Positions 1 through 64,000 of a stretch of 64,000 nt of DNA are shown piece by piece. Below the pieces are notes generated by a model. It did no database searches. It saw only the letters and a program-made list of their open reading frames with translations, and had not been told where the DNA came from. Numbering within the stretch: position 1 is the first letter of the stretch; each line of letters opens with the position of its first letter. Source of the stretch: Bryoerythrophyllum caledonicum (taxonomy: Eukaryota; Streptophyta; Bryopsida; Pottiales; Pottiaceae). The stretch lies in assembly GCA_963971425.1 (NCBI GenBank), contig OZ020517.1, positions 30,724,734 to 30,788,733 on the forward strand, given 5' to 3'. The translations under genes and the position numbers were made by a program.

Positions 1-20
1 TATATATATATATATATATA
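1..20. repeat. (TA)n microsatellite
   Basis: Ten TA dinucleotides at the window edge; the tract probably continues to the left. Simple repeat with no other content. Confidence 0.9.
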
Positions 21-559
21 ATATTTTCTTTAAAATCTCCTTTTGGAGATTCTAAAAGCTACAAAAATAAAATATTTTTCTTCAAGCCATAATTATGGGA
101 TTATACAAATGACTATAATTAAACAACTTGGTGATAAAGGTACTATATGTGTCTCTAAGCCAAGAGCAAATAGAAATAATAGTATTGTAAGTGTCAAAAC
201 AAAGCAAACATGTTGTTACATAGCCCAGTTTAAATTTTAAATAAGTAGCTTTTAACTTGTGTTATTGAGTAAATTTATGGCCACCACTACACTATGCAAA
301 CTTCCGCAGAAGTTGAAATTGAAAATGGGGACTCTTTAGTCCAATATGACAACTTAGAGCGCATAATTGTTAAGTGAGCCAAACAATTCTTCAATATTGT
401 TATAGATTCTATGATACGTGTCATCCTTCAATATAATTTTAGGCCATAATTATGAATATGATTTTTAATCCTTTATTGACCTAAGGTCCATATTTTGGAT
501 AATGAATGAAACAACCCAATAAACATGTGCTTATTAACCCACTTTTTACAAACCCAAAA
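21..559. other. AT-rich intergenic DNA
   Basis: No reading frame, RNA gene or repeat structure that I can support between the microsatellite and the left end of the Helitron. Confidence 0.6.
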
Positions 560-788
560 TCTACTATTATAACAGGCGTCAGTGTCAGTCCGTCTGCCGC
601 TCCTATCAGACCAAGAAGACAGTCACCAAGAAGACCAAGAAGACTGACTTGCATACTACTGACTCTTCCGGGACTACGTCGCTTCATTGTGGCTTCGGGT
701 ACCTGTTCGACGCCATCAGGTAACTATGCGAGAGGTTTTTGTAAGGTACAATACAAAAATTTAGGATTAGACGCGATTAGCTCTTCCA

Positions 789-990
789 GAAGATGACGAC
801 GAAGAAGACGAAGAAGAGGATGTGAAGCTCCGCCATGCATTGCAGCTGGCATTTCTGCGCATCCTCGACGCCCTTGGATAGCCTCGCACCATCGTCTCGG
901 CCGCCAGCGCCCTTGCTCGGCTTCGAGCGAGCTTGATTTCGCGATTTTTGGTGCAGTATTTGCTCCAGAAGACTCACTGGACGAAATTTG
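789..990 (+). pseudogene. Captured exon-like fragment, copy A, with stop
   Basis: The frame from 789 begins with an acidic run (EDDDEEDEEED) and continues VKLRHALQLAFLRILDALG, then a TAG, then PRTIVSAASALARLRASLI, ending at TTTG followed by GTAATG, a plausible splice donor at 991. Copy B at 1744-1945 keeps the frame open at the position of the TAG (GGA CAG), so this copy was broken by one C-to-T change. I do not recognise the parent gene. Fragments of host exons with splice sites are typical cargo of plant Helitrons. Confidence 0.55.
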
Positions 991-1743
991 GTAATGTTTT
1001 GCTCTCGCTCTCTTGACGCGATTAGCAAAAAATTTAGGATTAGCTCTTGCAAAAATTTAGAGCTAATCGCGTTTAGGATTAGCTCTTGCAAAAATTGTGT
1101 TGTGTTTTTTTTTTGGTCGTGGTTTTTGCATGGATGGTATGATGTTAGGGTTTTGAGAGAGAAGGAGGAGCAATGGCTGATTGCGCGTTGAATGTGACGA
1201 TTGTGTCGGTGGAGACTGTTTGAAGCAGAGAGAATTGTTTGCTCAAGAGCCAGTGAGCGAGACGGACATATAATCAGAAGCGGAGTGAGAATTTCGCTCT
1301 AGAGGTGGTGACATGTAAGGTTTGATTCGTAACGAGAGGTTTTTGTAAGGTAAGAAATTGTGTTGTATTTTTTTATTGGTCGTCGTTTTTTGCATTTGAA
1401 GGAGTCTCTGAAGAAATTGTGAAGATAAAGCGGCTATCTTTGTGTCTGATGCGTCTGTGAAAAATTAGGTTTTTTTTACCTGTCTTTCTTTGTGGGATTC
1501 GGGGAGCTATGTTGGTATTATTTGCACTCTGGGCAGTGTGGTAGAGTTCATGTGGATCGTGAATTGATTGGTCGAGATGGCCAGGATGCAGCCCTCTACA
1601 CCCTATGATGTTCTGCAAGGAGGTGTGTTGACTTGCTATGGCAAATTTTTCTCGCTTTTCGTGTTTTTTTTTCCAGGACAGATGGTGATCAACAGGGGTT
1701 GTTTTGTTCCAGTTCATAACTCGATCACGGATATGGTGAAGCA

Positions 1744-1945
1744 GAAGATGACGACGAAGAAGACGAAGAAGAAGATGTAAAGCTCCGCCGTGCGTTGCGG
1801 CTGGCGTTTCTGCGCATCCTCGACGCCCATGGACAGCCTCGCACCATCGTCTCCGCCGCTAGCGACCTCGCCCGGCTTCGAGCGAGCTTGATTTTGCACA
1901 TTTTTGTGCAGTATTTGCTCCAGGAGACTCGCTGGACGAAATTTG
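1744..1945 (+). pseudogene. Captured exon-like fragment, copy B, open
   Basis: This is the second copy of the segment at 789-990 and it is open throughout: an acidic run, then VKLRRALRLAFLRILDAHG and QPRTIVSAASDLARLRASLI, ending VQYLLQETRWTKFG at a GTAATG donor-like site. The similarity continues well downstream, past two repeats of the phrase TTTAGGATTAGCTCTTGCAA to about 2320, so the whole block 772-1558 is duplicated at about 1738-2320, with roughly 190 extra bases in the first copy. The upstream frame meets a TAA within about ten codons, so this cannot be a free-standing gene. Product unknown. Confidence 0.55.
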
Positions 1946-2544
1946 GTAATGTTTTGCTCTCGCTCTCTTGACGCGATTTACAAAAATTTAGGATTAGCTC
2001 TTGCAAAAATTTAGAGCTAATTGCGTTTAGGATTAGCTCTTGCAAAAATTGTATTGTGTTTTTTTTTTGGTCGTGGTTTTTGCATGGATGGTATGATGTT
2101 AGGGTTTTAAGAGAGAAGGAGTAGCGATAGCTGATTGCCCATTGAATGTGACGATTGTGTCGGTCGAGACTGTTTGAAGCAGAGAGAATTGTTTGCTCGG
2201 GAGCCGGTGAGCGAGACGGACATGTAATCAGGTTTTTTTTACCTGTCTTTCTTTGTGGGATTCGGGGAGCTATGTTGGTATTATTCGCACTGTGGGTAGT
2301 GTGGTGGAGTTCATGTGGATCGTGTTGGTGTGTCAGGTGTTGCACAAGGAGGCGAATTGTGTGGAAGTAGCAGTGGAGATCGAAGGCGAATTGTGTGGAA
2401 GTACATAAGATCAATGGGTCCTGTGATGTAAAATGTTGAACTCCAAGGGATGCAAATTGCAATCTAAAATATAATACCTCAATTTATTCTGAGGAGCACT
2501 AATAAAAAACCTTCCCCGGTCGGAACGACGGGTACCAAAACTTG

Positions 2545-5500
2545 TCCTATCTAAGAGGTGTTTAAACATTTTATTAATGTTTTAATAGAAGAATTTAGAT
2601 TTTAATTTCACCCAAAAAAAAAGAAGGTGACCTTTATTTGAATCATCTAAGGAGTGAGATTATGTTCACATCTACCCCCCGTTTGTATAAGCTAATCATA
2701 TTGGAAGCAAGTCAATGAGATTGGGACAAATCCAAACAAGCCTTATTTGTTTTTGTCAATCTGGAGCCCAAATTTTCCCCCCAAAAAGGAATATTCCCCC
2801 AAAAGTGGGAAAAACGTGATTTAATGTCGTCAAAACTTCATTGATGGCCGTTTCTATATCGCCATATTTCCACCAAATTTGAATATCCGAGACTCTATCC
2901 TATTGCAAAAAAGGATGTACTATACAATTCTATATTATTGAAGATAAATTTTCGAAAATGGATATTCATGGAGAAAATTTGGTTATGCATGGTTTAAGGA
3001 GAAAGCCAGAAGGGCATCCACTCCCTGGCCTCTGCAGCCACTGTGGCCACTGTGGCTATCCCACTAAAACGATAAAAAAAAGGAAGTGGGGGTTTGTAGA
3101 ATTTGGTGTGTATCGTAGTGATTTACGGAACGTGGACACATGCAATGCGTGATGTGAATGCTCATCCAACCCACCCTTTCTTGAAGCCTTAGCCAGCCAG
3201 TCTCAGTCATCTCAACAGTCCAATTAATCCACCTTCCAGCCTCACCACCGACATGCCTATGGCCACCTCTACATCCTCGAGCAACTTTGGTTTTACAGGA
3301 TATAAGGTTGGATGTAAATTTAAAAACTTTTATCACTGCAAAATTATTTGCAAATTATAAAACTTTTTCTCACTTTCTTTAAAATGCTTGTTTGAATTTA
3401 AAATTTCCCACCACATACAACTTATTATCTATTTTTAAAAAATGACTATCACTACCTTTGTTTTGACCAACAAACTATCATGTTTCCACAAAGTTCACAC
3501 CATATTCACAACACCAAGTTTGTTATAAAAGAATTATGGCATATTTTAGGTGTGTAGAATGTGGATAAATGACTGCCAACCTCATGGATGTAAAAGGTGA
3601 ATTTATGAATTTTCTCGCTTTTTCTTTTAAAGATATATTATGGTATATTTTGGGTTTGTAATAGTATCATGGTACCTTTGTATGTAGAAAATTAAATAAA
3701 GTGCTACTCATTGTTCCTTGTGACTTTGAAAGAGATTAGATGCAATTTATAGCTCATACCTTCCAATTTATAACCTTTAAAACAACTCTATTACTTATCA
3801 TTCTTTTCACATTTTAACATTCAAAAAAAGAAAAATGTTTTGCACTGTAAAACATTACACATCTTTCAGCTCGCAACCGTAATTATTGTAGGACCACAAG
3901 CACAATAAGATCAAACACACTCACTCGAGACAATGTAGCTAATATGCACTAGAGTTAGTTGAGACAAAGCAAAGATGTTGAGTTGCAAGAAACAATGAAT
4001 ATATGTTTATTAATTTTACTTTTTTGATTTCCTCCAAACTCTTTTCACTCTTGGTTAAGTCCTCGGGGCTTTGTAATGTTATGAGTGGGGCTGGAACAAA
4101 AGGATGAGAAACTATCAACTCACTCAAGTAGTGTTGAGTCAAAGAAGTTTTGTCTTCATGTCCTCGAAATGATGAACAACCCACACAATGGGCGTGTAGA
4201 ATTCCCTGCTTCATCAAGTGATGAGGAGTTTCTTCTAGATGATACCGGGAAATAGAAGCTATTGATGCTTGAAGCTTCGGCCAACATTTTGACCATATGC
4301 TTGGTCGTGGAGAGGCATGATGATGATGAGGAAAGGCTATCAATTCCTCGAAGTTTATTGTGTGATGACACCCTTTTTATTTTCCCACACAAGATAGACT
4401 TTGGTGATGCAACGTAAAACTGACAATGGGTTTTTGTCATCATCTGCAATTATTTCAATCTTTCGCAATTGACTCTTTCAATGGATCTGTAACCTTACAG
4501 TGAGCCTGGTACGACCTTTACTCCCAGGTTGCTTGCCACTTGAGTGGTTGCATTCTGTTACTCTTGCCAAGCAATCACTACTTTTGTTTAAACCTTTATC
4601 GCCGGGCTGGTCAAAATAGGGCTGATTCTTGATGTTTTCCGGGTGTATTTTGTTGAGTGTCACTTGGATGCACTTCTTCCGCTTGTGACGTGTTTGGCAC
4701 AGTTCATACGCTTGAAATGGAATAATTTTTGGGCGTATCGGTGCAAGCATTGGCGAGCTATGACGATTTTTGCAAAGTGGGATCATGATGAAATGTACGC
4801 TATGTGTAGATGTTGTTGTGCATGATCTATTACACTCCTGGATTCTTCCAAGCCTTCTGGAGCTCATCGGCGCTAAAGAGTTGAAAGGACAAGAAGGTGA
4901 TATATTTCAAGATTATACCACACTATTGTATTTCATAGTCTATTTTCAAACTTATTACCACATATCCTTTATAGAACCCCATGCATTCCTACCATGATTA
5001 TTCCATCTACTTTTTTGTGTAGGAATTCTTCACGGCTGGTTAAAATTACAAGTTAAATGCACGAAACAGAAAACATCTGTTACATCACTCAAAGAAAAAA
5101 CTCAAACACATCGTCCTTTTCCTCAAATGATAAGTGTTCTTACATTGAAAAAATATTGACTATTTTGAATCTATTGAAATAGTGGCCACCTAGGATATCT
5201 CACCAAAATAGACTTACCACCTAAAATGCAAGAAGCTTATGCAAGGTGTTAAGTGAGGTCAGCTTGTCCATGAAGAAAAAAAATGAAAGACAAAAATTCA
5301 AACAAAGTAGCCAAGGAGCACAGTATCGGGTATTCTCGAGCTCCCATTACAACATCATCGTTTGTTCTTCCTGCTATATATAGATTCTGCTATATTGAGC
5401 TGCTATTATAATGGAAGGGGGAAGGGTAATGAATGTACACCAACTGTTGCTGTTATGAAGAGAGAAGATTGGATTTGATCCGAGCTGAATGTTCTAACAA

Positions 5501-6142
5501 GATTGTTGTTGTATCAGATGCTTGTATAAAGAGAGCTCCTGAAACCCTTAGTAAATACATTACTTACTTAATAGCAAGTTACTACTCGGGACAAGTTTTG
5601 CATACAAAGCTGGAAATGAAATGTAACAAATTAGCTGAGAAAGTGTACAGGGATGGACCTGGGCCCTGGCAGTAATGATTACATTCAGAGTAGATCATTT
5701 TAAATCGCTGTGTGGACTTTAGGGTACAAATCAGTTTGACGACCACTCAGGGTTCAGCATGTAAGTTAACCTAGGCATTTGTAATTCACATGCAGATGCT
5801 TTCTTTCGTTGCTCGCTTGAATCTTCAACTCCCAAAGCATGCCAGCCTTGATGCACAATCTTGCATCTGACATTCCCTCAGATTTACTTCACTAACTCCA
5901 GCCAACGCTTACACGCATCAATTTTTGACAGTATCCAGCCCCACCAACTCCCAAAAGGCCTGCTCCAAGTTCCTTGACTATTGACTTCAAAAATCACTTC
6001 AAAAATTTATCCTCAAAAAATGTTCAACAAGTGTTGTAATTGTGCGCCTCTAAACACAAGAAAAGTGGGTGATATGATGGATTCCACAATTTTTTCTTTT
6101 CGATAGGGCCCTTCTATTCTGGTTTGGTCTTCCATTGACCTG
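2545..6142. other. Intergenic DNA, no gene seen
   Basis: AT-rich sequence with only short unconvincing frames (for example 3939-4449 and 4478-4867 on the minus strand, 5433-5675 on the plus strand). These show no domain, no conserved-looking composition and no splice structure. I see no element ends here. Confidence 0.6.
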
Positions 6143-6264
6143 TTAACGGCAGGCTAGATATGGCGCGACCATCGATCTATGAGTGTAGCAGATGTCGCGT
6201 TTCAGAATCTATCACGCTTGTAGATGATGGTCGCTCCATAGCCAACTCGGCGTTACAGGGTTAA
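6143..6264. mobile_element. Foldback MITE, TTAA-flanked, copy 1
   Basis: A 122-bp segment bounded by TTAA on both sides. Its two halves fold on each other: GGCGCGACCATCGATCTATG on the left pairs with a right half that reads, in reverse complement, TTGGCTATGGAGCGACCATC and on to ATCTACAAGCGTGATAGAT. A diverged copy lies at 13283-13411 with the same TTAA borders and the same central phrase (AGAATCTAT). Two independent copies with identical architecture support a mobile miniature element. TTAA borders are typical of piggyBac-like elements, but no transposase is present to confirm that. Confidence 0.7.
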
Positions 6265-6422
6265 GGTCAATCAACCCATTTCCACCCCCTTTTCATTGCC
6301 GTCCACTTCTTTATCCCTCTTAAGAATTAAGGATTGAAATCTAAGAATATTCAAGTGGCTGGTAACGGAAAGGTAAGTGGTGATGGATTGACACACGTTA
6401 TCGTAATTTGGACCTCACTTAG

Positions 6423-6536
6423 GGTTTGTTCGCACTTGGTGTTAGAGCGGTGTTAGCACAATGGATTCATGTGCAACATTAGACTAGATTCATTTGCTAA
6501 CAACAAAGTTCCTAACACCAAGTGCAAACATACTCC
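6423..6536. mobile_element. Foldback element with CACTTGGTGTTAG arms
   Basis: The left arm GTTTGTTCGCACTTGGTGTT is matched by the right end, which reads TATGTTTGCACTTGGTGTTA in reverse complement. The arms continue through TTAGC motifs, so the 114 bases fold into one stem. This is the form of a plant MITE end. No target duplication could be fixed with certainty. Confidence 0.6.
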
Positions 6537-8958
6537 AAAACTCTTAGATAAGTGTTATGACATGTCTCGCTCCTTACTTCATTAATTTTACTTCAATTAG
6601 TGTAAAAGTTGGAAAATTGGAGAAATTGTGGGGTAGTAAATGGGGCAATGGAACATTGTGGAAGGTAGTAAAATTGGCTCGGTAAAATGAAATTTAGGGT
6701 TTAGGGTGACTATTTTGAATGAAAACTAGCATATTGGATGAAAATTGACATTATAGATGAAAATATAAAAAATTACTAATTATTGAGATCAAGTTTTTGA
6801 AGTGTTACATGTTATAACTCTACATGTGTTACTGTTTTTTTTTTGTTCCTGACCTGTAACATATAAAGAGTTTGGACTGGAGCACATAGACTTTTAGGAT
6901 TGGACTTCAATACTACATGGATGATGGATTTGTCAGTTGAAGGGATACTTGAGTAATCAAATTTGAGTTGGAATTTATGAATTCAGGCTCAATCTTACAC
7001 CATATTGCAGTAGGAGTTTCTACAGCAGCCATTGGTTCAATATTACAGTAGTCGGCTAAGAATCTGAGATATTCATCTGTAGGCAGTGAAGTAGCTTGTG
7101 CAAAGTTTGAATTTCTTCTATCTTAGATCAGATTGCTGCTTCTTCAAAGCCTTGTAAATTGATTGATTAGTGGTACAGCATCAATGCCATAAATGAAATT
7201 TGTTGGAGCTGGGCAAATTGGCTTGCTCTGTAGTCCGCTGAACCCAAGCTGGGCTGGTTTGACTTGACTAAGCTTGCAGACTAAGTATGACTCAATTATC
7301 TCATTTTATCTCTGGCAGTTGTAGCAATGCTGGAGTACAACTTTTTTTAATAAATTTTTATAATTTTTATTTTATGGATTTAGCCACAGTGGCGACACAA
7401 AGTTTTTCAAGACCCACACATTTGGCGACATAAAGTTTCTCACGAAACCATACACAAGCAAATTTTTTCCATAAACATAGATTTGTACATCCTTTCTTTG
7501 TCAGGATGGAGTTTTGGGTGTTTAGTAGTAGTAATATGACAATGGCCATTAATGAAATTTTGGCGATATATAATGATATAATCTCCACTTTTTGGGAGAA
7601 TATTCCTCTTTTGGATTTGTTTCCCTTGCCTTTTGGATCCAAACCACTTAAAGAAAAAGGAAAAAAAGAAAAAAAAGGAGCTGGTGGAGTGGAGTATGAT
7701 TCTTAACCTAGTAACTCTTTCTCGACTTTTATCACCTACACTGATGTTAGGCACTTTGGGAACCATTCAATTATGCACACTTACAGATGTGACCCCACAT
7801 ATGTTCCCAACTGGCATAGGCCAGATGGTACCTAAACATGGTCTATTTTCCAGAGAATTACAAGCTCATTCAAACCCAAGGTTTGAACATATTAAGTTAG
7901 TGTGACTCCTGAAAGAACATAACATTGTGCAGTACAATCGTCACTTGATGTGAGGGTGTTTCTAGAAAGATGGCTCTCCTTGAGTGCTGTGCACCAAATC
8001 AGTGCAGGAATGGACAATCCATCCAAACCATTCCCCATGACTTTGGGTTGACACTCTCTGACTTGACGTTTGACCAGCAATAGGTCCCACCAGCATCGCG
8101 AATTCCATGGAGGCACGCAGCAACAACTTGAGCAGGAGTCTATATCACGCCCGAAAGCAACACCAATAATTATCAACCAACTTGCTCAAAGCTTCCTCCC
8201 CACTTTACGACCAACCTGAAGTTTGACCAGTCAATCAAGCACCGCGCCCAGCATGTTCGCGACCACCCTCGGATATTCATCCCAGCAATATTGTATGACA
8301 GGAATGATGAATCACACCTGCCGCGACCCTGAAATGAAAACCACCACCCCCAAAGACCATAACACAAACAACTCAAGTAACTTTCACCTGCACCCCTTTC
8401 ACCTAAAAAACCATAGAGAATGAATAGATACTGCAAATAGATGTACATAACCTAAACATGAAATGAAGCATACCTACTCATACAGTATCCAAAAAGTACT
8501 TTAGAATCCTCTTTCTCGTACTGAAGTAACGAAAGCAAGGGTGCAAAAAAGAGGCTAATTCACTGAAGAGTAAAAGAGCTCTCCACAATAAAGCCTCAGA
8601 CGTCAAAAAAGTTGGTCAATTGTTTAAATTAAAAGGAAATTATGAGCAGGCCTCCCCACTGACAGCAGAGGCGCCAGACGCCACGCTTCGCGGTGGGGCG
8701 CAGACCCCCACACAGACAGACACCCACTCACAGCTGCAGCCAGTCAACAGACAAGGCGAGACCAACACAAAAATCCCCTTAGAGCTCCTCTCGCAGTACC
8801 AGCACCGCACGCGGCTCCGCCAACCTTCCTTTGAATTCTCTTCTTAATCGATTCTCTCCCACAACAGCAGTTTTTTCTATGAGAACATACAGCTGCTGGT
8901 TGGTTGTGGGTGTGGTGTGAGGTGGGGTGAGAGGGGGAGAGAGAGAGAGGCGGGCGAG
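6537..8958. other. Intergenic DNA and leader of ARM gene
   Basis: No recognisable coding sequence. The last ~130 bases before 8959 change to GC-rich, GA-rich sequence (GAGGGGGAGAGAGAGAGAGG), consistent with a 5' untranslated leader of the downstream gene. Short frames at 7367-8448 have no features of real proteins. Confidence 0.55.
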
Positions 8959-10387
8959 ATGCGCAACCAGAAGCAGAATACGCGGCTGCAGCAGGCGCGC
9001 GGGCAGCTTTTCATATGTGGGATGTTTGGGAATTGCGCGAGCTCGGTGCTGAGCCCGCGCACTCCGCCGGGGATGCCTGAGTTCGCGCAGAAGGCGGCGT
9101 TCGTGTGGACGGCGAACGAGGAGGAGGGGAAGATCGTGGACGTGGATATGCCGCGGTCCGGGTCGCCGACGTCGTCCGCCGACAACGCGTCGTCGTCGGA
9201 CCGGACGGACGCGCGCTCGTCGATCGCGTCCGAAGTGTCCACTTCGTCCGACTCGTCGCTGGAGGACGTCCTGGCGGAGATCAAGGCCGGGAATGCGACC
9301 AAGGGGGCGATTTCGGGGCTCATCGGGAAGCTGGGGAAGGATTGCGCCGCGACCAGGGAGCTTGTGCGGTCGTCGGGGGTGGCGGAGGCGCTCATTGCTC
9401 TGTTGGTGCTCGGGCGGAGCGCAGGCCTGGGTGACTCTGAGCGGCAGGAGGAGGCGCTCCACGCGTTGGCGGTGCTGGTGGAGGACGACGACGCCAGGGC
9501 GATGGCGACCCCGGAATTCTTGGCTGTGGCGGTGTGGTTTGTGAGCAAGGGACGGAAGGCGGCGCGCGAGAGCGCGTGCATTCTTCTCGAGAAGCTCTCC
9601 CTCGAAGAGAGCTTCAAGGCCACTATGGGCTCCACCCCCGGCGTCATGGAGGCTTTGAACGATTTGCTATGTGATGAAAACCATCTCAAGCTCGTCAAGG
9701 TCGCCACCCGGACATTGCTCGCTCTCTGCTTGCTTCGCGACAATCGACGTCGGTATGTCTCTACACATCCCTGATCCTTCGTTCTTCGGTGTGTTCACTG
9801 ATCTATTCCCAAAGATCATGTCGCTGAGTTATTTTTGAAGACGAAAAGTACATGAAATGGTTCAAATCTGTGCACTGACAGCTTAATTCGATCAGGCAGT
9901 CTAAAGCATGAGTGGAATGGACAAAATTTTTTAACTCATCATTTGCTCTGTTTTTTTTTTTTAATGAAGTGCTGTGGAGGTCGGTGCGGTGGCGTCGCTT
10001 CTCGAGATGCTCCCGCGAGCTAGGTCAGCAACAGCCGAGAAAGCGTTAGCAACACTGGAGCTTCTAGGCACCATCGAGGAAGGGAAAGCAGCCATCATCG
10101 ACCACGCATTGGCGGTACCGGTGCTGGTGGAGCTCATCCTGAGAGTGTCCGACCGCGGGACGGAGTACGCAGCCGGGACGTTGAGCTCTATGTGCAGCGA
10201 CTCCGTGGCCATGCGAGAGGCGGCTGTGGCGCACGGCGCGCCTACGAAACTTCTGCTGCTCATCCAGAGCGACTGCACCGCGCGCGCCAAGCGGAAGGCT
10301 TCGCAACTCCTCAAGGTGCTGCACAAACTCTGGGTGCAGGACCCCTGCAATCCTGACTCCGAGGGTACGAAAGCCATCCACTACTGA
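8959..10387 (+). CDS. Armadillo-repeat protein, PUB-like, no U-box
   Basis: Two exons, 8959-9752 and 9970-10387, joined across a 217-base intron (CG|GTATGT ... TGAAG|TGCT) that restores CGT in frame; 403 residues. The start chosen is the first ATG after the GA-rich leader (MRNQKQNTRLQQARG). Residues ~60-100 are a Ser/Asp-rich low-complexity stretch. From ~105 to the end there are helical armadillo repeats (LVRSSGVAEALIALL, AVEVGAVASLLEML, KAAIIDHALAVPVLVELIL). The ending KLLLLIQSDCTARAKRKASQ is typical of the C-terminus of plant U-box ubiquitin ligases (PUB21-26 type). The catalytic U-box that normally precedes these repeats is absent, so it cannot be assumed to be a ligase; it is probably a protein-interaction scaffold. 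Codon use is strongly GC-rich compared with its surroundings, as expected of an expressed host gene. Confidence 0.85.
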
Positions 10388-11377
10388 ATTTACAGTTGTC
10401 CATAGAGTGTTAATTTGCAGCAGCTTGTCCCTGTACCATACATGTATATGATCTGTACCACCAGGCTTAACTCAGTTTTGATCGATGTTCCCCAGTGTTG
10501 TACTAGTGAGTACCTTGAAAGTTGAAACGACGCTTAGAAAGCCTAATTTATTAGCAGGATGGGCTTATTTTATCACGATAGCTCTCGAGATATTTCCATT
10601 GAGAAGATGAATAGTAGGGTCTCGGTAACAGCCTTTGCAGTCGATGAGTATTTATAAGTTCTACAATGGCACCGATCATGTTGGTGACGTTGTTGGTTTG
10701 GAGTCTGCTAATTCCATGTGTTTGATGGTCGAACAAAGGTTCTGCCTCTTTGCGTATGTAACTATTTCGCCGTTCTTCTTCTGGCTTTTCTGTCTACACC
10801 ACCAGCTCATGTTGTTCTACGCCCTTTAAGCTGCTGGTGTTTCAGTTGCTGCATGGCTTGGTTTTTCTGTGCTATATTGTATTTTCATCTTCTAATTCGC
10901 TCAGATCATGTTTGACGATACATTATTTTCGGGGCATTCTTGCTACGAAAGCGTTAAAAATAGATTAATTTATGCTCTTTCATGAAGGATGGCATCGGAA
11001 ACTTGCTGTACCCTAGTGCAATGTATGGCACAGGCCATCTCTGAAGCGCATTTCTGAGGAAGAAGGCCTATGTTTACAGTGCAAGTGAATTCAAGAAGTC
11101 TCATGTCCCCCTCTTAAGAGAAGGAATAAGATAAGGAGGTAGTCAGGAGCATTGTTTCAAGAAGTATGCTTGAGCATTGTTTCACATGTCTAACTGGCAG
11201 TTGATACACCCCCACATCACATTATCAATGCAAATGAATGTATGTTGTGATGCATTTTTTCCAGGGTGCCATATCCATGAATCATAATCTCCAACACGGA
11301 GTACTCCTCCCTCACCCCAACCTTGGCGAAAGTTGCTGAACAAGGACCTGAACTCTTCCTTCCACACCTCACATTCA
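10388..11377. other. 3' flank of ARM gene, intergenic
   Basis: Contains the likely 3' untranslated region (AT-rich, TGTA motifs around 10430-10450). No other gene is seen. Confidence 0.5.
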
Positions 11378-11472
11378 TTAAATTGAGACATTTCAGAGCC
11401 TCAATTGAGTGACTTTGAACTCGACAATAGTAGGGGTGGAAGTCTCAAACTTTGTGAAATGTCTCAATTTAA
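11378..11472. repeat. 95-bp inverted repeat
   Basis: A perfect 18-bp arm, TTAAATTGAGACATTTCA at 11378-11395, is repeated in reverse complement at 11455-11472. It could be a minimal MITE or a simple foldback. There is only one copy in the window. Confidence 0.6.
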
Positions 11473-12385
11473 CACTTAGTGGAGTTGGAAGCTTCAACAT
11501 TGTAGGCCATCTCTGAAACCACTTTTTCCACTCGCTTCGAGGATGGTTGCCATCTCGGTTTCTTCTGGAGCGTGATTCTAGATTTCTTTTTGTTTTCTGT
11601 TAAGAGATCTCTCACTGTAATGCTTTGAAGTGAGCATGCACATATTAGACGAGGGTAAGATGGAGGATACTAATTTTGTGTGGGACTTGTAGGGGTCCCA
11701 CACAAAATAAGGTAAGTTGTCCTATAACCACCTAAATAAGTAGTGTATATATATTTGGAGGGGATACAAAATAATAAGATTGTTTTGTGGTGATAGTACG
11801 AAGTTTTACAATTTCTACCCGAGTGATTTCATACTTTTCCATTAAAATGTGCATTGATTATGTCTTTTCAAAGTGTTTTGCCATGCTTAGCTCATTTTTG
11901 CCACTAGGTACCTTCCACAAGTGCTCCCAAAAGTAAGGGGTTCCGAGCAATAGCATTCATCCTTAATTTAGAGCTATGAATGATTAAAATGGGGTGGAAA
12001 TGGGGCAAAAAGGGGATCATTTATAGAGTGGCAATTATAGAAAGATGATGGTCATGGGCATGAGCACCTTATATTGAAGAACTTGTTTCCATGTAAGCCT
12101 ATCCTTGTCATTTTCTTGGAAGATGGGCTACTTTGGTGTAGAAAATAAAAAATCTAGCCCGTCAATATTTAAAGGGCTTCTCAATGGGAGATGGCAAGTA
12201 CTTGATACTGGTTGGGTCTCTCTCCATTCCTTAACTTACATATTGTAAACGTGTGTTACAATCCAAAATTATATAAAATGTAAATTTAAGCCTCACTAAT
12301 GTACATGATCTCAAATAAACTAATTTAGCCTTTTAATTATTGAAACTTTGACAAATTCATTTTACATAACAAAGCATGTGCACAA
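11473..12385. other. Intergenic DNA, nothing recognised
   Basis: AT-rich with no coding signal and no clear repeats before the left end of the second Helitron. Confidence 0.55.
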
Positions 12386-12426
12386 TCTACCTATATAATA
12401 GGCGACAGTCTGTATGTCCGCCGCTC

Positions 12427-12541
12427 CCTAACCCTAGCCCTAAAAGCCCTAAAAACCCTGAAAACCCTAAAATCCCCTAAAACCCCCTAAAATCCTAAAA
12501 TCTTAAAATTCCCTAAAAACCCTAAAATCCTAAACCCTTAA
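12427..12541. repeat. CCCTAAA telomere-like tract
   Basis: Degenerate repeats of CCCTAAA and CCCTAAAA fill the left part of the Helitron. This is the plant telomere unit on the C-rich strand, here interstitial and imperfect. Confidence 0.75.
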
Positions 12542-12560
12542 CCTAAGATTTTGCCGGAAC

Positions 12561-12890
12561 ATGCGTGCTATAATTGGTGAACGCCGTGTTGATTTGGGCA
12601 ACCGTACATTTCCAGAGTGGCTCCTAGCGTTGGGAGAGGACATGCTGGAGAAGGTGAAGGATGACATGGTGTCCACGGGCGATGATTGTCAGCAATTACA
12701 CCTTGAACGACTTGATCAATGCCGTCTATGGAGGAATTGCTGACGTCGAAGCAAATGCACGCGAGTACTTCAGCGGTCGTGCCATCCTTGCCGCACGGAA
12801 TGACGACGTTTCGCGGATCAACGCACGACATTCCGAGGGATGCAAATTGCAATCTAAAATACAATACGTCGAACAAATTTTATTCTGAGG
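12561..12890 (+). pseudogene. Helitron PIF1-like helicase fragment
   Basis: One frame reads DLGNRTFPEWLLALGEDM and then needs a one-base shift near 12685 to continue IVSNYTLNDLINAVYGGI, then AREYFSGRAILAARNDDVSR. These are characteristic phrases of the C-terminal PIF1-like helicase of plant Helitrons (FxxWLLxIGxG, LNDLIxxVYxxI, YFxxRAILAxxNxDVxxIN). Only about 100 residues remain, the frame is shifted, and the final helicase motifs are missing, so it is inactive. It identifies the parent of this non-autonomous element. Confidence 0.8.
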
Positions 12891-12939
12891 AGCACTAATA
12901 AAAACCTTCCCCGGTCGGAACGACGGGTACCAATACTAG

Positions 12940-13282
12940 TATATAATAAAATTAGAATGAAGACTTTGGACGTACAAGTGACTTGTCAAACCTTTTCCAT
13001 CAAAACTTCTGGCAAGTTTGATGGAAAGCTATAGTTCAAAATGCTAGATGGCTCCACATTGTGGGACCAATTCCTAATACCTAACTTCTAATTTAGTTTC
13101 CTTGTACTTGATTATGGATCAAAACATCACCACAATGTTGGCAAGCAATTAGTGGAGAGTATAAGTGCATGAATGGAGTACTCTATTCACAATTTTACTT
13201 CAATAATTTATTAGAAAACAATTATTGAGCTTATTTTGGAACATGAGATTTTCCTAAATTTTTGAATGTAACGTTCTCTACC
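12940..13282. other. Intergenic DNA
   Basis: AT-rich spacer between the Helitron and the foldback element; nothing recognised. Confidence 0.5.
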
Positions 13283-13411
13283 TTAACCCTTAAATGCTGA
13301 CTGGCTATGGGACAACCATCAGTCTACGAGTGTTGTAGATGATGCTCTCTAGAATCTATTACTCTTGTAGATGGTGGTCACCCCATAGCCAACCCAACGT
13401 TAAAGGATTAA
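13283..13411. mobile_element. Foldback MITE, TTAA-flanked, copy 2
   Basis: 129 bp bounded by TTAA. The left half (GGCTATGGGACAACCATCAG) pairs with the right half, which reads GGCTATGGGGTGACCACCAT in reverse complement. It has the same architecture and centre (AGAATCTAT) as 6143-6264, with base-level divergence that suggests both are old. Confidence 0.7.
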
Positions 13412-14587
13412 CTTGAATTTAGGGCTTAACCCTAAACCCTACCCCGTAAAGCCTAAACTTAGGGTACCTACTGCTGGCCACCCACTAAACATGGCTGCAC
13501 AGTTTGAAAATTCATAACAAATTCAGTTTTCATCAAAAAAATATGAAATCACTTGGGTTGGAATTGTAACTCTATTAGCTATCACTAAAAAAATAAAAGT
13601 ATAATTATCTCCTCTCTCCATATATGCACATTCCTTAACTTGTCGGTTTTAGAGGGGCTTACCTTAATTAATTTCACGTTGGCCGGCAGCTAAGATCCTC
13701 ATACGAGAACCAAGTAAAGTGGTATCAACGTCATCAACGGTAGGAACGGAGAGCGTCCAGTAGAATAGTTAAAGCATTAACTCATAATCTTAGCGTCCCA
13801 ATCCTCATAGAACACTTCGAATACATACGTAAATTATGGGACAGAGGCGAACATGTCAATTGATAGAAGAAGGCACTCATGCCATAATTTTCACTCTCTC
13901 CACAAATCTATCAGAATTCAATTTAGTCATAAGTGAAGAGAACGTTGCAGCTCGGTGGACTTGATCTGTCAGTGGGATCATTGTAGTTTCTCTTCCTTCA
14001 CACTTTTGCAGTGGTCGCATGCATACCTCGCTTCGACCTATCGCATTAATTGGCAAGAGCCAGGTCCAACCAAATGGAGAACCTCATCAATTGAGGCCAG
14101 ACGTGTATTAAGTAATATTGAGTGTACATACCAGATTGTATTAGACTATTCAAGGGGTGTAGTAATTGAGCTAAATACCAGTGCAACATTATTAAATTCT
14201 TGGTTTGATAGATAATCAGAGGCTCCAGAGTTCGCATGCGCCAGCTAATTACGTCGTCTCAGATGGAACTAATTCCTGCCTTGACAGGGGACCTAATTGT
14301 AGTTGACTATGGCCTCGATCACTTGGTTGCATTCATTCGCTTTGGGGCGAGCAATTACTTGCCTGGAAGACCAGTCAAGTGTTTCACCACTAATTCTTTG
14401 ATGAAGTATGAACGTGAGATAAATGTTGTCGAAATCCTACATGGAAAGAAAATCAACCGAGACAGAAAATAAAGAATCTAGCTGAGTATTCAGTCACGGT
14501 TTCAAGAGTGCTAGATGCTAACATTCAGCCTAGTAAGTAACAGTTGCAGTCAACATATGACAAGGAATTAACCCTCCAATGCCATTT
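13412..14587. other. Intergenic DNA, 3' flank of GRAS gene
   Basis: Short CCCTAAA-like words near 13430-13450. No convincing gene. Frames at 13955-14472 show no domain. Confidence 0.5.
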
Positions 14588-17071
14588 CTAAGGTGACGGG
14601 TCTGTGATGAGCTTCCAAGCAGTGCTGCAGATAACCATGTGCTCCTTCCAGGTGAGGTAAAGTCTGTTGTTGACAATGTCAAGGCCCCATCCCTTCTTGT
14701 ATCTGCCAAGCACACGCCATTCAATAGTTAGCCACATGATCCAGGTTCATATTATTAATCTCTGCCAGAAATTGCTGAAAAGCTTTGACAGATGAGATAC
14801 AAAGTTAATGAAATGGTCATAATCACAGTCTGCTTTGAACGTACGTTGATTAATACAGAACCTAGGTTGCTCCCTTCAAGACATGTGCTGATCAGCACCA
14901 GAGCATCTTAAGACGAGAACAGACAACTCCAGTTGTGAGTTGAAGCGAATACCTAGTAAATAACCGGAAAATTTAATTTAATTTGGTTCTGTAAAGTAGA
15001 ATATAGGGGTCTAATTCCAAATAGATTCCTGTGAAGCAGCGATTATTGGGTAAGTACTGCAAAGTGCAAAATGAACTGCAGCGTTTGATTTCGACGAAAT
15101 CTGAAGAGACTTTCACATTAAGGGGATGTCTATCACAAATTATTATACCCAACTACCTTCATACAGTGCTTGAAAAAATTCCCAAATTATGTTTAAGCAC
15201 ATATTCTTCTTCTGAATAGCGCATATTTGCTATAAATTTCCACCGGTTTGCAGCTCTTTCAACCAGCTTCTAGGTTATCAGTTCCCAATGAACTAGTCCG
15301 AAAAGCTATATCCATATTGGCGTCGTTGTTAATTTACCTTATTTAGGTATAACGTTGTACCCAAATATTGAAGACTGTCCTGGACTCTTCGTATTCTACT
15401 GTATATATCTCACGTACTAATGTCTGTTATCATGAAGACGGCGTATTCTGTAATCCATTGAAACACTGTGTTTAAATTCTTCTATCATGGCAATGACTGG
15501 TACCAATCATGATGCACGCAAGCCAAGACGTCGGACTTGGACATGACGTTACCTTTTGAGAAGGGCTTGAACGTCGTCGATAACGTCAGCGCTGAAAGGA
15601 GCAGGTTCGAAGCCTGCTTGCCGGAGACGGGAGCTCCAGTGAAATCCAGTTTCCTGTCGCTCGGTGCAATCCGAAGGATCACAACCGAGCAAATTTACCA
15701 ACTTCCTGCCGCAGTTGCGCTCTAGCATGAGGCGCTCATTGCTGGCTCTAGGGAAGCTTTCATCCAACGACTCAAAGAAGAGCGAGTAGAATCTGAGCGC
15801 CTCGCCAAAGCAGCCCACGAAGTCTTGCCACTGGACCAGGTTAACCTCATCCTCCATGATGATCAGTATCTACACCAGGAAAAAGTACCGTCCATCAGAG
15901 AATATACAACCAAAATTTATACTGTATCGAGATCTCACTCCCATGCACACGTTACCTTGGGCTTCGCTTTTCGGAACGTCGACATGAGTTTGTCGCGAGG
16001 GCTGGAGCATGACGGTGAGTTGTGAGATGTTTCCTCGGAGGTGTGGTGTAAAGTCTGGATGCAGTTGATGGCAAGAGCTTCGTCCTCTCGCAAGTTGAGC
16101 TCCGCGAGGTCGAGATCCTCCAGAGCAGGCTGCTGCAGGACGGTGCTCTCGAAGGGCACGCCCATGAGCCTGGCGAAGCGGTCTAGACGGGTCATCACCT
16201 GCTTCATCACCGTCAGGGCGGACTCGTCCGGAGAGATGACGATGGTGGTCAGGCGGAGAGTCGGCGTGTCCTTCGTCTGCGTCGCCAGCGCTTCGAGAAA
16301 GGTGGGCCACTGCGTGCAGAACGTGGTACTGATGTCGATTATGTGGATCTTCGCCTCCCCCTCCATCGCCTCCATCAGCGCTCCGTTCCCTGCAACATGC
16401 CCAAATGTCGTCCAAGGGCTTGCATCCTGATCATCAAATTAACCATGAGTTCCTTCTCCACAATAAACTCAACATGGAGTTATTCACCATATTGACAGTT
16501 TCTCTTAACATGTAGCGTATCTTGAACCTCAAACTCTCAGTTAAGACTGCCGAAGAAATGATTATCTCCAAATTACCATCAGTATGTTGATGAGGCTTCA
16601 CAGACCAGTTACTAGTACCTGGAACTGGAGGATCATGTTCCGCATGGACTCGAAGGAGTACGTCTTCTCAGCGGCAGCGCTGAGGCTGTGTTGGCAGCGG
16701 GGGCCAGTGCCGGTGATCTTGCAGAAGAGGGCTTGGACGAAGTAGGAGGCGATTCGTTGGTCAGAGTCGCCGTAGGGCGACGCGCTCTCGTTCAGAATCC
16801 ACATGATGCTTTGGATGCGAGGAGCGTCGTCCGCCGCTACTGCTCGTGCGCAATCCATAAGAAGCGCTTGCGCCCACGAGTATTGCAGTCGAACAGTTGG
16901 AGGTAGTACGCTTTGCACTGAGCACGTCGCGGGAGATTCGCCTCGGCCAAAACTTGTCGCTGATTTCGAGGCACTGGTTTCGGAATCACTGCCTGTAGCT
17001 GTACCGTACTGATGTTGAGCGAACGGAAAGTAAGGGTTTCCAGGGCTGAGATCACCATCAGCTTGTGCCAT
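14588..17071 (-). CDS. SHR-like: SHORT-ROOT-like GRAS transcription regulator
   Basis: Four exons on the minus strand: 17071-16619, 16426-15956, 15869-15553 and 14702-14588. All junctions are GT-AG and in phase, giving 451 residues. Exon 1 has an N-terminal variable part and the first leucine-rich region (YSWAQALLMDCARAVAADDA, NESASPYGDSDQRIASYFVQ). Exon 2 starts DASPWTTFGHVAGNGALMEA and holds the VHIID motif as IHIIDISTTFCTQWP, then RFARLMGVPFES. Exon 3 has the PFYRE region (RFYSLFFESLDESFPRASNE, RLMLER, RQETGFHWSSRLRQAGF). Exon 4 is only 38 codons, RYKKGWGLDIVNNRLYLTWK and then ICSTAWKLI, which is the SAW motif and stop. In flowering plants SHR acts with SCARECROW in asymmetric division and cell-layer patterning; that role here is inferred from family. 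A TAG lies just upstream of the frame, so ATG 17071 is the best start unless a 5' exon exists. Confidence 0.92.
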
Positions 17072-20000
17072 GATGAACAGTTTCCCAGACGAGTTGCACT
17101 CGGCCACCTACCCAGATCAAAGCTGATCGATTGAATGCTGCTAAGATCCAATTTTTTCCATAGGAATCGATCGGGCAACCTTGATGATTTCACTAGTGAG
17201 GTATCCTGATGAGCTCGGCAGAGCATCTGAGAGATCTACAATTCCAATTCTCAACGCATGTTCTCACGTACCTTCAAGCCGCTGGAACGGGTATGAATCA
17301 TCCAATTTTTTAGGCACTGCGTGCGCTTAATGACAGTCGCCGGCCTTCAACTTCCTACCATGCGTATGTATGGTTCAGATCATAATCCAGCCAGCAATGA
17401 TTCCCTCCTTCTAGTGGCGCTCTTCATCTCGGTTAGACAACTCCATCATTTGCAAGTTGTGGTTTTTCTCAATTGGCACTGGACGCTTGAATGATCTCGA
17501 GCCGTGAACATTACACGTTCTCGAAAAATGTTTATCCATCACACTATACGACACGTATGGGGTCTAAAATGTTTTCCCATCGAATCACTCACATGGTGAA
17601 TCTTCATGAAACTTCTAGTGACCGTCTGTTGTGCACCAGAATTCGGATGGAGTGGAGGAAGCTCTACTGATGAAAATGCTACTGGTCATGTGTGAATCTA
17701 GGTTCTTGTTGGATCGGACGATGGCACTGATGGTTCTATTCTAGAGCCTCGATGCCTAAGTGGTAAGTCTGAGTTTGATCCGATCTTGCTCTGGAGTGTG
17801 TGTGTGTAAAAGTTCGTGCTCTATGGGACTAGTGACGGTGTGATGTGAGGTTGGAATGAGCGCGACCTGGTGAGTCCGCGATTTGGTAACATCCAAATTA
17901 GAGTCGCATCAGCTTGATTCCACCCAAGTCTCTAGACAACTACCTCCTAGGTTTTAAGTCGAACGCTTCAAGAGCACAAAGCTCTTTGCTCTACGTATTT
18001 CTGACATGCCATCAACCGGCCCAGCAGCTTGCCTCTATTAGACGCCCTCAGTCTAGCACAGTTAGGGCCGAACTATCCTACGCGCTTCCTCTCGCTGCAA
18101 CGGCCTCAAGGACGTACTAGGTTAATTCATACTCTCGATACCCGTCTCCAAGAGGGACTACTAGTCTTGAGTATATTGACCCAGCTAGGCACAGACCCGC
18201 TGCACTTCCTATCTACTCGAGGAGAAGACTGCGATAAGCGCACAAGTCTGAAAAGCTGGTGGTCGTTTGAATCTGGCGTGGTCGCATGTTACACAGCTGC
18301 AATTAGAACACTAAGAAAAATAGGTCCGGAACGAGCATGATCCCATACTCATGTTGAGTGTGGAGTGTAGGAGCTCCAGGGCAGGCCGCACCAACGGTGG
18401 TGCAGGAGCAGGCGGTCAATAAGAGAAGGAGTAGCGTGAAGGTATGGGATTCTATACTGGTAAGGACTACGTGGTGGTCCAACGCATTGAATTGGGTTGT
18501 ACCTCGAGACAATATTACAGGCTGCACCCTTGTATACTAATAAAGGAATAGTGCACGTGGTGGCCACCCATAGGCCCTACCCGGGTTCAAATGGTCCAAC
18601 AACATGGACGTTCCTGTAGCGCGTCATGATTCAGGCTTGAATTATGTCCTCTCGGTTATCACTACTACAGTAACTTTGATGCCCTGGGCATTGTATGAAT
18701 CCTTTGTAGTAAAGGAAGCCTCCTCTCCACGGTTGGAATGAAGCGTTTGTCTGTGAGTATCGGCACATCAATTCCCTCGAGAGCTTCAGGACAGTAAATG
18801 ATGTACCAGATCCGCTTGACTTCACCACTTTTTTGTATCCCATAGTGACCATCATGAATGACGTAATTATTTCATTAATCTCACTCCAGGTATATCAGTA
18901 CTCGATGCGCTGTAATCCTCGTGACATTCATGAATGTCCATTGCATACAGGCGCCTTCCCATGTATTATTGTGTATTGACTTTCTAGATCATGGAATCTT
19001 TCGACTGCAATCGATAGAACGGTCAGCCTCGTCTGGGTATATTTTAGTGCAACAAAGAGCGGTACGTGCTGTACATACCATTGGTGTCACAATGACATGA
19101 CTTTGCAACGTAATTCGAAGCCATTACTTTTTTGCAACATTAATGAACTTGAGCACAATGGCAGGGAATCTCACCGTTGGACTTTGAGTGGTTTACATTG
19201 AAGAGTGCCCTACCCTTTGAAATACTTAGATTCCTCAAGATTTTGAAGATTTGAAGGGTGCATATATACCCTAAAACTCCAACTCGGTCAGGAAGGAAAA
19301 GTGTGCCAAGTTCCAGGCTTTACTGAGCATGAAAGCATGCCATGCAAGTTATGACGTGACCTACTTGTATTACGCAAGCAAGGAGCACAAGGACACTGGG
19401 ATATTCCTTCATCCCAATGTACATTGACGCTGCTTAGACGACAGCTGAACTTCTGAAGAGTCAAGACATGATTGAGCTACTCTCTAAAAGCCCTATGCAC
19501 AGGTCCCAAAGCAAGTTCCGTCCAACCAGTGACCCCGTTACTGTGCGCTTCAGTACAAAATCTGTTGCTTTGTTGTTTGTCCGTAGTGCATTTCCTTGAA
19601 TTCTCTTGCTAGAGTACCTTCACTCATGACCGACATTTTATTAGAGTTTAGAGTTCCTGATGCATTTCAAGGGTGACATGTACGTCCTGTAGCTGCTCCA
19701 AGACTCCCTGAGTCATGTACTTGCATACTGTCTGTGTTCCTCTCTATTTCTTTGCATGGATTATGTGGGAACATCTCCTAGTGTCACCTCTCAATGATCA
19801 GGTAGGTGAATGATCATTCAGTAGATGTAAACCTCCAAACAAGTCCAGCATTTGGGACATAAAGTTGCAGCTTTTCTTTTCCTTGGAAAGAGTGCTCAGG
19901 AATTGCAGTGGATACCTGTCCCAGTGCATGTCTGTTTCTTGTGCAAGGGCAGTAACAAGTCTCTAAAATCTTGGGAATTTAGCAGACACTGAAGACTAGA

Positions 20001-20138
20001 ATGTACCCATCTAAATGCTTAATTATGAAATTTAAGGTGAGAATTAGGTATATTTACAATATTTTCAAAAAAGCATGACGCATGTCAAAAATATTATATA
20101 TATAACCAGTTTTTTGGGTGTCTCAAAATATGTTCTGC
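17072..20138. other. Intergenic DNA, likely GRAS promoter side
   Basis: The upstream side of the GRAS gene. Apart from a possible leader close to 17071-17300, nothing is recognised. Small frames near 17914-18855 overlap on both strands and have no family features. Confidence 0.5.
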
Positions 20139-20371
20139 CGTATACAGTGGTCACTTTCAGTGCTGAAATAATTATTTTTTCAGAAGGCCGTCATTTGGAC
20201 ACAATGGGTATCACCTAGGCATTACATGGATATCACATAGGGATTACATAGATATCACCTTAGCATTACATGGGTATCACCTAGATAAATCTCTAGAATT
20301 TCCGAACATTTTGGACATTCCCCATCATTGATTGTGAATCATTTATTTACAAAAGTGACCACTATGTAGGG
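20139..20371. mobile_element. MITE-like element with tandem core
   Basis: Terminal inverted repeats: the left CCGTATACAGTGGTCACTTT is matched by the right end, which reads CCCTACATAGTGGTCACTTT in reverse complement. Between them, 20203-20288 holds about four degenerate ~21-bp repeats of the form ATTACATGGRTATCACCTAG. Length 233 bp with no coding capacity. Confidence 0.6.
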
Positions 20372-21879
20372 TAAATTTGATCCATAATCATCCTTCTCTT
20401 GTGGCAAAATCTAGTTAAAAGGAATTTAGTTCACTGTTCAATTGAAGATAAAAATTTATCCCGTAAATGTCAAACAAGAATCGTGTATATATGCACATGT
20501 TTTACTACATTGAATACAGAAAAACGTATTAAATTTTAGTAAGCCTTGCACCTTTTGACTGAGAATTCTTTGACTAACATCTTTTGTTTGGAGGTCATTT
20601 TGATATCTGAACCTTATCATGTTCAAATACCACACCATACATATAGAATACTATGGCCACCAGTGCCACCTTTTGACGTTTAAAGGTTAAATGCAACATT
20701 TAGCTAAATCTGGAAAATTCAGTGAATTCTAGACTTTGGACTAAACGCACCATCGGGAGATCTCTAGTTGAATTACATTAGAATCATCTGGAGATTTCTC
20801 AAATCATCGGGAGATGTGATCAACAATCCTGATTTCTAAACTTTGCATAGTCTAGTTTTAGTTAAAATACGTCATTTAAACACTTAAACACTTAAACACT
20901 TGAACACTGAAGATGGTTACTTTTCAAGTTACTACGGCTTGAAGATGATACTTTTCAAGTTGTAAAAACCGTTCATTTTCTTCCTTGCCTTGAGTGGATC
21001 AACAGACTTTGACTTCACCTAATGTCAAATTTTGCACTACACAAGGCCTATATTTATCACCATCATGTTATGCATGATATAAGTTCCTTGTACACCAATT
21101 TTTAGAGATAGAGAAGGGGTGTAGCATATTTAAAACAATTGTGCAAGGAGTGGAGGTTCAATTTTGCCAATTTACACTAAAAAAATAAATTGAACTTAAT
21201 ATATTTTAGAATGATAAATAAAGTGGTCAACAAGGAGGTTCACACCACATAATGTTGTGGGAAAAGAAAGTAAAAAACATGTAGATCCTCATAATTTCCG
21301 CTCACTACTTCAAAGGTGTAGTGACAAACTTTACTTGGTGAATGTGCTTGTGAGCTTTTGGTAGTATTAAACACCATATTCGTTATATTGGGAGATTTAG
21401 CAACTCCCAAATTAACACATGTAGATCATAAGAGCTAAAGTGCACATCTAATTTCTACAATATGGAGGGATATGAGTTTCCATTAAATTGGGAGGTCATG
21501 TTTTCTACAAAAACCCCTAGTAAAATAAGTACTACGGATAACATTGCATTACGAATCTAACTATAATATTGAAAAGAAGAACACATTAGTCGACACTTCT
21601 TTTATACCACATGTGTTCATTGAATATGAATAGCTAAATATTCACACTCGATCCTATTAACCCGGATTAACACCATGCTCCAATTTAGCTAAAAGTGAGC
21701 TAAAATGACGGACAAATATCCACTTGTAAGAGAATTAGCTAAACACATTTTGATGAGCCTTTTTTTATTTAAAAGAATTTCAATTCTCCTTGTGGAATAC
21801 ACATTGGCTAAAAATATATAACGAGTTTCAAATAATGGTGCTCAGAAGTGGGAAAAAAATTGCATACACACTACCTCTC
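20372..21879. other. Intergenic DNA
   Basis: AT-rich with no gene. Short phrases such as CATCGGGAGAT recur at 20750-20815 but do not form an element I can bound. Confidence 0.5.
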
Positions 21880-22040
21880 TTCGAACTAAAGTGTCTCCAT
21901 CACTTAGAGGTGCAATGAACTCAAAAAGGCAATTCCACACACTTTAGCTCCACTTGACCTAAAGTGCGAACCATTACTAAGTACAATGAACTAAATAAGA
22001 AGATTTGCTCACACTTTAGCTCCACTAGAGTTAAAGTGCG
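21880..22040. repeat. ~71-bp units with palindromic TTTAGCTC core
   Basis: Two full units. Each carries ACTTTAGCTCCACT followed by GACCTAAAGT or GAGTTAAAGT, at 21941-21965 and 22012-22036, with CATTACTAAGTACAATGAACT-like spacers; a half unit precedes them at ~21885. They are diverged relatives of the palindromes at 25481-25832 and 31878-32219, and lie on the other side of the DUF7869 gene. Confidence 0.65.
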
Positions 22041-22334
22041 ACTCAACATCTACTTTCTATCATTCACCATGAAGACAATTACTGGTATTATTGGTTTCAA
22101 GATTAGAAGCAATTTATCATATTGTTATTTTAAAAAGAAAATAAAACATACTGCAAAATATCACCGAAACGCAAAAATAATGGAGAGAATATTTCATAGC
22201 AATCATTGGCATCACATATAATAGTCATACAAATGTCTATAATCTCAGCACCAATGGATCTAACCATACTACATGAAGTATTACGCATCAGAATCCAAAA
22301 TCTTGGAAAAGGAAAGTCCATTGATCTAAGTCCA

Positions 22335-25166
22335 CTACGACTCGGACCTGGCAAGTGCTTCTAAAGAGGCCTTGATAATCGCTACTTGCCCCTTCGGAAT
22401 TTTTGTAGTTGAATCTTGCACATGACCTCCATCCCTCTTTGAAGACCTAGGTTTCCATGCTGTCAAGATTGAATCGGTACTCTCCCACGTTATGGCTATC
22501 CCCTTTTCAATTGTCCAACGAAGGTTGCTATCAGTATCCCAATCTTTGTAGAACTTCACAACATCCCGATCGTGCGATATAGGGCGGTAGAATTGGATAC
22601 GCACCGTGTTTGGCATATCCGGATTAGAATTAGGATCTGAAATCGCTTGAGCAATCCAAAATGGGCGCTCGTCCCCATCACAAGGCCGCAATGCAACAAA
22701 ATAGCCAGCAAAAAGATCACGCCCAACTCTAAAAGAAGGAGGTGGACGATCGCGTCTCTGGCCAACAAAATGCTCATCTTCACGGTACTCCTCACGAACC
22801 TCACCTTCCGCTGAGAACTCATCTTCAATGGCATGGGCAATTCGCGTCGTTGGCCAAAAGCCGTCTTCCAATGATATCGGTGTATCCATTGGAAGTATCA
22901 GAGCATCTCTAACATCGCGCCAATAATACGATAGCGGCTCAAAACGCGAACGGGCTTCAACAGACTCCCGCGATGATTGCTCCCAGTGATCGATGAATCC
23001 TGAAAGTCCCTTCACCACCTCATGGAGATGCCGCATCGTAGAAGGCTTCAATGCATCAGGTTCTCCGCGAGGCCATAAAGACCTCCCTTCACAATCCTCC
23101 TTCCACAATTTGATGCCACTACCTTCTCCTCCCTTAGGAAGCCAATCCTCATCATGGCAAAGGATTTTATACTTCATTACTGGACAACCACTTGAGTCCA
23201 CATAAAACTTGAACTGATGAGCCTTCGTATGACCCTGCAAAGCTTCATCACCGTCCGCAATCATATCCCCAATGAACTTCTTAAAGTCAGGAACCTCTTG
23301 AATGAGATGCGGGATTGTGGGAACACTCTCATTTTTCATGAATGACTTCATGAGCAAAGGAATGGTTGGAAAACTCTCCTTCCTCAGTGTCATACTCCAA
23401 CGTCCAAATAATGCATCTATATCATCATGTGTATGACCAACTAGCATAAAGTTAACATATACCTCGCGGAAGATGCGTTTTGCAACAAGAAGAGACCAAA
23501 AACAGAAAACAAATCTATTTTTGTTATCACCAACAGCATTGTCCATTTGCACGTTCAATATTGGTGGCAAAGGCCTCCCAGGAACTGGGATATCAGGAAT
23601 CTGCCCTAATGGATCCAAACACATCTCTGCACCCCGTAACACGGCCGCATACAATGGATGAGAGCAAGATTTAGGAAAGAGTTGCCGGGACGATGACTTC
23701 GGAGGCGCCTCCAAGTCACGCAATAGTTTTGCGAACGACCCAACCGTGTAATTGGCATCATGGGAGTATAAATCAAGGCCGTAATGGGCGTAACGCTGGT
23801 CCACATGACCATGGGCAAGCATGCCTGTGATTGCAAGAGGCAACTTCATAAGCCCATCTAAGTGCTTTGTTTTATGTGAAAAAACCGGGGACGCGGTCTT
23901 TGAGTGATCCATCTTATCATGCATGATGGTAAGAACCTCCTGGGGCGACGACTTTGATCGAAATCGGTTCAGGTAGTACAAGTCCCGATGTGAGAAGGCA
24001 GAATCGATGTGAACCTGCATCTTCTTTTGCCATAGCAGCGATGCTTGTGTTCCAGGTTGAGTAAGCTTCTTCTGATCCTGGTATTTGTCACATGTAGAAC
24101 AACGGGCGAAGTTGTCCCCACCTCTCTTGGCATAGTACTCAGGAAAGCTCACTCTCCGAATCTTACTCAAGCTTGAGGTTGAGATTGGCGGCAATCCACA
24201 ATCAGCGAGATGATCATCAAGAAGCGGTATCTGATCCTTCCACTTAAAACTTGCAGGAAGGACCTTTGCCACAGCCTTCTCACCAGATGGGAGAACACGG
24301 GACTTGTGAGGCATGTGGTCCGCATGTCTATCGAGAATGGCTCCAAGAGCGGCAGTAGCCACAACCGTATGACCTCTAGGCTTACGCAAACCGGTATTCC
24401 CATGGTGTTGAGTCGCATGACCAGCGGCAGCGTCCTTCGCATTCCGATAGAAAGTACTCGAACTTACACCCATGATTTTCATCCAAGCATGGGCACAAAC
24501 GTCGACACCCTCTAGGGTCACAACCTTCCTACCCGAAGAGTTTCTATGAAACTGTCTATGAACGTCGAGTTTGATATGATTTCTAAACTGCACAATGGTC
24601 TCACAGTACAAGCGCATCCGAAGGACTTTTATTTTATCTCTAGGATAGTGTTGTACACAGTTCTCACTGCAACAACTATTGCTCGCAACTGCGTTAATGG
24701 AAAGAGGGGTCATGAGAAATTCAGCATTCCTGGACACTGTTGGACGAGTATTCCTTGAGGAATTGTCGTAAGAACGGGAGCTCCCACCTAGAGGTCTGTT
24801 ACGCTCAACCAACCAGACATTGTAAACGTCCCTAAGGCAATGATGGAAGAGACTCACACCGTTTAAGAAAACTTGTTGAATAGGCCAGGACTTAAACGAG
24901 TACCTCCACTCATCAGGAGCTTCCTCCAGAACAAAAGTACTGGACACCTGTACTACAACATTCGAATCCCCAAGAGGACCAGAGGAACCTAGAATTGCAC
25001 TGGACCGGACATTGCGAACCAACCCCTCCGCAACGCGAACACCCGAACCATTGTGAAGCGAAACAGTCATCCCGACCCAGAGACGGCGAGGAATAACATC
25101 AAACTCACGAAGGTCAGGGTTCACGGGAGCGTCAACATGAACATCGTCGCCCTCCGAAGACGACAT
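22335..25166 (-). CDS. DUF7869-type transposase-like protein
   Basis: An intact frame of 943 residues from ATG 25166 (MSSSEGDDVHVDAPVN) to TAG 22335. The frame is also open upstream to 25433, but AATGCAG just before the ATG is a good splice acceptor, suggesting a 5' leader exon. Features in order: a Cys-rich N-terminal part (SNSCCSENCVQHYPRDKIKV), a conserved helical segment (VCAHAWMKIMGVSSSTFYRN), a CxxC pair (ARCSTCDKYQDQKKL), then the core LNVQMDNAVGDNKNRFVFCF and MLVGHTHDDIDALFGRWSMT. As I recall it, that core is the signature of the DUF7869 family, found in many plant and animal repeats and thought to be a transposase-type nuclease fold with Asp residues in QMDN and HTHDDID. No stop or frameshift is seen over 2.8 kb, so the element may be recently active or domesticated. 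Palindrome repeats lie on both sides. Confidence 0.8.
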   Translation of the reverse strand: MSSSEGDDVHVDAPVNPDLREFDVIPRRLWVGMTVSLHNGSGVRVAEGLVRNVRSSAILGSSGPLGDSNVVVQVSSTFVLEEAPDEWRYSFKSWPIQQVFLNGVSLFHHCLRDVYNVWLVERNRPLGGSSRSYDNSSRNTRPTVSRNAEFLMTPLSINAVASNSCCSENCVQHYPRDKIKVLRMRLYCETIVQFRNHIKLDVHRQFHRNSSGRKVVTLEGVDVCAHAWMKIMGVSSSTFYRNAKDAAAGHATQHHGNTGLRKPRGHTVVATAALGAILDRHADHMPHKSRVLPSGEKAVAKVLPASFKWKDQIPLLDDHLADCGLPPISTSSLSKIRRVSFPEYYAKRGGDNFARCSTCDKYQDQKKLTQPGTQASLLWQKKMQVHIDSAFSHRDLYYLNRFRSKSSPQEVLTIMHDKMDHSKTASPVFSHKTKHLDGLMKLPLAITGMLAHGHVDQRYAHYGLDLYSHDANYTVGSFAKLLRDLEAPPKSSSRQLFPKSCSHPLYAAVLRGAEMCLDPLGQIPDIPVPGRPLPPILNVQMDNAVGDNKNRFVFCFWSLLVAKRIFREVYVNFMLVGHTHDDIDALFGRWSMTLRKESFPTIPLLMKSFMKNESVPTIPHLIQEVPDFKKFIGDMIADGDEALQGHTKAHQFKFYVDSSGCPVMKYKILCHDEDWLPKGGEGSGIKLWKEDCEGRSLWPRGEPDALKPSTMRHLHEVVKGLSGFIDHWEQSSRESVEARSRFEPLSYYWRDVRDALILPMDTPISLEDGFWPTTRIAHAIEDEFSAEGEVREEYREDEHFVGQRRDRPPPSFRVGRDLFAGYFVALRPCDGDERPFWIAQAISDPNSNPDMPNTVRIQFYRPISHDRDVVKFYKDWDTDSNLRWTIEKGIAITWESTDSILTAWKPRSSKRDGGHVQDSTTKIPKGQVAIIKASLEALARSES

Positions 25167-25480
25167 TCTGCATTCCAATGAGGTAAACATTAAATAACCC
25201 TGCCAAATAATAATAGGTGAATATCTTGTAGGAATAGACATCATTGAAGAAGCATATGAAGAGGTAAAGTCTGGCGCTTGAAAATACATTTGATACAAGT
25301 GAATTGACATTGAAGAACAGGCAAATTTAGCTCGACTCGAGGTAAACTGATGAGGTATTATATGACAAGTGGAAAATTTCATGCGATTAGTTTTTATCCG
25401 AATATGAAATAATCTCACCCTCGACAGTGACAATTTGGCCCGATCCGACCTGATTTAATGACTATAAGACGTAATCTAAT

Positions 25481-25832
25481 TTTATCCCGAGTCGAGATAA
25501 AAAGGCATAGAAAATAGGGTAGATCAGTTTAGCTCGAGTCGAGATAAACTGTCCTTCGAAAGAAGGTAAGACAGTTTAGCTCGAGTCGAGCTAAACTGTC
25601 GAAACATTATAGTAGGACAGTTTAGCTACATACGAGCTGCACTGTCCTACAATATTGAATCGACAGTTTAGCTCGACTCGAGCTAAACTGTCTTACCTTC
25701 GATCGAAGGACAGTTTAGCTCGACTCGAGCTAAACTGACAATAATGATATTGACCGACAGTTTAGCTCGAGTCGAGCTAAACTGTCTTTCGAAAGAACGT
25801 AAGACAGATTAGCTCGAGTCGAGTTAAACTGT
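25481..25832. repeat. Array of eight palindromes, ~46-bp period
   Basis: Each unit has 10-bp arms TTTAGCTCGA and TCGAGCTAAA around one G or C, extended by CAG/CTG to a GACAG...CTGTC frame. Copies start near 25481 (degenerate), 25525, 25570, 25616 (degenerate), 25661, 25709, 25756 and 25802, a spacing of 45-48 bp. The central base is G in some copies and C in others, so units point both ways. The array lies about 300 bp upstream of the DUF7869 start codon, where subterminal transposase-binding sites or promoter operators would be expected. Confidence 0.92.
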
Positions 25833-26449
25833 CCTTCCGTGATTCTCGGCGCCTTTGTCGGGATTCGTATGGGAAAACTCTTCCGCCTATGAATCTGACT
25901 CTCTGTATACTACAACCCAAATCTTTCCGTTAGTCGTCAAGAAACTCTCACTGATGCTTCAAAATCACAGTAGCAGCTGGAACCAGCGCAATAACCCTAC
26001 ACACTGTCACATCCTAATTGCTAGAGACTATGCACAGAGAATCCAAGAAGTATACATTGTGTACCTTATGAAGAAGACAACCGGTACGTTGTTGCCTTAC
26101 GTGCTCAACCGTGCGCAACCTATAGGTGTAGCCCTCTTCAAGCTCCGACAGTCGTACTACCTCCAAGCCTCTCCACAACAACCTTGCACAACAATCAAAG
26201 TGAGAAGGAAACAAATGAAGAAAGTTTTCGAGTATCGGCGAGGTCACTCACGGACACACGACCGTTTCAGAATTGGCGGGATGAAACTTCAGAATTGGCG
26301 GGGGGGGACTTTTTCACAGCCCCTAAAAAGTGCAAATTCGAAATCTTAGCGGGAAACTGAATCAACTATTTCCCGGTTGACTAAAATAAGGAAAGGTCAA
26401 TACCTCGAATATACTCGCACATGCGAGTTATATACACGGTTTTAGGGTA
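25833..26449. other. Flank of DUF7869 element, no gene assigned
   Basis: A 164-codon open frame (25855-26349, plus) crosses this part but begins without an ATG and shows no domain; it may be 5' untranslated or terminal sequence of the transposon. A duplicated phrase, CAGAATTGGCGGG, occurs at about 26270 and 26290. Confidence 0.4.
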
Positions 26450-26582
26450 ACGCTCAGGGTTTTGGATAGGTTTAGGTTTTGGGTTTAGGGTTAGGGTTTA
26501 GGGTTTGTAGTTTCGGGTTTAGGGTTTGGAGTTTCGGGTTTAGGGTTTGGAATTTAGGTTCAGGTTTAGGGTTCACGGTTTA
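26450..26582. repeat. TTTAGGG telomere-like tract
   Basis: Degenerate repeats of TTTAGGG and GGTTTAGGGTTTGG. Interstitial and imperfect, on the G-rich strand. This is the plant-type telomere unit. Confidence 0.8.
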
Positions 26583-27997
26583 GAATCCTTGATTTAGGTG
26601 ATATCTTTTGATGTCAATTCATTTCAATATAATAATACTTTGAAGATTCATGATATTGACAATTCAACTAAGGTATAGGGAAATGTAGAGAAGATATTGA
26701 GATGATTAGAAATAGTTTTTATTACAATCCAAATAGGACTTATCTATTATGTTTAAATCAAAGACCTTAACAGACGAGTAGCATTTTAAAAAACAAAAAA
26801 ACATATTATATGTGCACGTGTATTTTTAGCCAAAACAAATGTATTCAAACATGCTTTGGACATCATTTCTTTGGGGTTTTAAAAATGTTCGTCATGTAAC
26901 TATTTCGTCATCAATTTAGAATGTGCATTCTTTGGCAAGAATCCCAATGTCCCCATGGTCTGGATTTGCAATTGAAATTGGTTACTTTCCACTTAGAGGT
27001 ACTCAAAGACTTGAAATATGCGCAAAGTAATATTAATTTTGGATTGAAATATCTTACATTTGAGTTCACATTGTATTTTCATGACTTTAGGGTGTGGCAA
27101 TCTAAGCATGACATAAAAGATGGAAGAATTCTTGACCATATACAATTTATTTCATGTTTTGACGTGAAATTGAAGACTTTGTCATTTGTAAAACATAGAG
27201 AGTGGAACAATATTAAAAGATTTAAATAAGAAACGGAGAGACCTCCTCATGACAAAAAAAGGATAATCAAAATATAAAATATAACTAATACAAAGTGTAT
27301 CACTTAGTGCATCAGGCATAATTTAATGTTCGTAATGTAAGTAATTTTGAATTTATTTATACATGCAAAAATGGAATAATTAGTTTTTGAGCACGTTCTA
27401 GTGGTCGCAAATTATATTTAAAATTCTCAAAATCTTGTAGAAGGATGATAAAAGTAATGAGGCATATTTATAAGTAATGTATTTTCTCAATGAGAGGCAT
27501 ATTTATAAGTAATTTATTTTCTCAATGAACGTCTTCATTAAAAGTTATGCGAGCCAAAAGAGAAACTTCTCGATTGCCGGCACATCGAGCAACCTAAAAA
27601 ACCTTTTGCTATGACACAGTATGGAATGTGGTATTTTCAATTCATAGAAGTAATATTAGAACAAATGATATTGTGAAAAAATATGTTATTTTTCTAGTGA
27701 AAAATAAGATTACATATTCATTCATCTATTTTTCACATTGTCACATATTATTGATTTAGGGTACCAAGAATACTTAGACTTCATATCCACTAAAAACTAG
27801 GGGATCGTCATATTTTTTTGTTTTTTAATATTACTATTGGAGATTTAGATCCACATATTATGAAAATCCTTTTAAAATTCAAAAGATAACTATTCCACTT
27901 GTGAAATACTTATCCATAAGGAGAAGTACAGAGTTCAAAATGATTGTTTGTAGAAGTGGAAATACACATTGCACATACATCAGATCGGTTTTTAGCA
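26583..27997. other. AT-rich intergenic DNA
   Basis: No gene. A ~36-bp phrase (GAGGCATATTTATAAGTAAT) is duplicated at about 27459 and 27494. Confidence 0.5.
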
Positions 27998-28200
27998 GAG
28001 GTGTGCACCATCACTACATGCAGTGAACTAAAAGGAGTGTGCGCACACACTTTAGCTCCACTCGTGCTAACGTGTGCCTCATCACTAGGTGCAGTGAACT
28101 AAAAAGATAATATGCACAGATTAGCTCTCCTAGAGCTAAATTGTGCACCATCACTAAATGGAGTGGATTAGAAAGCAAAAATGCACTATGTAGCTCAAGT
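27998..28200. repeat. ~62-bp units of the TTTAGCTC palindrome family
   Basis: Three units of the form CACCATCACTA-N-TGCAGTGAACTAAAA followed by TTTAGCTCCACTCGTGCTAA or TTAGCTCTCCTAGAGCTAAA. This is a degenerate branch of the palindrome family, without the CTCGAG core. Confidence 0.65.
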
Positions 28201-28679
28201 ATACAGAAGATGGCTTCTAGAGAAGTGGAAACTAAATAGGAATGCACACAGTAATTGTAAAATTTACAATAAGTGTAGTGACAAAACTATATTACACTAA
28301 ATGCCAACTACTTCACTAAATGTCAATCCTAGTAAATAGTAGAACATAAAGTTTTTACTTGTCGACAATTACTGTAGGGAACCTTAATCATGATTTGATT
28401 ACATCTTGAGCATCATAGTAAAGAAGGGTTGAGTGCATGTAGAAAAGGAAGAATTTGCAAGAAAGAGCTTGGAAATAAGCGGACGTAGGTATGGAGCAAA
28501 AGGAAAATATAAAAATTTGGACAAAGTAGAATGTAAAATATGGAGGGAAAATGAAACTACAAGTAGAAGACTGGAAATATAAGAACATTCTTCTGGAAAC
28601 GAAAATGAGAAAAGAATGGAATATTGGAAAAGGAAAAAACTTAAACATACAATAAATATAGGAATACAAGTAAAATACT

Positions 28680-29060
28680 CATTAGATATCCATCACATAA
28701 TACGCATTCAATGTGCATTACATATTCAGTAAATATTAATTAAATACTCATTAAATATTCAAATACACATTAATTTTACATTAGAAATTTATGCACTATT
28801 CATTAACTATTCATTAATAGTGCATTAAATACTCTTTAAATAATCATTAAATATATAAATATTAATAAACTATCATAAATATACTTTTAAAACTTCCAAC
28901 ATTCAATAAATAAAATTCCAATATTCTTTAATTGTGCATAAAAGTTACAGATATACCAATATACATGAATTATCCTCTAAAAAATCATTACAAAGACATT
29001 AGTTATTGGCTAAATATTTGATTACACATTAAATATTCATTAGATAATATTAAATAATGT
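28680..29060. repeat. Degenerate ATTAAATA-rich repeat tract
   Basis: Extremely AT-rich sequence built from variants of CATTAAATATTCATTA. It could be a decayed satellite. No coding content. Confidence 0.5.
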
Positions 29061-29789
29061 AAAGAAAATGCAAGAGATGGGAATGAGAATAGTTGTGGAT
29101 AAGAGGATAAGAAATTGAGGTTGAAGATGAGACGAAGAATGAATGCATGGCGACCGGTAGGCTAAAGACTTTGAGCTTATACTATTTATCAAGTATCAAA
29201 ATTGTGTGCTAGGGAAGAGTTTTGATAGAGGGCTATTACGAAATGAACTGTAGTAGGTGAACGAATGAGGGATAATATTCAGGACAATGGTGGCTAAAAC
29301 TAGTTGCCAACTTGTTGACAAATAGTGTACTAGAAAAAGATAATCTCCACCGGGACCGAGTGACCGGAATGCAAGAATAAACACGGTAAAGCCGCTCCAT
29401 GAGGCCTAGGCCGGTGTACCAGCCCACTGCAGTGGCGGCGCCGGTTCCTCTAAATAGTAAATTTACAAAAAGTACAGGGGACACCAAAATTCCCCGAGAG
29501 CATGTGTTCAAGCATGAAATTACACGAGGGAATTAAAAGAAATCAATAAAAACCTCCAAAAAAATTAGCCTACTATAGAGTTAGTGCTGGGCGTTGGCGT
29601 TCCCTCATAGTGGCCAATTCGGGGACGGTGCGGGGGGAAAAGGGTGACCCCCCCACTTCATCTCAAACTTGGGCACCTTCCCGCTGGCGTGGAAAATTCT
29701 CCGTCAGTGGGGGAGATGCTCTAACAACTGTATTTGTATCGTTACAGTAAAAGCAAAATGAAGTGAAAAGTACAGAAAAAATTCACAAT
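29061..29789. other. Intergenic DNA with MITE-like GC island
   Basis: 29580-29725 is a GC-rich island that ends GGGGGAGATGCTCTAACA, a sequence common at the ends of plant MITEs. The matching left end (near TAGAGTTAGTGCTGGGCG at 29575) is only weakly complementary, so I do not call an element. Confidence 0.4.
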
Positions 29790-29885
29790 TTAGCTCTGTT
29801 AGAGCTAAAGTGTACACCATCAGTAAATGTAGGGAACTATAAAGCTAATACGCACACTTTAGCTCCATTAGAGCTACAGTGTCCA
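29790..29885. repeat. Two palindrome-family units
   Basis: AATTTAGCTCTGTTAGAGCT and CTTTAGCTCCATTAGAGCTA with the CACCATCAGTAAATGTAGGGAACTA-like spacer described at 27998-28200. Degenerate family members 60 bp apart. Confidence 0.65.
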
Positions 29886-30894
29886 CTGGCATTTATTTTA
29901 TAATTATACAATTGCAAGATGTGGTCTTAACATACTTATTGTCTATTCGATTGTCATAGAAAATAATATCAAACTCATAAAAAAACAAAACTTGAATTCA
30001 AAGTAATAGAATCTTAAAATCGTAGCTTTAAAACTCTCTTAAGTGTGCTTGACCTAATAATTGGTGCAGGAGGAACTTATATATATCGATGGTAATGAAT
30101 TTACTCCTTGTGTAATGCAAAAATTGAAATCGAGTGAAGTGAAAGCCAGCTGATCCACTAAAACCATGAAAGAAAACTAAACACTAAATACTATAAACGT
30201 TCACTTTCGTCCAATTTAAATTTGTGTATTATTGAGAAAATGTCAATTTAGAAGTTTTAATTGAGATCATACGAAAGAGATTGGAAATAATAACTTTCCT
30301 TTTGCTACATGTTCGTTGCCCCAAAATATCCAAAATTGTAGTGTTAGTGGCTCCGAAAAATTGTGTTGGAAATTTACGAGTACACAAATACTACAGGCGC
30401 GTAATATCTTGAACTTATTCTGGTAAAATTAAATTGGCTTCTTAAAAGTCCGAGTATCAGTAACGAAGGTGAAAGATTTGTGGAGCATCCGGCATAATAC
30501 CCGGGAGTTACACCCCAATATCGCAAAGGGTATCCCGAGGGTATCTCGGGACCACCAAACGGCCACAGGGTTTCGACCCTCACGGCTATAGGTGGCCCAG
30601 AAACTTCCCCACGAAGTCGTGGCGCGAGCCATTTTTCTATTCTTTTCGTTGCAGTCCAGGTTTTCCGTGTACTTCCAGACGTTGTTGTTTTCTGAGTTTT
30701 GTGAGTTGATGCGTTGGTTTGTGTTAGTTTCGTTATCTACAAGGATTGTTATGTTTGTGTACACTGTAGCAGTGCGTATAGGCTTCCGTGTGCAATTTAT
30801 TGGAGTCTAGGGTTTCATGCGCATAGGGTTTGTAGGACGTGCGATTTGTTGTTGTGTGGCTTCGTGTACACTACAGCGCCAGAGTTTAGGGCTG
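29886..30894. other. Intergenic DNA, possible promoter of next gene
   Basis: AT-rich up to ~30480, then a more balanced composition with GGGTATCCCGAGGGTATCTC near 30540. A GT-AG leader structure follows downstream (donor at 31263, acceptor at 31713), so transcription of the ParB-like gene probably starts somewhere in 30600-31200. No TATA box can be assigned with confidence. Confidence 0.4.
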
Positions 30895-31170
30895 TTTGCG
30901 TGAGATTGTGTGAGTTTGTGAGAGTTTGTGTGAGTTTGTGAGAGTTTGTGTGAGTTTGTGTGAGTTTGTGGGAGTTTGTGGGAGTTTGTGTGAGTTTCTG
31001 CGAGTGTGTGAGTTTCTGCGAGTGTGTGAGTTTCTGTGAGCGTGTGTGAGTTTGTGTGAGTGTGTGTGAGTTTGTGTGAGTGTGTGTGAATTTCTGTGAG
31101 TGTGTGTGAGTTTCTATGAGCGTGTGTGAGTTTCTGTGAGTGTGTGTGAGTTTCTGTGAGTTTCTGTGAG
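30895..31170. repeat. Minisatellite (TGTGTGAGTTT)n
   Basis: About 25 imperfect 10-12-bp units of TGTGAGAGTTTG, TGTGTGAGTTTC and GAGTGTGTGAGTTTCTG. The two overlapping minus-strand frames here (His/Thr/Ser-rich, like LTETHTHSQKLTHTH) are products of the repeat, not genes. The tract may lie in the transcribed leader of the downstream gene. Confidence 0.9.
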
Positions 31171-31399
31171 CACGTAGAGTCTGAAACGGCCGTGCGTGGA
31201 GGATTGACGTGATCAAGTAACAAGACTTCCAGCTTTTCCAGTCGGATTTCTCAGTTCTAAAGGTAAGTGCACTCATTCAGTCTTGCATTTCTTTTGATAT
31301 TTGTGTAGTTTTGCTTTTGATATGATGTGTTGAAACATAATATATGTGTAGCATTGCTTTTGATGTATGTGTCAGCACGTAGATGAGAGTGTATATTGG

Positions 31400-31680
31400 T
31401 TTCAATGTGCTGGTTTGAATGTGGTGATTTGAATGTGGTGGTTTTGTGGTGGTTTGTGGATATTTGTGGTGGTCTGTGCTAGTTTAAATGTGTTGGTTTG
31501 AACTGGTGTAAGTGTGCTACTTTCTGCTAGTTTGAATGTGCTGGTTTCAATGTCATTGTTTCAATGTGCTGAATTCAATGTATTTATTTCAAAGTGCTGA
31601 ATTTCAATTTGCCCATTTCAAAGTGTTGATTTCAATGTGAAAGATTTCAATGTTTTGGTTTCCATGTGCTACTTTGATTG
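31400..31680. repeat. Degenerate TGGTTTGAATGTG repeats
   Basis: Imperfect short repeats of GAATGTGCTGGTTTCAATGT within the first intron of the ParB-like gene. Confidence 0.6.
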
Positions 31681-31760
31681 ATTTTGTGTGTGGGTTTGTA
31701 ATTGTTGTTGCAGGAAGTCTAGTTCCAGCAGAATTTGTCTGGGATTAAGGTTCATAAGCA

Positions 31761-34700
31761 ATGGCTGAAAGGTAAAATCCATACTCTCACCCAGGAGCCC
31801 TGAACCCTACGCCTTCAGTATCATATAACGAATGACGAATCTGTACAATCTGCGATAAATACGCTATTCATTGAACACAGTTTAGCTCGAGTCGAGCTAA
31901 TGTGGGAAATCCATATTTGCACTATTGTCCACACTTTAGCTCAAGTCGAGCTAAAGTGTGCCCCCACTGTGCACTAATATCCACACATTTGCTCGACTCG
32001 AGCTAAAGTGGGCCTTTTCTGTGCACATAAGGCCACACTTTAGCTCGAGTCGAGCTAAAGTGAACCTTTTCTGTGCATCTTTGGCCACACTTTAGCTCGA
32101 GTCGAGCTAAAGTGGACCTTTTCTGTGCATCTTTGGCCATACTTTAGCTCAAGTCGAGCTAAAGTGGACCTTTTCTGTGAACATTTGGCCACACTTTAAC
32201 TCGACTCGAGGTAAAGTTTGATCAATGAAGCAAACACAAAGTTGCACTTTGGCGCAACAAGAGCGTAAGTGTGCCAAATGTGCACAGAAAAGTCCCAATT
32301 TAGCTCAAGTCGAGCTAAATTGTGGACGATAATACACTATCGAGGTCACATAATATCTCGACTCGAGATAAAATGTACGACTTCGTACGTCTTCGGTTGC
32401 GCTAAAAGAGACTACTCGAAATAAAATCTTAATATCAACTCTTAAACACTGGGTTTAAAATAAAACATGGCCTCTCTATAAAGCCTACACACTTTACCTC
32501 GAATCGAGCTAAAGTGTGAGAGAATGAACATAAACAACAACCCGAACACAACACTATTCGGACTTTAAACATTCCAAATGTATAGTAATCCAATGATACC
32601 GACGACCCAACTCATGTCCACTTCTCATTAAATTCTCACATGCGTGCAAGAACTTCAGTCACGCTTCAACCACTTGAGAACCTCAAAGAGTGAGGTTCGT
32701 GAGTGATTTAAGGGTGAACTGAAGTTCTTTCACAGTTCTGAGAGTTAAATGAGAAGTAGCCATGATTTGAATTAAAATGTATAGGAAAGTCGTTTGAATG
32801 AATATTGTAAGTGTCAGAATTGTTCAGCTATGCATTCCATGCATGAGCACTTTAGCTCGAGTCGAGCTAAAGATGCAGCTAAAACTTGAATACAACATTG
32901 ATACATTGGTGTAATTGCAGTCTCCTAACTCAACTCACGTCTACTTTTCGTTCACCTCTCATAAATCGTGCAAGAGCTTCAGTCCCGCTTCAACCACTTG
33001 AGAACCTCAAAGAGTGAGGTTCGTGAGTGATTTGAGTGTGACCTGAAGCTCTTTCACAGTTCTGAGAGTTGAACGAGAAGCAGGCATGAGTTGATTGTAA
33101 GCGTCTAAGCGAACGGTCAAATTAACTAGATTTTCTTGCAGAGTATTACTCACATACTTGAATAACGGTACACTTTAGCTCGAGTCGAGCTAATGTGTGA
33201 CCTCGCCGTCCTAATCGGTTGATCATTGAAGCAATCTAATATCTTTGCTCTATTTTGTGTTTGTGCAGATCTGAGAGGGACAGGATGGTGTCGAAGTTCA
33301 GCACTTCTTCCAGCCAAAGCCTGTCGACCTTGACGATGACGATGGAGACGACAACAACCACTTGGACTGCTGGGAGCTCAAGGACCCATCGATGACACTG
33401 AAGTGGACGCTTCTGTGGGCGACCTATACGGATCATTTAGTGTTTGGTCAGACCTTCGCTGGTGCTATCGTCGATCCCCAGCACATCGACTTCAAGACCA
33501 AAGTTACTGATGTAGTCCACGAAGTTAACGATCACGTTAAGTTGTCGTGTGAGACGACCTCTGAGTCCTTAGATCCGTATTTCTTTACTATTATAGTAAA
33601 CAATAGTTCATCTCCCTTCTATATCTTGGATTTGGTCGATTCTCTTAGGTCATCCAAATTTGAGGAAATAGTGACTCAGGTCGAGCATGAGATCTCCCTT
33701 AAGAAATGGGAGACTAGTAGCGGACAGCCACTGAAAGCAAAGGCTATAGCTAATAAACTGCGCGTCATTCTCTCTAGAATGAGTACCTTTGTCGCTCTAG
33801 ATAAGGCGAAGAATATTGCGGCAAGACGGCCGATAAAACTTTCAACGGTTTCGGGGGCCGTGACCGGTAGCCAGGACATGAGTCAGGCGTCGGTACCGGT
33901 TAGAACTCCAGGTGCAAGAACAAGTCGAAGCACTCTGCGCAACACGCTGTCTGCTTCCCCCGTCAAGAAGCGCTCAGCTGCCAAGAAGCCGGAGACCTCT
34001 TCAAGAAAGAAGTCGAAGCTCGTATCGGAGGAGGAGCAAGCCAATTCGATGGCCTCTGCACTCTCGGAGCTCCCCAAGGCGCTCGGATACGGAGAGACAA
34101 TCGACTACAACAACGTCCAACAGATTTACCAGAAATTCTGGACGGAGTGTCAGAGCTGTTTTTTCAAAGGCGACAGAGAGATGAAGATCGAGCTTGACGT
34201 GATGAGGTTGCATAATGCACCGCCGGAGTGGACTATCCGTGCGTTCGAGCCTCGGGGCATGGAGGAGTTGAAGCATTACTACCTCCAAATGCCAGACAAG
34301 ACGCAGAAGCAGACTCTCTGCGTCATGCCGAAGCTCGACACTATGCCGACGACTGTGGAGGAGCTCAGCGACTGCGACTTCTACATCATCAACGGCCAGC
34401 ACAGCGTTGCTGCCTCAAAGGAGATGATTAACGGCAACGTTCCGGAGGTGATGAGAAGGCACTTTCGAACATGGCAATGTTATATTGTCTGGATGCAAGA
34501 TCCGGAGAAGCTGAGGAAGATTTCCGCGTATTATAATCGCGTGAATCATTTGGTCCAGTTCAAGCCGACGTGGGCAACAAATATCCTCGGCTCCCGTGCT
34601 TTGTGGATCCAAGCTGGGAGACCAATGCCGAAGCACTCTGCCACAGGCGTTCGCGGGTCTCACAAGTCAGGTCGGAGAACTGCAGTTGAAATGGCCAATG

Positions 34701-37700
34701 ACAAGAGGTTTGAGGTAATATATCTTAACCAAGGTCATGCACTTTAGCTCCACTCGAGCTAAAGTGCAAGTTCGCTCTGTATCTGTATAGTCATGTGTAT
34801 TGATTGAAATCGCTTTCATTGTCTGCTTTTGCGTTGCAAGTTAGCTCAACTCGAGCTAACTTGCAGTGTTTTGGACCCTACTAGACATGATAATATTCCT
34901 GCTTTATTGTATACTTGAACGACCCTTTTATGTTCCGCCCAGCCATTTCTCAACGCGGTTCGTGAGCGCTTCGCAATGATCGACGTTGCGAAGAGCCAGG
35001 CTGCGCTCAAGAAAGCCGGGAAGGCGAAGGAGCTTTCAATTACGAACGAGGTGAAGATAATCACCGCGACAGATGAGACCTTCGAGCTGTGGTCCGATGT
35101 CATCTCTTTTGCGGCGCATGGCGACCTCATCAACGTCGATTCAACTTCGACGCCCTTGGCAAAGTTCAAGGACGCGAAGTCTTGGGTTCCTGAGAAGGAT
35201 GGGGTTCTGACGCGCGAGTTCTTCAAGTTTCTCGGCAATATGACCGAAGCCGATCACGGGAAAATGTGCAAGCACATTCTCAATCGATCAGGGCCATCTC
35301 GGAAACTGCCCTACCCTAAGGTAGTCATCAAGCTGCCGAATTCTGCGCTGGAGGATTGCTATACAGCCCGGGACTGGGTGGATCGGAGGAAGAGGAAGGA
35401 GGTCGCTCGGATGGAGCTTCAACTGATCAGGCCGGAGCTGGCCTTCTTCAACAGCACTAGAGCGTACAGACGTTCAAACTGGCGGACGTTCAAGAAGAAC
35501 TACAACATCAGCAAGGCCTCAAAGCGTGCCCTCTTGGATTGGGGTCCACCGGATTCGTACTACGCCAACTCGAGGCAGACGCAGTTTCGCAACTACAAAT
35601 GTGAAGATCTCTCTCCGTACGCGAAGGAGTTCTTCAGAGTCTTCATCGTTGTGCGGTCGCGGTTCGTTTCACCAGTGGGAGCCCTGCACTTCCGTTCTTA
35701 CAAGGCGGCAACGAATTCGCTCGGGACGTGGCCTTCGGATTCATGGCGCAACCTGGGCTGCAATGTGAAGCTCGGCATCATCGACTTCCGGAACATCCCT
35801 GGGTTCTCTGGGACGTCGTCATCGTCGTTGGAGAGGCCCTTCTTCGACGAGTTCATGACGATGTTCGCATTGAAAGGACAGCCTCCCCTCACCGATCTTC
35901 CAGCCTGGCTCTTCATTTGCGGCAACGAGCAGTCACACCTTCAAGTGACAGCGTTTGCTGAGGGCCCGTCGTTGTGCCATGCATACGATGTGCTGCAGTC
36001 GAAGTATCTTCCCTCCGAGAACGAGCGCCTCGGAGGATTCGCGCCGAAGACCAACAACGCTCTAGACCCGGTTCGGCTCCTCTTTCTCTTCAAGAAGGAG
36101 CTTACGGTGATCCCAGCCGTAAAGAAGATCTACGCAGCTCCAGAGCATGTGTTGTACACGAAGCTGCGCAAGTACAACGAGTTGGCGTACTCCATGAACA
36201 TGAACGAGATGAGGATGGAGTTCTTCGTCAAGCTCCTGGAGCTGTTCTGCAAGAGGGGGGATTCTGTTGTCCAACTGTTTGGCGGGACGAAATTACTGAC
36301 AGCAAGTGTGGTAAGCATCCCTGCAGTTTAGCTCGAGTCGAGCTAAACTGTTTATTCCCTTTCTGACTCGTGCATAGTTTCAATGTGGTCATGCCTATGC
36401 TGTTTGGTGAAACTTTAGCTCGACTCGACCTAAAGTGTCGGCTTTTTCTTGTATGATTTTATGGATGTCATTAACTTCGTTCGTATCATTTGAAGTTATA
36501 ATAGCCAAGTTTTTGTACCAGCAATTGTTTGTATTGAGTTTAGCTCGACTCGACCTAAATTGTATCTTGTTCAATCCATTGGTGTGCAGATGCTGGACCT
36601 GGAAGCGTTCTGCATTTCTCACGACACCGATGAGCAGGATCTCGACGATGCCTTTGAGGTCGGCTTGACGTTGGATCGGGCCGATTTTGATATTTCTGCG
36701 TATCACGTCAACTCGGAGATCTTCCCCGAGCTTGGAGATGCCGTTGGGAAGGGGAAGGGGAAAGCCATTATTGACCTCGGCGATGAGGAGGAAGATGCGG
36801 AGCCGAGCGCTGTGGTAGCGTGTCCGATCTCGAGCACCGTCACTCCGGATAATGAGTCCCAGGACGACTTCGTTGACGCTACTCCGCCTCAGTTTCAGAG
36901 TGCATCTCAATCTGAAGCAGGGGACACAATCGCTTCCTCGCGACAACGACTGGACTTCCCGGAGTTGGATTCGTTGGAGATTTCCGACAAGCCTCATTCA
37001 GCTCCCACCTTGGGTGCTTCAACCGCTCGTCCCGCGGCCAAGAAGAGGAAGGTTGCTAGCGCGAGCACGCGCTCTCCTTTGGCTAATGCGAGCAGCGCTC
37101 AGGATGACAGCAGGTTGATCTCCCTTGAGAAGAAGCTCGAAGAGGAGGCCACCCGGATGAGGTTGATGGAGCAGCGACTTGCGGAGCGCGACGAGGAGCT
37201 CAGGGATCTGCAGCGGAGGCGTGATGATGAAATGAAGAGAGACCAAGATCAGAGGCATGCCGAGATGATGCTCATGATGCAGAGATTCATGTCGGCTAAT
37301 TTGCCTACTTCCGCCACATCACCGCCTTTAATTATTGCTGCAATCCCCCAGCCTCCCGCATCGCCGGACGGCGGGTCTGCGAGTCCGTCTCGCGATTTGC
37401 AGCTTCCATATCCGTCGGTTACCTCCCCCGTCTGCAGTGGGGCTCAATTGCTTCCTGTTCTCCCTTCCGCGTCGGCCCGCCCCTCTTCCCCTCCGAAGTC
37501 GCCCGATCGGGACGAATCTATCGCAGATGTCCCCATGTCATCGTCAGGTTAGTGTAACGTAGTTGCGAGTGTATAGAGGCAGAACATTTTGTAAATGTCC
37601 AATTTTGTACTCCAGTATTTTTTTGTTAATATTATAGTGCACGGCGAGCACTTCAGCTCGAGTCGAGCTAAACTGCTTGACATCTAACCACTGTGACTTG

Positions 37701-38924
37701 TATCGGTGTCCCTGTGCCCATCCGCTGATAGGTGTGAAGTTGTTGAATTTTTCCAGATCTAAGTTTCGGTGATGACGCGATTGCTCAACCAGTCATAGAC
37801 GAGGTCGTCCAAGTTTCAGCCGTGCTCGTAGACGAGATCAATCATGATTCTGAGCCACCTCTTCTTGTCCCAGAACCGTGCCCCCAAATGGATGTCGGGC
37901 ACTCCGGGCCCCTTGACAGCATGTAGGGTTCGTTGGGATCGATGGGTGCCCGAGACGAAATGTTGCAGGACGATGAAGTTCTCGAGGTATTCTTCTAACT
38001 CTTTTCGAACTCCACTCATTCCCCCATCACTCCTCCCCCGTTTATCTCTTTCGTTCTACGTATTGTTGAATCGTCGTTGTTAATGAATCTGTAGTAATAT
38101 TGGTCGTTCTCCTGGCATTTGCGAACCAGGTCGGCGAGGCATCAATAAGTGATGCCAATAATCTAGAAGAAATACCTAGAGTCCATTCAGATATCGAGGG
38201 CAGGTGGTTGAACATTGTGCTGGACCTCAATGGGATTCTATGCACGTGTGAGCCGTCGTGGCAGGCCAGAGGATCCAGGGACTCTATCCCGTCCATTCAC
38301 TCGGCTTTGCTGCCGGCCGAAGTAGGCCCTAAACTAGTTCGAGTGCGCCCTGGTTGTGCTGAGTTCCTTACAAAGTTGTCTAAGATTGCCACCATCACGA
38401 TCTGGAGTTCGATGATGGAATCTACAACGCGTCAGATATATAATTATCTTTTTCAGCATAGTTCTTCGTACCCTCTCAGGATCTTTGGTCAGGAGAGTTG
38501 CGATAGGGTTCCCGAGCGTAGAGTCGGTAGCAGAACATTCTACATGAAGGAATCTGGCACTCAGAAGGACATCTTCTTGAAGACCTTATCGAGCCATCTC
38601 TTCAATAGGTTGGGTCGTGAGTATACTCCGGCAAATACGCTTGTCATTGACGACAGCCCGATTAAGCACATGCTTAATTTGCCGGAGAACGTTCTTCTTC
38701 TTCCATCATGGTCGCACAAACATGTTGGCGCGAGAGACGACTCTGTATTGTTGGAGGAATTGCTGCCATATCTCTCTGACCTTCATCAGTTTCCGGGTGG
38801 TCTAGCGCAGTATCGGGCCGAACATCCCTCTGGCCGGGAGATGTTTTATAATGATCAAAAGACGTGTGGTCAGTCTGCGAGTGTCTGGAACGCAATCCAA
38901 GCGTTTCAGAATCTCCGCTCTTAA
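31761..38924 (+). CDS. ParB-like / N-MTase-like / FCP1-like fusion gene
   Basis: A single multi-exon gene fits best. Leader exon ends 31262 (AAAG|GTAAGT). Second exon is 31714-31771 with ATGGCTGAAAG. Further exons: 33269-34714, 34943-36310, 36590-37547, 37757-37986 and 38130-38924. All junctions from 34714 onward are GT-AG and keep phase; about 1,600 residues in total. Order of parts: N-terminal region, Lys/Arg-rich linker, ParB/sulfiredoxin-like motif (FYIINGQHSVAASKEMI), methyltransferase-like region, acidic linker, charged coiled coil (~37110-37290), and C-terminal HAD phosphatase. Two defects: the short ATG exon does not join the long frame in phase (one base short), and 37922-37924 is an in-frame TAG. 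The locus may therefore be decaying, have an unseen mini-exon, or be two genes. Nuclear action is inferred from basic KKR-type stretches. Confidence 0.6.
31878..32219. repeat. Intronic array of seven palindromes, 52-bp period
   Basis: Units start near 31878, 31931, 31983, 32036, 32087, 32139 and 32191. Each has the arms TTTAGCTCGA/TCGAGCTAAA (some with CTCAAG or a C centre), framed by CACA...TGTG or CACT...AGTG and the spacer CCTTTTCTGTGCATCTTTGG. The whole array lies in the intron before exon 33269 of the ParB-like gene. Confidence 0.92.
32608..32771. repeat. Long hairpin, copy 1 (intronic)
   Basis: Arms of about 75 bp. The left reads CACTTCTCATTAAATTCTCA onward to CACTTGAGAACCTCA. The right arm in reverse complement reads CTACTTCTCATTTAACTCTC onward to CACTCACGAACCTCAC. 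The loop is only a few bases. The structure resembles a plant MIR foldback or a small MITE. A close copy lies at 32931-33093. Confidence 0.75.
32931..33093. repeat. Long hairpin, copy 2 (intronic)
   Basis: Same fold as 32608-32771. The stretch GCTTCAACCACTTGAGAACC and its opposite strand are unchanged between the two copies, while outer bases differ, often with the opposite arm changing too (AAGAACTTC/GAAGTTCTTT in copy 1; AAGAGCTTC/GAAGCTCTTT in copy 2). Confidence 0.75.
33269..36310 (+). other. ParB-like and N4/N6-MTase-like domain region
   Basis: Seen: YIINGQHSVAASKEM encoded near 34380-34425 resembles the G-x-x-R/H-x-x-A box of ParB/Srx nucleotide-binding domains. Downstream, CNVKLGIIDFRNIPG (35760-35800) sits where beta-class N4/N6 methyltransferases have their catalytic DPPY box, but reads IDFRN. 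It is followed by PAWLFICGNEQSHLQ and YLPSENERLGGFAP, and at 36250-36310 by GDSVVQLFGGTKLLTAS, like the AdoMet-binding FxGxG motif. The next exon continues LEAFCISHDTDEQDLDDAFE, the usual helix and acidic strand after motif I. Motif order IV then I with an N-terminal ParB domain matches bacterial and phage ParB-methylase fusions (family knowledge). The altered DPPY box suggests lost or changed catalysis. Confidence 0.45.
34738..34862. repeat. Two palindromes in intron 34715-34942
   Basis: CACTTTAGCTCCACTCGAGC at about 34739 with its complement, and GCAAGTTAGCTCAACTCGAG at about 34837 with its complement TTGC. The second has its own outer stem, GCAA/TTGC. Confidence 0.8.
36324..36562. repeat. 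Three palindromes in intron 36311-36589
   Basis: CAGTTTAGCTCGAGTCGAGC at 36326 (perfect arms), CTTTAGCTCGACTCGACCTA at 36412 and GTTTAGCTCGACTCGACCTA at 36537. Half of each of the last two has changed from GAGCTAAA to GACCTAAA. Confidence 0.8.
36590..37986 (+). other. Linker with coiled coil, in-frame TAG
   Basis: Exon 36590-37547 begins MLDLEAFCISHDTDEQDLDD. It then runs into acidic and Ser/Pro-rich disorder, an NLS-like patch (AAKKRKV, ~37035), a coiled coil (LEKKLEEEATRMRLMEQRLA, then ERDEELRDLQRRRDDEMKRD) and a Pro/Ser tail. The donor at 37548 (CAG|GTTAGT) joins the acceptor at 37756 in phase. The following exon, DLSFGDDAIAQPVIDEVVQV onward, contains ATG TAG GGT at 37919-37927, then resumes in frame to the donor at 37987. 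The TAG is the only stop in that exon. Confidence 0.5.
37652..37677. repeat. Palindrome in intron 37548-37756
   Basis: One copy, CTTCAGCTCGAGTCGAGCTA onward, between the coiled-coil exon and the next exon of the fusion gene. Confidence 0.75.
38130..38924 (+). other. FCP1/NIF-like HAD phosphatase domain
   Basis: The last exon encodes about 264 residues. HAD motif I is VLDLNGILC (Asp-x-Asn instead of the DxDxT of true CTD phosphatases), motif II is TIWSSMM, and the C-terminal acidic motif is VIDDSPIKHM. Between them are the strands VRVRPGCAEFLTKLSKIAT and LRIFGQESC, as in FCP1-homology (NIF) domains. The DLNG variant is the form I recall from plant FCP1-like proteins of unknown substrate. The second Asp, the general acid, is replaced by Asn, so activity is uncertain. 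An annotation pipeline could report this exon as a separate gene starting near 38100. Confidence 0.75.
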
Positions 38925-39303
38925 TGCCGTTGGGAATGCTTAGATGCCTTTTACACTTTAGGTCGGATAGAGCTAAATTGTATCGATTGACTGCAGCTCG
39001 ATGTTGTAAATTTTGTTGGACCATTTTTTGTGTATATTTTTTTTATAAATGAAACTGAGATGTTTCACCGCTTTGTTTGTTGTGGGAATTGGATATCTAC
39101 TGTTGATGGAATGTCGTGCTATTCTGAATGATTGGAATTTTCATCTATTGTTCTAAGGTATGTCAGTGTCGCTGTGGTTGAAATTTCTACAGGGCTGTGA
39201 CTGTCGGGCGTCCGTGGATTCCTTGCTAGGGCCAGAGGAGTTCGTCCTTTCTCTTCGGAGTAAAGGGCTTTTGTTGCACTCTGCTGCAACCGCGCAATCA
39301 ACC
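38925..39303. other. 3' flank of fusion gene
   Basis: Contains a degenerate palindrome (CACTTTAGGTCGGATAGAGC at about 38953) and a likely polyadenylation region (AATGAAACT, TTTTTTATAAATGAAAC near 39030-39050). Confidence 0.45.
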
Positions 39304-40042
39304 ATGGATTATTCGACCATGGCAGTGGACGACGGAGTTGTTGAAAGCCCTATTGCGCGGGAGCCAATTCATGATAGGAACAACTCGCCTTCGCCGCAGT
39401 GGCCTCGTTTAGTTCCTGGGTCCCCGCCTTTAAATCCGGATAATTGTACTCCAGCAAAGCGTATTCTCTACGACGGTTTAAGGGATGGTACTTCCCAACG
39501 CTCGCTTGCCGTGCGTGTTATGATGACCTCCAATTTATTGCACTATTGCGATGTTTTGGCCTAGACAATTTTGGTTTGTTGTTGAGCTACATTGCACTAA
39601 TGTAGTTTTGGTTCATTTAAGCTTGTTTTTTTTGTTGGGGGTTAAATGTGCTCTGTGGATCTTTCCTTCTGCATTTTAGCTCCATCCGACCTAATGTGCG
39701 CTAGGATGGATTTCAATGATTAAATTTTCATCTGTGTTGTGTAGCAGTATTCGACCTAAAGTGTATTTCTTTGGATTGTGTGTGGCGCCTATTGTGCAGG
39801 GACCATTCGGTAAATGTCTCCGTCCTCGAACTTTGTCTGGGGATGCTACTAGAGGCAAATGCTCTCCTTCCCCCACCCGCCGGCACTTGCTGCCCAAATC
39901 AAACAGTGACGAGGTGCGTAGGCGGGGTTTGCAGCGTCTTCTAGAGAGTCCATTAATGCAAGAGAATGGCGCAACATGGACAAGGCAACGTCAGAGGGCT
40001 TTTTTGAAGACGCGTATAGAAGCTTATGGTGGAACTCCGTAG
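39304..40042 (+). CDS. Small two-exon protein of unknown function
   Basis: Exon 1 starts at ATG 39304 (MDYSTMAVDDGVVESPIARE) and is open to 39564. In-phase GT candidates occur at GCC|GTGCGT and CGT|GTTATG near 39510-39517. Exon 2 begins after TTGTGCAG at 39800 (GPFGKCLRPRTLSGD) and ends at TAG 40042 (TRQRQRAFLKTRIEAYGGTP). The product is about 150 residues, rich in Pro/Ser at first and basic at the end. The intron holds palindrome-family half sites (TTTTAGCTCCATCCGACCTA at 39672; TTCGACCTAAAGTG near 39750). No family is recognised. Composition and intron content match the fusion gene just upstream, so the two may belong to one unit. Confidence 0.5.
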
Positions 40043-40990
40043 ACCATTTGATTAGTGATAGGATGATTGTGTTTTGCCTCGGGGTGAATGAGTGTTGTTT
40101 GTGATTTTTTTTCATGATGTTTTAAATAAAGCTTGGAATAATGGTACATGCTTCTTTTAGCGTTACCATTTTTTGGGACATTCGGCTAATTTGGTCCATC
40201 CATGTAGTGGTATATAGTATTCTTGGTGCATTGTTGATATGCTTTGCACCTACAATTGTCTATATATATTGATACTTTAAAGATCATATATCTTCAAAAT
40301 TATGGAAATCTCCCATTATAACGAATATGGTGTTATTAAGTACATTGGCACTTTCTTCTTTGCCAAAACATTGAGAGTTTGAGTAATAAATATACCTTTA
40401 TTCATGTTCAGAAAGAGATTTTTCTACTGCCAATACAATACATTATTATTAATGTTAATCATATTGATTTTCATTTGTTGTACAAAAGAAGCTCAATAAC
40501 TTCCATTGTTCATAACTTAGAAATAGTTTAGGGGGATGAAGGAGTGAAACGCAATTGAAAAGCGTGCAATTAAACAAAAAGAATTGAAACCTCAAAAGGA
40601 TTGCATGTGCTAACATCTAAAATTTTAGCACATGTGCACCTGCACGATTGAGAACATTCAACTATGCACTTGAAAAAAGAAATTATCTAAATTTTGAACT
40701 CATTATTATTGTCACTTTGGTTCTTGCAAGTGATTAAGATGTGCCATAATTAATAATATCATAATAACACTATATAAAATGATATGATGTGACATTAATA
40801 AGATAGTTAAATTAGTAGTGCAAAAATGACCAAAAAAATATCATGTGGACATATATTATAATTGCACTTTCTTATCAGTGAAAATATATAAATCCCTGAG
40901 CTTAAAACCTTTCTTTCTCCATTCCATTTATAAGCCTTTTAGAACTATTATGTTTGTTATTCAAAAGAAAATAATTCAAGTTCTTGAAAA
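40043..40990. other. AT-rich intergenic DNA
   Basis: No gene or bounded repeat recognised. Confidence 0.5.
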
Positions 40991-40991
40991 T

Positions 40992-41648
40992 TGGTTGGCA
41001 CAAGACGTCTGTGCTAAATGCACAAACATTGAACGTGAGGCAGACAATAGAGCATGTCGAAGGAGGCAAGCGGAGCTTTTGATTGACAATCAATTGTGGA
41101 TCTGAGAATAGTTATCATGCTCATCTCATAGGATGCACTGAGGTAACAGAAGAAGAGATTGTTGTGGTCCATGAGAATAATTGTTAAGCACATCAAGCAG
41201 CACGTGCTGCAGTCCTAAATTTCCATAGGCGCATTGTGTGATTGATGGTGTAGCTAGCAACATTCGCCATGTAGTTCAGCAAATAATTATCCATTGCGGC
41301 ACATGTCACACTTTGCACTTGCTAAAGGAGCACATCATTGGAAGGGGCTCAATAAAGGTCAATCTACTATGTACTAAATGTTGTCACAAAGTAAAACTTG
41401 AGCTTCTAGAGCAAATAGAACCTCCTGAGCCACTGCAAGCCTTGCTACAAAGAAACACAAAAGAAACAAAAAGTTACCGGGAAATCTACTCAATTGTACA
41501 ACATCAAGGCAAGTTGTATCATAGAATAGATAGCCTTTTGCCAATAGAAGAGCAAAATCACAAGTTTTTGCAACTCTATGTTGCGGATAATTGCACTGCT
41601 CTAATATCCGTCCATATATTGTCTAACATATTGTTTGGAGACAAATAG
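40992..41648 (+). pseudogene. Helitron replicase N-terminal relic
   Basis: Frames in order, with shifts between them: NIEREADNRACRRRQAELLI, then ENSYHAHLIGCTEVTEEEIV, then (41238-41648) HCGTCHTLHLLKEHIIGRGS, LLCTKCCHKVKLELLEQIEP, and GKLYHRIDSLLPIEEQNHKF followed by LQLYVADN. The last phrase matches the segment G-x-x-YHRIGSLLP-x(n)-F-x-QLY that precedes the Rep domain in plant Helitron proteins, and the two CxxC pairs form the zinc ribbon usual before it. At least one frameshift, a TAA and a TGA make it inactive. No Rep catalytic residues follow. Confidence 0.65.
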
Positions 41649-41679
41649 GAACAAATATCTTGTGACCTATATAAGACTT

Positions 41680-44170
41680 ACGTTTATTTAAAACTTCACA
41701 CCTCTCCTTACATACATAGGAGGTGGTGACACAATGCTGTCTATTGATAATTGTTGTAAAAATCAACACTAAGTTGGTTTTTAAAATGCAATGTGCACTA
41801 TCAAAGCTTACACTTCTACATAGTGCCTCATAACAATATGAAAACTAAAATTTGAAACATTATCAACAATCTACTATGATTTCCATTAATAAATCATGCT
41901 TTATTTTTATGACCAATATGAGAGTTAGATTTATTAAAAACTCCATATCCCATTTTTCAAAAATGGGAAAATGATTTCTCTTCTTACATGCATGGGAGGT
42001 GGTGACACAATGGTGCCCATTGATAATTGTTGTAAAAAACTTGAATAAGTTAGTTTTAAGAATAGAAAGTTTGCTACATTGTTCACTCTACATTGTGTAG
42101 ATGCATTAGTAATGTCGGTGGAAAATGATATGGACCACATCATTTCTGGTTTTGGAACAGAATTAATGTGGACACATTTCTACATGTGTCACCCCAGTCT
42201 TTGCCACCTCACTGCTCCTCAATTTTGAATATCTTCCATTTCCCACCTTTCGTTGCCACCTCTCCATCATTCCACATTAATTTTGTGTCAACAATTTTGA
42301 AACATCCCTCCCTATTTTCTGAGGTACTTGATCCAATGTGGATGGAGTATTGAGGTGGACAATTGTAATTTGCGTTTTACTAAAATTAGTGCAGGTATTT
42401 TAAAATAGTATAGTCACACTATATACAGTGAATGGTGTAGAATAGATTGTACTTTTACATAGTGCCTTTGAACTATGTGAAATTCAAATCTGAAACATTA
42501 CCCATGATTTAATATGATTTTTACTAACAAAATATGCTTTATTTTGAAACATTACCTACAATTTAATATGGTTTTTGCTAGCAAAATATGCTTTATTTTT
42601 TAATGACAAGTGTAAGACTTATGTTTATTAAAAAATTCACATCACAAATTTTTAAAATGGGTGAGGGACAACTCTTCTTACATGCACATGAGGTGATGAT
42701 ACAATGGTGCCTATTGATAATTGTTGAAATCTTGATTGAGTTAGTTCCTAAAATACAATGCGCACAACCAAAGTTTACTCCTTTACATATGCACGGGAGG
42801 TGGTGACACAATGGCACCCATTACTTATTGATGTAAAAATCTTGATTAACCCCTAAAGGCTGATTTAACCATGGGAGGACGTTTTTCATTTTGGGCAGGA
42901 TTCTCAAATTTGGAAAAAAATATTTTTCTTTTGAAATTTTTATACTAGATTGTCCTCAATAAGATCTTTGTGCAATTTTTTTATTTTTTTAAATTGAGAT
43001 TTATAATATGAAAGTTATTAGCCTTCAAAGTCAAATTAGAGACTACAAAATTTTTGCTAGAAGTTTCTACTGACATTGAAATTTTTCATACATATAGAGA
43101 ATATTACCTTCGTTGAAAATGTCAATCAAATTCTTGTCTTTAGTGTAAAAAACCATTTTAACCCAAGTCAAACATTTTTACACATTGTTGGGCAAGGTAC
43201 CATAAAAACTTCTTCTTTTCTACATTAAACCTAGAGACCTTCATATATTTCACTTTTTATTTTCTTGTCAACAACATGTGGTGAAAACCTTCTTATTGAC
43301 CGTTTGGATTATCATTTTCAAACATATTGAGTTCACAATAAAGTAAAATGTGAATTGGCAAATTCTGAACCTCCACTTCTTGCACACATGTTTTGAATAT
43401 GCTACACCCCTTTTCTACCTCTAAAAATAGTTGTAGAAGGAAATGACATCATGCCCAACACAATGGTAAAGGATGTAGACCTTATATAGTGCAAAATTTG
43501 ACATCAAGTGAAGTCAAAGTTTGTTGAATCACTCGAGGCAGGGAAGAAAATGAACCATTTTCTTGACTTCAAACGCTATAACCTTCATATTCGTGTGGTA
43601 AATTGTAGCCAGAACAATATGGTAAGTTCGTATAGAAGTCTTTTTAAAGATCTTACGATTAAAAGTCCAAAATTTTACTTTTAAATTAGATTTTCTTATC
43701 ACTTTCAGATTGTGTCAATTTTGGAGTGTTTCTTGAGAGATTAGTAAGTTTTTAAAATGGGCAAAAAAATTCTTCTCACATGCACAAGAGATGATGATAC
43801 AATGGTGTCTTTTGATAATTGTTGTTTAAATCTTGATAAGGTTAGTTTCTAAATTGCAAAGTGTACTACCAAAGTTTAGACTTTTACGTAGTGTCTCTAA
43901 ACTATGTGATAACTAAATTTTGAAACATTATCTACGATCTTGTATGATTTGAGCAAAGAAACTATGCTTTATTTTTTATGACCGATATAAGACTTAAGTT
44001 TATGTTGAAAATTCACATTAAATTTTTGAAAATTGGTAAGAGACTTATTTTATTACATGCTTGGAATGTGGTAAAATAATGGTGCCCGTTGACTATTGTT
44101 GCATATATTGTGATTAAGTTGGTTTTAAAATTAAAAGTGCTTTATTAAACTTTACACCATTATTACATGT
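41680..44170. repeat. Dispersed tandem repeat, ~280-bp units
   Basis: The phrase ATTGATAATTGTTGTAAAAA and its neighbours (GAGGTGGTGACACAATGGTG before it, TTGAAACATTATCAACAATC and AATATGCTTTATTTT after it) recur near 41740, 42020, 42710, 42825, 43815 and 44085. Units are 250-290 bp where adjacent, with an unrelated stretch at about 42860-43730 between blocks. This is a non-coding satellite-like family. Confidence 0.7.
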
Positions 44171-44189
44171 TTAAAAAAGAAGATCCTAT

Positions 44190-44192
<3 letters not shown>

Positions 44193-44240
<48 letters not shown>
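44193..44240. repeat. (TA)n microsatellite
   Basis: About 24 TA units. The Helitron at 44241-44585 is inserted in this tract, which resumes at 44586. Confidence 0.9.
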
Positions 44241-44241
<1 letters not shown>

Positions 44242-44585
44242 TAGGGTTGGTACCTATCCTCCCGACGGGGAGAGCGGAGGGTGGTGTGTTAAATTTACGT
44301 TTGTATGTTTTGTATTTTAAAATCAATAAGCTCAAATTAAATCTAAACGGAAAAGTACTTATATTTTTGGAGTGCATGTAAACATTATCCTAGTTTAAAT
44401 CCACTCCAAAAATAAAGTACTTTTGCTTTACATTTGCATTTTGATTGACCCTTTGTGCACAGAAGTATCACTTTCCTAATATAGGAGTAGAAAACCCTTC
44501 ACATCAAGAGGTCAAAATCAAGAAGGAGAGGTCACGTGACCGGGAGCGGTGGACAGACAGACTGACGCCTTTTATATAGGTAGAT
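44241..44585 (-). mobile_element. Small non-autonomous Helitron
   Basis: Read on the minus strand, it starts TCTACCTATATAAAAGGCG (44585 inward) and ends with a hairpin (CTCCCCGTCGGGAG), GATAGGTACCAACC and CTAG (44244-44241). The flanking bases in that orientation are A and T. Length 345 bp. The left end shares GGCGTCAGTCTGTCTGTCC with the Helitrons at 560 and 12386; the terminal hairpin sequence differs, so it is a separate subfamily. It sits inside a TA microsatellite, a favourable A|T target. Confidence 0.88.
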
Positions 44586-44845
44586 ATATATATATATACA
44601 TATAATCATAGAAAATATTTTGCACAAGGTCTTTTGGAATGAACTTGCATCACATCAATGGTGAAGTAACTCAATCTACTCCACACCACAACTTTGGCAT
44701 GGAGACATCTCATACTTTCCATACATTATCTATTTTTAGGTAGAGTAAATGATTGCAAGTATGCCGTGTGTAATGTTTACCTCAAATGATTTATAATCTA
44801 CCTACTTACGAAAGAAGAACGCCGGTTCCCGGAGGGGACCGGCGT
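44586..44845. other. Spacer before LINE, with hairpin
   Basis: 44822-44845 forms a GC hairpin (CGCCGGTTCCC / GGGGACCGGCG), close to the inferred 3' end of the minus-strand LINE. It could be a transcription or element terminus. Confidence 0.4.
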
Positions 44846-45093
44846 GAATAAAGTGTCTGTTCGTTCCACTACTAAGACCATGGCCACTGGACAAGGAATT
44901 AGTAAGTTGGAACTACTTCCCCCTTTCGAGGGTAGACACTATGTAACGGGTAGCCAGAAGCCCGCCAAGCAAACACCCAACCAACTACCTAGCCAACTAA
45001 CCAAGCAAGTAGCCAAAAACCACAAACCAACCAAACAAGTAGCCAAGAACCACAAAACCAACCAATCAAGATAAATCAACACGGGGGAAGAAA

Positions 45094-46890
45094 TTAAGGG
45101 GGGTCTTGTGTATCGGGAAGGGCTTGGTTGTTTTCAATTTTGCGTTTGTGTAGTAAAATGGACATGGTATATTGAGTAGCGATGGTGTTAATGTTTTCAA
45201 AAGTGGTTTTAATTGTTTCAATGGGTATTTTGAAGGTATCTTCTAGAGTTTTCATAGATGAGATAAAGGTGGTGGCATGAGCGTCGGATGTGATTACAAT
45301 AAGGGGATCCACATTCCATCCGAGGGCAATAATGTCGTCAATAAGGGGTTGGTATTTATCTATTTTATTTTGGATTGTTTCCGGGGAAAATCTATCGTTG
45401 CAATATGTGAATTGAATGGTGTAGTCTTGATTGATGTTATCGGGTGGTGGGTCATTATATGGTAAACCTTTAACACAAAGGATGTCCGGTTTGAGCCGAG
45501 CGTTGCAATGACATCTTTGGGTCATACATGAGCATGGGAGTAGCCAAGGAAGGACCGTATTTTCTTGTGGATTGTTATTAAAAGTGCCGGCATTCATTAG
45601 TATAAAACATCTCGATTTATTGTAGGAGGTGATTAATTTCCGGACTTCCCATACCACTTTATTATGTCTTTTAACAATTAGAGAGTGTATGTGGTGGTTT
45701 TGGCATTTGAGTAGGACATGAAGCCATGTGTCGGGGTCCGTTGAGGGGCATAAGGGGCATGTTATGGATGGGAATCTTTCTATTCCAAAGAAGAGTTGTT
45801 TGCGAGCATTTCCCATATACTGACCAGTACGGAATTTGATGAGGCATGTTATTTGTGAGTCTGAGATGATGGGGTTTTTCCAAAAGTTTGTAGAGAGTTC
45901 ATTGTCTATGTTGTTATTGTTAGTCCATTTTTCTTTGTTAGGAATATTTTTTGAGATTGTGTCAAGGTTGTTGTAGAGGTCTTGTTTTTTGAGGTATTTG
46001 TCCAGAAATCTAATCGGGCCTTTGTCGGGGGTATCTTCTTTGGAAGGCCAATCTTCTTTTTGAAAGTAGTATGGGGTGGCAAGGGCATGTTCGTGTGGGT
46101 CTTTGGCATTTTTGTGTGCTTTTTCTCCGCCTTCTTTTGCTAGTTTGTCTGCTTGTTCGTTGCCATCAATATTGGCATGGGCTCGCACTTTGTGGAGGGT
46201 TGTGATTTGTGTTCGGTTTTGTAACATTTGGACCATTGACATTAAAATGGTTTGGTCGGGGTGACTATTGTGAAGAGTAGGAAGTGTTATTTGAGTGTTT
46301 AGTAGGTGGAGTGCATTTATACAATCGGTGAATAAATGTGCGGGTTCATTATTGTATTTTGTTGTGATGATTTGTAGCGTTTTGTGAATGGCCATGAGTT
46401 CTTCTCTAAGGATATTTTGTAGTCCATGGAGTCTTATGGCTAGCTTAATTTCCTTGGTAGAATTATAAATGCCATAGCCAGCTTTTTCTCTGCGCCAAGA
46501 TCCTGGGCTGATTTGTTTTGGTGGTTTAAAGGAGCCATCGGTGTAATAGCTATGTGCAGGATTAGATTTTGGTGTGGTATGATTTGGGTAATTTGGGAGA
46601 GGAGGCGGTGTGATAAAGTAGTTTAGTGTATTATTGACATATTTTAGTTTTGACCAGTTTTTACTTTGATTTACGGGGGTTTGTATAGGTGTCGGTTGGG
46701 CCGGTTTTGTGTATAATCTGTGTATGTTTAAATTGTACGATAAGGAGGTAAGTTCAACGAGTTGCTCTTGGGTGCCAATGGTTTGGTTCTGGTGATGGAT
46801 ATATAATATTTGTAATGTAGATGGCTCGATTCGGGGTTTTTTTAGCTCGGGTGGGATCGTAGGTTCTTTGTATGGTATTGAGTGTGCCTC
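45094..46890 (-). pseudogene. RNase H, zinc finger and nuclease-like C-terminus
   Basis: The longest open part of the LINE (M at 46395, but the frame is open to about 47010). RNase H acidic residues are D (TDGS), E (REELMA), D (FTDC) and D (EQADKLA), and H of VRAHAN is present, so this domain looks complete. It is followed by a CCHC-type finger and about 190 residues with PD...(x)...K spacing (LKPDIL ... QFTYCND ... KIDKY). That spacing suggests a PD-(D/E)xK-like nuclease of the restriction-like type used by some LINE clades. The nuclease reading is an inference. Confidence 0.65.
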
Positions 46891-46976
46891 AAATATTGCA
46901 ATGATATGGGAATCTGGAAATGGGTATGAGTATTGGTTGTTGTTTTGGTACCAATTGTTGTTTGGTGTGATGATGA

Positions 46977-48534
46977 TTATAGGTATTTTGTGTAGGTATT
47001 TTGTATATTATTTTTGTCTGTGTGTTGGATATGTTTATGGTGTATGATGTTATTAATGGGATATGTGGTAGGGCTTTTGGGGATGTATGTTGGGGGACGA
47101 AGGTGGTGTGGATGTGGGGGATTATGGGGGTAGCTTTGTAGGGGAATATTTCTAGGAGTGATGTTGTTGATGGTGATGTATGAATCTTGAAGTATATTGG
47201 AGGATGAGTGTATGTTACAAGGGGTCTGGCATGTGGTGGGGCATGTTGGGTGGCAAAAACATTGTTTAGCAATATTTAGAGCACTCTTTACTAGTTTGGA
47301 TGGGGTGAAGTGGTGGGCTTTGAAATCCTCATTGTTCATGATGTGTGTGCCGTTAGGTAAAGTAATTTGGTTTAGTTCAAAGATGTTTTTTGAGAGGAGT
47401 TTTTGTAGAAGTTTTTGGGAGAGATGGGCATTGAGTGTGTTGTGATTTAGTGTTTCTTGGCGCCATAACATTTCTAGTGGTGTAGGATTGATGAAGAAGT
47501 TTGGGAGTGTACTTTTAAGGTGGATTTTAGCTATGTGTTTTAATAAGAAGAATGTTCTTGTTATCAGTGATCTTATGTAGTCACTTGTTTTAATTCTTGG
47601 AATGTTTTCGGTGCCACCGAATTGGGCAAGGACATAATGAGTTAGTCCATTATATATTTTCCCAAGTCTACCTTTATCATTTAAGGCATTTTGTAGTTGT
47701 TCACCTGTACATCGGAGGTATGCGTTTTTGAGGGAGAAAGCTTCTAGCCTGAATAGGTTATGTGGGAGTTGGGTTATTGCATTTGACATACATTTTGGTA
47801 ATCCACATATGGTTTTTTGTATGGCTATTATTTTTTTATCAAGTTTTTTGATAGCAGGCATAGAGTATGGTACACCGTAGAAACTATATGCCACAGCTGA
47901 GCGTAGTACTGTATCAACCATTTTTATTTTTTGTTTCATGGTGGCCGGGCATGTTGTTAGTTCATTGCATTGTTTGATGAGTTTCGTTGTTGTGGTGTGG
48001 ATTTGGATTTTCCATTTTAGTGAGGGAACAAGATTTGTAACTAAGTATATGTATGGTTCATTTTGGTGTAGTATGGGGATCGGTTGATTGCGGTAATTGA
48101 TGTTGGAAGTTTGCATTAGGGCTTTGAAAGTGGTAGGGTTCAGTTTGGATTTGTTTGGACATCCGATAGCGGCACATTTTGGGACACCTACATCCATTCC
48201 GGTCCATTTGCAATATCTATCAATTTTGTTGAGTTGTATTTGAATAGATTTAATTTTGTTAGTTATGGTGGCGAGGTCATCCGCGTATGCGGCAAAGTTT
48301 ATTGTAACTTGTGATGTGCCAAAAGTGTATCCATTGTTGCCTCATTCTAGCCATCTGAGTAGTGGTTCTAAGAATATAATGAATAGGTATGGGCTAAGGG
48401 TATCCCCTTGTATAGTTCCTATTTGGATGGGTATAGGTTTTATTTTCCCGAAGTGTTCACCGGCATAGCAAGTAGATGATTGAGAGTATATGTTTCCAAC
48501 AAGTGTAGTTGCATCTTTTGCCTGGTCACTATAG
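46977..48534 (-). pseudogene. Reverse transcriptase C-terminal half
   Basis: Codes the palm motifs GTIQGDTLSP and YADD, then the thumb (KIKMVDTVLRSAVAYSFYGV, IQKTICGLPK). A TGA interrupts after FLEPLLRWLE. The frame then runs open to TAA 46977 through a low-complexity Thr/Pro/His region where all three frames look similar, so the exact joining point to the RNase H frame cannot be fixed. Confidence 0.75.
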
Positions 48535-48545
48535 TCAATCCGGGT

Positions 48546-48580
48546 TCACGGTGTCAGAGCCCGGTTTTAGGCCTGACACC
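48546..48580. repeat. Hairpin at left edge of MULE-like element
   Basis: CGGTGTCAG and CTGACACCG, a perfect 9-bp stem around a 14-base loop, fall exactly where LINE similarity ends and the next element begins. It is a plausible element terminus or insertion junction. Confidence 0.45.
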
Positions 48581-48917
48581 GCAAAGAGCGGCCCTTCTCC
48601 CCAAGCGCCTTTTTGCCTCCATGCGCTCTTCTTCTTATGATAACGTCCACTTTCGCCCACATTTTTTTTGCGCTGCCCGTATCCCTTATCGGCATTCTCG
48701 CCGATAGCCCCTTCTCCCCCCGCCTTCTTCGGATCACCGAAAGTCCCTTCTCGCCCCGACACGTGTCCTCCAGAATGACCCGTCCTTCTCGGCGGCTGCA
48801 AAGTGCCATCCACATCGTTTCGTACGGCGCCGTCTTTCGCACCATCATTGTGCGAGGAGGGGAGTGCTTGTCTCCGCGTGAATGGAATTCCTCAATCTCA
48901 ATCTCCCCATATAGGAC

Positions 48918-51635
48918 ATGTCTGATGGAAATTCTAGGGAGACGGCGCCACCAACCGTTGTCGATAACGGGGCAGCAGGGAAAACATGGAGGCGTCAAGG
49001 GAGAAAGAAACCGGCTGGCGTGCATGAGAAGGGGGTGGAGGACCTTGATGCCGCGTTTAGGGTAGGCCCGCATACAGACTACCTGAAGAAACACGGTCAC
49101 AAGGTTCTTCGGATGCGCGATTCGAAGAGGAAGCAATCCAAGCTTATCGCCTACATTCTCAGGGATAGAAGGAGGAGGCTACTCGGTTTAGGGTAGGTTA
49201 GGAGTTCATCATCACCATCAACGTGAAACCCTAATACAGTCATGGCAAAGTTTTCTGTTGTGGCACCATTTCCCGCACTTTTGAATTGTGTTTTTTGTCG
49301 TCTAGCGACATATCTAGGAAGTTCAAGCTGTGCGTCAGCAATCGCTGCTTCAAAAACCTTGAAATCGCCGACTGATCTTTTCGGTAAGTTCCCTGCCTCT
49401 CTTTCTTTCTATTTCATTCCATTTCGGTAAGTTCTCTGTCATTCTTTCTTTCCATTTCTTTTTGGTAAGTTCCCTGTCCTTCTTTCATTACATTTCAAAT
49501 GTGGGGCGTTGGAAAGTAAGCTCTTCGCGAAGATGTAGGAAATTTTGCAAAGCGTCCAGGTTTAGGGTTTCAGAGTTTTAGGGTTCCCGATAATCGTTTT
49601 GGGTGATAAGTTTTCATGTTCGGCTATGTCCTCCCTCACAGGACCGTAAAAATGCCAAAGCGGACGGGGTGTTTCTGCAAGGCACTATTTGATGAGATCC
49701 CGGTGGAGAACAGGAAAAGGATTCCGCCCACCTACAACGAGGAAACGGGGAGGATCAAGCAACTATTTGTCATTGCGAAGGACCACATTTGGCGCGATAG
49801 CTGAGAGGTGATGGAGGCGAGGGCCCTTATCCTGGAGCTGCATGGACCGGACTCGTCCATCGTATCGGTTGGACAAACCGGCCCCAAGTAGATACTGTGC
49901 ATACATTGCAACACGACGCACCAGAAGCACAAGTTCAACCTCCGCTGCAACCATGCATTGTGCGAAGGATAGGGGAAGGTGGGCGTGAAGATGCCGTCGT
50001 ATCCCAATTTGGGCGTCAGGGATGCGGCAAACTTTGTGGCACGACTTCGGGATTGCGGGTCGGAGGAAGAAGCCATTGAGGTTTTCGGCACCATAGAGCC
50101 AATAGCCACGAAGAGGAGGCCTCGGAAGGCTGCCGATTATGAGGAGGAATCGATCAGTCTAGTCCCAATTAAGCACGGCAAGAGGGTGGCACAGGCGGCA
50201 GAGGAGGGCCGTCCACAGAATCGTACTGCTATGCCTTCTCGGAAAAGACCTCCGCCCCCGAAAGCGAAGTCCAGTGACGATACTTCTTTGTCGGCAAAGT
50301 CGGGAGGAGATCACAACATAGATCATGAGGCCGATAACGTAGGCACTCTGGCTGCTTTTGGCGAGAAGGACAGTCTTCGGTCCGGAGATGATGCTTCTAG
50401 GATTCCGGTGCCGAGAACCCGATATCCACGGTCTGGAAGCCCGCACTCGCGCCGGCGTTCAAGAGCAATTCCTCCATCATGCTCCGAAAGACCAAGCCTA
50501 CGAAGCAGGCTATATCGAAGAAGAAGGTGGCAAAAGCTGAAGAGGCCACGAAGAAGGCAAGATTTGAAGAGTCCACGAAGAAGACAAAAGCTCTCAATCC
50601 CCCAGGAATGGCGAAAAGGCTTACAGGAATGTTTGTAGAAGAGACCGATATGGCGAGAAGGCCTCGAGCCCCGCCGTCTTTACAACGGTTGAGAGAGACG
50701 AGTATTGCCGAGAGATCCTCCGACTCTGACATTGGCCCGCTCATAACCTCGGGCAAATGCCTCCCGGCCTCGGCCCAGATGGAATTTTGACAGCCGTTGA
50801 CAATGGCCACAATACTTCGGGCAGGCTCTGATGAAGGTGCAAATCTCGATAACCGCCTCATTCTGCTGGACAAAGGTAGCAGGGAGCAAGGTTTGGAATT
50901 GGAGAGGGCCGAAATGATACGATAGGCGCAGGAGGATGCTGAGCGCATTTTCCCGCTTCGGAGGGTGCTCTCCCCCGAAAAGAAGGTACCGATAACGCCG
51001 CTGTACCTACTCCTCAAGCATGGTCTGCTCGACAGTATCACGATGGACAATTTAAAGTCCGAAGATGACCTGTTGAAGTGTGTCTTGTGTATGGTGGAGT
51101 CCGGAGGCCACCAGGATAGGTTTCACCAGGCTTTCGATGCGTGCATTTCCGAAGGGGACGGCTTCGCCGATAACGAGGTGCAGCTTCCACAACTGACAAC
51201 CCTTTGCAATCTCGCAAAGAATCCTGATGGCGGTAGTGCACAAGAGGTTTGGAAAGAGGCAGTGATAGGAACGTGGGCATATATGACGCACGAGAAGGAG
51301 TGCGTCGAGTTTGTAGCTAGGACGACACCCGATGTGGAGAGCACAAAGTGGTTAAGGGAGAAACTAGTCGAGGTCGAGATTCGTAAATTTGATGCCGAAA
51401 GGGCGGTGGAGAAAGAGGCTATTCGATGGGACTTCAACAACCTCTTCGGGTATTGCGCGATGAACGATATTCTTTGACCATTGCTGCATCCACTGCCATG
51501 GACGCACAACATTGACGAGGCTCGAGAGGTCGTGCACCGTCTAGCGCGGATCAGAATCGAGAGTGTCCCGTCGCCGGCTCGAGCTATGCTGTTGAAGTGT
51601 TACTTCGTTTGCAACGGGCTTTCTCGGGTGTAAGT
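48918..51635 (+). pseudogene. Ulp1-element gene, 5' half, multiple stops
   Basis: Starts at ATG 48918 (MSDGNSRETAPPTVVDNGAA) and the first exon runs to a GTAGGT donor at 49193. A short exon at ~49305-49383 (DISRKFKLCVSNRCFKNLEI) ends at GTAAGT. From about 49640 one frame holds MPKRTGCFCKALFDEIPVEN, a Cys-rich patch (CIHCNTTHQKHKFNLRC, CNHALC) and YPNLGVRDAANFVARLRDCG. Stops TGA 49802, TAG 49889 and TAG 49970 interrupt it. After a one-base shift near 50450 come a Lys-rich stretch and ITPLYLLLKHGLLDSITMDN, with TGA 50788, TAG ~50923 and TGA 51475; the end AMLLKCYFVCNGLSRV meets a GTAAGT donor near 51630. I do not recognise a domain. Style and motif content match 59540-62444, so I infer one split gene. 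Confidence 0.55.
49380..49500. repeat. Three tandem units each with a splice donor
   Basis: Units of about 45 bp, each starting TTTCGGTAAGTTCCCTGTC or a close variant, followed by TTCTTTCTTTCTATTTCATT. Each contains the donor-like GGTAAGT. Confidence 0.8.
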
Positions 51636-51659
51636 TTTTCCTTCTCGCCACAGACTTGT

Positions 51660-51722
51660 CCCTTATTGTCTCTTCTCGTCCCTTATCGTCCCTTATCGTC
51701 CCTTATCGTCCCTTATCGGCTG
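51660..51722. repeat. 10-bp repeat (CGTCCCTTAT)n
   Basis: Five to six units of CGTCCCTTAT directly after the inferred donor at the end of the 5' half of the Ulp1-element gene. Confidence 0.85.
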
Positions 51723-52059
51723 ACGTGACTCTGTTATTATTCAGGGGGCGGAATATGTGCAACCCTAGTGTCGTAGTCTAGGGTTCGTTATTCTCAAAAT
51801 TAACCGAAATTAACTTTAAGCAAGTCCACCTTTACCAGATCGTTTCCAGGGATTTTTATCAGGGTTGTCTACATAGACGGACAGGGGCCCAAAGACAGCG
51901 GACGGACGGACAGTAGGACGGACGGACAGGACAGACAACACTTTTTGGCAGACAGTTGCGTGTAAAAAAAAATTACAAACCCTAAATCTAATTTTCAACT
52001 TACCCCCTGGTAAAACACGTGTGCACGACACGTCAGACGGCATTCCACGTCACATCAAG

Positions 52060-52390
52060 GGGCGGGCGCGTGCCTTCGGACCGCACGCGCAGCAGTTGGG
52101 GGCCGGGCGCGTTCCAATTAGGGCCGGGCGCGTACGATTTAGGGCCGGGCGCGTGCATACAGGGCCGGGCGCATACCTCTAAGGGCCTCGCGCGTGCATT
52201 TCAGGGCGGGCGCGTACGCGTCAGGGCCGGGCGCGTTGCACTCAGGGCCGGGCGCGTACCGTCAAGGTCGGGCGCGTACCGTTAGGGGCCGGGCGCGCAG
52301 CGTTACGGGTCTGGCGCGTTCCATTGTAGGTCGCGCGCGCACCTGCCTATCGGGCACGCCCGATTAGGGGCCGGGCGCGCGCGATCGACA
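52060..52390. repeat. GC-rich ~22-bp tandem array
   Basis: About 14 units of AGGGCCGGGCGCGT plus six to eight variable bases. The plus-strand open frame here is a repeat artefact. It is a sharp CpG island against an AT-rich background. Confidence 0.9.
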
Positions 52391-53662
52391 CTGCGTCTGT
52401 CCCTCAAAAGGCTGAGGGTTAGAGAATGTGAAAGAATTCAATTGTACCAGGGTGCTCTAACATTAAAATTATTTTATTTCAATGTGGTGCTTTCATGACA
52501 TGGGCACTCTCAACACAAGTACATAGTTTAAAACCACGGTGCTATTGCACCATGCTATCACCACACCACTAAAGTCACTTTTAACTTGTAGTACCTCATA
52601 TCCGTCATCTTTTAATCATCTGAGCTTGAGGATTCTTCATTGTGTTTTTCGCTTTCGTTTTGATCGGCGAACATTTAGGGGAAGAGAAAGCCCGCGAAGC
52701 ACCACCATATTGTCGCCAGGTACCTCATCGCAATCCTCATGTCTGCATCATCGCCCGATGATGAGAAGTTCTCCGCTGCATTTTCCAAGACTGGTGCCAC
52801 GTACTCCTCAATCTCCGAGGCCAAGTTTCGTAATTGTAGTCCTCGCTCCAGTAGTTGATGCGGCGTTCACAAGTCGTTTTACTCGGATATTCTTCCTTTT
52901 GTCTGTTACTCCATCCATGTTTTTGGAGCGGTTGCTGTCCTGGCCCCAATGACTCTCTCCGAGGTTCCACTTCGCCAAGGTCCGTGAAGAAAGGGAGGTA
53001 CCATTGTTCTCGCCCATCCGTGTCCCTAAATGGCTGCTCATAGTAGAGGACCCAACCCTCGCGGAGGGAAGTTTTGGGGTTAGTAGGCACGCTCCACACC
53101 ACCATTTGGGCCGAGTGCGCTACGGTGGACGGGTGGCCGAACTATTGTTGAAGAGGTCTTTTTCTTTACACGTAAAAGAGTTCTTCCGATCGATGCGGTA
53201 TTTTGATCACGGGGCCGCGAAACAAATCTTGTAGTGCATGTCTTCCTCTGAGTTCCGGTTCTATTGCTTGAGGCAAAACCGGAGAGCTTCTCACAACTTC
53301 AATGACCCCGTGGTGGCCATTGGCTCATGGGATTCATTATCGTTTCCACCACTGCTCACTTCGTTTCCATCGTGAGGAAATGTATCGTTTGCTGCAATGC
53401 CAATGCCATGATCGTCGAGTTCAGGGCCACTCGCCACTAGAAGGGCCCGAGGCGGCTAGAGCCGTTTGAGTTCATAGACTGATTCTCCGAGATGTTGTCA
53501 TCTCCATCAAGATTGCCCCCCAATGCCGACCCATCTTCGCCTGCCCTAGCTTCTTGGGCACAGTCTTCACCCGATAATTCTATTATAGTATGGACTGCCG
53601 CTCGTTGACATCATCAAACACAAAAGGATCCATTGGGTCACCGTGGACCATTGTGAAAATGG
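52391..53662. other. hAT internal non-coding or lost coding sequence
   Basis: The minus strand reads possible protein-like text at 52737-53105 (WYLPFFTDLGEVEPRRESLG) that may be a 3' part of the hAT gene or another exon. No domain is recognised. Confidence 0.35.
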
Positions 53663-55006
53663 TCATGTAGTGCATCTCCCACCGTGCTCGTTGTTTGCAG
53701 AGTTGTCCCTAGGTGGGCTATGATCAGACACAGGGTTGTTGTCACCGGCAAGGTCTTCCCAATCGCCGCCCATCCAGTTATAACCCTCATCATCCGACTC
53801 CAAGCCCTCGTCCTCTGTGTTTGAAGGAAGTCCCCCATCTGGATCAGACTCCTCCGAATGCACATTCTCCTCATACCATCGAATCGGGTCAGGACGAGGA
53901 CGTTCTTGGAGCAATCGACTATTCGTGTAGATGTAAACCAAATCTTCCGCTTTCTGCACTCCCAAGTGATTTCGGCTCTTACTATGCACGAACGAATACA
54001 TGCTCCAATTACGCTCACAATGACGAGGCCGAGCAGGTTTGTGCCTAGTATACGCTTCGCAATGATAGGCAATGATTGCCCGCCCACGCGGTTCCACCAT
54101 TGGTGAGGCAAGAGGTTATTGTTTTCAATTTCCCCAGCTTCCCCCGGTGAATATGGGCCTCGCAATTCTTCATACTCCAGTGATTTCGAGCATTACTGCC
54201 GAAAAAGACACTCCGAGTGGACCACAGAGAGTCATAACAACCTTGTTTAGGGCCCTTTGGGCCTCACCATTGTTTTGAATTTGCAAGTTATTGGCTAGAT
54301 AAGGATTCAATAAAGCCCCTGCATAATGGAGATCTGTTGTCATCATCTCCCAACGCCGTAGGAATGATCCTTCAAGGCGAGTTGCAATTCCTGTCAAGCA
54401 TGTTGAATGGCGCATTGCGCAGCTTGAGCACATGCTCCTTTAGCTTGTTCATCGTCACCCAAGCAATTCCCATTGCCGGAGTGTCACCATCAAAAGTCCG
54501 CAATGCCTTTAGTATTGGTGCCACTACAAATTCAAAGTTACTGCACCGATGCCAGAAAGTCTCGTCTAGAACGGTGGCTCGCACCTGCGATGCCTTCGCA
54601 TGGGCACGGTGCCCGTTTTGCCTATCAAAAAGAGAGGATACGTAGGATATCCATGTTGGGTCTATCACAACCATCTCCAGGGCATTCTTTACTTCCAATA
54701 GACGATGGATCATTATGTAATTGCATGCAAACCTTGTTGCTGCTGGCCACAACAGACACAATTGTGGCAAAAATCGACGAAAAAAGGACCATGGGCACAT
54801 GGTGGTTCCGGATATACAATGCAATCTGTTTCGCCTTCTGGACGAGGTTCTGCAAACATGCCTTCCTTCCCCCGGTCCTCAAGGAGGAGGTCCAAAATAT
54901 GTGCACAACATCCTTGAGTATATATGTGTGGGTACTCATCGTTGACCTTCTTCATTGCCCCCAACATGTTTGAAGCATTATCGGTGCACACTTGGACTAC
55001 ATTCAA
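53663..55006 (-). pseudogene. hAT-family transposase, frameshifted
   Basis: Reading down the minus strand through several frames: VCTDNASNMLGAMKKVNDEY and TQGCCAHILDLLLEDRGK (54713-55006); KAKQIALYIRNHH (54625-54939); PAATRFACNYIMIHRLLEVK and NALEMVVIDPTW (54372-54824); RRWEMMTTDLHYAGALLNPY (54170-54433); then HQWWNRVGGQSLPIIAKRIL and, after a one-base shift, RHCERNWSMYSFVHSKSRNH, LGVQKAEDLVYIYTNSRLL (53638-54165). These are the conserved blocks of hAT transposases: the DNxxNM catalytic Asp, the C..H box, TRF, the RW block and the C-terminal dimerisation domain. At least four frame changes and a TAG make it dead. The N-terminal BED finger would lie in or beyond the assembly gap. Confidence 0.88.
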
Positions 55007-55054
55007 TGGTTCAACCTTTACGGATTAAAACTTTTCAATTGGTCGCCCCTATAT

Positions 55055-55254
55055 NNNNNNNNNNNNNNNNNNNNNNNNNNNNNNNNNNNNNNNNNNNNNN
55101 NNNNNNNNNNNNNNNNNNNNNNNNNNNNNNNNNNNNNNNNNNNNNNNNNNNNNNNNNNNNNNNNNNNNNNNNNNNNNNNNNNNNNNNNNNNNNNNNNNNN
55201 NNNNNNNNNNNNNNNNNNNNNNNNNNNNNNNNNNNNNNNNNNNNNNNNNNNNNN
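55055..55254. other. Assembly gap (200 N)
   Basis: Exactly 200 N. The GC-rich arrays around it are a likely cause, and the round number suggests a placeholder rather than a measured size. Confidence 0.99.
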
Positions 55255-55400
55255 CGCCCGGTCCTCCCCTGTATGCGCATGGCCCCTTCAGTGCGCGCCC
55301 AGCCCATATCCGCACGCGCCCGGCCCCTTTAGTATGCGCCCGAGCCATCTCCGTACGCGTCCGACCCCTTCACGCGCCTGTTCCTGTCCGCACGCGCACA
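55255..55400. repeat. GC-rich tandem array, opposite orientation
   Basis: Six to seven units of CGCGCCCGGCCCCTT-like sequence, the complement of the array at 52060-52390. Begins directly at the gap edge, so its left part is missing. Confidence 0.8.
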
Positions 55401-56487
55401 ACCCTGTTGACGACGTGTCAGCCACGTAGTCGCCTTCATGGCAGTCGGTAAATTGATTTACCTCGAGTCATGGTCAAACTAGGGTTGACCCTTATCGGAC
55501 GGACAACAGCCTCTATCGGACGGACATCCGGACGGACGGACACTACCGGACGGCCGAATAACTCTGATTTTTATCGTGCATCAAACTCTTTAAATCTTAA
55601 CAACAAATCACACATTATACCTCGGCACATCCTGGAGGATGGCTTCCCCGGTACCTTAGTAACTGGTAACAAGTAACCATATGTGTTTCAGTTAAACTCT
55701 GTTGAGCGTCAGAGTAGATTTCCGGTAAGTTTTTACAGTGCCCGGAAAGTCACTGCCCTCCGTTCTCGCAGTCCAGAGGCCACAATATCCACAATCTAAC
55801 CCTACACCTTGAAAGAGTTAAAAAGGTCGCAGCCGGTTAACCGGTCTTCACAATCTACCGGGAACTTGTCCCGGTAAACTGGTCACGCAAGCCCGGGTTC
55901 CAACTACAACCACACCCAATGAATCAAAGCAAGAAGATACAAGACTCACAACAAGTTAGTACTAAGCAAATCATATGAGCAAAACAACCTTCCACGGGGA
56001 TCGTCGGAACTCATCCACTGCAAGGGTAATAATCCCGGAATTCACCGGACTCAGGCTTAGCCGGGATGTCTCCCGGTGTACCGAGAGAAGGGGATGTCAC
56101 CCCCTACTCCCGACCAATCCAAACACTTCCCACTTAAGGGAGGCTATCATAAATAGCCGTGGGCTTCCCGGATCCCATCCGATAAGCAACTCTTCCCGGT
56201 CCCACCGATGAAAAGTCTAGAGCACAAGTCCCGGACCTCACTCTACCTATCTAACCCGGATATCCTAGCCCCTCGGGATGTATCTACTTACACTCAATCA
56301 CTTAACACACAACAAGTCACAACCTTGCACACCTAGCAAAGATACACTAGGAGGACTCAACTCTCTCCCGGTCCACTCACACAAGCTCATCAAAGATTCT
56401 AGACACAAGCAATGAAGGCAAGACACGAGGAGATCAACAAAGAGAAGAGTACATAACACAAGAGCCCAAGGCCCTTAAGTACACAAA

Positions 56488-56680
56488 GGCCACCAGCTAC
56501 CCTTCAAAACTAGATCCCCAAAAGGTGGAAATGGCATCTAAAAAGTGCACTAAAGTCAGTAGCTACGCTCCAAAACTAGACCGCAAAAAGACGAAACGGC
56601 ATCTAGAAGGTGCACTAAAGTCAATAGCTACCCTCAAAAAGTAGCTCCACTAAAAGACAAAATAACATCTAGATCCTAAA
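56488..56680. repeat. Three ~70-bp tandem repeats
   Basis: Units around AGCTACCCTTCAAAACTAGA ... GGCATCTAAAAAGTGCACTA repeated three times with moderate divergence. Confidence 0.8.
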
Positions 56681-58533
56681 ATCAAGGGTAGCCTAGTCAC
56701 CGGCGGATTATCGGTAGACCGGTAAACAGGAAGACTTCCGGTCCGGCGGTCCCGGGACCGGTGAACCTTTTCCTAACAAAAATAAGTAGCCGGAGAAACC
56801 ACTCAAGTGATAGTGACCGGGTGCGCAATGGGGCCCCATCGACATCACTACTCTCACCCTAGTGTGTAATTCTAGCAACTTAAAACGACATCTCACCAAC
56901 CTGTGAGGTGAACCAACACATAACATATAATGAAGATTCAATCGGAAGACTCTTCTGGTTGAGACGTATAGAGATTGTCACCACGTCTGGAAGTACCAAC
57001 ATGGTCAAGAGAATTCCCCGAGAGGTCGGATGTCTCAACCGGGAGGTCTACCGGTGGATTGGCGGTATCCACCGGAAGGTCGGGTGTATCTATAGATACA
57101 TGCGGAGTCTCTTTAAGCTCGATTAATATAGCCGCTGAGGACTCCACCAAGGACTCCGAGGTTGAGGAAGAGAGGTCTACCGGTTCCTTCCTGGTAGAAG
57201 CTACCGGGAGGCTTCTTTTTCTCTCATAGACCTTGAAGTCCCAGTCATTGGAGGATGGGAAATCCACCCGACTCACCGGAGAGCCATGTAGTCCCGGGCG
57301 GACAAATTCCTCAAAATGCCTGTACTTCCACCAATCTCCCTATTAACTTGTCAGAAACTCCGGTCCGGCCCGGAAACACAAGTCTACCGGTCAGCCGGTA
57401 GACAACTCCGGAACACTTTACTAGAGTATGTGGATATGGGTGTCTCGCACGTCTAGCAGCATACTAACAAGACAAGGTCACATATAATGATAACGAGGAG
57501 AAGACTTTGGAGACAAGGACTTAGAAAGGAGTTCTGGGTAAAAGCAAGCTACACCGGTATAAAAAACGTGTCACAAGTTGTTTTTGTAGGAGTAACGAAC
57601 ATTCTTTCGCCTACCAAACAAGATGTACCTTTGTTTTCACATTTTTGATGATGGAATGTTGTTCCCAACTTGAATGGCATTAAATAAACGCTAAAAATTT
57701 GGTAAGCCGATCAATGGTTTCATCTCTATGACTGAATTTGTGGGAGAAATATACTTGTCACAAAATACTAGATTTGTACAAATATACTGATTTTGAGTGA
57801 TCTGTGATACATATGATGATGAAAATTTGTATGCACATAGATAGGGTGCTGTGAATGGACTATCCGATAAAAAAAAAACAAATTTTCAAATCCAATTGGT
57901 AGTAAACATGCCAATCGTACATGGTTCAAAATGACTAAGGATTGGGTCGTTTCTTGAATGGATTTTTGTCAAAAACAGTGCTTCATATATAACCCTAGGT
58001 CGGCATATGGTGGCTTTTTAAAAAAAAATTAAATTAATATCCTTTTTTTGAAAGTTAAATTTAAAATATACTAAAAATATACCAAAATATACTAAAAATA
58101 TACCATGGTCTTTGCCCAAAATGGGGTGGGTGTAGCATGCTTTCACCCTTCTTCCCGGTTGACCGGGAAGACTGGGAAAAAGATAGGAATTGTGGCCAAG
58201 ACCTAAAATGATATGAGGAGGGAGACAACTCAAGATAACAACTTGCCGCAAGGCTAGGACAATCGACAACAACTACACATGTAAACAACACAATGAGGTC
58301 TAGATGAAGTTCCCGGGGGGGACTTTTTCTCTAGACCGGGGAGGATATTATCGGGAAGTCACCCCGGTAGACAAGAGAGGAAAAGACTCACAAACAAGAA
58401 ATTCTCACAAATAAAAGAAACCCAACATGGGCAAGAGTCACATTTGTTGTTGCACCCGCAACCTCCTTCCTTTGTCTCTTTTATCTTCTCGCTTCGGCCA
58501 CAAATCTCCTCCACCTCCGCAAACCCTAAAATC

Positions 58534-58650
58534 TCCACCAAACCCTAGCTCACGCACCTCTTCCACCAAACCTTAACTCGCACACCTCTTCCACCAAACC
58601 CTAGTCCGCGCACCTCTTCCACCAAAGCCTAGCCCGCGCACCTCTTCTTC
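58534..58650. repeat. ~29-bp tandem repeat
   Basis: Four units of CACCTCTTCCACCAAACCCT followed by AGCCCGCG or a close variant. Confidence 0.85.
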
Positions 58651-58949
58651 AAACCTCTTGTGCTACTTCCTCTTGAAACCTCCTCTTCTTGAAACCCTAG
58701 TTGCATCTCCTTCTTTTCATTTCTTCAACTACTTCTTCAAACCCCAACTCCAAAAAGATAAAATAGAGAGAGAGAGAACCTATGAGAGAGAGAGAACTAG
58801 ATAGGGAGATAGAGGAGAAAATTTGAGGGGGGGGGAAGATTTTTAGAGAAGGAGGGGGAGGAGTGAAAAGTTCTGGAAGGGGGAAAGAGTTTCTGGAGAG
58901 GACAGGTCAAATTTCGGGGAGAGAGAGGCCGACCATGACGGCTGGAGAT

Positions 58950-59055
58950 ACCCGGGCTACTGCCCGGGTGATACCTGGGTACCCGCGTATCAGCCCATAC
59001 TCGGGTTGGTACCCGGGCTAGTTCATACCCAGGTTGATACCCGGGTATGTATTTT
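58950..59055. repeat. GATACCCGGG repeats
   Basis: Six or more short units of TACCCGGG/CCCGGGTA, each palindromic around CCCGGG, followed by T- and CTTTT-rich low-complexity sequence to 59150. Confidence 0.75.
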
Positions 59056-59539
59056 TTTTTTTTTTAATTTTTTTTTTAAAAGAATCTTTTTCCTTTTTTT
59101 TTTTTTCTTTTATCTTTTTCTTTTTTGTCTTTTCTTTTCTTTTCTCTACCACTACTACTAATTCAAACAAGAATTAGTATCTAGAACAACTCAACTACTT
59201 CTAACTACCTTCTAAACTCAACTAGTTAATTTAGATTTAAGTGGTGATTTTAGACTTACGTCCCGGGATATCTCCCGGGACTCTTTTGAAATTGTTTTCC
59301 GGGACTTAAATTAGTGGATTTAAGACCTGGTTTTATCACCACTATAAACCTAATTAACTACTTAAGCATTTCCCTATTTTCTCTATTGGCTATCTAATCT
59401 AATTTCACACAATACTAACTATTTTTCTAGTTAACTAATACTAAAAACCCTATTTTAACTAATTTTTTTGGTAGGGGCGACTAAGTGGGAGTTTTAGACT
59501 CCCACACCTAGCGTAATCTCCGGGCCTACCAGCATTGCA

Positions 59540-62444
59540 GTGTACGTGGACGGTCCAGAGACAACTTGGGATGGGCCGTCTCTAATGTACGAAGTCCTGA
59601 GTCCCTTCCTCTTTGGAAGGAACGCATCCGAACAGTACTTCCCCATATCGCAAGCGTTCTCGCGGCTCCACGATAATAAGCACGACGGATGAGATTCAGT
59701 GTTACGCTTCATCGCAAACGTCCATGCTTGCACTGTCGTGGACACGGCAAGGAGTCACCCAGAGGATTTCGTTTGACAGTGGTGTGCTGTCGATAAGGGC
59801 ACCTACGAACACTGGGATACCCTGGACGAGAACTGCTTGGCAAGGGAGGATCTGGACTTCATGTATGCCGGCTTCGTTCCACGTAAGATTTAGCCGATAA
59901 TCCCGTCATTCATCTAACTGATACGCTTCCTCATTCTTGGTATCTCTGTTATTTCTTGTGACTAAACGATAACCCTTGTGTAGGCATTGTAGATCCTACT
60001 GGGGCATGCGAAAGGGAACTTGCAGAGGCAGATTGCCAGAATGTTGTGTCACATCTGGTGACGACGGAGTGGGGTCGACGAGAAGGGCATCCAGTGACTT
60101 CCCTGGACGAAATACGGCGGGAGACATCTATCCGAACAAGGGACCTCGAGGGTGTAGATGCCCTTCTTCACATGGACGAGGGAACCTCAAATGAATTCCG
60201 CGTCCAGAATCGGTACCCGAGGAGTATCGACGACGAAGGATTCTCCGATAAGTCGTTGGACGAAGTTACGGAGGAAGCACAAGAGAGGCCTAGCGATGAA
60301 ATACGTCAGGGAGGTGTTCCCAATAGCCTCTAGGAAGAGCCTGCTACTACAACGGTGAAGTCACCGATGAGTCCCGCCGATAATCCATCTCACATAAAAT
60401 TTTCGTGGACACAAGCAATGAATGACCCTACCCTCGGCATTGCGGAGTCTTCAGAGTCGCCGGTGGGGCTATCTCAATTCGAGACCCCTCGTCATCATGT
60501 TGTGTTTGGGGGTACGGGGGAGACGGAACCCGGCATAAAATCCCACCGTCTATTGTTCCTTCTGTCGAGTCAAGGTATTGAAAACCTGGACTCTACTGAC
60601 AGTCCCTCGGTTGTTCCCGAAGAGCCTTGCGTGGCATCTTTGGAAACTCATTCAATCCCCGAGAATCCTCCCTCTTTGGAGTCCGATTACGCTTCTCCGC
60701 CAAGACCCAATAACCCTGCTCCTCCGCTAGTGCCCAATAACCCTGCTCCTCTGCCAGAGTCCCATAATCATGCGAGTCTGCCAGAACCCGTTAAGCCTGC
60801 TCCTCCGCCAGATCCTGATAGCCCTGCTCTAATTTCTAAGCCCGATAACCATGTTCCTCCGCCAGAGCCCGATAACCATGCTCCTCTACCAGAGCCCGAT
60901 AACTAAGCTCCTCCGCCAGAGCCCGATAACCCTGCTCCTCCACCAGAGCCCGATAACCCTGCTCCTCCACCAGAGCCCGATAACCCTGCTCCTCCGCCAG
61001 AATCCGTTAAGCCTGCTCCTCTGCCAGAGCCCGATAGCCCTGCTCCAAAGGAGATGGACCCCGAGGAGATCAGACTGGCATTGCGCTTGATCAAGGAAGC
61101 ACAAGAATCTCGCTTGACCAGTATTTGGGTTTATTCTATACTCGAAGAGCGTGTTCAGAACGGAAGGGAAGGACAGAAGGCGGCATATATGTGTATGTTG
61201 GAGGAGAATGGCGGAGTATGTACGTTAGACTGTGTATCCTGGGAGAAAGAGCCCTCGCTCTACTACAAAGCCGAGGAGCATGACCCATCCATCATAGAGA
61301 AGAACCTCGGTATTATTGTGGAGGTCCTAAAACTGAGGTGAGTGTCATCGTCTATGTTATCGTGTTCTCCAACACCTGTTGTTTATCGGCACCTGTTGTC
61401 TAACATCCCCTTTCTTTTGAATTGCAGGCCTCGTTTATTCACCCGAAAGACCTGACTGGAGCTATGAGGTTTTTCGGTCGAGACCTTCGGCAAGCAGTGG
61501 ATGTCTCGATTGCGCTACAGGACTGGCATTGCGTGCTAAAGGACAAGCGGGAAATGGAAGGCACATTTCTGGATTTCCTCCTTAGGCATTTCGTCTACCG
61601 TGCGAAGGAGCATGTTTGAATCCAGTATCATCACACGCACAACTGGTTATCGGCGACGCTGCAATGCTATCTGGCGGACTGTAAGAAGGACTGGGATGAC
61701 ATCGTGAGCTTTCTCAGCCGCTCGTTTCGTACGACCTCCAATTCGCCAAATACCCTTATCGTCCCTTACCACGATAAGGGTCACTGGAGCGTTTTTGTCC
61801 TGGAGCAAAGGCGAACGTATCACCTGGACCCAACGAAAGGTATGCACAAGGGTCGGGAAGTGGACAACTTTATCTTCCTTGTGCACATGGGATGGGCAAA
61901 CGCGAAGGGCGTGAAGATCGGATCTCGTAGTTGGCGAGAATGGTAGAGTCGAGAGCCAATAAGGTTGCCTCTGCCTAATGAGCGAGGAAGCTGGGAGTGT
62001 GGTTTCATGGCAGGCTTGGCCTTCTGGCAGTACCTTATCGCACATGGTGGGCGCAAAGAGGCGGAGGAGAAGACCGTGACAATGGGGACAAAATATTTGG
62101 ACTGGGACGGAAAGAAGGCGTACCGATGGTTCATGCAAGTGCTGTACACAGAGATTGTCGCACCGCTTCCGTTCCACGATGCTCTTAATCTATGTGGACA
62201 GGATATGGTGGAGTTCAGAAGCGGAAGTCCGGACGTAGTTTTCGTGGAAGCCGGTATAGAGACGGCAAAGAAGAAGGAAGTCCCAATTCTCGGTATTTCG
62301 GAGACAGTGGGGAAACGTGAACTTCAGGGCTTCAACGTGCTCACAAACCCACCAGTGACTCGAGGAAGGCGGAAGAAGGCAATATCGCCAAAAAGCCCGA
62401 AAAAACCGAGAAAACCGAAGGGCACCACCAAGACGAAGAAGTAG
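59540..62444 (+). pseudogene. Ulp1-like (C48) protease gene of MULE, stops
   Basis: The exon to 59881 reads VYVDGPETTWDGPSLMYEVL with TGA at 59690 and 59774, ending at GTAAGA. The next exon starts after TGTGTAG at about 59984 (IVDPTGACERELAEADCQNV), has TAG 60331 and TAA 60904, and crosses the PDNPAPPPE repeat. A GTGAGT donor lies at 61340 and an acceptor TTGCAG at 61428. The protease part is 61640-62444: LIVPYHDKGHWSVFVLEQ (catalytic His), YHLDPTKGMH (Asp) and ERGSWECGFMAGLAF (Cys). The Gln that normally lies six residues before the Cys is Glu here. TGA 61617 and TAG 61944 break the frame. The tail is Lys/Pro-rich. Ulp1-type domains are known cargo of plant MULEs of the Kaonashi type; the protease would remove SUMO-like tags, but this copy is dead. 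Confidence 0.8.
60705..61040 (+). repeat. 27-bp coding minisatellite (PDNPAPPPE)
   Basis: About twelve units of GATAACCCTGCTCCTCCGCC plus AGAGCCC. In frame they encode PDNPAPPPE, with variants such as PDNHAPLPE and ESVKPAPLPE. One unit carries the TAA at 60904. The unit itself contains CCCGATAAC, so it is also a cluster of the CCGATAA word. Confidence 0.9.
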
Positions 62445-62819
62445 GCGATAAGGGGGGGTGTTGTACACAGCCGATAGACTCCAGGAATTTGTACAGATTA
62501 ATAGGATGCCGATGTTGTACATTTCATTCATTGTAAATGACAAATTTTTTGATAGCATATATAAACGGAATTTGAGACCCACTTGAGGCCTGTAAACGGA
62601 ACTTAAAATCCAGCCTTTGCCGATTATATTGAATGTTGAGTTTTAACTTCATAACTAAAGAAATATCACTTCACTGGAAATTTCTGGAGATGCATGGAAC
62701 TTAATCTAAGAGCATCTTATCGGTAGTATTCCACCAATAAGATTACTAATGGTTATCGGCACAGATTAGCAGCTAAAATCCTCTGCCCTTTATACTCAAC
62801 CACATCGGAGCCGATAACC
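62445..62819. other. Spacer between convergent MULE genes
   Basis: Likely 3' ends of the Ulp1 gene (+) and the transposase gene (-). Holds three copies of TTATCGG or CCGATAA and no coding sequence. Confidence 0.5.
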
Positions 62820-63993
62820 TAAGTCGTTTCTTGAGTTAGTCTTTCGCTAGCTCGAACGGACCTCACCCAAAAACCTCTGGAATCCAGGAAGTCAAGCAAC
62901 CTTCGGAGCCTCATTCCAAGACCGTCTTCATTTGTGGGGAGCGGCGCAACTATCTTCTTGAGTGGATGAAGCATTCCGGCTTCGATTTCAGCCTCCAACC
63001 TTGAGAGGGTGGCGTCGGTGTTGCGCAAAGCTACATCCAAGTGCCTTGCCAACAACGGTTGCCGATAAGCCTTGTCGAGTAGCTTCAGGACAAGTTGATG
63101 CATACGATCAAAGTCACATACTCATGTCTCGCCTAATTCTCGAAGGTTGGAAGCCACTGGGATTACATCTCTGGTTTCGGTATTGGAGAGGACACCATTA
63201 TCGGGGAAGCCCTCGGTATTTGGATGTCGACCATTGTCTCGGGGAGGAGATTCGTCATTCCACCTTGGATTGTACCACAAAGGGAGCTTAGATATCTAGC
63301 AATTTTTCCCTCCGCCAGGTCAAGTCTTGTCATTTTCAGGACCTTAACTTGGTGCTTACAGATGTTACCTTTCTGGGAATGAACACAATGACAGACGGCC
63401 CATTCGGTGCATGGATTGTATACCGCATACATAAGGTGTCTCCTATTCGAGGATTTAACGTATGTAGGACCTCCCGACCACTCGGGCAAGGTGACCACAT
63501 TATCGGGAATTGTATTTGCTTGGTTGATTGCATTGACCATGATCTGTCGCTGCCTCTTCTTCTTTTTAAAACCGTTCAGCTTACACGAGTTACTATAATC
63601 ATACTTCTCGATGACATTTCCAGTGAGCTCATAAATAAGCCAGTCCATCCTTCGGCCGATAAGCTTTCTTTTGGAATGCCGGAGCACTGCTTTTACGTTA
63701 GAATGGTATAATTCGATAACTGTAGTGGTGTCCTAGCTAGCATGGGGGATTTTCCAGCCTCCTACAGTCCACATTTTGATTTTCGGGAGCCATTCCTTGT
63801 CGAAGTACTTCCAGTATGCATCAGCGGCTGGTAAGAGAGCCTTAGCTTCGCCGTAGACATGCTGCACCGACTCTACCAAATTCCACACCTTATCGCCGGA
63901 AGCTCTCGTCGAAGGGTCTTGGAAGTCACTTGGTGTCTCCGATACGTACATAAGTGAGCCCACATTTTGCAAGGCTCCGGCCCTCGTCTCCAT
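62820..63993 (-). pseudogene. MULE transposase C-terminal part with SWIM finger
   Basis: Minus strand, continuing beyond the window. First SVQHVYGEAKALLPAADAYW and DKEWLPKIKMWTVGGWKIPH, then a TAG at 63733-63735, then in the same frame DTTTVIELYHSNVKAVLRHS, RRMDWLIYELTGNVIEKY, and the SWIM zinc finger EWAVCHCVHSQKGNICKHQV (C-x-C, then C-x-H). This is the arrangement of the C-terminal half of Mutator-like transposases; the DDE core would lie upstream, outside the window. After TAA/TGA codons near 63160-63110 the text resumes as LDKAYRQPLLARHLDVALRN to 62820. The TAG differs from CAG by one C-to-T change. Confidence 0.8.
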
Positions 63994-64000
63994 GTCTTTC

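Follow-up and report, generated by a model that had tools for sequence, protein, structure and literature searches.

Candidate recognition sites of an element-encoded protein: a 21-bp palindrome repeated through a 19-kb TIR transposon in Bryoerythrophyllum caledonicum

What is a 21-bp palindrome, TTTAGCTCGANTCGAGCTAAA, doing in regular arrays and in introns beside two genes of a moss, and which protein, if any, binds it? In the window, by which we mean the whole 64-kb stretch of DNA that was analysed, this palindrome was matched 31 times at up to three mismatches, and none of 100 dinucleotide shuffles contained a match. A first-pass annotation had described an eight-copy array beside a DUF7869 gene, a seven-copy array in an intron of a second gene that it named ParB-like, and further copies in at least three other introns, with the idea that sites and binder form a pair within one locus. 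The answer to which we lean, and which we consider somewhat probable, is that the palindromes are recognised by a DNA-binding protein that acts as a homodimer and is encoded by the very element that carries them, most likely the product of the second gene (exons 3-5 plus a phosphatase domain).

The palindrome sites and the transposon that carries them

At up to five mismatches there are 37 palindrome sites inside the window's transposon copy, and none of the 37 lies in a domain- or homology-supported exon. The sites span 21684 to 39760, a wider range than the 25481..39760 of the first-pass annotation, while the arrays that it reported were all recovered. Array A (25326..25828), upstream of the DUF7869 gene, consists of one separate site and eight units at 46-47 bp (25481-25828, successive spacings 47, 47, 46, 46, 47, 47 and 47, one unit having 5 mismatches). 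Array B (31881..32215), in intron 2 of the second gene, has seven units 52 bp apart except for a first gap of 54 (54, 52, 52, 52, 52, 52) and lies between stretches that look like exons, at about 31.7 and 33.27 kb. The same intron holds extra sites at 32299, 32352, 32493, 32851 and 33174 (32299..33194), and the further introns that had been claimed to carry copies do so, with two sites in intron 3 (34743 and 34840; 34743..34860), three in intron 4 (36327, 36414 and 36539; 36327..36559) and a single one in intron 5 (37652..37672), these introns being placed by open frames and splice consensus alone. Outside the introns, four diverged sites lie in the intergenic gap (28051, 28120, 29789 and 29858; 28051..29878), three on the left subterminal side (21684, which is weak, 21943 and 22015; 21684..22035) and three on the right (38957, 39675 and 39740; 38957..39760), the last being weak, with 5 mismatches, and overlapping an open frame of doubtful status. 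Exceptions to the regular array spacings are 38, 45, 51, 70 and 119 bp.

The regular spacing had been read as about five helical turns, which would place dimer sites on one face of the DNA. With a helical pitch of 10.5 bp, this holds for the 52-bp spacing of array B, but the units of array A, at about 47 bp, are roughly 4.5 turns apart. Five turns thus suit array B alone, and helical-face phasing is ruled out as a general rule. The part of the proposal that stands is that the palindromes appear to behave like dimer sites.

Both arrays and both genes belong to one TIR transposon copy of about 18.97 kb (21370..40334), with terminal inverted repeats at 21370-21398 and 40306-40334 that begin AACACCATATTCGTTAT and a 4-bp target duplication, ATTA, at 21366-21369 and 40335-40338. 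Eleven regions of contig C1 (the E copies), chosen among the palindrome places that the genome search listed first, were all homologous to the window element. The homology ended at window positions 21366-21370 in five of the 11 (E1, E3, E4, E5 and E7) and at 40334-40341 in six (E1, E2, E4, E6, E8 and E9), while at the remaining ends the copy was truncated or rearranged, or the fetched piece stopped short. All three large copies with both ends have the TIR at each end and a perfect 4-bp target site duplication (TSD; ATTA in the window, ATTT in E1 and TATG in E4); the other large copies had one end or none in the fetched sequence. Given these shared limits of homology, together with the TIR and the TSD, the window unit can be identified as a single copy of a TIR transposon of 19 kb. 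The palindrome-bearing unit is a transposon copy and not a special host locus, and the suggestion that palindromes and both genes share one unit proved correct, the unit being a mobile element.

In the 437-Mb genome the palindrome was found 17,453 times, as against 10 for a control, and the TIR 1,279 and 1,267 times, as against 0. Exon 3 of the second gene gave 1,884 first-look candidates, and the 87 that were scored were all at least 91% identical. The first-pass annotation had proposed a genome search at up to three mismatches, in which uniform scatter would speak against an association with the two genes; such scatter was not seen in the places sampled, which were among the first listed on C1 in this one genome. 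All 11 clusters and four of the five further places lay inside the window's element, and the fifth was an array of a sister family.

Several other repeats were observed in the window. About 28 copies of the decamer GTTTGTGTGA (30894-31170) lie directly 5' of array B in the second gene's 5' region, a telomere-like GGTTTAG repeat of about 17 units (26469-26583) lies within the transposon, and segments of about 165 bp are repeated and inverted in the array B intron (32605-33107), where they match other copies both ways. Elsewhere in the window there are a CCCTAAAAA-type repeat (12438-12534), retroelement frames on the minus strand (45097-48341) with a reverse transcriptase below cut-off and an RNase H, and a plant U-box repeat domain.

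The two genes and the ParB question

The DUF7869 gene (22338..25166, minus strand), a presumed transposase gene, is fully open in the window copy and encodes 943 aa that match Pfam PF25273 at E 4.6e-43 (147.5 bits, against a curated cut-off of 26). Genome-wide, PF25273 gave 3,605 first-look candidates; the 150 that were scored reached 173-196 bits, all above the window's protein, and many of them are open frames of about 1,066-1,087 aa. These higher-scoring and longer candidates suggest that there are probably several DUF7869 element families in the genome. Two other families (L036 and L037, with partial flanks, L036 including masked bases) are without the window palindrome near the gene. Within L037 (C9:16369500-16375500), positions 5001-5160 hold three copies, two of them perfect, of an unrelated palindrome, GAGGGGTCGAGGCCTCGACCCCTC, which has 412 genome matches (control 0), often occurs in groups 5-15 kb apart and forms a regular 1.93-kb series at C2:3619356-3630980. 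We considered whether this array might point to palindromes as a general rule of DUF7869 elements and rejected the idea, as the word appears to resemble the LTRs of another element.

The second gene lies on the plus strand and starts at about 31.7 kb. Exon 3 (33269..34714, +) is an open frame that was compared with L031 and L032, relative to which the window copy is frameshifted near its start; several other copies are stop-free there. Exon 4 (34943..36310, +) is an open frame with 40% identity to the sister family over 143 aa. Exon 5 (36590..37547, +), also open, has on reading of the sequence acidic, basic and coiled-coil-like stretches. A NIF / CTD-phosphatase-like domain (38131..38921, +; Pfam PF03031, E 2.4e-18) probably forms the C-terminal end of the second gene's product, a fusion predicted from splice consensus. 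No relatives of exon 3 beyond this genome were confirmed in viral contigs, and its last 219 aa gave chance-level matches only, with a best E of 1 among 6 plasmid records and of 3 among 3 phage records.

The name ParB-like could not be kept for this gene, as its protein matched no ParB family by the sequence profiles of Pfam, NCBIfam and PHROGs or among PDB sequences. A weak transposase HTH match was found below threshold (best E 0.0037, in 11 of 16 members). ParB-parS pairs are partition systems, and the window element is like them in having a palindromic site and its putative binder within one mobile unit. It differs in the lack of ParB profile homology and in having about 30 sites, in two arrays and in introns.

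Conservation, decay and exchange of the palindromes

To compare copies, 17 non-array sites were aligned over 6-11 copies (E2 and E9 being left out at site 21943, where they are non-homologous). Arm columns differed less between copies than the non-coding flanks, with means of 0.045 and 0.137 respectively, and the arms were lower at every one of the 17 sites (Wilcoxon p 1.5e-5). This constraint is strong in most introns of the second gene and weak at 28051, 28120, 37652 and 39675. At site 34840 both arms are altered (GTTAGC/GCTAAC) in all 10 aligned copies. The palindrome arms are conserved DNA. The differences between copies were 0.062-0.133 for five coding stretches of the element and 0.096 and 0.110 for two intergenic ones, so that, in a comparison that draws on partly different copy sets, the arms are better kept than the genes on average. 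This faithfulness, above that of the genes, suggests that a protein of the element may use the word to recognise its own DNA.

The kinds of change bear on whether such a protein would see DNA, or whether the palindromes act as RNA hairpins in introns or untranslated RNA. The intronic position of many sites and the ability of the arms to pair would agree with hairpins. Over 334 sites the centre base is C in 139, G in 116, A in 44 and T in 35, a mostly C/G variation that would be expected if a symmetric binder cannot tell these apart. Decay of the arms is balanced overall (45 C>T versus 51 G>A), and in array B and the gene introns C>T, which keeps a G-U pair, is not above G>A, which breaks the pair (16 versus 29). 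A dimer that binds DNA symmetrically accounts for the switching centre and the balanced decay better than an RNA hairpin does. Sites are also carried by intergenic and subterminal DNA, and no Rfam family was matched at the gathering threshold. We therefore consider RNA hairpins extremely improbable as an explanation.

Outside the arms, co-variation of the outer stems had also been noted. The pairs named there are present, and among the outer pairs of the 334 sites (in 12 sequences, the sites not being independent) pairs 1, 4 and 5 match more often than expected from their columns (216 versus 119.5, 189 versus 136.4 and 187 versus 93.4), with pair 7 somewhat over-matched (121 versus 85.4); the claim does not extend to pairs 2, 3, 6 and 8, which show little or no excess. 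Within the arms there were 49 compensated changes, as against a mean of 12.6 and a maximum of 23 in 500 shuffles that ignore relatedness, a single position close to the centre accounting for 30 of the 49. Uncompensated changes in the window family number 399, and decay after insertion thus dominates there.

The arrays themselves vary from copy to copy, array A having 4-9 units in 11 sequences and array B 3-8 units in 10. In every array run the cores are more alike than the spacers, and spacers are present in both orientations. Since the runs were picked by a spacing of 46-47 or 51-54, the way they were chosen explains part of their regularity. Variable unit number, conserved cores and two-way spacers together are the pattern expected from exchange between palindromes. 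Another reading would be that the palindromes are functionless hairpins, selfish or mutationally maintained, that are spread and perfected by template switching. The two-way spacers and the varying unit number do indicate that palindromes take part in recombination. However, the sequence itself, beyond its symmetry, is kept at homologous single sites, and imperfect arms persist, as the uncompensated changes show, and we judge this explanation very unlikely.

Miniature elements, a sister family and the candidate binder

Gene-less elements that share the window TIR also carry the palindrome. Five were read, four of them found via the palindrome search, the exception being one of 238 bp. The 404-bp miniature elements (L033-L035) have a palindrome 51-52 bp inside both ends and 4-bp TSDs; L033 and L034 share flanks and are probably one insertion. 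Their palindromes are equal or close to a symmetric variant, TTTAGGTC/GACCTAAA, which alone has 507 genome matches at up to one mismatch (control 0) and which follows the TIR at a gap of 20-45 bp in 39 and 36 genome matches (control 0). The 238-bp element, nested in E10, has the TSD ATAA and one sister-type palindrome, and a 184-bp element (L038) has two decayed palindromes and a TSD that matches at three of four bases. Beside copy E7, a 176-bp stretch (L017, about 424-599) with one TIR and a GGTC/GACC variant of the palindrome matches the ends of the 404-bp element and is a separate or partial element.

The 404-bp elements would need only the transposase, and each of their ends has a site; together with the position of array A directly upstream of the DUF7869 gene, this could mean that the DUF7869 protein itself binds the palindromes, for synapsis or self-regulation. 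We regard this as possible and rather doubtful, given that the sites of the large element are mostly internal and follow the introns of the second gene, and that the palindrome is absent near the gene in the two other DUF7869 families, as far as their partial flanks extend. The mostly internal position, which would be unlike that of pure transposase sites, also counts as a point against the reading of the palindromes as sites of a putative binder.

Of four isolated palindrome places that were fetched, three belong to the window's family and the fourth (L039) to a sister family. In L039, 11 palindromes form an array with a spacing of mostly 52 bp; nine units read TTCAGC/GCTGAA and two TTTAGC/GCTAAA, with none mismatched at that pair; the change in the sister family is symmetric. 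The TTCAGC/GCTGAA class has 2,180 genome matches at up to one mismatch (control 0). At C1:15584309-15589520 the listed sister sites follow in the order array, close pair, single, single, as in the window's second gene. A sister exon 4 was first placed between the two singles (L043), and this was ruled out as no window exon was matched there (tblastn, 1e-3). When the exon was placed a second time, between the close pair and the first of the singles, the 451 bases of L044 contained an open frame that shares 40% identity with the window's exon 4 over 143 aa (E 2e-34). L043 is open over 300 aa with a coiled coil and a weak match to exon 5 (E 7e-4 in a single comparison), and would be at best an exon-5 relative. 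The changed palindrome and the 40%-identical exon 4 suggest that site and protein diverged together in the window and sister pair, a single comparison on partial sequence of two sister loci, and trivial joint divergence also occurs.

These observations bear on a binder from outside the element as well. The element might exploit a transcription factor or chromatin protein of its host, which would suit the enhancer-like density of sites at the start of each gene and within introns. Isolated host sites numbered none among the 16 places sampled, however, and in a sister family within the same host the target word is altered symmetrically, which makes a host factor distinctly unlikely.

Returning to the second protein as the binder, we infer binding, the identity of the binder and an anti-silencing or regulatory role, and the following scheme may be proposed. 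A dimer of the second protein would occupy about 30 sites in the non-coding parts of the element that encodes it, most densely at the 5' side of both genes. Such binding would regulate the element and protect it from silencing, and would mark both the element and its miniature derivatives for mobilisation. The arrays would expand and contract through unequal exchange, and the target word would drift with the binder as families split.

To our knowledge, transposon-encoded self-recognition arrays are known in depth for few groups (VANDAL and En/Spm), the VANDAL elements being Mutator-like. The window element, in contrast to VANDAL, has a DUF7869 gene and a 4-bp TSD, and the likeness to VANDAL is one of sequence features. 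VANC21 of Arabidopsis VANDAL21 is reported to bind in introns, intergenic and terminal regions, with tandem-repeat targets that differ from family to family (PMC5735166, PMC10398659). The VANC targets of VANDAL21 and VANDAL6 resemble the window palindromes in being a short word dense in non-coding DNA (introns and intergenic stretches, and in VANDAL also upstream of the VANA gene), and in having tandem arrays whose unit number rises and falls and which vary from one related family to the next along with the element protein; a short non-coding word in copy-variable arrays is what the window element has. The VANC target word has 9 letters (YAGTATTAY), whereas that of the window element is a 21-bp palindrome, and the term 'palindrom-' is absent from the main text of PMC5735166 (2017).

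In En/Spm, TNPA is reported as a second protein, with repeats that act as determinants in cis and have to be kept by defective elements (PMC2613891). The likeness lies in a second, non-transposase protein, putative in the window element, that recognises repeated cis words, and in non-autonomous derivatives that move if they keep the cis sequences, for which the miniature elements with a palindrome would be the counterpart. En/Spm has subterminal repeats, a CACTA TIR and a 3-bp TSD; the window element has none of these features of TNPA repeats, its sites being mostly internal, its TIR AACACC... and its TSD 4 bp. A third case is the 21.5-kb Sola1-1_Ec32 of Ectocarpus, whose ParB-like accessory protein has been proposed to bind and modify its own element (PMC12477816). 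That protein is described there as having ParB-like and methyltransferase domains, whereas the window's second protein has a phosphatase-like domain and 0 ParB matches; 'palindrom-' is likewise absent from the report's main text. In the open-licence literature no element such as the present one was among the matches listed, and 'DUF7869' gave no paper.

A bolder form of the reading is a giant eukaryotic transposon whose own symmetric protein, with a CTD-phosphatase-like domain and possibly a ParB fold, loads at parS-like palindrome arrays and coats the element's DNA, site and binder co-evolving by family. We offer it as speculation and think it unlikely; if true, co-evolved pairs of site and binder would let families and miniature parasites ignore each other's machinery. 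If the palindromes are recognition sites of the second protein, as we favour, they would be an independent case of self-recognition in an uncharacterised group of DUF7869 elements, with a longer, dyad-symmetric target. One genome would then hold thousands of natural site variants and at least two pairs of protein and target, and the co-evolution of binder and target would therefore be directly testable in it.
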